From Pogonophryne albipinna (taxonomy: Eukaryota; Chordata; Actinopteri; Perciformes; Artedidraconidae): a stretch of 64,000 nucleotides of DNA. Positions 1 through 64,000 of this stretch are shown here, piece after piece. A program made the translations under genes and the position numbers. Positions within the stretch are counted from its first letter, which is position 1; each line of letters begins with the position of its first letter. The notes under the pieces were generated by a model that had not been told where the DNA came from, made no database searches, and saw only the letters and a program-made list of their open reading frames with translations. Location of the stretch: assembly GCA_028583405.1 (NCBI GenBank), contig JAPTMU010000122.1, positions 62,001-126,000 of the forward strand. The letters are read 5' to 3'.

Positions 1-49
1 ATCAATTATTGACCCAAATAATCGAGATTATGATTTTTGCCATAATCGA
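1..49. mobile_element. Right terminus of a hAT-like MITE (cut by window edge)
   Basis: The sequence ends in ATAATCGAGCAGCCCTA, close to the right terminus of the element at 157-1559 (AATCGTGCAGCCCTA). The left part is outside the window, so neither length nor target duplication can be judged. The family assignment is inferred from the shared terminus only. Confidence 0.5.
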
Positions 50-517
50 GCAGCCCTAACATCTAGTTACCACCGTTTTAATGCACTTCAATTCAGCTGC
101 ATTCAACATGATTTACACACAAACGTGCAGCCATACACTCCAAATGAACCCACAAATAGGGCTGAACGATTAATCGATTTTAAATCGAAATCGCGATTTG
201 AAATGATGCAATTATCAAATCGCAAAGCCTGCGATTTTTTCTTCTTCTTGTGTGTCAGTCATCCACACCAATCAGAAGTGCTGTGCTCCACATGTACCAG
301 CCATTGTTAACCAATCAGAAGTGGCCCATGATAGAAGGTGATGGACAGATTGATCCAATCACCTGCCAAGTGCTTCTGAAAGTGCCTGCCCTTTCCAAAT
401 GGCTTCCAATGGAGCTTTAGATGCTTTGGTGAAACAAAGCATCTGAGTCAGGTTAGTAAAGCTCCATCACATGTTTCTATTACAGGGAGAATCTGAAACT
501 GAAGCTTGACTTTAAAG

Positions 518-1327
518 TAGGGATGTCCCGATCACATTTTTTTGCTCCCGATCCGATTCCGATCATTTGATTTTGACAATCTGCCGATACCGATTTTTCC
601 CGATCCGATCTTTATGCAATGCATTAAGAGGAAAAAAAAGGTAACAGATAATGGCTGGTCATCCAACGCGATGAGTTCAGCTATCTTGACTGTTATTTGT
701 TTGGCCTTTTCACTGTTCTGGGGCAGTTTCTCTTTCCTTTTAAAAGTCTCTGAAAGTGTCGGTTGTTTCAGTGCCGTTACCTGAGTGGCCGCTGTGTACT
801 CGTCCTGTTGTTGTTGGTGTTTGTTTCTCCGGTAGCGTATTAGATTGGTCGTGTTGAACTTAGCTCTGTTCTTTCCACCACGCGGAACCTCCGCCTTGCA
901 AACATTGCATCTGGCTGTTACACTGCCTTCGCTTTCAATTTTATAATACTTCCAAACTCCTGACATTTTCTCTGTCCCGAGTCCCGAGTCACCAGCTGAA
1001 CGTAGCCTCTCGTTAGCTTACTGCTAGACACTGCGCGCCCACTCTGTTGCCAGCTTTGAGAGAACTAAGCAACCAGGTCTGAAAACAAGCCCAAAAGAAG
1101 CAACACATACATGATGTTGTGTCATTTCAAACCAAAACTAAGGCCTCAGGATGACTTTAAGACGTGAACATGGTCATTTTTGTTTTGTAACATTAAATAA
1201 ATAAAAAAAAAATATTAAAAAAAAAAAAAAAAAAAATCCCGATCCCCGATTTTTTTTCTCCCGATCTTTTGAAAATCACGTGATCGGCTCCGATCCCCGA
1301 TCACGTGATCGGATCGGGACATCTCTA
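518..1327 (-). mobile_element. Internally deleted hAT element nested in another hAT element
   Basis: The ends are TAGGGATGTCCCGATC at the left and GATCGGGACATCTCTA at the right, flanked by a perfect 8-bp duplication CTTTAAAG (510-517 and 1328-1335). It lies wholly inside the element at 157-1559, so it inserted later. It keeps the start of a BED-zinc-finger transposase on the minus strand (966 to about 640) and then runs into non-coding subterminal CCGATC-rich sequence, so it is an internal-deletion derivative. An A-rich run lies at 1201-1236. Confidence 0.88.
532..966 (-). pseudogene. N-terminal remnant of hAT transposase (BED zinc finger)
   Basis: An open frame of 144 codons starts at an ATG at 964-966. 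Residues 1-50 resemble a BED-type DNA-binding zinc finger: aromatic SGVWKYY, a CNVC knuckle (C-x2-C) and a distal NLIRYRRNKH segment. In functional BED fingers two metal-binding histidines are expected in the last segment; here the first appears to be tyrosine, so zinc binding is probably damaged. After about residue 110 the frame runs into the element's right subterminal region and loses all similarity to a transposase catalytic domain. It is a decayed relic inside the deleted element at 518-1327. The assignment rests on the motif and on the hAT-type termini. Confidence 0.7.
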
Positions 1328-1567
1328 CTTTAAAGCAACCCAACGGAAGTTTCATGTAAGTTTAGTTCTTTCACTCGTAGCTCGGGCTGCGGGGGTGCTA
1401 GAGACGGGAGTACGTTGATACGACCTTCCTAGCCGGAGACATGGCCGCATTGTACAATAAACTTCCGTTGGGTCGCTTAAAAACAAATATCGCAAATCGA
1501 ATCGCAATATCTGTCAGAAAAATCGCAATTAGATTATTTCCCCAAATCGTGCAGCCCTACCCACAAA

Positions 1568-2595
1568 TATGTCATAAAACTACTGCTCTACTTGTTTCTT
1601 CCTTCACTGCACGCAAAGAGAGGATGAGTGATCCAGGAGTGGTGATCAGAAATGGGTCAACAGTCTTTATCACCGTTCCAGACGCTGGCAGCAATAACAG
1701 AAGCAGTGGACACATCACAAAGAATTAATGATGGATTCAGCAGGAGAGATTCATCGTGACTGACCTAATACAACTCCTTAGGCTTGTCAGGTTTAGTTTT
1801 ACTTTTAATATACAATACGTGTCATATAGAAAATCAATAATGGCATGTTGAGCTTACATGCTTTCTGCAGATGTTGCATGACTTGTTCCCCCCTTTCATT
1901 TGATGTTTTATTACAGTCATGTTTGCTATAGGTTGCCGAGGGTTTGCATGCCCTTGTGTTTAAAGGTTAAAGTAGAGTTTAAAACTGTGATCAACACTTT
2001 CTTATTTGATAAATGGCACGGCGCTGACGATGAATTAGAACAGCAACATGTCGAGACCTTGAGAAACCCATTTGGTGTAATTACCCGACGATAATAAGAT
2101 GATAAATCATAATCCTGAGAAAAAGGCGTCAAAGTCAAGACCTTAAAGTAATGAGATCAACACAGATGGAGAACTTTGGTTATAGTGCCCTGCGTAATTC
2201 ACTGTTAATACATCCAATTAGCCGTGGTGCATGCTCACAGTTCGGATAGACTCTGAGAGGAATGGAGGAGGCGTGTTTGCACAAATGGACTCTTCCCTCT
2301 CTTCCTGTGATTTGAGCAGGCTGAAGTGCAGGAATCATCCGAGGAGCAGCTGACTCTATTCAGACCTAATGGCTGCAGCTGAGACTCATTCACAGCCACA
2401 ATAGTGCGGCTGATTTCTTCCAAGACGCCCAGATCCGCCACTTCAGCCGTCTGCGGTTTGAGAAGCTTCTCCTTCTTCCACTGACGCTTCTCTACAGCTC
2501 CTTGGAGCGTTGGAGTATTGTGAGCCTGGTGTGTGCAGAAGATGTCGATTGTGATCCTTACATCTTTTTTAAAGGCTTGCTGAGGCAGAGCAAAC
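1568..2595. other. cask: CASK intron 1, no recognisable feature
   Basis: Unique-looking AT-rich intronic DNA. Only short unrelated open frames are present, and I see no splice-flanked exon, RNA gene or repeat here. Confidence 0.6.
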
Positions 2596-2800
2596 CTCAT
2601 CTCCTGCAGATTAGATTCATTTTATTGATCCCAAATTGGGAAACATGTTCTGTTACTTCAGCATGTAAACAAGGGATAGACAGAGGGGGGAAGGAGGGGC
2701 TGCAGCCCAGGCAGTGTGAGGAACATACAGGGCTTTGAACATGAAAGCATGGAGACATGTCCCAGGAGAGACACTACAGTGTGTCCAGAGCTTTTCTGAT
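2596..2800. repeat. Fragments of dispersed repeats
   Basis: A TTTATTGATCCCAAATTGGG motif (about 2618) recurs as TTTATTGATCCCAATTTGGG near 19598 and looks like the end of a dispersed element. It is followed by a stretch (GCTGCAGCCCAGGCAGTG to GGAGACATGTC) that matches the inner part of the TTAA element at 62021-62435. Both are truncated pieces, and the family of the first is not assigned. Confidence 0.55.
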
Positions 2801-2860
2801 CCTAAGCAACCTGTCGTCTTCTCCTTTGTGTGCGTGTGTGTCTGTCTGACAGACACACAC

Positions 2861-5572
2861 GTATGAGGGGCCGTGCAGGCCGTAATTCATACTGGTCCTC
2901 TCACGCACATACATTCTCCTTATACATACATACATTTTCACTCTCACACACGTATATATTTACACTCACACATTCATACATTTTGCTCTCATATTATCAT
3001 ATTTCAATGCACACATTCATATATTGTCACTCACACATTCATGCATTTTGTTCTCATATTCATATATTTTAATGCTCATATTTATACATTTTGCTCTCAT
3101 GCACATCATTCAATGTTTACATTTAATATTATAAATAATATATGCATGTATGAACACAATGTATGTATGCAAGAGAAGAATGTGTGTATGTATGAAGACA
3201 ATATATGTATGCAAGAGAAGAATGTGTGTATGTATGAAGACAATATGTGTATGCAAGAGAAGAATGTATGTATGTGTGAGAGAAAGTATAGTGGAAACTG
3301 AAGGAGTATGGTTGAAACGGAAGGCAGGTCATTATCGCGCTGTGATTGGCTCAGAAGGTCAAGCGGGGCGGGCTCATGTTCAGAACTTTGGATTCAAATC
3401 AACATGACGGAGGGAGATGAATCCGTGTATCTACGGACCATTTGTTTTTCTTTATTAAACAAGTAAACGGAAGAGCGTCTGAGAGGCGTTTTTGCCCTTT
3501 TGCTTTTTACCTTACTAAATGGTCTAATGGTCAGTGGGGGGCGAAACTCGCGGAAGTGATTTCAAAACAAAAAGCACTCGTTTGCTTGGAACGCTGATAT
3601 TATAAACAAGGGGAAACTAGGGGAATTTAGCGATCACAACGAAAACGGCCAAGACACACATTGAGCCCAGAAAATGAATGTTATTTGAATGAATGTTATA
3701 CAGCGGTTCTGCACTGCGGTCACCTCAGCAGTCTCTCGAGTTTTTTTTTCAAATCAGCAGCTATTTTTTCCCCTGCTATATTTGATGATCGATACAAATA
3801 TTTGTTACCACAAGTTCTCAATAAAAGTGACACTGTTGGACTCGGTACTCCTTGGACTACTACCACAAGTACAATCAAGTAGCCTACTTTTACTGTGTAC
3901 TTTTTTGAGTAATCTTTTGTCAAACTCCACCCATGAGTACAAAAAATCATTTTATCTTTCATCAAAGAGGGCAGAAAACATGCATTATTGTACTCTGGAG
4001 GGGAGTTTGACAGAGTATTACTCAAATAGTACACAGTAAAAGTACTTCATTGTATTTGTGGTAGTTTAACAAGTACTGAGTCCAACGGTACCAACTTTAT
4101 TAAGAACTTATGGCTAAAAATTATTTGATCCCTCGTCAAATATAGCATAAGCTCTTGTACTACCGTCAGCGCCGCTTCTCTGCGATTACCGTAAAGACGC
4201 TATTAATCGCGCACTCCAAAATGAAGAGCTGCTCATTTGACCAAACAAATGCGAGAGACGGCTGAGTTGACCGCAGTCAATATCATTAAGAACTAATGGT
4301 AAAATTGTCTTTTTATCATTCATCAAAGATAGCAGAAAACATGCATTATGTAGGCTACTATGGAGGGGACTTTGACAGAGGATTACTCATAAAGTACACA
4401 GTAAAAGTAATTCATTTTATTTTTGGTAGCAGTCAAACTAGTACCGAGTCCAACAGTGTCACTTTTATTAAGAACTTGTGGTAACAAATATTTGTATCGA
4501 TCATCAAATATAGCAGGGAAAGAGCTGCTGATTTGAAAAAAAAACTCGAGAGACGGCTGAGTGACCGCAGTGCAGAACCGCTGTATAGTTTAAATCTCCT
4601 AACAATGTTGTCCATTTTAGACACAGGCTTATTATATTTACAGCCTTAATAACGTTCATTTTCTGGGCTCAATGTGTGTCTTGGCCGTTTTCTTTGTGAT
4701 CGCTAAATTCCCCTAGTTTCTCCTTATTTATAATATCAGCGATCCAAGCAAACGAGTGCTTTTTGTTTTGAAATCACTTCCGCGAGTTTCGCGGCGCCCC
4801 CCCCCCCTCGCTCCAATGACCAATAGACCATTTAGTAAGGTAAAAAGCAAAAGGGCAAACACGCCTCTCAGACGCTCTTCCGTTTACTTGTTTAATAAAG
4901 AAAAACAAATGGTCCGTAGATACACGGATTCATCTCCCTCCATCATGTTGATTTGAATCCAAAGTTCTGAACATGAGCCCGCCCCGCTCGACCTTCTGAG
5001 CCAATCACAGCGCGATAATGACCTGCCTTCCGTTTCAACCATACTCCTTCCGTTTCCACTATACTTTCTCTCACACATACATACATTCTTCTCTTGCATA
5101 CACATATTGTCTTCATACATACATACATTCTTCTCTTGCATACACATATTGTCTTCATACATAAATACATTCTTCTCTTGCATACATATATTGTCTTCAT
5201 ACATACACACATTCTTCTCTTGCATACACATATTGTCTTCATACATACATACATTCTTCTCTTGCATACACATATTGTCTTCATACATACACACATTCTT
5301 CTCTTGCATACACACATTGTCTTCATACATACATACATTGTCTTCATACATGCATATATTATTTATAATATTAAATGTAAACATTGAATGAATGTGCATG
5401 AGAGCAAAATGTATAAATATGAGCATTAAAATATGATAATATGAGAGCAAAATGTATGAATGTGTGAGTGTAAATATATACGTGTGTCAGAGTGAAAATG
5501 TATGTATGTATAAGGAGAATGTATGTGCGTGAGAGGACCAGTATGAATTACGGCCTGCACGGCCCCTCATAC
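2861..5572. mobile_element. 2.7-kb fold-back (palindromic) element
   Basis: A giant inverted repeat. The left arm (2861 to about 3846) begins GTATGAGGGGCCGTGCAGG and the right arm (about 4437 to 5572) ends with its complement. Many internal blocks pair, including the segment at 3405-3530 with 4825-4945 and that at 3545-3845 with 4437-4790. The arms differ in copy number of a roughly 40-bp tandem unit (ATGCAAGAGAAGAATGT...): about three copies at 3165-3280 against about six at 5085-5345. The centre (3850-4435) contains a second, shorter inverted repeat (3890-3955 against 3990-4055). A 6-bp CACACG flanks both ends, but the flanks are CA-rich, so this target duplication is uncertain. No transposase frame is visible. 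Confidence 0.8.
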
Positions 5573-5946
5573 ACACGCACACATGCACGCACACATACAC
5601 ATACACACATGCATACACATACACGCACATACACACACACACATACATACGCACACATACACACGCACACGCACACACACATACACACACACATACACAC
5701 ACACATACACACACACATACGCACATGCACACACATACACACACATACACACATGCATACACACACATACACACATGCATACACACACACATACGCACAT
5801 GCACACGCACACACACACACACGTACGCATGCACGCACACATACACACACACACATACATACACACACATACACAGACACACATACATACACACACATAC
5901 ATACACACACACATACACACATGCACATACACATACACACACACAC
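5573..5946. repeat. Degenerate CA/CATA-rich microsatellite tract
   Basis: About 370 bp of imperfect CACACA, CATACA, CACGCA and CATGCA words, directly abutting the fold-back element. It is open in several frames only because alternating purine-pyrimidine DNA lacks stops; these frames are not genes. Confidence 0.95.
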
Positions 5947-6359
5947 CATGAATTCCTTTCCTTCAGCGTAAGCAGAAAATACATGGATACAAATCTTTAA
6001 ATCATTTTAAACCGCCTTGTTTTATATATAAGTTTGCAGTTGTTTTCGCACAGAAAATAAGATGCAATTTGAGAAACACGAAGCTTGTCTTTCTAAATTA
6101 ACTTTATTGTGCACTGCCTCAGTTTCAGCCAACTTTCTTTTTCCCTCAAGTTATCTCCTGATTCAGCCTCTCTATTTCTACCACATCGCCTCCTCCTCCT
6201 GTTTGTCGCAGCTCCTCGAGCACCGCTTGACATTTGGGTGGGGGGGGGGGTGGGTTCAGAGGTCAGAGGTTAGGGACTATATGAGGAGGGAGATAAGGCC
6301 GCAGCAGTGGAGAAACACTGCATTACTAATGAGAAACCTTTGACCCAGAGTACCTGCTG

Positions 6360-6790
6360 CAACTCAGTGAGAGAAGAGATTCACTCTGACTGGAGTTTAG
6401 TTTCTCAAGTACTTCCTGAAATTGACCGATGTATTGTTTGCAAGCTGTCTTTCATATTTCCCCATGGAGCGCCACAGCTCTCAGACAAAGGGGATTTAGA
6501 GAAATGTTGAAGAAAGAGGTTGATTTTTGTCACTTTTTCCCTCATTTCCAGTTGCTTTGTACAGCTATTTGACGACATGATTATCAAAGTAGTCAATACA
6601 TGTTGCTGTTTCTTCTAAAAGTAACTGAAAATGGCTTTTAGATTCAAAATATTAGAGGATCTGTACCAAAAACAATATCTTTTAATAAGGTTTATAGCCC
6701 AGGACTGCAGCTCCACACTACTTCATTCAGATATTTACACATATTTATCCTTTAACAAATATTCTCTTAGTGCTAATTTGAATAATAATA
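6360..6790. repeat. Dispersed repeat, inverted partner of 10330-10890
   Basis: The segment (for example CCCATGGAGCGCCACAGCTCT, TTGATTTTTGTCACTTTTTCC and CAGGACTGCAGCTCCACA) reappears as a diverged reverse complement at 10330-10890, about 3.5 kb away. Both copies contain only short frames. It is probably an old interspersed element of unknown family or an inverted local duplication. Confidence 0.7.
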
Positions 6791-6946
6791 ATCCTTATAT
6801 TTATTATAGCGCTTTATCAATGACTCTCAAAGCGCTTTACAAATACACATTACACACACAGATCATACATGTAATGGTCATCTACTGTGGACAATACCCA
6901 CAGGAGCAAGTTCAGGTGAAGTGTCTTGCCCAAGGACACAATGCAC
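6785..6946. repeat. SINE/LINE-tail-like dispersed repeat
   Basis: It contains TTATTATAGCGCTTTATCAA, CAAAGCGCTTTACAA and AAGTGTCTTGCCCAAGGACA. These words are typical of a widespread fish interspersed repeat with a conserved 3' part. It runs into a TG microsatellite (6947-6985). I recognise the pattern but do not assign a family name. Confidence 0.5.
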
Positions 6947-7210
6947 TGTGTGTGTGTGTGTGGTGTGTGTGTGTGTGTGTGTGTGTTGCACTCGGAAGCA
7001 TCTAGTGAAATAAATACTTGTCATGTGACGGTGACACGGGGTCACTGAGGAATGTTTCTAACTCTCTCCGTGTGTGTGTCAGAGTATTATAGAGGTCTGC
7101 ATGCATTGATACAGCAGCAGCTAAGAAACGTTGCACAATCCCCATGCTCACGGTTTACTCAGCAACATTTACTGTAGTGTTTATTTCAGTCTCCAGCTTG
7201 ATCTATGTTT

Positions 7211-8640
<1,430 letters not shown>

Positions 8641-8654
8641 CATGACTAAACGTC

Positions 8655-9735
8655 ATCACGCCCAACATTAGCCACCTTTAGCTTAGCGGTGGTGACGTGA
8701 AGTCATGTGACAGTGCTGTAGTTCCTTTATAGCCCAACATTAGCTTCCTTTAGCTTAGCGGTGGTGAAGTGAAGTCATGTGACCGTGCTGTAGTTCCTTT
8801 ATAGCCCAACATTAGCTTCCTTTAGCTTAGCGGTGGTAAAGTGAAGTCATGTGACCGTGCTGTAGTTCCTTTATAGCCCAACATTAGCCACCTTTAGCTT
8901 AGCGGTGGTGAAGTGAAGTCATGTGACCGTGCTGTAGTTCCTTTATAGCCCAACATTAGCCTCCTTTAGCTTAGCGGTGGTGATGTGAAGTCATGTGACC
9001 GTGCTGTAGTTTCTTTATATTCCAACAATAGCCACCTTTAGCTTAGCGGTGGTGATGTGAAGTCATGTGACTGTGCTGTAGTTCCTTTATAGCCCAACAT
9101 TAGCCACCTTTAGCTTAGCGGTGGTGACGTGAAGTCATGTGACCGTGCTGTAGTTCCTTTATATCCCAACATTAGCCTCCTTTAGCTTAGAGGTGGTGAC
9201 GTGAAGTCATGTGACCGTGCTGTAGTTCCTTTATAGCCCAACATTAGCCTCCTTTAGCTTAGCGGTGGTGATGTGAAGTCATGTGACCGTGCTGTAGTTT
9301 CTTTATATCCCAACAATAGCCACCTTTAGCTTAGCGGTGGTGATGTGAAGTCATGTGACTGTGCTGTAGTTCCTTTATAGCCCAACATTAGCCACCTTTA
9401 GCTTAGCGGTGGTGAAGTGAAGTCATGTGACCGTGCTGTAGTTCCTTTATAGCCCAACATTAGCCTCCTTTAGCTTAGCGGTGGTGATGTGAAGTCATGT
9501 GACCGTGCTGTAGTTTCTTTATATCCCAACAATAGCCACCTTTAGCTTAGCGGTGGTGATGTGAAGTCATGTGACTGTGCTGTAGTTCCTTTATAGCCCA
9601 ACATTAGCCACCTTTAGCTTAGCGGTGGTGACGTGAAGTCATGTGACCGTGCTGTAGTTCCTTTATATCCCAACATTAGCCTCCTTTAGCTTAGAGGTGG
9701 TGACATGAAGTCATGTGACCGTGCTGTAGTTTGTT
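8655..9735. repeat. 72-bp minisatellite, about 15 copies
   Basis: The unit (TTAGCTTAGCGGTGGTGA, then GTGAAGTCATGTGACCGTG, then TTCCTTTATAGCCCAACAT, then TAGCC and CTCC/CACC) repeats every 72 bp; for example AGCGG starts at 8685 and 8757. Variant marks recur in blocks (TTTCTTTATATCCCAACAATAG near 9010, 9300 and 9515), showing higher-order duplication. Nearly every unit carries TCATGTGAC, an E-box/M-box-like site. A second array with the same unit lies at 54548-55163. Confidence 0.95.
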
Positions 9736-10063
9736 TATGTTCCTTACCTTCTGTATTTATACTTCAACTATTATACAAGTGGTGTTGAGACGTAGATATT
9801 ATCCTGCAGAACAAAACCAAAAAAGAAGTACCATAAACAAAAATCTTATTTCCTGCAATATTCCGAAATCCAATTATAATAAACTTTTTGTGGAAGCAGC
9901 CTAAAGTCATCACTGCACCACTCTATCAGAACGTATAGAAAATAGATTTATAGTATTGTGTGCCTGCTGCTGCCAGCATACGGTTTTTATATATAAAAAA
10001 AAAATCTATTTCTGTTTGTATCTGCAGCAGCTACTCTCTTTCCTCCCTACTGCTAAACTCAAT

Positions 10064-10067
<4 letters not shown>

Positions 10068-10156
<89 letters not shown>
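10068..10156. repeat. (CA)n microsatellite
   Basis: An 89-bp pure CA run in CASK intron 1. The flanking intron (9736-10067 and 10157-10329) shows no other feature. Confidence 0.98.
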
Positions 10157-10157
<1 letters not shown>

Positions 10158-10329
10158 CCAGATGTCTGTTTTGTGTTGTTGCGTTTGCTCTATGTTTGGC
10201 TGTGTCTGCAAAGTTGTAAACTACTTCTTGATTCTAAAAATGTAACGATAACAAATGAACATACAGCTGTGTTTATCAACAACAACAGATTGTAGGTCAG
10301 TTACACTCTGTATCTGTAGGAGAAATGCT

Positions 10330-10890
10330 AAATCTGACAATATCTGTCTTTAAAGACAATGCTAAGGCTCTACAATTAATCAAAGTTCTATTGAAATATG
10401 GACTAGTGCATTATCAAAATAGCAGTAAGAGAATCTTTTTTAAAGGATAAATATGTGACAATATTGTGGAGCTGCAGTCCTGAGCTACAGCATTAATTAA
10501 AAGGGATTTTTACTGTACAGATTCTGTTAAAACAATCTAACTATGGTGATTTTAATATATATTTGTCCATGGTAATGTTTTAAAATGTATCACTCCCTCC
10601 TTCAAATGATATTGCAATATTAGTCAAACGTTTTTTGTTTCATTTCATGCAGCCCTTTTTGATGTACTTTAAGACGAAACAGCAGCACATATTGACTACT
10701 TTGATAATCATGTCGTCTAATAGCTGTACAAAGCGACTGGAAATAAAGGAAAAAGTGACAAAAATGATTCTCTTTCTTCCACATTTCTCTCAATCCTCTT
10801 TGTCTGAGAGCTGTGTTGCTCCATGGGGAAATATGAAACGCAACAACAGCTTGCAAACAATACATTTGTCAATTTCAGAGAATCAAACTA
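10330..10890. repeat. Dispersed repeat, inverted partner of 6360-6790
   Basis: A diverged reverse complement of 6360-6790. Shared words include GTGGAGCTGCAGTCCTGAG, AAAAGTGACAAAAATGATT and CTCCATGGGGAAATATGAAA. Together the two copies form an inverted pair with a loop of about 3.5 kb. Confidence 0.7.
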
Positions 10891-11482
10891 TGTGAACTCC
10901 ACAGTGTTGTGAGTGCAGGAGCAGCTTTATGTAGGAGTTCCTGCTGTAATGCTCTGACCTGTGAGCTTGTTCATTTTAACCCTCAAGCTTTGGAGGGCGC
11001 TCAATGTGTGCGCCTGCAACCCTGGCAATGAGAAGCCAAGTGCATTCTGGTCTTACAATACAATACAGCTTTATTTATGAAGTACTTTAAAACCTCCAGC
11101 CCAAAGTGCTATACAGTCAAACAAACAAGAATTTTAAGATAAAGTCCGAATTTTGAGATTTTGAGAAAAAGTCAGAATTTTGAAAAAAAGTCAGACTGTT
11201 GAGATTTTCAGAACAAAAACAACATTTTGAGAAAAAGTCAGTATTTTGTACATGACAGGAGGATGATTACCTAAGACCCGGTACTCCTCCATCTTGTGAC
11301 TGTGTAACTCCCTCTCTTGGATATCAGCATGTGAAGGACACTGTTCAGGAACTAGTTGATGCTCTGTATGTGATGACTCCTTCCATTCTGGAGAGGATCA
11401 CAGATACTTGGATCCTGAGACTGAAGCTCAAGCCGGGGACCAGTGATATTTTTCTAACAGTTTTTTTGTCTGTGTTTTAAAG
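10891..11482. other. cask: End of CASK intron 1 with repeat debris
   Basis: A TTTATTTATGAAGTACTTTA word near 11072 resembles a dispersed fish repeat, and 11130-11250 is a low-complexity tract of AAAAAGTCAGAATTTTGAGA words. The last 20 bases (T-rich, ending TTTTAAAG) form the acceptor of CASK exon 2. Confidence 0.6.
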
Positions 11483-11595
11483 GGGTCCCTTCAGCGTGGT
11501 GCGGAGATGCATCAACAGAGAGACGGGGCAGCAGTTCGCGGTCAAGATCGTGGACGTGGCCCAGTTCACCTCCAGCCCCGGACTCAGCACCGAGG
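11483..11595 (+). CDS. cask: CASK coding exon 2 (kinase glycine loop and VAVK lysine)
   Basis: 113-bp exon between acceptor TTTTAAAG and donor G/GTAAGA. The first base completes a split codon (AA/G, Lys) from exon 1, which lies outside the window. It encodes [20 protein letters not shown] and continues [17 protein letters not shown], ending with the first base of an Asp codon. This is the glycine-rich-loop/beta3 part of the CaM-kinase-like domain of CASK, a MAGUK scaffold of synapses and epithelial junctions that binds neurexin, Mint1 and Veli. The FAVK lysine equals Lys41 of mammalian CASK. The protein matches the mammalian sequence as I know it almost completely (Gln for Lys after VDVA). 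The call is very secure; whether this is the caska or caskb paralogue cannot be decided here. Confidence 0.97.
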
Positions 11596-11654
11596 GTAAG
11601 AGAGCTGTTGTTATTCATAAAGATAACTGAAGATATCATATATATCTTAACCTA

Positions 11655-11965
11655 CAAGTCTCAAGCAAGTCCCAAGTTACTGTGGTGAGAGTCAAGCAAG
11701 TCACAAGCAAAGCCATACGAGATTCTGATGAATAACCCCAGTTTCCGCATTTACATCAGTAAAGTAAAGTAAACAGACAGTGGTTATGAAAAGTTGAGTT
11801 TTATTTCCAATATTAACAACAATGTAAAGTCCTTTCGAGTCATCTGTCTCAAGCCTAAGTCAAGTCTGAAGTCATGAATACCAAGTCAAAGTCAAGTCGA
11901 GTCTTTTATCAATGTTAGTCCAGCAAGTGCCAAGTCCAAAAATATGCTACTCGAGTCCCCCACCT
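11655..11965. repeat. CAAGTC-rich dispersed element
   Basis: Dense AAGTC/GAGTC words (CAAGCAAGTCCCAAG, CAAGTCAAAGTCAAGTCGAG) end in CTCGAGTCCCCCACC, next to CASK exon 2. It resembles a common fish MITE whose terminus reads GGGGGACTCGAGTC. The second terminus is not clear, so I call it only a repeat. The following 300 bp up to the CA run show nothing else. Confidence 0.55.
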
Positions 11966-12282
11966 CCTAACTAAAGATATCATATACCAACTATGAGCAC
12001 TATATATGTCGTAATAACTGTGCAATATATACCTGGCTGCTATACCTGTATCTTCAGAAATGTTACAGGATGGGTATCGTGTAAGTTTTATTCATGCTTC
12101 TCAGTCAACATTAAGCTGGCTCTAACAATTTCCCCTCTATGGGACGCATACAGATATTCTGATTCTGATAGCTTTTCCCCACTCTGCTTCACACTAAGAG
12201 TTAATGCAGGGAGAGGTCGGATGTTTGTCCTTGTTTGTGTTTGTTTGTCCACGCTGGACTGCTTGTTATTCTCTCTGTTGCT

Positions 12283-12441
<159 letters not shown>

Positions 12442-12591
12442 TGGAGTTTCAGTTCAATGGAAGTCTTCTTCTGTTGTCTTTGGGCTGTTTGCTTTGAAGC
12501 AGTTCCTTCTGAAGACTTGCAAAGGTCACCTTCACAGTACTTTCCAGGAAAGAAGTATTTCATTTATTCACTGAGCAAACCTTTTATTTAT

Positions 12592-15500
12592 TTAAAGAGG
12601 CCCTGTTGTGCTTTTTGGGGTTTTCCATTTCCTGTAGTGTGTTCTATTGGTTTTTGGTGCATGTAAATGGTCTGCAAAGGCTACAATCCCTGTGTTTAAA
12701 GTAGAGACACTACATACTGATAGACACCTGAACATCAGCAGGAGAGGACTCTTTAAAGTAGAGACACTACATACTGATATACACCTGAACATCAGCAGGA
12801 GAGGACTCTTTAAAGTAGAGTCACTACATACTGATATACACCTGAACATCAGCAGGAGAGGACTCTTTAAACTAGAGACACTACATACTGATATACACCT
12901 GAACATCAGCAGGAGAGGACTCTTTAAAGTAGAGTCACTACATACTGATATACCCCTGAACATCAGCAGGAGAGGACTCTTTAAAGTAGAGACACTACAT
13001 ACTGATATACACCTGAACATCAGCAGGAGAGGACTCTTTAAAGTAGAGACACTAAATACTGATATACACCTGACCATCAGCAGGAGAGGACTCTTTAAAG
13101 TAGAGACACTACATACTGATATACACCTGAACATCAGCAGGAGAGCACTCTTTAAAGTAGAGACACTACATACTGATATACACCTGAACATCAGCAGGAG
13201 AGGACTCTTTAAAGTAGAGTCACAACATACTGATATACACCTGAACATCAGCAGGAGAGCACTCTTTAAAGTAGAGACACTACATACTGATATACACCTG
13301 AACATCAGCAGGAGAGGACTCTTTAAAGTAGAGACACTACATACTGATATACACCTGAACATCAGCAGGAGAGGACTCTTTAAAGTAGAGACACTACATA
13401 CTGATATACACCTGAACATCAGCAGGAGAGGACTCTTTAAAGTAGAGACACTACATACTGATATACACCTGAACATCAGCAGGAGAGGACTCTTTAAAGT
13501 AGAGACACTACATACTGATATACACCTGAACATCAGCAGGAGAGGACTCTTTAAAGTAGAGACACTACATACTGATATACGCCGGAACATCAGCAGGAGA
13601 GTACTCTTTAAAGTAGAGACAGTTCATACTGATATACACCTGAACATCAACAGGAGAGGACTCTTTAAAGTAGAGTCACTACATACTGGTATACACCTGA
13701 ACATCAGCAGGAGAGGACTCTTTAAAGTAGAGACACTAAATACTGATATACACCTGAACGTCAGCAGGAGAGGACTCTTTAAAGTAGAGACAGTTCATAC
13801 TGATATACACCTGAACATCAGCAGGAGGGGACTCTTTAAAGTAGAGACACTACACACTGATATACACCTGAACATCAGCAGGAGAGGACTCTTTAAAGTA
13901 GAGACACTACATACTGATATACACCTGAACTTCAGCAGGAGAGGACTCTTTAAAGTAGAGACACTACATACTGATATACACCTGAACATCAGCAGGAGAG
14001 GACTCTTTAAAGTAGAGACACTACACACTGATATACAACCTGGACATCAGCAGGAGAGGACTCTTTAAAGTAGAGACACTACATACTGATATACACCTGA
14101 ACATCAGCAGGAGAGGACTCTTTAAAGTAGAGACACTACATACTGATATACACCTGAACATCAGCAGGAGAGGACTCTTTAAAGTAGAGACACTACATAC
14201 TGATATACACCTGAACATCAGCAGGAGAGGACTCTTTAAAGTAGAGTCACTACATACTGATATACACCTGAAGATCAGCAGGAGAGGACTCTTTAAAGTA
14301 GAGACACTACATACTGATATACACCTGAAGATCAGCAGGAGAGGACTCTTTAAAGTAGAGACACTACATACTGATATACACCTGAACATCAGCAGGAGAG
14401 GACTCTTTAAAGCAGAGACACTACATACTGATATACACCTGAACATCAGCAGGAGAGGACTCTTTAAAGTAGAGACACTACATACTGATATACACCTGAA
14501 CATCAGCAGGAGAGGACTCTTTAAAGTAGAGACACTACATACTGATATGTACCTGAACATCAGCAGGAGAGGACTCTTTAAAGTAGAGACACTACATACT
14601 GATATACACCTGAACATCAGCAGGAGAGGACTCTTTAAAGTAGAGACACTACATACTGATATACACCTGAACATCAGCAGGAGAGGACTCTTTAAAGTAG
14701 AGACACTACATACTGATATACACCTGAACATCAGCAGGAGAGGACTCTTTAAAGTAGAGACACTACATACTGATATACACCTGAACATCAGCAGGAGAGG
14801 ACTCTTTAAAGTAGAGACACTACATACTGATATACACCTGAACATCAGCAGGAGAGGACTCTTTAAAGTAGAGACACTACATACTGATATACGCCGGAAC
14901 ATCAGCAGGAGAGTACTCTTTAAAGTAGAGACAGTTCATACTGATATACACCTGAACATCAACAGGAGAGGACTCTTTAAAGTAGAGTCACTACATACTG
15001 GTATACACCTGAACATCAGCAGGAGAGGACTCTTTAAAGTAGAGACACTAAATACTGATATACACCTGAACGTCAGCAGGAGAGGACTCTTTAAAGTAGA
15101 GACAGTTCATACTGATATACACCTGAACATCAGCAGGAGGGGACTCTTTAAAGTAGAGACACTACACACTGATATACACCTGAACATCAGCAGGAGAGGA
15201 CTCTTTAAAGTAGAGACACTACATACTGATATACACCTGAACTTCAGCAGGAGAGGACTCTTTAAAGTAGAGACACTACATACTGATATACACCTGAACA
15301 TCAGCAGGAGAGGACTCTTTAAAGTAGAGACACTACACACTGATATACACCTGGACATCAGCAGGAGAGGACTCTTTAAAGTAGAGACACTACATACTGA
15401 TATACACCTGAACATCAGCAGGAGAGGACTCTTTAAAGTAGAGACACTACATACTGATATACACCTGAACATCAGCAGGAGAGGACTCTTTAAAGTAGAG

Positions 15501-17936
15501 ACACTACATACTGATATACACCTGAACATCAGCAGGAGAGGACTCTTTAAAGTAGAGTCACTACATACTGATATACACCTGAAGATCAGCAGGAGAGGAC
15601 TCTTTAAAGTAGAGACACTACATACTGATATACACCTGAAGATCAGCAGGAGAGGACTCTTTAAAGTAGAGACACTACATACTGATATACACCTGAACAT
15701 CAGCAGGAGAGGACTCTTTAAAGTAGAGACACTACATACTGATATACACCTGAACATCAGCAGGAGAGGACTCTTTAAAGTAGAGACACTACATACTGAT
15801 ATGTACCTGAACATCAGCAGGAGAGGACTCTTTAAAGTAGAGACACTACATACTGATATACACCTGAACATCAGCAGGAGAGGACTCTTTAAAGTAGAGA
15901 CACTACATACTGATATACACCTGAACATCAGCAGGAGAGGACTCTTTAAAGTAGAGACACTACATACTGATATACACCTGAACATCAGCAGGAGAGGACT
16001 CTTTAAAGTAGAGACACTACATACTGATATACACCTGAACATCAGCAGGAGAGGACTCTTTAAAGTAGAGTCACTACATACTGATATACACCTGAAGATC
16101 AGCAGGAGAGGACTCTTTAAAGTAGAGACACTACATACTGATATACACCTGAAGATCAGCAGGAGAGGACTCTTTAAAGTAGAGACACTACATACTGATA
16201 TACACCTGAACATCAGCAGGAGAGGACTCTTTAAAGCAGAGACACTACATACTGATATACACCTGAACATCAGCAGGAGAGGACTCTTTAAAGGAGAGAC
16301 ACTACACACTGATATACACCTGAACATCAGCAGGAGAGGACTCTTTAAAGTAGAGACACTACATACTGATATACACCTGAAGATCAGCAGGAGAGGACTC
16401 TTTAAAGTAGAGACACTACATACTGATATACACCTGAAGATCAGCAGGAGAGGACTCTTTAAAGTAGAGACACTACATACTGATATACACCTGAACATCA
16501 GCAGGAGAGGACTCTTTAAAGCAGAGACACTACATACTGATATACACCTGAACATCAGCAGGAGAGGACTCTTTAAAGGAGAGACACTACACACTGATAT
16601 ACACCTGAACATCAGCAGGAGAGGACTCTTTAAAGTAGAGACACTACATACTGATATACACCTGAACATCAGCAGGAGAGGACTCTTTAAAGTAGAGACA
16701 CTACATACTGATATACACCTGAACATCAGCAGGAGAGGACTCTTTAAAGTAGATACACTACATACTGATATACACCTGGACATCAGCAGGAGAGGACTCT
16801 TTAAAGTAGAGACACTACATACTGATATACACCTGAACATCAGCAGGAGAGGACTCTTTAAAGTAGAGACACTACATACTGATATACACCTGAAAATCAG
16901 CAGGAGAGGACTCTTTAAAGTAGAGACACTACATACTGATATACACCTGAACATCAGCAGGAGAGGACTCTTTAAAGTAGAGTCACTACATACTGATATA
17001 CACCTGAAGATCAGCAGGAGAGGACTCTTTAAAGTAGAGACACTACATACTGATATACACCTGAAGATCAGCAAGAGAGGACTCTTTAAAGTAGAGACAC
17101 TACATACTGATATACACCTGAACATCAGCAGGAGAGGACTCTTTAAAGCAGAGACACTACATACTGATATACACCTGAACATCAGCAGGAGAGGACTCTT
17201 TAAAGTAGAGACACTACATACTGATATACACCTGAAAATCAGCAGGAGAGGACTCTTTAAAGTAGAGACACTACATACTGATATACACCTGAACATCAGC
17301 AGGAGAGGACTCTTTAAAGTAGAGTCACTACATACTGATATACACCTGAAGATCAGCAGGAGAGGACTCTTTAAAGTAGAGACACTACATACTGATATAC
17401 ACCTGAAGATCAGCAGGAGAGGACTCTTTAAAGTAGAGACACTACATACTGATATACACCTGAACATCAGCAGGAGAGGACTCTTTAAAGTTGAGTCACT
17501 ACATACTGATATACACCTGAACATCAGCAGGAGAGGACTCTTTAAAGTAGAGACACTACATACTGATATACACCTGAAGATCAGCAAGAGAGGACTCTTT
17601 AAAGTAGAGACACTACATACTGATATACACCTGAACATCAGCAGGAGAGGACTCTTTAAAGCAGAGACACTACATACTGATATACACCTGAACATCAGCA
17701 GGAGAGGACTCTTTAAAGTAGAGACACTACATACTGATATACACCTGAACATCAGGAGGAGAGGACTCTTTAAAGCAGAGACACTACATACTGATATACA
17801 CCTGAACATCAGCAGGAGAGGACTCTTTAAAGTAGAGACACTACATACTGATATACACCTGAACATCAACAGGAGAGGACTCTTTAAAGTAGAGACACTA
17901 AATGCTAATATGATGGGCAGAATGTGTCCTCTTTAA
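12592..17936. mobile_element. TTAA-bounded element expanded by a 57-bp array
   Basis: The left end reads TTAAAGAGGCCCTGTTGTGC (12592) and the reverse complement of the right end reads TTAAAGAGGACACATTCTGC (17936 backwards), so the 5.3-kb segment has matching inverted termini starting with TTAA. The first 103 bp match the left part of the unexpanded element at 62021-62435 (TGCATGTAAATGGTCTGCAA and TCCCTGTGTTT). The rest is the 57-bp array. The reading is that a TTAA-target MITE had its interior replaced by tandem amplification of terminal sequence. Termini are seen directly; the mechanism is inferred. Confidence 0.7.
12695..17925 (+). repeat. 57-bp tandem array 1, about 92 copies, forward orientation
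   Basis: The unit starts TTTAAAGTAGAGACACTACA, continues TACTGATATACACCTGAAC and ends ATCAGCAGGAGAGGACTC (57 bp). Since 57 = 3 x 19 and the unit lacks stops in one frame on each strand, both strands stay open for kilobases, encoding FKVETLHTDIHLNISRRGL on plus and LMFRCISVCSVSTLKSPLL on minus. These are not real genes: no exon context exists and base changes show no silent bias. A block with rare variants (GCCGGAAC at 13581, GACAGTTCATAC, ATCAACAGG, TGGTATACAC) recurs at 14893, an offset of 1312 bp (23 units plus one inserted A near 14037), which indicates higher-order duplication. Confidence 0.97.
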
Positions 17937-19194
17937 TTCCCAGACATGACAATAGTTCTCTTATCCTAAAAAACAGCTAAATGTTTTACTGCTCCATTAA
18001 ATGTCAGAGAAAAGCACGTAAAGGCAAAGGGCCGCTCATATAGAGTTATGAACATGTATCTAATTTTCTATATTAATATCAGGTCTGATATTTGCAAGCT
18101 AGGTACCATGCACACATGCACACATGCACACATGCACACATGCACACATGCACACATGCTGTGAGTTCAGGATGATTAATGTTTCTTACAGGAGCTTTAC
18201 CTGCGACATTAATGCTCTCTAATTCTCTGCGGCTGATGGAGAGTTCATAATCCAGCCTGACAGGAAGTCTCCTCGCTTTCCTTAAGCTTCCTCCAGGCAG
18301 ACATAAAGAGCTCAGCCGTTCACACTGAGATCCTCCACAACACACACCTTGTAACACACACCTCGACTCATGATACGGTCGAGAGAGAATTTAAAAAGTG
18401 CCATTTTACGTGGCTTTATCCAAAGTTGTGACACACCTAAAAACTCCAACAGTGAGAGTGCACACACCTGCCAAAGCATTTGACTTCATTACATATATTT
18501 AAAATGTTACAGCTTAATTTGAAGGGGTAGATATGGAGCTTAATGAGAACCAATGAGGACAACAATGAGAGAGCAGAGTGGATTATTTTAATGACCTCCT
18601 ACAGAGACGTTTTGTACTCGCCTGGGTTCCTTTATCTGGATATAATCTCAATATATCGGTGCAGTGATGACTCTTTTTTTGAGGTCGAACCTGAAGGCAA
18701 CATTACCCAAAGCTAAAGGTGGCTAATGTTGACCGCTAAGCTTACAAACAAAAATATGTTAAAAAACCCATTGACAAAACAACATTGTGTACTGTTACAT
18801 TTCTAATACAGCTAATGAGATGTACTACTTTCAATTGAATGTTTCCTCTTACGAGACTGTATCTCCGCTTCCGTAAAGAAACGAGATGAAAAGCCGGTTT
18901 GACGGATCACTGCAAACTCCTAAAGGACATGTTTTTTTATTTGAACACATCTAACCTGGCACCAGGACCATTTCTCTTCATCTACTGTTGGTTCACACAC
19001 ATCAAGTGTGTGTGTGCTCATAAGGTCACATGGTCAGCCATCCCCATTAATATCCATTCAACCCCCTTCCTGCTGGAATCCATCAAACCTCACAGCCCCT
19101 CCTGACACCAGCTCCTGTTGTTAATTTGTTTTTATTTCCCCTCTTTCTTGTTGCCTATCAAAGGCAGCAGAGCGGTTACAGTTGAGCGGGTGAT
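17937..19194. other. cask: CASK intron 2, mostly featureless
   Basis: An (ACACATGC)n octamer run of about six copies lies at 18110-18160. At 18709-18732 lies GCTAAAGGTGGCTAATGTTG, the reverse complement of part of the 72-bp minisatellite unit, which suggests a dispersed origin of that unit. Otherwise nothing is recognised. Confidence 0.6.
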
Positions 19195-19202
19195 ACACAC
19201 AC

Positions 19203-19290
<88 letters not shown>
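19195..19290. repeat. (CA)n microsatellite
   Basis: A 96-bp CA run with one CG interruption, 80 bp from a second run at 19371. Confidence 0.98.
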
Positions 19291-19293
<3 letters not shown>

Positions 19294-19369
19294 TCTAACA
19301 CTAAACTAAAACCAGGGGAAGTGTCAACTTGTTCATTTTTTTGGCAATGGATTGGTCAGCAGAAGCCCA

Positions 19370-19509
<140 letters not shown>

Positions 19510-19579
19510 AGTTCCCTGCAGAAGTAGTTTACATTTTCTTTGCCCATAAAGTTTCTGTGTTTTTTTTTTTGCTTCTTAA

Positions 19580-20661
19580 GATAAGATAAGAAATACTTTA
19601 TTGATCCCAATTTGGGACATGTTTGTGTTTCAGCTGCATAAAAAGACATGGAATTGTTCCCATTGTTCTCATTTGATAAAGTAACTTCGTTAATCTGCCA
19701 CAGTATTTACCATGACGGATATAAGCAGCAGCAGTGAGCTCAGCAGATGACATTAAATTCGTAGCCTGCCGTGCCTCAATGCCCTTAAGGTAGCCACTTA
19801 TCCGGCTTTAGCAGCATTAGCATCACGTTAGCGCTAGCCCTCGCCTGGTACCTGTCCTCGGAGGATTAGCTTAATGTTAGCGCTGCGGCACGAGTGGCTG
19901 GGAGCCTCATTAAATGTCACTGCATGCATAGAAGAACAATACAGTACACTTTATTGTGTGTGTGTGTGTGTGTGTGTCTGCTATCACATCTACTCAGTCC
20001 AATCCATTTCCTACACAGTGTTCGTGTCTATAAATCTGTTAATGCAGCAGCAGAGAAATACCTCATTGTGAATGTGGAATATTAAGCCTTATATATACTG
20101 TATATTGATTTTCTTTATGAATCAGTTAACCTATAAGCTGTTCTGTTTAAGCAATAGCTCACAATAGGCCATGGTTGTCCTGTTAATGGCCTTAGTTTGG
20201 CTTCCTGTAGCGTTGGTAGGCACTATATCAATGTTAATAGCTAGCTGACAGCTAAAGTATCCATAACTGGCACTGGAAGTTGTTACATTTAAAGACAAGT
20301 CGTTAGAATATTCCCAATTATCATACATTTTTATATTTGTTTTCATATTTCTTTCAGTTTGCATCATAGTGACAGAATACTATTAATTTTAATATTTTTT
20401 CTGTGCACTTAAATCCTGTCCACACCCTGGTTCCATCCAATGATGTGTAGTTATATGTTATCCGTTTCATTATGTAAAAGCAACAATTAATGTGCATTTC
20501 CAGATGTGTGTGCTAAGCACGAGAGCTTTGCTTTCATCTCCTCCTCCCCAGTGATTCCTCTTTGTTATTTTCAGCTCCAGTGCCCTCCTCTTCTTTAGGA
20601 ACCAATTAAAGGGAAGGATGCAGAGAGAGGATCTCACATAGTGAGAGAATTAGAGGAAGAT
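19580..20661. other. cask: CASK intron 2 with repeat fragments
   Basis: TTTATTGATCCCAATTTGGG at about 19598 matches the fragment near 2618. The stretch AATGCAGCAGCAGAGAAATA to TATATACTGTATATTGATT (about 20040-20112) recurs at 30090-30158, so it is an interspersed repeat. TG runs lie near 19955-19977. No exon is seen. Confidence 0.6.
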
Positions 20662-23360
20662 TCTTTAAAGAGTCCTCTCCTGCTGATGTTCAGGTGTATA
20701 TCAGTATGTAGTGTCTCTACTTTAAAGAGTCCTCTCCTGCTGATGTTCAGGTGTATATCAGTATGTAGTGTCTCTACTTTAAAGAGTCCTCTCCTGCTGA
20801 TGTTCAGGTGTATATCAGTATGTAGTGTCTCTACTTTAAAGAGTCCTCTCCTGCTGATGTTCAGGTGTATATCAGTATGTAGTGTCTCTACTTTAAAGAG
20901 TCCTCTCCTGCTGATGCTCAGGTGTATATCAGTATGTAGTGTCTCTACTTTAAAGAGTCCTCTCCTGATGTTCAGGTGTATATCAGTATGTAGTGTCTCT
21001 ACTTTAAAGAGTCCTCTCCTGGTGTTCAGGTGTATATCAGTATGTAGTGTCTCTACTTTAAAGAGTCCTCTCCTGCTGATGTTCAGGTGTATATCAGTAT
21101 GTAGTGTCTCTACTTTAAAGAGTCCTCTCCTGCTGATGTTCAGGTGTATATCAGTATGTAGTGTCTCTACTTTAAAGAGTCCTCTCCTGCTGATGTTCAG
21201 GTGTATATCAGTATGTAGTGTCTCTACTTTAAAGAGTCCTCTCCTGCTGATGTTCAGGTGTATATCAGTATGTACTGTCTCTACTTTAAAGAGTCCTCTC
21301 CTGCTGATGTTCAGGTGTATATCAGTATGTAGTGTCTCTCCTTTAAAGAGTCCTCTCCTGCTGATGTTCAGGTGTATATCAGTATGTAGTGTCTCTCCTT
21401 TAAAGAGTCCTCTCCTGCTGATGTTCAGGTGTATATCAGTATGTAGTGTCTCTACTTTAAAGAGTCCTCTCCTGCTGATGTTCAGGTGTATATCAGTATG
21501 TAGTGTCTCTACTTTAAAGAGTCCTCTCCTGATGTTCAGGTGTATATCAGTATGTAGTGACTCTACTTTAAAGAGTCCTCTCCTGCTGATGTTCACGTGT
21601 ATATCAGTATGTAGTGTCTCTACTTTAAAGAGTCCTCTCCTGCTGATGTTCAGGTGTATATCAGTATGTAGTGTCTCTACTTTAAAGAGTCCTCTCCTGC
21701 TGATGTTCAGGTGTATATCAGTATGTAGTGTCTCTCCTTTAAAGAGTCCTCTCCTGCTGATGTTCAGGTGTATATCAGTATGTAGTGTCTCTACTTTAAA
21801 GAGTCCTCTCCTGCTGATGTTCAGGTGTATATCAGTATGTAGTGTCTCTACTTTAAAGAGTCCTCTCCTGATGTTCAGGTGTATATCAGTATGTAGTGAC
21901 TCTACTTTAAAGAGTCCTCTCCTGCTGATGTTCACGTGTATATCAGTATGTAGTGTCTCTACTTTAAAGAGTCCTCTCCTGCTGATGTTCAGGTGTATAT
22001 CAGTATGTAGTGTCTCTACTTTAAAGAGTCCTCTCCTGCTGATGTTCAGGTGTATATCAGTATGTAGTGTCTCTCCTTTAAAGAGTCCTCTCCTGCTGAT
22101 GTTCAGGTGTATATCAGTATGTAGTGTCTCTACTTTAAAGAGTCCTCTCCTGCTGATGTTCAGGTGTATATCAGTATGTAGTGTCTCTACTTTAAAGAGT
22201 CCTCTCCTGCTGATGTTCAGGTGTATATCAGTATGTAGTGTCTCTCCTTTAAAGAGTCCTCTCCTGCTGATGTTCAGGTGTATATCAGTATGTAGTGTCT
22301 CTACTTTAAAGAGTCCTCTCCTGCTGATGTTCAGGTGTATATCAGTATGTAGTGTCTCTACTTTAAAGAGTCCTCTCCTGATGTTCAGGTGTATATCAGT
22401 ATGTAGTGACTCTACTTTAAAGAGTCCTCTCCTGCTGATGTTCACGTGTATATCAGTATGTAGTGTCTCTACTTTAAAGAGTCCTCTCCTGCTGATGTTC
22501 AGGTGTATATCAGTATGTAGTGTCTCTACTTTAAAGAGTCCTCTCCTGCTGATGTTCAGGTGTATATCAGTATGTAGTGTCTCTCCTTTAAAGAGTCCTC
22601 TCCTGCTGATGTTCAGGTGTATATCAGTATGTAGTGTCTCTACTTTAAAGAGTCCTCTCCTGCTGATGTTCAGGTGTATATCAGTATGTAGTGTCTCTAC
22701 TTTAAAGAGTCCTCTCCTGATGTTCAGGTGTATATCAGTATGTAGTGACTCTACTTTAAAGAGTCCTCTCCTGCTGATGTTCACGTGTATATCAGTATGT
22801 AGTGTCTCTACTTTAAAGAGTCCTCTCCTGCTGATGTTCAGGTGTATATCAGTATGTAGTGTCTCTACTTTAAAGAGTCCTCTCCTGCTGATGTTCAGGT
22901 GTATATCAGTATGTAGTGTCTCTCCTTTAAAGAGTCCTCTCCTGCTGATGTTCAGGTGTATATCAGTATGTAGTGTCTCTACTTTAAAGAGTCCTCTCCT
23001 GCTGATGTTCAGGTGTATATCAGTATGTAGTGTCTCTACTTTAAAGAGTCCTCTCCTGCTGATGTTCAGGTGTATATCAGTATGTAGTGTCTCTCCTTTA
23101 AAGAGTCCTCTCCTGCTGATGTTCAGGTGTATATCAGTATGTAGTGTCTCTACTTTAAAGAGTCCTCTCCTGCTGATGTTCAGGTGTATATCAGTATGTA
23201 GTGTCTCTACTTTAAAGAGTCCTCTCCTGATGTTCAGGTGTATATCAGTATGTAGTGTCTGTACTTTAAAGAGTCCTCTCCTGATGTTCAGGTGTATATC
23301 AGTATGTAGTGTCTCTACTTTAAAGAGTCCTCTCCTGATGTTCAGGTGTATATCAGTATA
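20662..23360 (-). repeat. 57-bp tandem array 2, about 47 copies, reverse orientation
   Basis: The same 57-bp unit as array 1 but inverted: TTTAAAGAGTCCTCTCCTGC, then TGATGTTCAGGTGTATATC, then AGTATGTAGTGTCTCTAC. Several units have lost one CTG (TCCTCTCCTGATGTTC at about 20965, 21525, 21865, 22375, 22715, 23225, 23280 and 23330), giving 54-bp units. A variant block (CTCTCCTTTAAAG, GTGACTCTAC, GTTCACGTG) recurs with CACG at 21594, 21933, 22443 and 22782. The offsets of 339, 510 and 339 bp indicate higher-order units of six and nine monomers. It lies in the same intron as array 1, in opposite orientation, about 2.7 kb away. Confidence 0.97.
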
Positions 23361-23771
23361 CCCTTGTTAAATTAGGGCTATCAAGAAATGGGATGAATAA
23401 AAACAAATATCAAGAGATTTATTTTGCAAAATTGCATGCAAGACAGTCCTGCGGTGTTTCAGGAGAGCAGCTCTTAATGTTCTCCTCTGTAATAATGAAA
23501 GCTACATGAAGCCCTCAGGTAGACCAGGTAGGGTGGGCTTCTGCAAAGTAGGGATGGGGCTTGTCATTTTTTACGACCCAAGAGCAGGACATGGTGAAAG
23601 CTGACAGTGTTGGTTTTCTAAATAGACAATAGTTTGCAGTTTCTCTATTTGTAGACGATTGTCTGTGTGTTCTTTGTTGCTGCCTGCACAGTGGGGGGTC
23701 CACAGGAGGGGGCCTCTTATCGTAAGCCCTCCTGGTGAAGCTCATAGCTGCAGGTGGAAATGATGCTTTTG
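23361..23771. other. cask: CASK intron 2, nothing recognised
   Basis: Apparently unique DNA between array 2 and a duplicated segment. No exon or repeat is recognised. Confidence 0.55.
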
Positions 23772-24503
<732 letters not shown>

Positions 24504-25157
24504 GTAAGTCTCCATCGGGCAAATCACATACAAGTCACATCAAAACCTCCTACACACTGTAAACGTTTACGTTCCGTTGATCGTGCCGGTCAACATGTCC
24601 CGAACAAATGGGAGGAATTCTAAAATGTTCTGTGTTGGCTTGTAACAATAGAGCAAGTTGTGCTTTTGGGGAATTCTTTTCCCCGGAAACATCTGTTAAA
24701 AGTCGGTAAATTGAAATATATCCAGTCTTTTAACAGATGTTTCCAGTTCAAGTCCGGCTGTACTAAACACCGGTAAGAGGAGTGATGATGAAGAGGAGTG
24801 ATGATGAAGAGGAGGTAGACAGTGAGGTGCAGCATAAGAAATGAGAACGCTTGATAGCTGAGGGTGAGGATGAGGAAGGGGTTAGAAAAAGAGTGAGCTC
24901 ATGAAGGAGGAAGATGAGATTAAGATTCCTCACTTCTACCTCCAGTGTTTGTCTTCCTCTTCCTCCTCTTCTTCGTATCTTCATCTCTGCTCCTCATGCA
25001 GAACTAATTCCTCCGTCGGTGAATTCTCTTATCGCCGAAACGGTTTCATCTGGCGTCTCAGAGAGAGGGAGGAAAACTCTCCGGGAAATACAAGAGAGCT
25101 CCGTTTAAAAGGGATTGTCGTCACGGTCCTGGAGCTCAGCTGTACAGTGTGTGTTTT

Positions 25158-25159
<2 letters not shown>
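24504..25159. other. cask: CASK intron 3, no gene seen
   Basis: It contains short GATGATGAAGAGGAG repeats (24780-24815) and TC-rich stretches, but no exon-like or RNA-gene-like segment. Confidence 0.6.

Positions 25160-25228
<69 letters not shown>
25160..25228. repeat. (CA)n microsatellite
   Basis: A 69-bp CA run; a complementary (TG)n run follows at 25347-25390. Confidence 0.97.
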
Positions 25229-25229
<1 letters not shown>

Positions 25230-25345
25230 TTTAGGGTGAAGACTTGGTTAAGGGTTAGGCATGTGTTGGTTATGGTTAAGGTTAGGAAAAGTCTCCAGGA
25301 AATGTATGTAAGTCAATGTAATGTCCCCTGAAGTGATGTATACAT

Positions 25346-25346
<1 letters not shown>

Positions 25347-25390
<44 letters not shown>
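25347..25390. repeat. (TG)n microsatellite
   Basis: A 44-bp TG run, inverted relative to the CA run at 25160-25228 about 120 bp away, so the transcript could pair the two. Confidence 0.96.
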
Positions 25391-25392
<2 letters not shown>

Positions 25393-26387
25393 ATTTTGCA
25401 CACACTTAATTGTATTCTATTTGATGTTATGGTATGCATTTTATTGCATATTTTTAACGACTGTTGATTTAACCATTTTTATTTGTATTTTATTTTTGAT
25501 TATGAAATTGAGCAATTGTCTTGTAACCCACATTCCCTTCATCCTGATTCTCCTGATTCATTACAACATGCTTTAAATAAATCATATGAAGCCTTATGTA
25601 GTTTCACAGGTCTGTGTTACTCTAATTATCCAGTCACTAAAATGCATTATAGGTGTTTTTATATTGCCTTTTAGATACAGACATCACTAAAGACTAACAG
25701 GTGTATTTTAAAGTAGGGCAGCCAGATGAGCGCCCTCTAGTGGAGAGACTACAGGACGTCTTTAGTTAATTATGAGCCTCTCCATCCGTGTGTATTTTAC
25801 TAAAGAAACCAACTTTTCCAAGAGATTATATTCATAGAAAGTCAACACTAACTTCTCAAGTTTGTTTACAAGTGGGTGCAAAAGTAATTAACACCTATGA
25901 CTTGTTTGAGTAGATTACATTAAGAAGTTTTAATGAATTAAAAACCCTAAGTTTCCGTGATCTACGATTTCAACCATATTCCATATAAATACTGCTATAT
26001 TTTAATATGTTGAAATGTTATTATGTAGTTAATTAATGTAGTTTCCTTGAACTAGTTTTCTCTCTGTGTACCTGGTGATAAAACTGTTTGATTGATATTC
26101 TCTGAATCAACCCACAGACTAAACTTAATTACAGTTTCTCACATCTCACCGTCACCACCCAGACATTAAGTAAAAAAGACTGAAATGTAAATAAACTATT
26201 CGTAATTAAAAGCCTGATTGACTGGGTTTGAAGCAGCAGCTCTAATAACATAATAAAGACGGATAAAGAGATGTTTATCAGACAAAAAATGTCCATGAAA
26301 AATCCTCTCAAGGGACAAATGTCCCAGTCTAAACTTAACTACAGTTTCTCACATCTCACCTTCATCACCAGTCGTTTTAATAAGAGT
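25391..26387. other. cask: CASK intron 3, AT-rich
   Basis: Mostly unique AT-rich DNA. A stretch CAGTTTCTCACATCTCACC occurs twice in direct orientation (about 26132 and 26342), a roughly 215-bp local duplication just before the pyrimidine-rich minisatellite. Confidence 0.6.
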
Positions 26388-27944
<1,557 letters not shown>

Positions 27945-27952
27945 CTCTAGAG

Positions 27953-29572
<1,620 letters not shown>

Positions 29573-29640
29573 GTGAGTGCACGTTGTGTGAGTGCACGTT
29601 GTGTGAGTGCACGTTGTGTGAGTGCACGTTGTGTGTTTGT
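29573..29640. repeat. 15-bp tandem repeat, four to five copies
   Basis: GTGTGAGTGCACGTT repeated about four and a half times; each unit contains the palindrome GTGCAC. Confidence 0.9.
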
Positions 29641-29749
29641 GTGTGCTGCTGTTGTTTCTACATTGTGTATCAGAGGCAGGAGAAACAAAGTGAACCAGGG
29701 CTTTGCTTTCAGAGCGTCTCCTCCGTCTCACTCTCTGCTTTCACAAACA

Positions 29750-29754
<5 letters not shown>

Positions 29755-29846
<92 letters not shown>
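29755..29846. repeat. (CA)n microsatellite
   Basis: A 92-bp pure CA run. Confidence 0.98.
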
Positions 29847-29848
<2 letters not shown>

Positions 29849-31755
29849 CTCCCCAGTTCAATGCTCTGTATGTGATATGCAGCACTTCCCCTGTTATTGC
29901 CTTGTTTCCAGGAGCCTCGTATCGTTTCACTCTGAGTCCAGTTTCTATCTTTGTCCTCAGCTTTGTGCAGGTTTTAGTCATCGTTGGTACACACATTTTA
30001 ATCTGTCTTCACTCCCACAATGCACCCTGCTGAATCACTGGCTCAGGACCTGTGTATACGCGTCGTACACAAGTGTGTGTGTGTCTCTTAATGCAGCAGC
30101 AGAGGAATACCTAATTGTGAATGTGTAATATTAAGCTTTACATATACTGTATATTGATTGTGTGTGTGTGTGTGTCAGAGAGCCCTCTTCACACTGATTC
30201 ATGGTGAACACACACTTCCTCCTCGGACAGTTCTCTTATTTTTTGTGTTACCCTCTTCCCAGAGGCGTTCTGTAGGAATCATTAGATCCACGTCTCAGCA
30301 AGAATCAGAACATCTGAGACTGGAGATGTCGGAACGATCACTTCCTGTGGGTCAGACTGTGCAGAAGTTCAACCATTCAGATGTTCTACTTCCTCCGTGT
30401 TACTGTAGATCAAACTTTTTGATTAAAGGTCCATCTGTGAATTTTATACAAGGTCACTGGTCCGGATCAATGCCAGTAAAGCCCCCCCCCCCCCCCCCGC
30501 CCCCTGGAGCGGAGCAACAAAACTGAAATGAAGAAGCAGTTTCTTACGGCGCTATGCATTTTGAGGGGGTTTCCCGACATGTCGTTGCAGTAGATTAAAG
30601 GGTGTTTCACGTTTCACGTGGTCGTTGCTGTGGACCTTCTTAATCTACCTGCTTTGGGGGCCCCTTCTGGTCCGAGCACTTGCCTGTCAGCAAACGGCGC
30701 CACACGTTCATTCTCACAACGCGCCAGACACAAGAAAATATACATTGATTTACATCAGAACGTTTTAATAGTTTTAATTTTGTATAATTTGTATTTGTTA
30801 TAATGGGACACAGGGTTCGGTCCGGAGTTTGAGAAGCCCTGCTGTGGATGTGCTGATATGTTAAAACACATACATGAGATCATTGATTAGTGCGTTGGAT
30901 CCTAAACATCGTCTACTTCCAGCTTCTCAGTTGTGAGGATTTGCTGCCTTTCCTTTTTTTTTTTTATTCCTTATAAATGTGTGTTTTTTTATTTAAAGAG
31001 TTTTAGTAGTACAATCAAAACAATGTGGAGATAAAAGCTTGGGTTTTAGGCAACTGTGAAAGACATGTATCACTTTTTATGACAGTTTTAATAGCTATTT
31101 GTCTACAGACTAATTGATAATACATGCTATAATTGTTTGTTGAAGTCTATGGATGTCACCAGAGACTATACGTTGGGTGCCATGTTGAGGCCAATATTTG
31201 GAAAACTGATAGACGGTGTGTTAGTAGGCTAAACTCACTACTGACGCACACGTTTTTTCCACTTAAATGTAGAGTAAATGACATGCTTTCCTCATAACGA
31301 GTTATAAAATCGGTGTTGAAATCCAATTAACGTTAGCTTTTAGCTGTAAGCTGCTATCTCTAGGTTGTTTTCTATTGGCTGCTGCTGTTAGGTGGTTCAT
31401 TAGAGTTACTATTGTGCGTTAAAGCTCTTTTCAGTTGAAGGTAAATGTAAGCCTTATTGTGAAGTGTTCAATAGTGAAGTTGTTTAAGGGGAGAAACTTC
31501 AAGTCAGAGATGTTTTCACTTTGAGAGAGAATACTGACGTGTACCTTTCCAACGAGTCGTTCAATTATAGTTTGATAACTAGATATGTGGTTGTAGTTTA
31601 GATCAAAGTGTAGTGTTGGTTAACATGCAGTAAACAGTCGATATAAACACACAGTATATTTCATTTTACTCAAATGCAGCTTTGACATTGGTCCACTTCT
31701 TTATCAGCATCCAACAGAGACTGTCTGTAGGTTATCTGATGTACTGCCCTTTAAT

Positions 31756-31756
<1 letters not shown>
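29847..31756. other. cask: CASK intron 5, repeat debris only
   Basis: An interspersed fragment at about 30090-30158 matches 20040-20112. A poly-C run lies at 30482-30498. A segment ending GTTTGAGAAGCCCTG (about 30838) resembles a MITE terminus but I found no clear partner. Otherwise AT-rich unique DNA. Confidence 0.5.

Positions 31757-31828
<72 letters not shown>
31757..31828. repeat. (CA)n microsatellite
   Basis: A 72-bp pure CA run. Confidence 0.98.
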
Positions 31829-31831
<3 letters not shown>

Positions 31832-32129
31832 CTTGTTGGATATGGATCAGCTCGAGTGCCGCATCGCTCATGCATGAAAGTCACTGAATTCATTGAAACC
31901 CTGATGTTCATAAATCACTGTGATGCCTCAGTATTTAGCTTCTTCACCACAGACAGCAGCACCGCCATGTTTGTTTCTATATCTCTATCTCTATCGATCT
32001 GCGTGTCTTCACCTTTGGACCTCCTGCTGACGCCACTGGAATAATTAGGTTATCTGGCTCTAAGTTTGAAAGATTATGCAAAAGCGTGCTGTGCAGGAGT
32101 TGAAGTCATGTAATCAGAGGAATATATAA

Positions 32130-33510
32130 GGAGGGTTGCCTCTAATTATTAGTAAGGGAAATAGTAGAGAACTAGCTAACATGCTACATGTCTGTTTAAC
32201 ATCATTGGATCATCACTGTTGTACCAAAGGATGCTCAGAGATATCCTACTTTCCAAAAACAAAGAAACCTGGTGGTTAAAACAAGAGAAACATACAGCAT
32301 TTTGATCTGCAGACCCCTGATCCTCACGTCGGGTTGAGCGACCTGAAGAATCCATAAAAACGGCACAAGATTGAGATGCAAAATATAATCAGATGCAACG
32401 TTCAGGGAATATTTAAGGCAAGCCAAGTTTATTTATATAGCACTTTTCAACACAAGGCAATTCAAAGTGCTTTACAAAAAATGAAAGACATTAAGAAAAT
32501 GGCATTTAAATCAGTCATTAAAAAGGAAAGCTAATAAAAGAAACATTAAAAGAAAAAATACATGGATAAAAGTTACAGTGCAGTTTAAGATGTGAATAGT
32601 TCAATTAAAAGCAGCGACAAAAAGAAAAGTCTTTAGTCTGGATTTAAGGGAGAAGTTGCCTCTAATAAGTGAGAGAAATGAAGACTAGCTAACATGCTAT
32701 ATGCACATGACCGTTTAACAGCATCTTGATCATAGTGAAACCATTACTTCAGATGCAGAGGTCTCCTACTTTCCATAAACAAAGAAACATGTTGATAGAA
32801 ACTAGGAACAAAACTAAATGATGCAGTTTCATGTAACAAATCTGTGTTTCTACCGGCACGCTTTTCAGCTACGTTTGCTCAGCTTGCAACCGGTTTGCAC
32901 TTAGGATAAGGATATGTGGCCCAGGTTTGAATGCACAAGTTTGAATGCCAGTGAGTTTCCTTTGCGGTGTGTGTGTGTGCTGCATCACGCTGTGTAGAAG
33001 TGGAAGTCATACTGAAAGTCCGATCTTCAAACCACCGACCTCACGTCGTGTTGAACAACCTGAAGAGTCCATAAAAACGGCACAAGATTTAGATGTAAAA
33101 CATAATCAGATGCAACGTTCAGGGAAGGGGAAAGTTGCCTCTAATAAGTGAGAGAAGTCACCAAATGCACCAAATGATGCACAGAGGTCTAGTCCTTTCA
33201 AAAACATACACAACTGGTGATTAAAACCAGGATAAAAACAGCAAAATATCCATGTTTTCTCTGCACAATGTTCCCCTCCTGCTAACGTTAGCTCAGCACC
33301 AACCTGTTCAGACTAACTCTGTTTAAACCTACGCTTTATTAGGTCATGGAGCTCAGTTTTGAGGTTTGAATGCCACCAGCAGTGAGTTTCCTTTGCGGTG
33401 TGTGTGCTGCGTCACGCTGTGCAGAAGTGGAAGTCATGCTGAATGTCTGATCTTCAAACCACTGATCCTCACGTCGCGTTGAGCTACCGTAGAGAGGCAT
33501 GACTTCAGAG
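32130..33510. repeat. Diverged local triplication
   Basis: Three successive related blocks (about 32130-32410, 32650-33125 and 33130-33510) share GTTGCCTCTAATAAGTGAGAG, TCCATAAAAACGGCACAAGA, ATAATCAGATGCAACGTTCA and GTGAGTTTCCTTTGCGGTGT with many differences. The first two are separated by a later repeat insertion (32415-32640). No coding function is evident. Confidence 0.75.
32415..32640. repeat. Dispersed repeat (TTTATTTATATAGCAC type)
   Basis: It begins GCCAAGTTTATTTATATAGC and CAATTCAAAGTGCTTTACAA. The same family occurs inverted at 61665-61950. This is a very common fish interspersed repeat; the family name is not assigned. Confidence 0.65.
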
Positions 33511-33845
33511 TTACGACCGTGAAATGAACACAGAGACACGCACCGTACAACAATCTGCAGGAGTGCTAAGAAAGAGATCTGCTGTCAGAAGACTCAGCAG
33601 GTTTCTCCTCTGTGACTTTCAGTGTTTGGATTCCTAGAATAGTCTCTCTGCGGGAACTCTGGAACTTTTGTACAAACATTCATGACTTCTGGAGGTATTT
33701 CTGCGCTCGAGTGAGAGAGAAACTGTGGTTCGAGTTGTGTTTGAATCTAAATATTGCACTGTAACTGTGTGGTAAGCTGGTGTCGGTCACAGTGTTGGGT
33801 CATTCCTCTAAAAGACATACACACACATGTTAGTTCTCTTTATGC

Positions 33846-34169
33846 CAGTGTTTCATACCAAGGACCACTTGGCCAATAACAAAAACACTCGCGGACCACC
33901 TAACTCCACAAATATAAAAAAACACATCGTTTTTCTAGAACAGATTACAAATGGCCTGAAAATGGTACAAACAGGTGGCAACATGTGTGATGAAGGTGTT
34001 GCCCTGGGCTATATCATGCAATCGAAAGTTAAACTTAACCTCGCTCCATTGCGGAGATATTCCTGCGAGAGTGCAGAAAACTGAAATGAATTCTTTATTT
34101 CAAATTTGACATTTTACCAATATACTCACGGACCACTAGGGGGCGCGGACCACACTTTGAGAAGCACTG
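33846..34169. mobile_element. Short hAT-like MITE
   Basis: The ends are CAGTGTTTCATACC (left) and TTTGAGAAGCACTG (right), with GGACCAC words inside both ends (AAGGACCACTTGG; CGGACCACACTTTG). The flanking octamers CTTTATGC and CTTTACAC agree at five or six positions, consistent with a decayed 8-bp duplication. 324 bp, non-coding. Confidence 0.65.
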
Positions 34170-35412
<1,243 letters not shown>

Positions 35413-35643
35413 CTGCATACAATTAGTCACAAACTGCTGGTGATAAATGAGCCTCGGTGTCCAGGTTGGACGGGGAACTTGTGTCGCTCAGTGCTCGTCA
35501 CGTTCAGAGAAGATTTGGTGTTTTGAGAACTGCAGCTTTTCCTGTCCTTGCAGATAATCGATTTAGTCATTTTACATGCAAAACTGGCCCAAATATGGTT
35601 TTGAGCATCACAAAAACTCCCCTTTTCTCTAATTCATATTATC

Positions 35644-36300
35644 TTAAAGGTCCCATGTCATGTTTTTCTGGTTATCACCCGTCCCCTTGTGTGAAGAAGC
35701 TTTTTCTGCATGTGAACGGTCTGCAGAGTCAAAACCCTCAAAGTACACCCTGTAGCGAGTAAAACTCTAAAACAGAGAAGACCTGTCTGTGCTGCCCCAG
35801 AACGCCTCGTTGGACATTTCTCTTTTTCATCCTGGGTACAGTGACGTATTGGGTATAGTGACGTAACGTGCGCGGTGCCGTTACGTTTGGACCAATCCGC
35901 GGACTTCCTCACACACACACACTCGGCGGGATGTTGCGAGGCTCGCTGCTGCGAGGAGCGGGACACTGTGAGCCGGCGCACTGGTGTGGGGTCGGCGAGA
36001 CAGCGAGACACCGCGGAACTCAGCCTGGGCGCACACACAAACTCCCAGCCAGGCTGCGGGTGTGTGTGTTTGTTCGGGCTGTGTCTCGCTGTCTCGCAGA
36101 CGGCCACTGGGCTCACAGGGGGGGGGGGGGGGGGAGCTCCAACAAGCCGTTTAGGACAGAGAGAGAATACACAGACTATACAGAGATGCTGTTTGAGAAA
36201 CCAATGTGAGTTTGGAACATTGAACAATTTAAATCTATTCTAGTAGACCTCAACAATGGAACTGTGATCAGTAGAAATGGCCGTGACACGGGACCTTTAA
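35644..36300. mobile_element. TTAA-target MITE, family B, copy 1
   Basis: The left end is TTAAAGGTCCCATGTCATG; the reverse complement of the right end is TTAAAGGTCCCGTGTCACGG. It is bounded by TTAA on both sides (35644-35647 and 36297-36300), the target duplication used by piggyBac-type transposases. The flanks match the unoccupied related sequence at 40040-40215, where a single TTAA (40129-40132) stands at the insertion point. 657 bp, non-coding. A poly-G run lies at 36118-36134. Confidence 0.88.
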
Positions 36301-36412
36301 AGTGATTTTCTTTGAGTTTCTGACGAAAGGAGACATTTAAAGGCATCCCCTCTTTCACTGCTATTGCAAATGATCCAAAAGTCTCCCTGAAAGAGGCCCT
36401 TTAATGCTTCTA

Positions 36413-36604
36413 GGGTTCTCCCTTTCCTGTAGTTCTGTAGGTTTCTGTGCATGTAAATGGTCTGCAAAGGCTAACATCCCTGTGTTTCCTAAAGTTTAAA
36501 TATCACAAACAATCCATTTAAACTTTATGAAACACAGGGATGTTAGCCTTTGCAGACCATTTACATGCACAGAAACCTATAGAACTACAGGAAAGGGAGA
36601 ACCC
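36413..36604. repeat. Near-perfect hairpin: 89-bp arms, 14-bp loop
   Basis: Arm 1 (36413-36501, GGGTTCTCCCTTTCCTGTAG...) and arm 2 (36516-36604) are reverse complements with about two mismatches over 89 bp. The loop is ATCACAAACAATCC. Each arm matches the left part of the TTAA family A element (TGCATGTAAATGGTCTGCAA, ATCCCTGTGTTT), so the hairpin is made of two inverted copies of that element's end. Either DNA strand transcribed would fold into a long RNA stem. Confidence 0.93.
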
Positions 36605-36642
36605 TGATATTTGATATTTCTACACTCTATGTACGTCTAGTG

Positions 36643-38315
36643 CAGGGGTCTCCAACACGTCGATCGCGAGCTACCGGTCGCTCGCGGGCAGCTTTTCAGT
36701 CGCTCGCCGCTCGATTATCGATTATAGCGTAGTAAGGTTGCTTCTTGATTTTTCGGCCGCGGCTGGACAATAACGTTTTTTTATTTTAGAATTGTTTCTG
36801 TCACACGAATATCAAATTGGTCGGTGACGCAGAGATCAAGGAGCAGATGTGACAGCGGCACAGCGACACCACTCACGGAGCAGTCTGCTTTATCCAGCAA
36901 CACCAGTCAGAACCAACAGCAGAATGACCCCCCGCTCTGAATCAGTCCGTGTCGCTGCGGCTCAGAGACACACAGGGAGGGATTTGTGTTTTTTGAAAAA
37001 CACTCGTTATCGTCATGTCAGGTTTTTGGTGGATTTAATCAAGTCTTGGATTGCAGAGTATGAATGTCCTCTTGCTATTTTAAGTTGATAAATACTTGTG
37101 TGAAGTTTGTGAAGGCAGGAGGAAAGCTTCCGCGATCACCGTCTCCTCTCCGTTCCTCCAAACCCCGCCCCCTCCCTGAAAAATAATGAGTGACAGGCTG
37201 ACAGTGACCCGATAGAAACTTTATTATTCACTTAATCACTGATTGAGATATAATGAAGCTAACTTACTCTCATACATTCATGGGATTTATGTAACAGTAG
37301 GACAGAGAATGTAAGTGTGCACCCACATGCACTATTTTTGTTTTTATAATGCTGTTGTAAATACTCCTGTTGTCTGCTGTGTTCAGACTCAAGTCATGTG
37401 TGTGATGCCTCATTCAGGACATTCAGTGTCCTTTTTTTAACAGAAGGCCGTTGCTAGAAGCTGCAGCTAGACTGCAGAAATATTAGTTTTTTGTTTTTGA
37501 GGATGGAACAACTTCACACACAGATATAGGGAGGCTAGACCTATACAATTGAATAATTATGGTTTATAATTTAATGTCAAGACGAAGAAAAAGAAGAAGA
37601 TGGCTGAACTGTTCAGTGTCAATCCTGTGGAGATGGAGGTTATAAATCTCCAAAATCATGTTCAGCTTATGTCTCAGCAAAACTCACAACATTTCTGGAG
37701 CCTTGTAGACTCAGAAAACTCTAAGAACATTCACCAAGCAGCACTGAACACGTCTGCTTTATTTGGCTCTACAGACCTTTGTGAAGCAGCTTTTTCTGAC
37801 ATGAATGAAATCTAAATACAGAACAAGACTGACTGACGAACATGTAAATGTCTCTATTAGAGTGAACCTAAGTGGGTACACTCCAGCATGCACCTCTATG
37901 GTGGACTCCATGCAGCGCCATTCATCTCACTATAACTGTGAAAAAGAGTGAATGCACATATTTTATACATGTGCCATAAGATGTTTGTACGGTGGTGATT
38001 AAGGTGATGTATTTACTATGTGGGCCATAATAAGAAGTGAAAACATTGTATTTTTCTCTTGGACATGTATGTGAATCTTCAGTGATCACTATGTGGGCCA
38101 TGATAATATGTGAGACATTTTCGTTTTTTTGGACCTTGATGTGAAGTTAAGATTTTTGATGAGCTTTGGGTATTGATTTCACACGTGTACAAAAGTAGCT
38201 TAATTCAAATGATGAGTGCTATGTGAATAAATGTAAGCGATGTGATGCAAGTAGCTCTTGGCCACTTTCATTTTTTCAAAGTAGCTCTCGGATGGAGAAA
38301 GGTTGGAGACCCCTG
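36643..38315 (+). mobile_element. Degenerate hAT transposon with 8-bp target duplication
   Basis: The ends are CAGGGGTCTCCAAC and GGTTGGAGACCCCTG, a perfect terminal inverted repeat of about 13 bp, with a perfect 8-bp duplication GTCTAGTG (36635-36642 and 38316-38323). At 1673 bp it is shorter than an autonomous hAT, and it retains a C-terminal transposase fragment (37600-37951). Repeated TGTGGGCCAT words lie near the right end. Confidence 0.93.
37600..37951 (+). pseudogene. C-terminal hAT transposase relic
   Basis: An open frame from 37600 encodes 71 residues ending ALFGSTDLCEAAFSDMNEI, then a frameshift. The neighbouring frame continues with SKYRTRLTDEHVN and runs to a stop at 37949-37951. 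The pattern (small-residue-rich SxFGSTxxCExxFSxMNxIKSKYRxRLTDEH) is typical of the hAT C-terminal dimerisation region of the Charlie/ZBED-like group. The N-terminal zinc finger and catalytic DDE parts are missing or unrecognisable, so it is inactive. Confidence 0.8.
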
Positions 38316-38721
38316 GTCTAGTGCATTGTGCATCCTCCTACATTCAAACTAACATTTACAGGAACTCACACTTGCAAAAATGTGAGGGTGTGAAACACGT
38401 ATTCAGTACTTGTTAGTTGAGTTCATATGTATATTACATGCTATGCTTCACACAGGATGACCTTCTGCCCTAATGCATGCTGGGTGTTTCTGTGAAACCT
38501 CCACTTAAAACAGGATGCTGCCCACTGTGTGAAGAACTTTTTAAAAAGTGCTGTGAGCAGTTTTCTCCTCTCCTGGGAGAGCTGCTGCTGGCGGAGACGA
38601 TCCTTCACGCCTCGTTTTGCCCGAACACACACAGACAATAATCAGTCAGTGTGTGAGAGCCTGACAACCAGCGGAACTAACGCCACCTCAGAGACCCTCT
38701 CTCTATCTGCATCACAGCAAC
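38316..38721. other. cask: CASK intron 5, nothing recognised
   Basis: Unique-looking sequence between the hAT element and the 23-bp array. Confidence 0.5.
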
Positions 38722-39118
38722 ACACACACTTAGAGACATGATGCACACACACTTAGAGACATGATGCACACACACTTAGAGACATGATGCACACACACTT
38801 AGAGACATGATGCACACACACTTAGAGACATGATGTACACACACTTAGAGACATGATGCACACACACTTAGAGACATGATGCACACACACTTAGAGACAT
38901 GATGCACACACACTTAGAGACATGATGCACACACACTTAGAGACATGATGCACACACACTTAGAGACAAGATGCACACACACTTAGAGACAAGATGCACA
39001 CACACTTAGAGACATGATGCACACACACTTAGAGACATGATGCACACACACTTAGAGACATGATGCACACACACTTAGAGACATGATGCACACACACTTA
39101 GAGACATGATGCACACAC
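38722..39118. repeat. 23-bp minisatellite, about 17 copies
   Basis: The unit ACACACACTTAGAGACATGATGC is nearly homogeneous, with occasional ACAAGATGC or TGTACAC variants. It leads directly into a CA run at 39146, which suggests the array grew out of the microsatellite. Confidence 0.96.
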
Positions 39119-39139
39119 ACACACACACTTAAATACATG

Positions 39140-39145
<6 letters not shown>

Positions 39146-39221
<76 letters not shown>
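39146..39221. repeat. (CA)n microsatellite
   Basis: A 76-bp CA run directly after the 23-bp array. Confidence 0.97.
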
Positions 39222-39228
<7 letters not shown>

Positions 39229-40039
39229 TACCTCTTCAATAATGCAGACTCAATTACCGAACAAGGTTTGTGACACATGGATATTAAATATTGAAAGACT
39301 CCCGCTGCACATGACGGCTGCTCCACAAACACACCTTGCATTCTTCAAAAGGACATCCATAGATTTACCCTGAGGCTGTTTTTACCATGTTTGCAACGTC
39401 AATAAAAACACCTTAAAAACTCAGATTTATCGACGCAGTTGAAGTAAAGTACGAGTCAAAATTGCACTTTAAAATGTAACTGGGTTTTTCTTTATTAATG
39501 GCTTTTAGTTTCAGTTCAATATGTTTAAATCTAGTGTTTTGTCTATGATTTGGATCAATTGTCATCCATATTCAGCTACAAACAACATTAGGTTGATTTC
39601 AGTAGGGAGATATATAGTACATCAAATATCCCCAAATTTAACAACTAAAAACCTTTATCGATATTTTAAGGTTGACACTTGCTGCTTAATGAAATATTAA
39701 AACAAACAAATACATAACTTGACTTAAAAACAGTGTTTAAACCAGGAAAGATAAACACTTATGCCATCTTGTGATAGGACAATATCCAAAATGTGAGACG
39801 ATGTAAAGTCTTATATCTCAATGTCATAAAAAACCGATGTATTACAAAGCATTATACTCCAGTTTCTTTGACTGCTACAAAGCCAAACTACCATGGAAAC
39901 GTAAGACTATCATTATTCCTTTTTAACTGAATAGATAAAACACCTGATTATATAAAGAAACTGAATGCCTCTTCCTAACCATGAAAACATGATACAGCTG
40001 CAAATATTAGACAAGTATTAAACAAAAATAACTTTTTTG
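39222..40039. other. Region 3' of gpr82, AT-rich
   Basis: No exon or repeat is recognised. TTTATT (AATAAA on the minus strand) occurs at about 39491 and could serve as a gpr82 polyadenylation signal, but nothing confirms it. Confidence 0.4.
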
Positions 40040-40215
40040 ATAATATAATTGGTAATTTTACATGCAAAACTGGCCTAAATATGGTTTTTACCCTCGCACA
40101 AATAAAGATTCCTCTGTTTCATATTATGTTAAAGGGATTTTTCTTAAGGTTTCTGACAAAATAAGAGACATTTAAAAGCATCGACTCTGACACGGCTATT
40201 TCAGAAGGGCCTCTT
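40040..40215. repeat. Unoccupied relative of the family B insertion site
   Basis: Related to 35565-35643 plus 36301-36375: shared words are TTTTACATGCAAAACTGGCC, AAATATGGTTTT, TTTCTGACRAAA and GAGACATTTAAARGCATC. Here the two halves are joined at a single TTAA (40129-40132), which is the pre-insertion state of the family B MITE at 35644-36300. It lies directly downstream of the gpr82 stop codon. Confidence 0.8.
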
Positions 40216-40221
40216 TCACAT

Positions 40222-40431
40222 TTACAGAAAACTTCCTTGACTTATATCCGCTGTGGCCAGGTTCCCTTCCTCCAGCGGACCGGCCGAGGAGGATTTCGTG
40301 CTTCCAGTTTTGTTCTGGTTGCACCTTAAGAGTTTCAAGGTTTGATGACGGAAGGTCTTGTCCAACAGGAAGTACATTAAAGGGTCCGTGGATCCTCTCA
40401 AAGCGGCCAAAAGCAGCAAACAGTTCTTCAG
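40222..40431 (-). CDS. gpr82: gpr82 coding exon 4 (TM7 and C-tail)
   Basis: 210 bp including stop, after acceptor CCTCTTCCTCCAG. It encodes LKNCLLLLAALRGSTDPLMYF, LLDKTF and a roughly 40-residue C-tail rich in Ser/Thr/Asn ending GSFL. TM7 carries DPLMY in place of the class A NPxxY motif, and the STDPxxxxLLDKTF stretch is a hallmark of GPR82. Joined in phase 0 to exon 3. The four exons give about 390 residues, against 336 recalled for human GPR82. The array in the preceding intron starts only 35 bp upstream of this exon. Confidence 0.92.
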   Translation of the reverse strand: MKNCLLLLAALRGSTDPLMYFLLDKTFRHQTLKLLRCNQNKTGSTKSSSAGPLEEGNLATADISQGSFL

Positions 40432-40466
40432 CTGGAGGAAGAGGAGAGAGAGGAGATGTATTTGTA

Positions 40467-42228
40467 TTAAAGAGGACATGTTGTGCTGATGCTCAGGTGT
40501 GTATCAGTATGTAGTGTCTCTACTTTAAAGAGTCCTCTCCTGCTGATGTTCAGGTGTATATCAGCATGTAGTGTCTCTACTTTAAAGAGTCCTCTCCTGC
40601 TGATGTTCAGGTGTATATCAGCATGTAGTGTCTCTACTTTAAAGAGTCCTCTCCTGCTGATGTTCAGGTGTATATCAGTATGTAGTGTCTCTACTTTAAA
40701 GAGTCCTCTCCTGCTGATGTTCAGGTGTATATCAGTATGTAGTGTCTCTACTTTAAAGAGTCCTCTCCTGCTGATGTTCAGGTGTATATCAGTATGTAGT
40801 GTCTCTACTTTAAAGAGTCCTCTCCTGCTGATGTTCAGGTGTATATCAGTATGTAGTGTCTCTACTTTAAAGAGTCCTCTCCTGCTGATGTTCAGGTGTA
40901 TATCAGTATGTAGTGTCTCTACTTTAAAGAGTCCTCTCCTGCTGATGTTCAGGTGTATATCAGTATGTAGTGTCTCTACTTTAAAGAGTCCTTTCCTGCT
41001 GATGTTCAGGTGTATATCGGTATGTAGTGTCTCTACTTTAAAGAGTCCTCTCCTGCTGATGTTCAGGTGTATATCAGTATGTAGTGTCTCTACTTTAAAG
41101 AGTCCTCTCCTGCTGATGTTCAGGTGTATATCAGTATGTAGTGTCTCTACTTTAAAGAGTCCTCTCCTGCTGATGTTCAGGTGTATATCAGTATGTAGTG
41201 TCTCTACTTTAAAGAGTCCTCTCCTGCTGATGTTCAGGTGTATATCAGTACGTAGTGTCTCTACTTTAAAGAGTCCTCTCCTGCTGATGTTCAGGTGTAG
41301 ATCAGTTTGTAGTGTCTCTACTTTAAAGAGTCCTCTCCTGCTGATGTTCAGGTGTATATCAGTATGTAGTGTCTCTACTTTAAAGAGTCCTCTCCTGCTG
41401 ATGTTCAGGTGTATATCAGTATGTAGTGTCTCTACTTTAAAGAGTCCTCTCCTGCTGATGTTCAGGTGTATATCAGTATGTAGTGTCTCTACTTTAAAGA
41501 GTCCTCTCCTGCTGATGTTCAGGTGTATATCAGTATGTAGTGTCTCTACTTTAAAGAGTCCTCTCCTGCTGATGTTCAGGTGTATATCAGTATGTAGTGT
41601 CTCTACTTTAAAGAGTCCTCTCCTGCTGATGTTCAGGTGTATATCAGTATGTAGTGTCTCTACTTTAAAGAGTCCTCTCCTGCTGATGTTCAGGTGTATA
41701 TCAGTACGTAGTGTCTCTACTTTAAAGAGTCCTCTCCTGCTGATGTTCAGGTGTATATCAGTATGTAGTGTCTCTACTTTAAAGAGTTCTCTCCTGCTGA
41801 TGTTCAGGTGTATATCAGTATGTAGTGTCTCTACTTTAAAGAGTCCTCTCCTGCTGATGTTCAGGTGTATATCAGTACGTAGTGTCTCTACTTTAAAGAG
41901 TCCTCTCCTGCTGATGTTCAGGTGTATATCAGTATGTAGTGTCTCTACTTTAAAGAGTCCTCTCCTGCTGATGTTCAGGTGTATATCAGTATGTAGTGTC
42001 TCTACTTTAAAGAGTCCTCTCCTGCTGATGTTCAGGTGTATATCAGTATGTAGTGTCTCTACTTTAAAGAGTCCTCTCCTGCTGATGTTCAGTTGTATAT
42101 CAGTATGTAGTGTCTCCACTTTAAAGAGTCCTCTCCTGCTGATGTTCAGGTGTATATCAGTATGTAGTGTCTCTACTTTAAAGAGTCCTCTCCTGCTGAT
42201 GTTCAGGTGTATATCAGTATGTAGTGTT
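40467..42228 (-). repeat. 57-bp tandem array 3, about 31 copies; fills gpr82 intron 3
   Basis: Same unit and orientation as array 2, highly homogeneous with few variants (CAGCATGTAG twice at the left, CAGTACGTAG scattered). The left end reads TTAAAGAGGACATGTTGTGC, the same terminus that closes array 1. The array occupies 1762 of the 1826 bp of gpr82 intron 3 (40432-42257), leaving about 35 bp at the acceptor and 29 bp at the donor. The 550- and 626-codon open frames over it are repeat artefacts. Confidence 0.97.
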
Positions 42229-42257
42229 TCCTATCTAGGAAAGAAAGATGGAGTCAC

Positions 42258-42398
42258 CTCGACTAAGATGGAGAATGGATGGCACTGTTTACAGATGTTT
42301 GGTCCCGGTAAATATCTCAGCTGTCGTTGGTCGTTAGCCAGAGAGATGAAGATGGGTTTGTAGATGTGATACGGCAGCAGACAAACCGAGAGAACAAC
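42258..42398 (-). CDS. gpr82: gpr82 coding exon 3 (TM6 and extracellular loop 3)
   Basis: 141 bp (47 codons) between acceptor CATCTCCTCTCAG and donor GAG/GTGACT, phase 0 at both ends. It encodes VVLSVCLLPYHIYKPIFISL (TM6 with the CLLPYHIYKPIF signature matching GPR82), then loop 3 (ANDQRQLRYLPGPNICKQCH, PFSILVE). It is too short to stand out as an open frame; the exon is fixed by splice sites, phase and similarity. It is sandwiched between a 300-bp intron 2 and the satellite-filled intron 3. Confidence 0.9.
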
Positions 42399-42698
42399 CT
42401 GAGAGGAGATGGTCTGTTAAGGGGGGGCTTTTTGACAGGCTAATTAACGATATATGTTATTCTTATGAGTTTGGGACTTTCTTCCCGTCGACCTCTATGA
42501 AAACCAATATTCAAAGTGCTAGATTGTAAGCAAGTGTCCAATTGGAAGCGATACGAAAATGGTGGAAACAGTGCTAGAAAAACACCATTTAGCGACTCGA
42601 AACACCAGTATTTTGACATAAGACAGACTTCCCCTACTAATTGTGCCTTTTTGAAGACGTTACTTTAGAGTAGGATACTGTATATGCCTCACACTCAC

Positions 42699-43109
42699 CT
42701 GTATGACCACGATGTTTCGTAGCACCCTCCCCAGCAGACTTTGGGACGTAGTGACGTTCGTGCTTTTCCGTGATCGCCCAATATGCCTCAGAACCATCAT
42801 ATAAGACATCAGAACCAGCAGGTAGAAGAGGAAGAACAGAGTAATCACGATCACGGCCAAACCAGCAGAAAGTCTTCCTCCGATCTCCACCGTTGGGCTG
42901 TAGCAAACCTCCGTACATCCAACAACAGCTTTTTTCACGCTCACCGCTTCCTTCACGGAGTAAATAACGGTGACGGGTACCACGCATCCGATAGCCACCG
43001 ACCACACGACGATGCAAACTCTGTTGGCGAAGGACGTTCTCTTGAGGCGGGCGAAGAAACCGTGAGGAAGAAAGGCGATGCACCGGTTGGGTCTGGAGGC
43101 GTGGGTGTG
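42699..43109 (-). CDS. gpr82: gpr82 coding exon 2 (TM4-TM5, intracellular loop 3)
   Basis: 411 bp (137 codons) after acceptor TTTTCCTCTTCCAG and before donor CAG/GTGAGT, phase 0 at both ends. It starts HTHASRPNRCIAF, carries TM4 (VCIVVWSVAIGCVVPVTVIY), a long extracellular loop 2 with two cysteines (GCTEVCYSP; one would bond to the TM3 cysteine), TM5 (VIVITLFFLFYLLVLMSY) and the basic loop 3 up to LLGRVLRNIVVIQ. The NRVCIVVWSV and PVTVIYSV signatures match GPR82. Intron 2 (42399-42698) has no notable content. Confidence 0.93.
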
Positions 43110-43239
43110 CTGGAAGAGGAAAAGAAAGACAAGTGTTAGATGCTTTACAATAATGAAAGACATTAAGAGTAATTAAGTCTACTTGTGTGCCAGCTGTGTG
43201 AACCTGGACATGTTGAGTCATGTTGGCATTATAGTCTGT

Positions 43240-44972
43240 CAGGGATGGGCTGCATGCGCCCCCACCTCCTCTTTTTGCGGCCCTCAGATTAATTTATAAA
43301 CAACGCAATTCATTTTTTTTAAAAAACATTATTTTTTATTTTTGTACTTGTAGTACTGATACCGTCCACTAGACTCCTAGTTACGTCGCGAGCTGCGTAC
43401 ACGAAATAATCTGTGACGCGTTTGTGTGTATTGTACACCGGCTGTTGTTATGCCCATAGATATATACAACAACAGTGTTTATATATATATCTATGGTTAC
43501 GCCTGCTGTGACGTGAAGTTGCCGCTTGTAATTATGCCGAAGCTTCAAAGTTGTATTTATCATCTGAATTTGGCGAAACAAGTTTAATATTCTAAAAACC
43601 AAGACTTTGTTTATTTGAAATCAGATGAAAACAAACTGTCACGGACCCTGCCGTGTTATCTATGATTACTACGCTTTTCATTCATAATGTCAGCGGGAGG
43701 GAGGGGGGGCGGCGCTGAGGAACAGCAGAGTGCGGGCTGACAGGTGTCTGTGTGGACACTCCCCTTATTGTGTCTTAGGATCAAGTTAGACGGCTAATGT
43801 CTGGGTTAGTGTTCATGACTTCATGTTTATGTCATCTTAATGGTTAATCTCAATACACACATATTTTCCGTGCTTTCCAATAGTTTAAAATAGTTTTATT
43901 CCACTGTTAAATAACTTGTTCAATACAAACATGCCACTTGTAAACATTAAATAACATTTCTGTGAACTGATATTTGTTTAGTGAGCTTATTAGAGGATGT
44001 TCCCCGAAAGATTGTAAAATGTCAACGAAGATGTCAGACTTAGTATATTATTTAAATGTCCCATGTCATGCTTTTCCGGTTATCACCCGTCCCCTTGTTG
44101 TTATGAAGGTTTTTATGCATGTAAACGGTGTGCAGAGTCAAAACCCTCAAAGTACACCATGTAGCGAGTAAAACTCTAACACAGAAAATACCTCCCCAAA
44201 ACGCCTCGTTGGAGATACGTCACTGTCCATTTGATTCTTCCGGGTACATCATGATGTCATGTCGTCCCCGGAACGAAATGGACCAATCCGTGGAGCCGTT
44301 ACGTTACGTCCGCGGAGCCGTTACGTTAAGCCCCCGCTGATTGGTCCAAATTGACCAATCCACGGACTTCCTCACACACTCAGTGCAGCTCTGCTGATTT
44401 CTCCTCCCTGGCTGCAGGCTGATAACAGACAGTTGGGATCGCGGCGAAATTCTCTCTGCAGACCCATTCTCACAGCGTTTATCAACCTTTTTCTTACTCA
44501 ATATCAAGACACACTTATTGTGTTTACTTCGGCTGTGACTTTGTGTGTGCTCAGGGTGAGTTTGGCTGTGTTTCGCTGTGTATCGCTAAACAAGGAAATC
44601 ACACCTCCACGGAGCTCAGCGCGATTCACAACGTCCCGACCAATCGGAGCACACTGGGCTCACAGGGAGGGGGGGGCAAGAGCTGCAACGAGCCGTTTAG
44701 TGGAGAGAGTGAATACACATACTTTACAGAGATGCTGTTTGAGAAACCAATGTGAGTTTGGAAAATTGCACAGTATAAATCTATTCTAGTAGACCTCAAC
44801 AATGGAATTATGATCAGTGGAAATGGCCATGACATGGGACCTTTAATAATTACATACAACATATGGAATTTGTGTGTGTGTGTGTGTGTGTGTTCCAAGT
44901 GAATCTGCGGCCCCCTGGTGGCCAGTACATGAATTATGTGGCCCCCACCACCATCCAAGTTGCCCATCCCTG
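43240..44972. mobile_element. MITE with CAGGGATGGGC ends in gpr82 intron 1
   Basis: The left end is CAGGGATGGGCTGCATGC and the right end TTGCCCATCCCTG, an 11-bp inverted repeat typical of hAT-type elements. GCGGCCC/GGCCCCC words sit just inside both ends. The flanks are TAGTCTGT and GTCTATGT, similar but not a clean 8-bp duplication. A family B element (44052-44846) is nested inside, so the element itself is about 940 bp. It occupies most of gpr82 intron 1 (43110-45375). Confidence 0.7.
44052..44846. mobile_element. TTAA-target MITE, family B, copy 2 (nested)
   Basis: The left end is TTAAATGTCCCATGTCATG and the right end, reverse-complemented, TTAAAGGTCCCATGTCATGG, each bounded by TTAA. It shares internal sequence with copy 1 at 35644-36300 (GTCAAAACCCTCAAAGTACA; GAGATGCTGTTTGAGAAACC). 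795 bp, non-coding, inserted inside the element at 43240-44972. Confidence 0.87.
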
Positions 44973-45375
44973 GTCTATGTGGACAATAGTCTGAAAGTGG
45001 CTTGGCCGATTTGGACAATTTTTAAGTGGTTTTGAAGGATGATGAATCAATTTCTGACATTTGTAGGATCAAAAATGGCGGTTTTGAGTCCCCTAAAACC
45101 TTAAAATGTACAAGAAATGTGTCAAAATCCGCCCACCAGGAGTACAAATATGGCAACTTTCTTAATTTTTTCATTTTAACATTGGATATATATTGATTTG
45201 TTTAACGAATGCCTTTCTCTATAATGCAAATTGAATATTTGTATGGCAACTTGTACAGATGTAATGCCCCGCTGTGGTGGAAACAGGAAGAACTGGTTCA
45301 CACTGGTTCCGAACTGGTTCTGGACCTGGTTTGGTTGGAAAAGGGGTATAATAATAAATATTGTTTTAGTCACAC

Positions 45376-45786
45376 CTGTATGAGGGAGGCGAAGCGACTC
45401 AGCGCCACCCAGGTGAGGATCATGATGCTGATGTAGATGTTGATGTGCAGAACCGGGGTGATGCCGTGAAGAACCAGCTGACAAAGAGCGCTGCTCAGCG
45501 TCCAATCAGAGCCCCACGCGTAGTAAGCGGCCAGGAAGGGAGTGGTGAGAGATAGAATCAGGTTGGAGATGCTCAGATGAGACAGGTAGACGTGGGTGGG
45601 GGAGACGGTGGAGATACAGCGGAGAAACACCCACAAAGAGAGGATGTTCCCTGGGAGAGCGGTGAGGAAGAGGAAGGTGTAGGCAGAGGGGAGGAAGAAG
45701 AGGGTGGTGAAAGTGGGACAGAGGGAGAGAAAAGAGGAAGAGAGGGAGGAGTTATCCAGAGGGAAAGGGGACGAAATGTTCTCCAT
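45376..45786 (-). CDS. gpr82: gpr82 coding exon 1 (N-terminus to TM3)
   Basis: 137 codons from ATG (45784-45786) to donor CAG/GTGTGA. N-terminus MENISSPFPLDNSS has two N-glycosylation sites (N3, N12). TM1 is at about 29-54 (GN47 motif), TM2 about 67-88, Cys102 before TM3, and TM3 about 104-128. It ends WVALSRFASLIQ: SRF stands where class A receptors have DRY. GPR82 is an orphan receptor of the P2Y12-like group, and the match (THVYLSHLSISNL, SDWTLSSALCQ) is specific to it. The start is supported by a CTTCAG acceptor 5 bp upstream, implying a 5' non-coding exon. Antisense to CASK, inside its intron 5. Confidence 0.93.
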
Positions 45787-45794
45787 TTGATCTG
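45787..45794 (-). other. gpr82: Probable 5' UTR splice acceptor of gpr82
   Basis: On the minus strand the sequence TGTGTCTCTTCAG/ATCAAATGG places a good acceptor five bases before the start codon. This implies an unmapped non-coding exon further upstream (above 45.8 kb), possibly beyond the 37-bp array. Confidence 0.55.
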
Positions 45795-46273
45795 AAGAGA
45801 CACAAAGTGATGGATGAGAAACACGTGGAGGATGTTTGTTAAAGGTCTCCTATCATACTGTTCTTCATCAATACATCACAGCTCTCAGATATATCGAACG
45901 CCTGTCTCTGATTGGCTGAAACACCAAACAGATCATTGCAGCATTACCCATAATCCCCTCTGTTTCAGCCCTGTTTCCAAAGTGCTGATTCTCTGTCTGT
46001 TACATTAGATGAAAATAAGGAGCCCCTCCCCACGCCCCTCTGAGAGACATTTGGTTACAAAGAACTCAATGGTGCTCTAGGAGGAGATTCAGGTGATAAG
46101 GGGGGGGGTTACCTTGGTTGCTGATTGGCTAATGGTTACACAAGACAAAACATCGCTATGACATCATAAAGTGGCCAAAATCTGATCAGCTCATTTTCAG
46201 ACAGGTTTTTATAGAAATTGATCAAAAAGAGAGAGAATCTTTGTTCCTGAAACTTTCAGAGTCTCTTTCCACA
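45795..46273. other. Region upstream of gpr82
   Basis: Between the gpr82 first coding exon and the 37-bp array. It contains the words CTCTGATTGGCTG and GGTTGCTGATTGGCTAATGG (two ATTGG/CCAAT-type boxes) and a G run at 46101-46109. No exon is recognised. Confidence 0.4.
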
Positions 46274-49200
46274 GAGGGGACATGTTGATGTAGAAGAGAC
46301 ATGAAGAAGAGGGGACACATGTTGATGTAGAAGAGACATGAAGAAGAGGGTACACATGTTGATGTAGAAGAGACATGAAGAAGAGGGGACACATGTTGAT
46401 GTAGAAGAGACATGAAGAAGAGGGGACACATGTTGATGTAGAAGAGACATGAAGAAGAGGGGACACATGTTGATGTAGAAGAGACATGAAGAAGAGGGGA
46501 CACATGTTGATGTAGAAGAGACATGAAGAAGAGGGGACACATGTTGATGTAGAAGAGACATGAAGAAGAGGGGACACATGTTGATGTAGAAGAGACATGA
46601 AGAAGAGGGGACACATGTTGATGTAGAAGAGACATGAAGAAGAGGGGACACATGTTGATGTAGAAGAGACATGGAGAAGAGGGGACACATGTTGATGAAG
46701 AAGAGACATGAAGAAGAGGGGACACATGTTGATGTAGAAGAGACATGAAGAAGAGGGGACACATGTTGATGTAGAAGAGACATGAAGAAGAGGGGACACA
46801 TGTTGATGTAGAAGAGACATGAAGAAGAGGGGACACATGTTGATGTAGAAGAGACATGGAGAAGAGGGGACACATGTTGATGTAGAAGAGACATGAAGAA
46901 GAGGGGACACATGTTGATGTAGAAGAGACATGAAGAAGAGGGGACACATGTTGATGTAGAAGAGACATGAAGAAGAGGGGACACATGTTGATGTAGAAGA
47001 GACATGAAGAAGAGGGGACACATGTTGATGTAGAAGAGACATGAAGAAGAGGGGACACATGTTGATGTAGAAGAGACATGAAGAAGAGGGGACACATGTT
47101 GATGTAGAAGAGACATGAAGAAGAGGGGACACATGTTGATGTAGAAGAGACATGAAGAAGAGGGGACACATGTTGATGTAGAAGAGACATGAAGAAGAGG
47201 GGACACATGTTGATGTAGAAGAGACATGAAGAAGAGGGGACACATGTTGATGTAGAAGAGACATGAAGAAGAGGGGACACATGTTGATGTAGAAGAGACA
47301 TGAAGAAGAGGGGACACATGTTGATGTAGAAGAGACATGAAGAAGAGGGGACACATGTTGATGTAGAAGAGACATGAAGAAGAGGGGACACATGTTGATG
47401 TAGAAGAGACATGGAGAAGAGGGGACACATGTTGATGTAGAAGAGACATGAAGAAGAGGGGACACATGTTGATGTAGAAGAGACATGAAGAAGAGGGGAC
47501 ACATGTTGATGTAGAAGAGACATGAAGAAGAGGGGACACATGTTGATGTAGAAGAGACATGAAGAAGAGGGGACACATGTTGATGTAGAAGAGACATGAA
47601 GAAGAGGGGACACATGCTGATGTAGAAGAGACATGGAGAAGAGGGGACACATGCTGATGTAGAAGAGACATGGAGAAGAGGCGACACATGTTGATGTAGA
47701 CGAGACATGAAGAAGAGGGGACACATGTTGATGTAGAAGAGACATGAGGAAGAGGGGACACATGTTGATGTAGAAGAGACATGAAGAAGAGGGGACCCAT
47801 GTTGATGTAGACGAGACATGAAGAAGAGGGGACACATGTTGATGTAGAAGAGACATGAGGAAGAGGGGACACATGTTGATGTAGAAGAGACATGAAGAAG
47901 AGGGGACACATGTCGATGTAGAAGAGACATGAAGAAGAGGGGACACATGTCGATGTAGAAGAGACATGAAGAAGAGGGGACACATGTCGATGTAGAAGAG
48001 ACATGAAGAAGAGGGGACACATGTTGATGTAGAAGAGACATGGAGAAGAGGAGACACATGTTGATGTAGAAGAGACGTGAAGAAGAGGGGACACATGTTG
48101 ATGTAGAAGAGACGTGAAGAAGAGGGGACACATGTTGATGTAGAAGAGACATGAGGAAGAGGGGACACATGTCGATGTAGAAGAGACATGAAGAAGAGGG
48201 GACACATGTCGATGTAGAAGAGACATGAAGAAGAGGGGACACATGTCGATGTAGAAGAGACATGAAGAAGAGGGGACACATGTCGATGTAGAAGAGACAT
48301 GAAGAAGAGGGGACACATGTCGATGTAGAAGAGACATGAAGAAGAGGGGACACATGTCGATGTAGAAGAGACATGAAGAAGAGGGGACACATGTCGATGT
48401 AGAAGAGACATGAAGAAGAGGGGACACATGTTGATGTAGAAGAGACATGAAGAAGAGGGGACACATGTTGATGTAGAAGAGACATGAAGAAGAGGGGACA
48501 CATGTTGATGTAGAAGAGACATGAAGAAGAGGGGACACATGGTGATGTAGAAGAGACATGAAGAATAGGGGACACATGTTGATGTAGAAGAGACATGAAG
48601 AATAGGGACACATGTTGATGAAGAAGAGACATGGAGAAGAGGAGACACATGGTGATGTAGAAGAGACATGGAGAAGAGGGGACACATGTCGATGTAGAAG
48701 AGACATGAAGAAGAGGGGACACAGGTCGATGTAGAAGAGACATGAAGAAGAGGGGACACATGTCGATGTAGAAGAGACATGAAGAAGAGGGGACACATGT
48801 TGATGTAGAAGAGACATGAAGAAGAGGGGACACATGTTGATGTAGAAGAGACATGAAGAAGAGGGGACACATGTTGATGTAGAAGAGACATGAAGAAGAG
48901 GGGACACATGTTGATGTAGAAGAGACATGAAGAAGAGGGGACACATGTTGATGTAGAAGAGACATGAAGAAGAGGGGACACATGTTGATGTAGAAGAGAC
49001 ATGAAGAATAGGGGACACATGTTGATGTAGAAGAGACATGAAGAAGAGGGGACACATGTTGATGTAGAAGAGACATGAAGAAGAGGGGACACATGTTGAT
49101 GTGGAAGAGACATGAAGAATAGGGGACACATGTTGATGTAGAAGAGACATGAAGAAGAGGGGACACATGTTGATGTAGAAGAGACATGAAGAAGAGGGGA

Positions 49201-49558
49201 CACATGTTGATGTAGAATAGACATGAAGAAGAGGGGACACATGTTGATGTAGAAGAGACATGAAGAAGAGGGGACACATGTTGATGTATAAGAGACATGA
49301 AGAAGAGTGGACACATGTTGATGTAGAAGAGACATGAAGAAGTGGGGACACATGTTGATGTAGAAGAGACATGAAGAAGAGGGGACACATGTTGATGTAG
49401 AAGAGACATGAAGAAGAGGGGACACATGTTTATGTAGAAGAGACATGAAGAAGAGGGGACACATGTTGATGTAGAAGAGACGTGAAGAAGAGGGGACACA
49501 TGTTGATGTAGAAGAGACATGAAGAAGAGGGGACACATGTTGATGTAGAAGAGACATC
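46274..49558 (-). repeat. 37-bp minisatellite, about 88 copies
   Basis: The unit ATGTTGATGTAGAAGAGACA TGAAGAAGAGGGGACAC (37 bp) is purine-rich on the plus strand. Since 37 is not a multiple of three, each minus-strand frame passes through all three phases every 111 bp; none meets a stop, so three overlapping frames of 1044-1130 codons exist. They are artefacts. Variants cluster regionally: TGTCGATG in 47910-48420 and 48680-48790, ATGGAGAAG and GAGGAAG in 47630-48150, AATAGGG in 48565-49125. This points to local spreading of units. Confidence 0.97.
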
Positions 49559-50629
49559 TTTAAAAAAGTCTTAGTTTCTGACGTTGCAAAGTGTAGTCTA
49601 AAGGTTAATCCCAAACTCCTTTAAAACGTCTTAAAGTCATTGCATCGCTGTTGACATTAAAGTACGGATCAAAGTAGGATATCTTTAAATAGTTTTTTCC
49701 GATGCTGTTTTTTTTAACTTGAAATATCTTCTTTTTTTTATTTGATATGCCGAATAAACATAACTATTGTTAGGCAGATTCAGAAAGAGGAACATTTTGC
49801 ACACAATTGACATATTTCAATCTAGAAATAAGACCTTCAAACGTTTTAGAAATGCTCGGACGTTGGTCAAGCATCTATTTTGACGATGAATTGTCTTAGT
49901 AATTGTAAAAGGATCTTATCGATGTTTGTCTGCACACATTTGGGCTTGAATTTAAATCCAAGCACTTTAAAAAAAGCATAAATCTAACATTTATATTCAA
50001 ATGTCAAATCAAAATGCTTAACAAAACCCTCCTATTATTATTTGAATCTACAACCCTTTGCTCCTGTCTTGTAACCAACAAATGAACCCAAAATATCCTC
50101 CAATTCGTGTTCATAAGAAATATATATGTCATGCTATATTTAAAGAACGATGTATGAGCATGTTAGCCTTTCAAATCAAGTTATTTCAGGGTGCAACCAT
50201 TGGTATACGTACCTCTAGCAGGAGCTCCGTCCAGGTCATTGAAGAGCAAATGGCTGCAGTTCTTTAAATGTTATATTCACAGCTCAAAGAACAACTCTCC
50301 GGCTCAATGTGAATCTTTTCTCAGACTTCCTGCTTAGTTACGGTACTTCAGGGTTTGTGTTTGTGTCCTTTCACATCAGAGCTGCTCTCATATAACACGA
50401 CATGTTGGCGTCTCTCGCTATTTCAGGTTCCACTTCCTCAGTTACGCTGTGTGTTGATGAGAGATACGGTTTAAGAGGTGAGGGTCAAGCTGAGGTGCGT
50501 GAGTATTTTAGTACATGAGATGTGTGGTGCATGTTCACAGCAGCGCTGTATCAACATGTGAGCTGGTGACACTTTTTAAAGTACAAATAATGCATATTTT
50601 AGAGACGCCCCGTTTACTTCCCTGGAGTG
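49559..50629. other. cask: CASK intron 5, nothing recognised
   Basis: AT-rich unique-looking DNA. Any upstream non-coding exon of gpr82 could lie here but I cannot identify one. Confidence 0.5.
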
Positions 50630-50767
50630 TGTGATACAAGTGTCGGAAATGTTTTTTTTCTCTTGGACTCCTGTGTTTACTTCTGGACCTTAATGACATC
50701 ACTGTGTACCACTCGCACTTCTATTGGCTATAGCGCTCCATCACATTGTACTTGATAGGCTAAGGGG
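50630..50767. repeat. TTAA family A fragment flanking array 4
   Basis: GACTCCTGTGTTTACTTC, TAATGACATCACTGTGTA, TCTATTGGCTATAGCGCTCC and TTGATAGGCTAAGGGG match 62125-62240 of the family A element. The array starts abruptly at GGCTAAGGGG/GACACTACAT, a different internal point from array 1. Confidence 0.8.
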
Positions 50768-53691
50768 GACACTACATACTGATATACACCTGAGCATCAG
50801 CAGGAGAGGACTCTTTAAAGTAGAGACACTACATACTGATATACACCTGAACATCAGCAGGAGAGGACTCTTTAAAGTAGAGACACTACATACTGATATA
50901 CACCTGAACATCAGCAGAAGAGCACTCTTTAAAGTAGAGACACTACATACTGATATACACCTGAGCATCAGCAGGAGAGGACTCTTTAAAGTAGAGACAC
51001 TACATACTGATATACACCTGAGCATCAGCAGGAGAGGACTCTTTAAAGTAGAGACACTACATACTGATATACACCTGAGCATCAGCAGGAGAGGACTCTT
51101 TAAAGTAGAGACACTACATACTGATATACACCTGAACATCAGCAGGAGAGGACTCTTTAAAGTAGAGACACTACATACTGATATACACCTGAGCATCAGC
51201 AGGAGAGGACTCTTTAAAGTAGAGACACTACATACTGATATACACCTGAACATCAGCAGGAGAGGACTCTTTAAAGTAGAGACACTACATACTGATATAC
51301 ACCTGAGCATCAGCAGGAGAGGACTCTTTAAAGTAGAGACACTACATACTGATATACACCTGAACATCAGCAGGAGAGGACTCTTTAAAGTAGAGACACT
51401 ACATACTGATATACACCTGAACATCAACAGGAGAGGACTCTTTAAAGTAGAGACACTACATACTGATATACACCTGAACATCAGCAGGAGAGGACTCTTT
51501 AAAGTAGAGACACTACATACTGATATACACCTGAACATCAGCATTAGAGGACTCTTTAAAGTAGAGACACTACATACTGATATACACCTGAGCATCAGCA
51601 GGAGAGGACTCTTTAAAGTAGAGACACTACATACTGATATACACCTGAACATCAGCAGGAGAGGACTCTTTAAAGTAGAGACACTACATACTGATATACA
51701 CCTGAACATCAGCAGGAGAGGACTCTTTAAAGTAGAGACACTACATACTGATATACACCTGAACATCAGCAGGAGAGGACTCTTTAAAGTAGAGACACTA
51801 CATACTGATATACACCTGAGCATCAGCAGGAGAGGACTCTTTAAAGTAGAGACACTACATACTGATATACACCTGAACATCAGCAGGAGAGGACTCTTTA
51901 AAGTAGAGACACTACATACTGATATACACCTGAGCATCAGCAGGAGAGGACTCTTTAAAGTAGAGACACTACATACTGATATACACCTGAGCATCAGCAG
52001 GAGAGGACTCTTTAAAGTAGAGACACTACATACTGATATACACCTGAACATCAGCATTAGAGGACTCTTTAAAGTAGAGACACTACATACTGATATACAC
52101 CTGAGCATCAGCAGGAGAGGACTCTTTAAAGTAGAGACACTACATACTGATATACACCTGAACATCAGCAGGAGAGGACTCTTTAAAGTAGAGACACTAC
52201 ATACTGATATACACCTGAACATCAGCAGGAGAGGACTCTTTAAAGTAGAGACACTACATACTGATATACACCTGAACATCAGCAGGAGAGGACTCTTTAA
52301 AGTAGAGACACTACATACTGATATACACCTGAGCATCAGCAGGAGAGGACTCTTTAAAGTAGAGACACTACATACTGATATACACCTGAACATCAGCAGG
52401 AGAGGACTCTTTAAAGTAGAGACACTACATACTGATATACACCTGAACATCAGCAGGAGAGGACTCTTTAAAGTAGAGACACTACATACTGATATACACC
52501 TGAACATCAGCAGGAGAGGACTCTTTAAAGTAGAGACACTACATACTGATATACACCTGAACATCAGCAGGAGAGGACTCTTTAAAGTAGAGACACTACA
52601 TACTGATATACACCTGAGCATCAGCAGGAGAGGACTCTTTAAAGTAGAGACACTACATACTGATATACACCTGAGCATCAGCAGGAGAGGACTCTTTAAA
52701 GTAGAGACACTACATACTGATATACACCTGAGCATCAGCAGGAGAGGACTCTTTAAAGTAGAGACACTACATACTGATATACACCTGAACATCAGCAGGA
52801 GAGGACTCTTTTAAAGTAGAGACACTACATACTGATATACACCTGAACATCAGCAGCAGAGGACTCTTTAAAGTAGAGGCACTACATACTGATATACACC
52901 TGAACATCAGCAGGAGAGGACTCTTTAAAGTAGAGACACTACATACTGATATATACCTGAACATCAGCAGGAGAGGACTCTTTAAAGTAGAGACACTACA
53001 TACTGATATACACCTGAGCATCAGCAGGAGAGGACTCTTTAAAGTAGAGGCACTACATACTGATATACACCTGAACATCAGCAGCAGAGGACTCTTTAAA
53101 GTAGAGGCACTACATACTGATATACACCTGAACATCAGCAGGAGAGGACTCTTTAAAGTAGAGGCACTACATACTGATATACACCTGAACATCAGCAGCA
53201 GAGGACTCTTTTAAAGTAGAGGCACTACATACTGATATACACCTGAACATCAGCAGGAGAGGACTCTTTAAAGTAGAGACACTACATACTGATATATACC
53301 TGAACATCAGCAGGAGAGGACTCTTTAAAGTAGAGACACTACATACTGATATACACCTGAACATCAGCAGGAGAGGACTCTTTAAAGTAGAGACACTACA
53401 TACTGATATACACCTGAGCATCAGCAGGAGAGGACTCTTTAAAGTAGAGACACTACATACTGATATACACCTGAACATCAGCAGGAGAGGACTCTTTAAA
53501 GTAGAGACACTACATACTGATATACACCTGAACATCAGCAGGAGAGGACTCTTTAAAGTAGAGACACTACATACTGATATACACCTGAACACCAGCAGGA
53601 GAGGACTCTTTAAAGTAGAGACACTACATACTGATATACACCTGAACATCAGCAGGAGAGGACTCTTTAAAGTAGAGACACATGAAAATGT
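50768..53691 (+). repeat. 57-bp tandem array 4, about 51 copies, forward orientation
   Basis: Same unit as array 1. It alternates two main variants, CTGAACATCAGC and CTGAGCATCAGC, and the right third carries GAGGCACTAC and AGCAGCAGAGG variants. Single-base T insertions (CTCTTTTAAAG at about 52810 and 53210) break the open frame there, which confirms absence of coding constraint. Confidence 0.97.
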
Positions 53692-54547
53692 ATTTAAATG
53701 TGTGAATACATTTTAGGCTTCTCTGATACCCTCTTCTTTATTAAGGCAGAGGTCAAACTAACTAATACTGCAGTGTGGAAATACTCTTATATACACATTT
53801 CTAAGTACCTGTTCCTCCTCTAGATGGTGCTGTTGTTCTAGTTCTATTTTTGGAGCATATTCTCCTCCCTTCTGTCAAACTGTAGATAATGATTGACACA
53901 CATGACACCAACTAGAATGACGTAGTAAATAAAAACAACCTGTAGTCACCCTCCTGAGCATGAAAGCATGTTCTTTACATATCAGAGAAGCTCCTGACTT
54001 TTACACAGTGTTTTTTATGTTTCTGTCGGTGACGTCAGACGCTTTCATCTCAGTAAAAGCTCATCTGGGTTTTCTGTGAGCTTGTGATCTTTGTAATTTG
54101 TCGTGAAAGTCCAGGCTTTGAAGTCGCCTGCAACTTCTTTCCTTTCACATTTGCGGGAAGGAAAAATGTCACACTCATTATCTGCAGGGTTCGGTTGCTT
54201 TTATTCCAGCAGTACTTGATCTCAGATTCCGTAAAAATCATTTTCTTGGTGATCCCAATTGTATGATAGTGTCTTGTTCCACTAATGTACACAGTGGGAA
54301 ATATGGAATTAACTTTACCTGCAACATAAGGTCCCTTTACTTCGATCCAGACTGAAATATCTCAACTAGTTTTTGATGTATTGCCATGAAATATGGAGAA
54401 AATGAAGCATTGCACCACCAGCAGGTCAAAGAGTTAAGCATTTTTTTTGCAGTTTGACACAATAAATATGGCATTTTTGTGACAAAATGACAGAATAGCT
54501 ATACACGTTTGACTAATTTATCTCATACATATCGTTTATTCACTCAA
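53692..54547. other. cask: CASK intron 5, nothing recognised
   Basis: AT-rich, only short frames. A CTGAGCATGAAAGCATG word near 53953 may be another family A remnant. Confidence 0.5.
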
Positions 54548-55163
54548 AATGGTGATGTGAAGTCATATGACTGTGCTGTAGTTCCTTTATAGCCCAACAT
54601 TAGCCTCCTTTAGCTTAGCGGTGGAGACGTGTAGTCATGTGACCGTGCTGTAGTTCCTTTATAGCCCAACATTAGCCTCCTTTAGCTTAGCGGTGGTGAC
54701 GTGAAGTCATGTGACCGTGCTGTAGTTCCTTTATAGCCCAACATTAGCCTCCTTTAGCTTAGCGGTGGTGACTTGAAGTCATGTGACCGTGCTGTAGTTC
54801 CTTTATAGCCCAACGTTAGCCTCCTTTAGCTTAGTGGTGGTGAAGTCATGTGACCGTGCTGTAGTTCCTTTATAGCCTAACATTAGCCACCTTTAGCTTA
54901 GCGGTGGTGAAGTGAAGTCATGTGACCGTGCTGTAGTTCCTTTATAGCCCAACATTAGCCACCTTTAGCTTAGCGGTGGTGACGTGAAGTCATGTGACCG
55001 TGCTGTAGTTCCTTTATAGCCCAACATTAGCCACCTTTAGCTTAGCGGTGGTGACGTGAAGTCATGTGACCGAGCTGTAGTTCCTTTATAGCCCAACATT
55101 AGCCGCCTTTAGCTTAGCGGTGGTGAAGTGAAGTCATATGACCGTGCTGTAGTTCCTTTATAG
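54548..55163. repeat. 72-bp minisatellite array 2, about 8.5 copies
   Basis: The same unit as 8655-9735, in the same orientation, 46 kb away, with TCATGTGACCG in most units. One unit lacks 6 bp (GTGGTGAAGTCATG at about 54836). The array is interrupted at 55164 by a hAT MITE and resumes at 55741-55775 (CTTTATAGCCCAACATTAAC), so the insertion is younger than the array. Confidence 0.95.
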
Positions 55164-55740
55164 CAGGGGGGTCAAACTCAAATACACAGTGGGCCAAAAT
55201 TAAAAAATGAGTACTAGTCGAGGGCCGGACTGGTTCAATGTTTATTGCAGAACTTATTGAAATGAACTTATTGCACATATTAAACCTGTAATTAACAAAG
55301 ATTAAATTATTGCCTATAAAAACAACATTAAATAATCAGCTGCATTCATTTCTTATGGCTCTATCTGCAGCTTTTCCTGAGTCATTTCTTATGAGTACAT
55401 TTTCCCACAGGCCAACAACAGCTTCAACAAAACTATTCCCCTCAAAGAGAAACCAAACATGCCCTGTTGTCGTGAGAGAAAGTGCAGAAGGAAACATCCA
55501 TTAAACTCAGGGTGCTGCTCTGTGATGCTAGTTCAGATACTTGGCATCTCATCTTGGGTGCAAGGTCATCAATGTTTGGGCTCAGGCTCTGAGCTGAGGA
55601 GACCCTCAGGATGGAGTGAAGGTGTGTGTGCAATATACCGGAGGGCCAGATCTAATAGGAATTAGAAATTATCCTGCGGGCCGAAATTAAATCCACCACG
55701 GCCCTGATTTGGCCCCCGGGCCTTGAGTTTGACACATGTG
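55164..55740. mobile_element. hAT-type MITE (copy 2), inserted in the 72-bp array
   Basis: The ends are CAGGGGGGTCAAACTCAA and TTGAGTTTGACACATGTG, with a perfect 8-bp duplication CTTTATAG (55156-55163 and 55741-55748) made from the minisatellite unit itself. Nearly identical to copy 1 at 27953-28532. 577 bp, non-coding. It ends less than 100 bp downstream of the gpr34 stop codon, so it may lie in the gpr34 3' UTR. Confidence 0.93.
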
Positions 55741-55827
55741 CTTTATAGCCCAACATTAACCACCTTTAGCTTCTTTATGTATTGAGGCAGCCCCCTGGAT
55801 GCTAACTTGGTCTACTTTAATACGTCA

Positions 55828-56377
55828 TCACTGGGTTGTCTCTTCCTTTAATTGGCTGCTTAAGTTTATGTTCGCCTGTCCTCTCTCTGACCTAAAGTTC
55901 TCCACCGTGGAGCTGCTACCGCTAACCCCATTAGCATCTCGCACACAGAACACGCTGCTCACCAGGCGCAGAACCTCCTTCCTCACAGACGAAGACAACA
56001 GGAAGTACATGACGGGGTCCAGGCAGCTGTTCAGGGCCGAGAAAAGCAATGCCACCTCGTTAGCTTTATCTGCCACGTCCCTCCAGATACATGCCGTATC
56101 TGTGATCTGCGTTTTTATGTAGAAAACCCGGACGATGTGATATGGGACGAAGCAGACGATGAAGAGGAAGAGGATGAAGAAGGACTTTCTGGCGGTGCGT
56201 TTGTATCGGGCTGCGTTGGGAAGGTTTGGTTTCTCCTTTGATCTCCTTTGGAGTTTGAGTGCGATCTTGGCGTAGGAAACCACCAGAGAGACAAAGACCA
56301 GCCAGAAGAGAACCAGCATGCAGATGTTGATGTAGGCTTTCCACTTCGCGTCGTGAAGGAGCTTGTAGTGGAAACAT
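55828..56377 (-). CDS. gpr34: gpr34 coding exon 2 (extracellular loop 2 to C-tail)
   Basis: 550 bp including stop after acceptor GTTTTCTGCCTCCAG. The first base completes Arg175 (AG/A), then CFHYKLLHDAKWKAYINIC gives the conserved loop-2 cysteine and the start of TM5. TM5 is MLVLFWLVFVSLVVSYAKIA, TM6 FFILFLFIVCFVPYHIVRVF, TM7 ALLFSALNSCLDPVMYFLLS with DPVMY in place of NPxxY, then a Ser-rich C-tail. The CFHY, FVPYH and NSCLDPVMYFL segments are diagnostic of GPR34. The two exons total 357 residues (human 381). Confidence 0.96.
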
Positions 56378-56424
56378 CTGGAGGCAGAAAACAGGGTCGA
56401 AATGAGTCAGGATAAATACTTTTA

Positions 56425-56880
56425 TTGGCTGATAACTTCCACAGCCTTCCAGCATATTCAATCCCTGACCTATTTGCTTCAAAATCAGGCGTTTTGTTTA
56501 AAGACAGACCAAGATAAAAATATGTTTATAGTGTTATCAATCTGCAGACCACACTCAAGACGGACAGACGTGCAATAGATGTCGTGTGTAAATTGAAGAG
56601 ATACTACATTTACAACATAGGTAGTCCAAATGCTTGGAAATGCAAGTGTCTATGGTTAAGAAGCTGAATCCAGGTGGATGTCAACAATCCTCTGGGAATA
56701 ACTACTTTTATTGGCTGATAACTTGTCGAAAAAAACATACTGCATTTCAGAGGAGAGTCCACAGCCAATCAGCGTCTTCAATCTCTGACTTAATTGCTTC
56801 ACAACCAAGCGTTTTTTTTTTAAAGACAGACCAAGATAAATAATTGTTTATAGTGTTACCAATCTGCAGACTGCACAGAA
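56425..56880. repeat. gpr34: Diverged direct duplication in gpr34 intron
   Basis: TTATTGGCTGATAACTT, AAAGACAGACCAAGATAAA and TTTATAGTGTTA-CAATCTGCAGAC each occur twice (56421-56546 and 56704-56872), with an extra 35 bp in the second copy. Non-coding. Confidence 0.75.
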
Positions 56881-57136
56881 GCTGGTACATTTAAGTCTGT
56901 GCTTTTTACACTTTTATAAAATCCTTATTCCTAGTTTCTTAGGTTTGTGTGCGAGGGTAAAGGTCGCACAGTTTAACATGTTTTCTACATTAAACAGGCA
57001 TTGAGTTTCAGGAGACTGAAGCTGTGAAAGAGCCTGCACAACTTTACTGGATCGATAAAAAACTAATACTTAATTACCGTACTTAAGTTCATTTTTCTGG
57101 TATCAGTACTTTACTCCACTCCTTAATTTTCTGAAT

Positions 57137-58112
57137 ACTTTTTACTTCTTACATGTTGAACCCAAATACCTGTACTTTCTACTTCTCACATGTTGAACAC
57201 AAATACCTGTACTTTCTACTTCTCACATGTTGAACACAAATACCTGTACTTTCTACTTCTTACATGTTGAACTCAAATACCTGTACTTTCTACTTCTCAC
57301 ATGTTGAACTCAAATACTTGTACTTTCTACTTCTTACATGTTGAACACAAATACCTGTACTTTCTACTTCTTACATGTTGAACACAAATACCTGAACTTT
57401 CTACTTCTTACATGTTGAACACAAATACCTGTACTTTCTACTTCTTACATGTTGAACCCAAATACCTGTACTTTCTACTTCTTACATGTTGAACTCAAAT
57501 ACCTGTACTTTCTACTTCTTACATGTTGAACACAAATACCTGTACTTTCTACTTCTTACATGTTGAACCCAAATACCTGTACTTTCTACTTCTTACATGT
57601 TGAACTCAAATACCTGTACTTTCTACTTCTTACATGTTGAACACAAATACCTGTACTTTCTACTTCTTACATGTTGAACACAAATACCTGTACTTTCTAC
57701 TTCTTACATGTTGAACCCAAATACCTGTACTTTCTACTTCTTACATGTTGAACACAAATACCTGTACTTTCTACTTCTTACATGTTGAACACAAATACCT
57801 GAACTTTCTACTTCTTACATGTTGAACCCAAATACCTGTACTTTCTACTTCTTACATGTTGAACCCAAATACCTGTACTTTCTACTTCTTACATGTTGAA
57901 CACAAATACCTGTACTTTCTACTTCTTACATGTTGAACACAAATACCTGTACTTTCTACTTCTTACATGTTGAACCCAAATACCTGTACTTTCTACTTCT
58001 TACATGTTGAACCCAAATACCTGTACTTTCTACTTCTTACATGTTGAACCCAAATACCTGTACTTTCTACTTCTTACATGTTGAACCCAAATACCTGTAC
58101 TTTCTACTTCTC
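57137..58112. repeat. gpr34: 37-bp minisatellite in gpr34 intron, about 26 copies
   Basis: The unit TACTTCTTACATGTTGAACA CAAATACCTGTACTTTC, with CCC/CTC/CAC variants after GAA. Unrelated in sequence to the 37-bp array at 46274-49558 despite equal length. It directly abuts the dispersed segment at 58114. Confidence 0.96.
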
Positions 58113-58113
58113 T

Positions 58114-58652
58114 CATTTTCCAAACAGCTGGTTCCTTTAGTCTGAATGTGTGTTTGGTGGCGTGATCATTATTCTTTAGAGTCATTGCGTGCCTATTGAT
58201 TTGAACACGATCCGTGTATCCATCATTTCCTGGTCTTCTCTAAAGAAGAGGGACCAATGGAAACGTTGTCATGTTGCCGTTGTTCAGCATGGAAACATTC
58301 ATTAGCTAACAATGACATTATTGTTCTATTAATATAAAGGGAGGTCAGGTACTCTTTAAAACAGCTGCTAGTTATGGGTACTTTTTACTGAAGTACACTT
58401 CAAAGCCTCTTTACTTTGATTTGAGTAAAGAAGTTTAGTCAGTACTTCTACTTTCACCAGAGTATTTTTAAACACGAGTATCTGTACTTCTACTTGAGTA
58501 AAGGATGTGTGTACTTCTACTTGAGTAAAGGATGTGTGTACTTCTACTTGAGTAAAGGATGTGTGTACTTCTACTTGAGTAAAGGATGTGTGTACTTCTA
58601 CTTGAGCAAAGGATGTGTGTACTTCTACTTGAGTAAAGGATGTGTGTACTCT
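58114..58652. repeat. Dispersed segment copy 2 with 27-bp tandem core
   Basis: Near-identical to 23772-24360 from CATTTTCCAAACAGCTGG onward, including the 27-bp core (about six copies at 58486-58645). It lies in the gpr34 intron, ending about 54 bp from the exon 1 donor. Both copies lie beside exons, and both end in the core. Confidence 0.92.
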
Positions 58653-58706
58653 TGCCATCTCTGCTGCTTGGACCAATACAAATGAAAGTAGAATTCTGTG
58701 ACCCAC

Positions 58707-59230
58707 CTGTCTTGCTCAGAGTGGTTTTTCGACACCATGAGCACCGTGGTGAAAGTGAAGGCGATGATCCAAACCCCCGCACACAGAAACCAGCTCCCCC
58801 TGGTGGACCGCAGCGGGTACTGCACCCCTGTCCCTCTGTGGATCTTCAGGTACCGATCCACGCTGATCAGACCCAGCAAAGTGACGCTTATATACATGTT
58901 CATATAGAAAAAATTCCCTACTACTTTACACAGCGTGGGTCCAAGCGTCCACTCGTTCCCTCGGCTGTGATAAAAGATTCTGAACGGCAAACACACAATC
59001 AGCAACAGATCAGCGAACGCAACATTTATGAGGAACACCCGCACAGAGTTCTTCTTGGAGCTAACGCAGAAGAAGACCCATAAAGCCACGAGGTTCCCAA
59101 CGAGTCCCAGGATGAAGATTAGAGAGTAGAGAACCGCCAAAGGGCTCTGAAGCGCCTTCGGATCCACACAGGACTCGTTGTCGGGATTTAGGGAACCGTT
59201 GGGAGTCTGGGAAGAGATGTTTGTGGTCAT
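58707..59230 (-). CDS. gpr34: gpr34 coding exon 1 (N-terminus to TM4)
   Basis: From ATG (59228-59230, in the strong context GCCACCATGA) to donor ACAG/GTGGGT, 174 codons plus two bases. N-glycosylation sites at N4, N11 and N18. TM1 about 31-54 (GN46), TM2 about 65-87 with D74, Cys101 for the disulphide, TM3 about 102-124, and a true DRY at 125-127. TM4 is AGVWIIAFTFTTVLMV. GPR34 is a Gi-coupled lysophosphatidylserine receptor of microglia and other immune cells in mammals. NMYISVTLLGLISVDRYLKI and CLPFRIFYH match GPR34 specifically. It lies antisense in CASK intron 5, upstream of gpr82 in the same direction, as in mammals. Confidence 0.96.
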
Positions 59231-59255
59231 GGTGGCTTCTGTGATGGTCGTTCCT
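59231..59255 (-). other. gpr34: Probable 5' UTR splice acceptor of gpr34
   Basis: On the minus strand CTTTGTTTTCTAG/GAACGACC ends at 59254. It would leave a 23-base leader before the ATG, implying an upstream non-coding first exon that I cannot locate. Confidence 0.55.
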
Positions 59256-60190
59256 AGAAAACAAAGAAACAGAAATGCTTTATTGTGGGGGATATTTACA
59301 GAGTTACAGCAGCAAAGGGACAGTGCAGCTCAAATTAGACATTTAAGTACATTTGATTGTGTTGAAACTTTTATACTAAGCCACTTAAAGTGAGTGCAAT
59401 AAACCATGAAGATCAAAGTCGGACAACGTAATCCTGCAAGTACATTTGCTTCAAAGCCATATTACTTTTAAGTGCTGGTTTATTAGTCTCAATTGACCTA
59501 CATATAGTAAAGTACTACACGTTTGATCTATGAAGTCTAATAGCCAGGGTGCAGCTAAACAAAGAGAAAAACATGTGCAATACTTTGTTTGAGGTTTTGG
59601 GTTTTGTGACAGTTGCTCAAAACAAACATAATATACTAATAATAAAATAAAATGAGTTAAATAATTTGAATTAAATTATATAAATAAAAGAAATATAATA
59701 ATAATTCTAGTATATTTCTAAAATAATAATACAATTATCATGAAATATTATAAAAGTATTACTTTAATTATATTATTAATACATTATTTACTATGATTAT
59801 TAGGTTAAATAAAAATCGTGATAATGCATTATTTTAATTATTATTATTATAGAAATAAAAGACGCTTTACAAGCAAATAAAGAAAATAATAACAACATAC
59901 ATTTAGAAAGTCCTAAGCCAAGTGGAGGAAGTAGGAGAAGACGGTAGAGGATATAACAGAAATATACTACATACAGTTATGTTTCAAATAAGTAAGAGTT
60001 CAAATGGAAAAGAAAGATTAAAATATTGATTTAAAGTGCAGAAAACAAAATGCAGCAAAGTCCCAATACATTTTAAAATAAAATAAAGACTACGTAGATC
60101 AAAACACCTGGCAAGGAAATGGATTATTATACATTCAATAAACGTAAAAACATCAATGCTAAAAGGACTTTAAAGGGGGATGAAGCCATC
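59256..60190. other. Region upstream of gpr34, very AT-rich
   Basis: 59625-59880 is a low-complexity AATAAT/TTATTA tract. The gpr34 promoter and first exon may lie in this stretch but no specific motif is convincing. Confidence 0.45.
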
Positions 60191-60193
60191 TAA

Positions 60194-60989
60194 CCCCCAG
60201 TTTCCACCGGGTCCGTCTGCGTCGCGCTGCGCCGCGCTACGGCTGCGCCGCGGCGGTCGTAAGGATCGCGGCCACTCTAGTCAATGGGTGCTATTCCACC
60301 ACACGCGCCGTGTTATGGCTCAGAAGCGTCCCAGAAGCGGCTCGGCGCAGCGGCTCGGCGCAGCGCTTCTCTAAAATTAGGATGAATCCTATTTTTGCCG
60401 CGGCGCAGCCGTAAGGTATGGTCGGGCAGGCAGCCCCCCCTCGCAGGAAGTGGAAAGGTGAGCATCCGGGCCAGGCCCATCCCCCACATATACTAATTTA
60501 GCAGACCCCCCTCCTTCATCACAACACCTCCACTACGATACGCACAATGGACGACGAGGTTTTCATCATGGAAGTGGAAAAACACACTATTGTATATGAT
60601 GTAACCAATGCTTACTACAAGGACAACATCAGAAAGGACAAGGCCTGGTTTTTAGTCGCTGCAGTTTGTGGAGTGGAAGGTAACAACTACATATTAATGT
60701 TTTAAAGTTAATTAATACTTGTAGGTACAGTGCAGAGCCATTCAATAAACACAATTTAAACAGACACAAAAATAAAACATTTAACTACGTAGCCTACTTA
60801 CTTTCTTGTAGAAGTACAAATGTCCCGAATCAATAACAAAACTGCGAGCTGCACGCACGACGCTACGCTTCTGAAATGCTTCTGGGACGCGTCCGGTGGG
60901 TTATGGCGCTAGAGGAGGTCGGACCAAAACCGCGGCGCAGCCGTGACGCGGCGCAGCGCGGCGCAGACGGACCCGGTGGAAACTGGGGG
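60194..60989 (+). mobile_element. Harbinger-type element with TAA target duplication
   Basis: The termini CCCCCAGTTTCCACCGGGTC and (reverse-complemented right end) CCCCCAGTTTCCACCGGGTC are identical and extend through GTCTGCG, at least 27 bp. They are flanked by TAA on both sides (60191-60193 and 60990-60992), the 3-bp TWA duplication of PIF/Harbinger. The subterminal parts are GC-rich (GCGCCGCGGC words) in an AT-rich neighbourhood. It carries one exon with MADF-like coding potential (60547-60679) and no DDE transposase, so it is an internally deleted derivative. Confidence 0.85.
60547..60679 (+). pseudogene. First exon of a MADF/Myb-like Harbinger accessory protein
   Basis: ATG (60547) opens 44 codons to a potential donor GAAG/GTAACA. 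The peptide includes FIMEVEKHTIVYDVTNAYYK and DKAWFLVAAVCGVEG, with the spacing of a MADF domain (E-V-x-x-H-x-x-[IL]-Y-D, Y-K-D, A-W-x-x-[IV]-A). PIF/Harbinger transposons encode such a DNA-binding partner beside their transposase. The following exons are absent, so it is a relic. It is too short to be obvious as an open frame. Confidence 0.7.
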
Positions 60990-60992
60990 TAA

Positions 60993-61660
60993 GGTCTGTA
61001 TAGGCTGACCTAGATTAGCCATCACAGAAAGCTTGTAGTAAACCAAACCAACACAAAGATAACTCTGTATATCTTTGCATGTGATGCTATCTTGGAGTTA
61101 TGTAAAACAGATGAGTTTGCATGCATTTTGCAGAAGTTCTGCAGAATCATTCCATCAGAAACAGAAATGCAACCCACAGCAGGAAGCCCTTATCTTGCAG
61201 CCCGAGCAACAAGATAACAACATGTTGCTGATGTGTAAAAGACGTACTCACCTAATCATTGAAGTCCATTAAAACACGTTCTTTCTTCTTGCACTTCTTC
61301 TCGTCTTTCACTCCAGTTTACCCCCTCGAGTTTAATCCATCTGAAGAACTCTCCAACATGTCCTCATAAAGTTCACCATGCTTCCCGTCTGTCATCGTGT
61401 GCAGAACTCTGTGTTTCATCCACCAAATGTAACTCCTTTTGTTTCCTCTCTGTGAGCAAACCTCCCCCGCAGCGCCGAGGACAGAAATACCAACAGTTTC
61501 TAAAATGCAACGTGTGGTTTATGTACGGAGGAAAGTTAAAGCTGTGGTCAGCCCGCCTCTTTCTGCCGAATTCAGATTGAGACAGAAAGACAGGGAGGGG
61601 TTTGAGCAGATTACAGAGCATCCACTGGTGATCTAAAAACACAATCAGTGGTGGGAAGTA
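60993..61660. other. cask: CASK intron 5, nothing recognised
   Basis: Unique-looking. A minus-strand frame of 89 codons (61642-61373) has no recognisable domain or splice context and is treated as chance. Confidence 0.5.
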
Positions 61661-61664
61661 GAAT

Positions 61665-61950
61665 ACCTACCTTACAGCAGCGTTCAGTTATCGTGCTGCA
61701 ACTCTGACTACACTGAAATCCAGGCTGAAGACTTTTCTGTTTGCCGCTGCTTTTAATTGAACGATTCACATCTCACACGGCACTGTAACTTGTATTCATG
61801 TTCCTTTTGTTATTCATATTTTATGATCTTTGCTTGTTAGTGTTTTTAAATGCCATTTTATAATATGTTTCTTAATGTCTTTCATGTTTGTAAAGCACTT
61901 TGAATTGCCTTGTGTTGAAAGGTGCTATATAAATAAACTTGCCTTGCCTT
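61665..61950 (-). repeat. Dispersed repeat, inverted relative of 32415-32640
   Basis: It ends GTAAAGCACTTTGAATTGCC and GGTGCTATATAAATAAACTT, the reverse complement of the start of 32415-32640. The same interspersed family, family name not assigned. Confidence 0.65.
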
Positions 61951-62020
61951 ATATTGACTTTCATTAGTTCAGATAACATGTCATATTTTTGAGGAGTTTA
62001 AAGAGAGACTTGGTTTTTGG

Positions 62021-62435
62021 TTGAAGAGGCCCTATTGTGCTCGTGTGGTTTTGCCTCTCCTGTTGTGTGTTATATAGGTTTTAGTGCATGTAAATGGTCT
62101 GCAAAAGCTAAAATCCCTGTTTTCCCTCGAGGGGGGAGTTTGTGGACTCCTTTGTTTACTTCCTGAACATAGTGACATCACTACAGAACACTCACACTCC
62201 TATTGGCTAGCGCTCCAACACATTGTACCTGATAGGCTAAGGGGCGGGACATCTCTGAGCGGTTCTCCAATCACAACAGAGCCGGCCAGCTAACCAATCA
62301 GAGCAGACTGGGCTCTGGTTTCAGACAGAGGGTGAAAATAGGTGCTGCAGCACAGGCAGTATGAGAACATTAAAGCATGGAGACATGTCAATTGTCTGTC
62401 GAACGAAATAGTAATGAGAAAAATGGCTTCTTTAA
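62021..62435. mobile_element. TTAA family A element without tandem expansion
   Basis: The left end is TTGAAGAGGCCCTATTGTGC; the right end reverse-complemented is TTAAAGAAGCCATTTTTCTC. Internal marks are TGCATGTAAATGGTCTGCAA, GACATCACTACAGAACACTC, GCTAAGGGGCGGGACATCTC and CAATCAGAGCAGACTGGGCT. 415 bp, non-coding. This is the best reference copy for the family that flanks arrays 1 and 4 and forms the hairpin at 36413-36604. The ends are imperfect, so it is an old copy. Confidence 0.7.

Positions 62436-64000
<1,565 letters not shown>

What the first reader, a model, noticed from the sequence alone, without database searches (positions are those of the whole stretch)
12592..17936. 57-bp satellite appears to be the amplified end of a TTAA element
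Array 1 is bracketed by inverted TTAAAGAGG(C/A)C termini. Its first 103 bp equal the left part of the unexpanded family A element at 62021-62435, and array 3 starts with the same terminus. In the reverse orientation every unit begins TTAAAGAGTCCTC, a one- to three-base variant of the element terminus TTAAAGAGGCCCT. So one unit is roughly one transposon end, repeated. This would be a route from a cut-and-paste MITE to satellite DNA, seen at four sites in one gene.
Basis: partly seen in the sequence, partly recalled or inferred. Interest (0 to 1): 0.8.

Follow-up and report, generated by a model that had tools for sequence, protein, structure and literature searches.

The report
Satellite grown from transposon right end
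Four long arrays of a 57-letter repeat in one animal gene look like the multiplied right-hand end of a small jumping element, an example of a known route by which mobile DNA becomes satellite DNA.

Summary
Four 57-bp arrays (12695-17911, 20663-23359, 40484-42227, 50768-53681) share one master unit, and array 1 is bracketed by TTAA and inverted AGAGG(C/A)C termini. Intermediates make the link: array 3's last unit (unit body plus a real terminus), array 1's last unit, and an unexpanded fragment at 2678-2779 that runs from element interior into the unit. Each unit includes the TTAA, and the terminus portion is its most changed part. The arrays grew locally: 41 of 47 variants occur in one array only, and blocks of units are duplicated. 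Three of four arrays touch family A sequence; array 2 does not. The genome-wide test could not be run (genome search did not complete). MITE-to-satellite conversion is already in print (Xstir on a TTAA MITE of Xenopus). This is a new example, with a terminus-plus-TTAA unit. Array 3 fills about 96% of a GPR34-like receptor intron.

The parts
12592..17936 (+). Array 1: family A element with TTAA at both ends, left terminus and ~105 bp of body, 57-bp array, and a diverged terminal unit carrying the right terminus
20664..23359 (-). Array 2: 57-bp array without family A body; right edge on a unit boundary at a TTAA (20665), other edge mid-unit, 7 bp from a TTAA at 23367
40467..42227 (-). Array 3: terminal unit with real right terminus (40467-40524) plus array; left part of element missing; lies in a receptor intron
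50664..53697 (+). Array 4: family A body remnant (50664-50767, 84% to 62143-62244), array, then a degenerate end reaching a TTAA at 53694
62021..62435 (+). Family A copy without array; its right end is not alike the unit above chance
2678..2779 (+). Family A fragment: interior (2678-2761), then AGGAGAGACACTACAG at 2764, the start of the unit in unexpanded context
36391..36604 (+). Family A left ~100 bp followed by its own inverted copy (73 of 74 aligned sites alike)
36242..36300 (+). Right end of a related TTAA element (called family B here), AGTAGA at 59 bp from its TTTAA end; weak likeness to the unit
40432..42257 (-). Intron of a GPR34-like receptor gene, 1826 bp, of which 1761 bp are array 3 with its terminus

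Best explanation
Family A is a non-autonomous TTAA cut-and-paste element (MITE), probably Kolobok-like. In a forebear the last ~57 bp of its right end, terminus and TTAA included, was duplicated in tandem (junction TTTAA|AGTAGAGAC). One route would be an element inserting into the TTAA at the end of another, followed by a deletion between short AG matches; another is slipped gap repair. The buried copies of the terminus then changed while the outermost copy stayed a real end. Elements with a short array of the same unit came to lie at several places. There each array grew on its own by unequal exchange or slippage, in single units and in blocks, and deletions at short shared sequences removed much of the element body. 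Shown: unit = right end, array-private variants, block duplications, element remnants at three of four arrays. Inferred: the first duplication and its mechanism, the order of events, and that transposition of a short array rather than exchange between arrays explains the shared master unit.
For: Unit against array 3 terminal unit: score 90, 0 of 277 controls and 0 of 2000 shuffles as good; array 3 end against left terminus: 34, 0 of 278 and 0 of 2000; unit against array 1 terminal unit: 53, 0 of 277 and 0 of 2000. Fragment 2678-2761 matches family A interior (E = 2e-8), and at 2764 begins the best match to the unit start found outside the arrays on either strand (14 of 16). Array 4 is joined to family A body. 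Array 1 has TTAA at both ends. 23 of 29 variants seen at least twice are confined to one array, against mean 4.8 and maximum 14 in 2000 label shuffles. Block duplications: lag 22-23 units in array 1, 6 and 15 in array 2.
Against: The unexpanded copy at 62021 has a right end no more like the unit than controls (35 of 277), and array 3's terminal unit is not above chance against family B's right end (35 of 277). Array 2 has no family A flank. Terminal units of arrays 1 and 3 are unlike each other (45 of 57 aligned sites) while the internal consensus is identical, which simple descent with the element does not predict without later homogenisation or unlike subfamilies. No genome-wide or outside copies were available.
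Confidence: 0.7

Rival explanations
1. Captured satellite: a minisatellite that existed already was taken up by, or joined to, family A elements, as proposed for miDNA4. The unit would then not be element sequence.
For: The unit's terminus part is a poor match to the real termini (11-12 of 17); array 2 has no family A flank; the right end of the 62021 copy does not resemble the unit (35 of 277 controls as good).
Against: The unexpanded fragment at 2678-2779 runs from family A interior into the unit start, and the outermost unit of array 3 is unit body plus terminus in one (0 of 277 and 0 of 278 controls).
Confidence: 0.12
2. Exchange between arrays: the elements inserted long ago, and gene conversion or recombination among the arrays has since kept one master unit, rather than recent spread of a short array.
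For: All four consensuses are identical and between-array difference (1.3-2.8%) is like within-array difference (1.1-3.1%), while terminal units and bodies differ much more.
Against: 41 of 47 variants are private to one array, and confinement far exceeds shuffled labels, so recent exchange is rare. This concerns only the spread, not the origin from the right end.
Confidence: 0.3
3. The likeness between unit and element end is chance, TTTAAAG being common in AT-rich sequence.
Against: 0 of 277 and 0 of 278 controls for the array 3 terminal unit, 0 of 277 for array 1's, and the junction at 2764.
Confidence: 0.03

Closest known systems
Xstir tandem repeats on the Xmix T2-MITE of Xenopus (PMC6004289 Background; PMC12628747)
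   Same: TTAA MITE presumably of the Kolobok superfamily, with a segment amplified into arrays; MITE, composite and array-only forms described
   Different: There the repeat is said to derive from internal sequence of the MITE; here the unit is the right end with terminus and TTAA
Tandem CMITE arrays of corals (PMC2872659, abstract and passages)
   Same: TTAA MITEs in tandem arrays
   Different: Whole MITEs are repeated, with piggyBac-type CC[C/T]T termini; here only one end is repeated and termini begin AGAGG
miDNA4 of Xenopus (as told in PMC12628747)
   Same: MITE carrying a satellite array of variable length, with flanks later lost
   Different: Tc1/mariner MITE, and the satellite is thought to have been captured
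Transposon dimers by repeated insertion into one target site (McGurk and Barbash, as told in PMC12628747)
   Same: Offers a way to place a second element at the TTAA of the first
   Different: Described there for whole elements; for this window it is only a proposed first step

Membership tests
Kolobok superfamily / T2-MITE | TTAA target site duplication | tested here: met
   Array 1 element: TTAA at 12592-12595 and 17933-17936. One complete element only
Kolobok superfamily / T2-MITE | Terminal RR (AG) sequence | tested here: met
   The five termini compared begin AGAGG; feature as given in PMC6004289
Kolobok superfamily / T2-MITE | T2 terminal motif AGGRR | tested here: not met
   Termini read AGAGG, so it is not filed as a T2-MITE
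Kolobok superfamily / T2-MITE | Mobilised by a Kolobok transposase | not testable with these tools
   No autonomous partner was looked for; the genome could not be searched
piggyBac MITE | TTAA target site with CC[C/T]T terminal motif | tested here: not met
   TTAA met, but termini begin AGAGG; motif as given in PMC2872659
MITE-derived satellite (Xstir kind) | Repeat unit homologous to part of the MITE | tested here: met
   Terminal units and unexpanded fragment
MITE-derived satellite (Xstir kind) | MITE-only, composite and array-only forms across the genome | tested here: inconclusive
   In the window: 62021 (MITE), arrays 1, 3, 4 (composite), array 2 (array only); genome not searchable
Introner (transposon-made intron) | Intron absent from relatives that lack the element | not testable with these tools
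   65 bp of the array 3 intron lie outside the element; no relative was available

The most novel reading that the evidence does not exclude
Each unit carries a TTAA and a changed copy of the element's end, so units may have served as alternative right ends: an element could leave or land with any number of units, and array length would be set by transposition as well as by unequal exchange. Array 2, which ends on an ordinary unit at a TTAA and has another TTAA 7 bp beyond its other edge, would be such a case.
Probability: 0.08. Interest if true: 0.6.

Novelty: new member of a known kind. Interest (0 to 1): 0.35.

Why it matters
One 64-kb stretch holds what look like several stages of the change from mobile element to satellite: copies without an array, an element with both ends and ~91 units, arrays with one end or part of the body, and an array with neither. 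The unit boundary sits on the element's end and target site, which points to a particular first step that genome-wide copies could test. One array takes up about 96% of a receptor-gene intron, so such growth can reshape introns.

Tried and rejected
Outside copies: three viral-contig scans and one genome-contig scan with exact window-derived patterns gave 0 matches each. A full-text paper search for six short sequence strings gave 0 papers, as did one for a 57-bp repeat minisatellite in fish.

Second case considered: the 37-bp array at 46273-49557 lies between TTAAAGGTCTCC (45839) and CTTTAA (49558), and I thought it a second TTAA element whose end had become satellite. Its two ends are not alike beyond chance (34 of 286 controls as good), so I dropped the claim.

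Family B right end (36242-36300): AGTAGA lies 59 bp from its TTTAA end, as it lies 57 bp in the unit. Score 41; 4 of 277 controls and 16 of 2000 shuffles as good. By the masks in that script B's own segment was not left out of the controls, so it is probably one of the four. Weak support only. Array 3's terminal unit against B: 35 of 277 controls, 198 of 2000 shuffles.

Hairpin formation by the unit as a driver: single-strand DNA folding z-scores -1.76, -0.80 and -1.95 for two rotations and a dimer; not convincing.

Excess of changes in the terminus part of the unit (5 of 17 against 2 of 41, Fisher p = 0.019): the counts were entered after seeing the alignment, so it is only suggestive.

Array 2 edges as a sign of insertion: TTAA within 6 bp of a given point is expected 8% of the time; array 2's left edge has it 7 bp away. 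Not decisive.

Intron made by the element: considered (search listing only). No relative without the array was at hand, so insertion into an existing intron remains the default.

Full report
The window and its gene. Two pieces on + match solved CASK structures over their full length: 24400-24498 (33 residues, best E = 2e-17; CaM kinase II chains follow at 3e-6 and weaker) and a 35-residue piece at about 62.9 kb (best E = 5e-17, all 7 sequences listed are CASK). On the minus strand, three of five receptor-like ORFs given to Pfam match 7tm_1 (45373-45849, 58628-59329, 55831-56406); the other two (42664-43173 and 40225-40503) match nothing. An 84-residue stretch that I joined across the exons near 42.3 and 40.4 kb matches GPR34 weakly (E = 6e-4, the only hit). 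That GPR34 lies inside CASK in other vertebrates, and that the repeats look like those of ray-finned fish, I recall from no call; no call names the species.

The arrays. Four 57-bp arrays are present; in the element's orientation arrays 1 and 4 are on + and arrays 2 and 3 on -. Splitting them at TTTAAA gave 218 pieces; 15 not 57 bp long were dropped (2, 9, 1 and 3 from arrays 1-4), leaving 203 (89, 39, 28, 47). Of these 103 equal one master unit, TTTAAAGTAGAGACACTACATACTGATATACACCTGAACATCAGCAGGAGAGGACTC, which is also the consensus of each array. Mean pairwise difference is 1.1-3.1% within and 1.3-2.8% between arrays.

Which end of the element. That is weak: score 23, with 7 of 278 window segments ending TTTAA and 102 of 2000 shuffles as good. 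Three intermediates make the case, each for the right end. (a) The outermost unit of array 3 (40467-40524, -) is the unit body followed by AGCACAACATGTCCTCTTTAA. It scores 90 against the unit (0 of 277 controls, 0 of 2000 shuffles), and its last 26 bp score 34 against the left terminus (0 of 278, 0 of 2000). (b) The outermost unit of array 1 scores 53 against the unit (0 of 277, 0 of 2000). (c) A fragment at 2678-2761 matches family A interior (70% over 84 columns, E = 2e-8), and two bases on, at 2764, begins AGGAGAGACACTACAG, the best match to the unit start outside the arrays on either strand (14 of 16; the next two have 13). Against: the right end of the copy at 62021 is not above chance (35 of 277 controls, 306 of 2000 shuffles).

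What the unit contains. It runs from AGTAGAGAC to the terminal TTAA, so the target site is part of the unit and the unit-to-unit junction is TTTAA|AGTAGAGAC. Against array 3's terminal unit the body differs at 2 of 41 sites; the terminus part shares 11 or 12 of 17 aligned positions with each of the five real termini compared. The outer copy keeps the terminus and the buried copies have changed.

Edges. Array 1: TTAA at both ends, left terminus and about 105 bp of body (84% to 62021), which meets the array at a TTT found in both (my reading). Array 4: body 50664-50767 (84% to 62143-62244), which meets the array at GACA if three bases of the body are taken as lost (my reading). Array 3: right terminus present, left part gone. 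Array 2: no family A sequence found; right edge on a unit boundary at a TTAA, other edge mid-unit with a TTAA 7 bp beyond. So 3 of 4 arrays touch family A sequence.

How the arrays grew. Of 47 variants, 41 occur in one array only. Of 29 seen at least twice, 23 are confined to one array, against a mean of 4.8 and a maximum of 14 in 2000 label shuffles. The unit order in array 1 shows a block of 22-23 units present twice, with lag 23 the strongest (9 of 49 informative pairs) and 22 next; array 2 has lags 15 (8 of 20) and 6 (8 of 23), and its 339-bp period is also seen by Tandem Repeats Finder. This is local growth. The common consensus needs a shared short array before dispersal, or exchange between arrays. 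Terminal units of arrays 1 and 3 are alike at only 45 of 57 aligned sites plus a gap while the internal consensus is identical; I have not resolved that. For comparison, two 27-bp arrays in the window share one consensus (6 and 5 units used), and two 72-bp arrays differ at 2 of 72 sites (7 and 7 units used).

Effect on a gene. On the minus strand a donor at 42257 and an acceptor at 40432 would bound an intron of 1826 bp that joins ...ILVE|LKNCLLL... in frame. Of it 1761 bp are array 3 with its terminus and 65 bp are not. The exon limits are my reading, supported by the frame and the weak GPR34 match.

What is known. Xmix, a TTAA T2-MITE presumably of the Kolobok superfamily in Xenopus, has an amplified internal segment, Xstir (PMC6004289: Background section and passages). 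PMC12628747 (passages and the first part of one section) describes MITE, array and composite forms, repeated insertion into one target site, and satellites from terminal inverted repeats. PMC9659126 (passages and one section) finds units resembling TIRs, LTRs and other non-coding parts prevalent, but no conclusive evidence that particular parts are preferred. Coral CMITEs form tandem arrays with TTAA (PMC2872659: abstract and passages). PMC6947457 was seen in passages. Other papers I saw only in search listings. In eight paper searches no listed title or abstract start described this array; the library lacks most subscription papers, so this is not evidence that it is unpublished.

Verdict. 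It is a new example of a known kind. The terminus-plus-TTAA unit and the array-filled intron are its particular points.

Noticed in passing
36391-36604: The left ~100 bp of family A is followed by its own inverted copy (73 of 74 aligned sites alike), a foldback-like form of the same element.
   Followed up: partly
46273-49557: A 37-bp array of ~89 units between TTAAAGGTCTCC (45839) and CTTTAA (49558); the two ends are not alike beyond chance (34 of 286 controls).
   Followed up: partly
40432-42257: A receptor-gene intron (GPR34-like, minus strand) about 96% filled by array 3, the element's end lying 35 bp from the acceptor.
   Followed up: partly
8660-9738 and 54550-55164: Two 72-bp arrays with nearly the same consensus (2 of 72 differences); no element ends recognised at their flanks by eye.
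   Followed up: partly
23770-24352 and 58110-58650: Two places share a long flank followed by a 27-bp array of identical consensus; the second is preceded by a 37-bp array of another sequence.
   Followed up: partly
2924-3324 and 5026-5500: Inverted pair of 42-bp arrays with matching inverted flanks (AGTATAGTGGAAACGGAAGG type), perhaps a large palindrome or another element.
   Followed up: no
535-1017: Minus-strand ORF with a BED zinc finger (Pfam E = 1.6e-4), possibly a hAT transposase remnant.
   Followed up: partly
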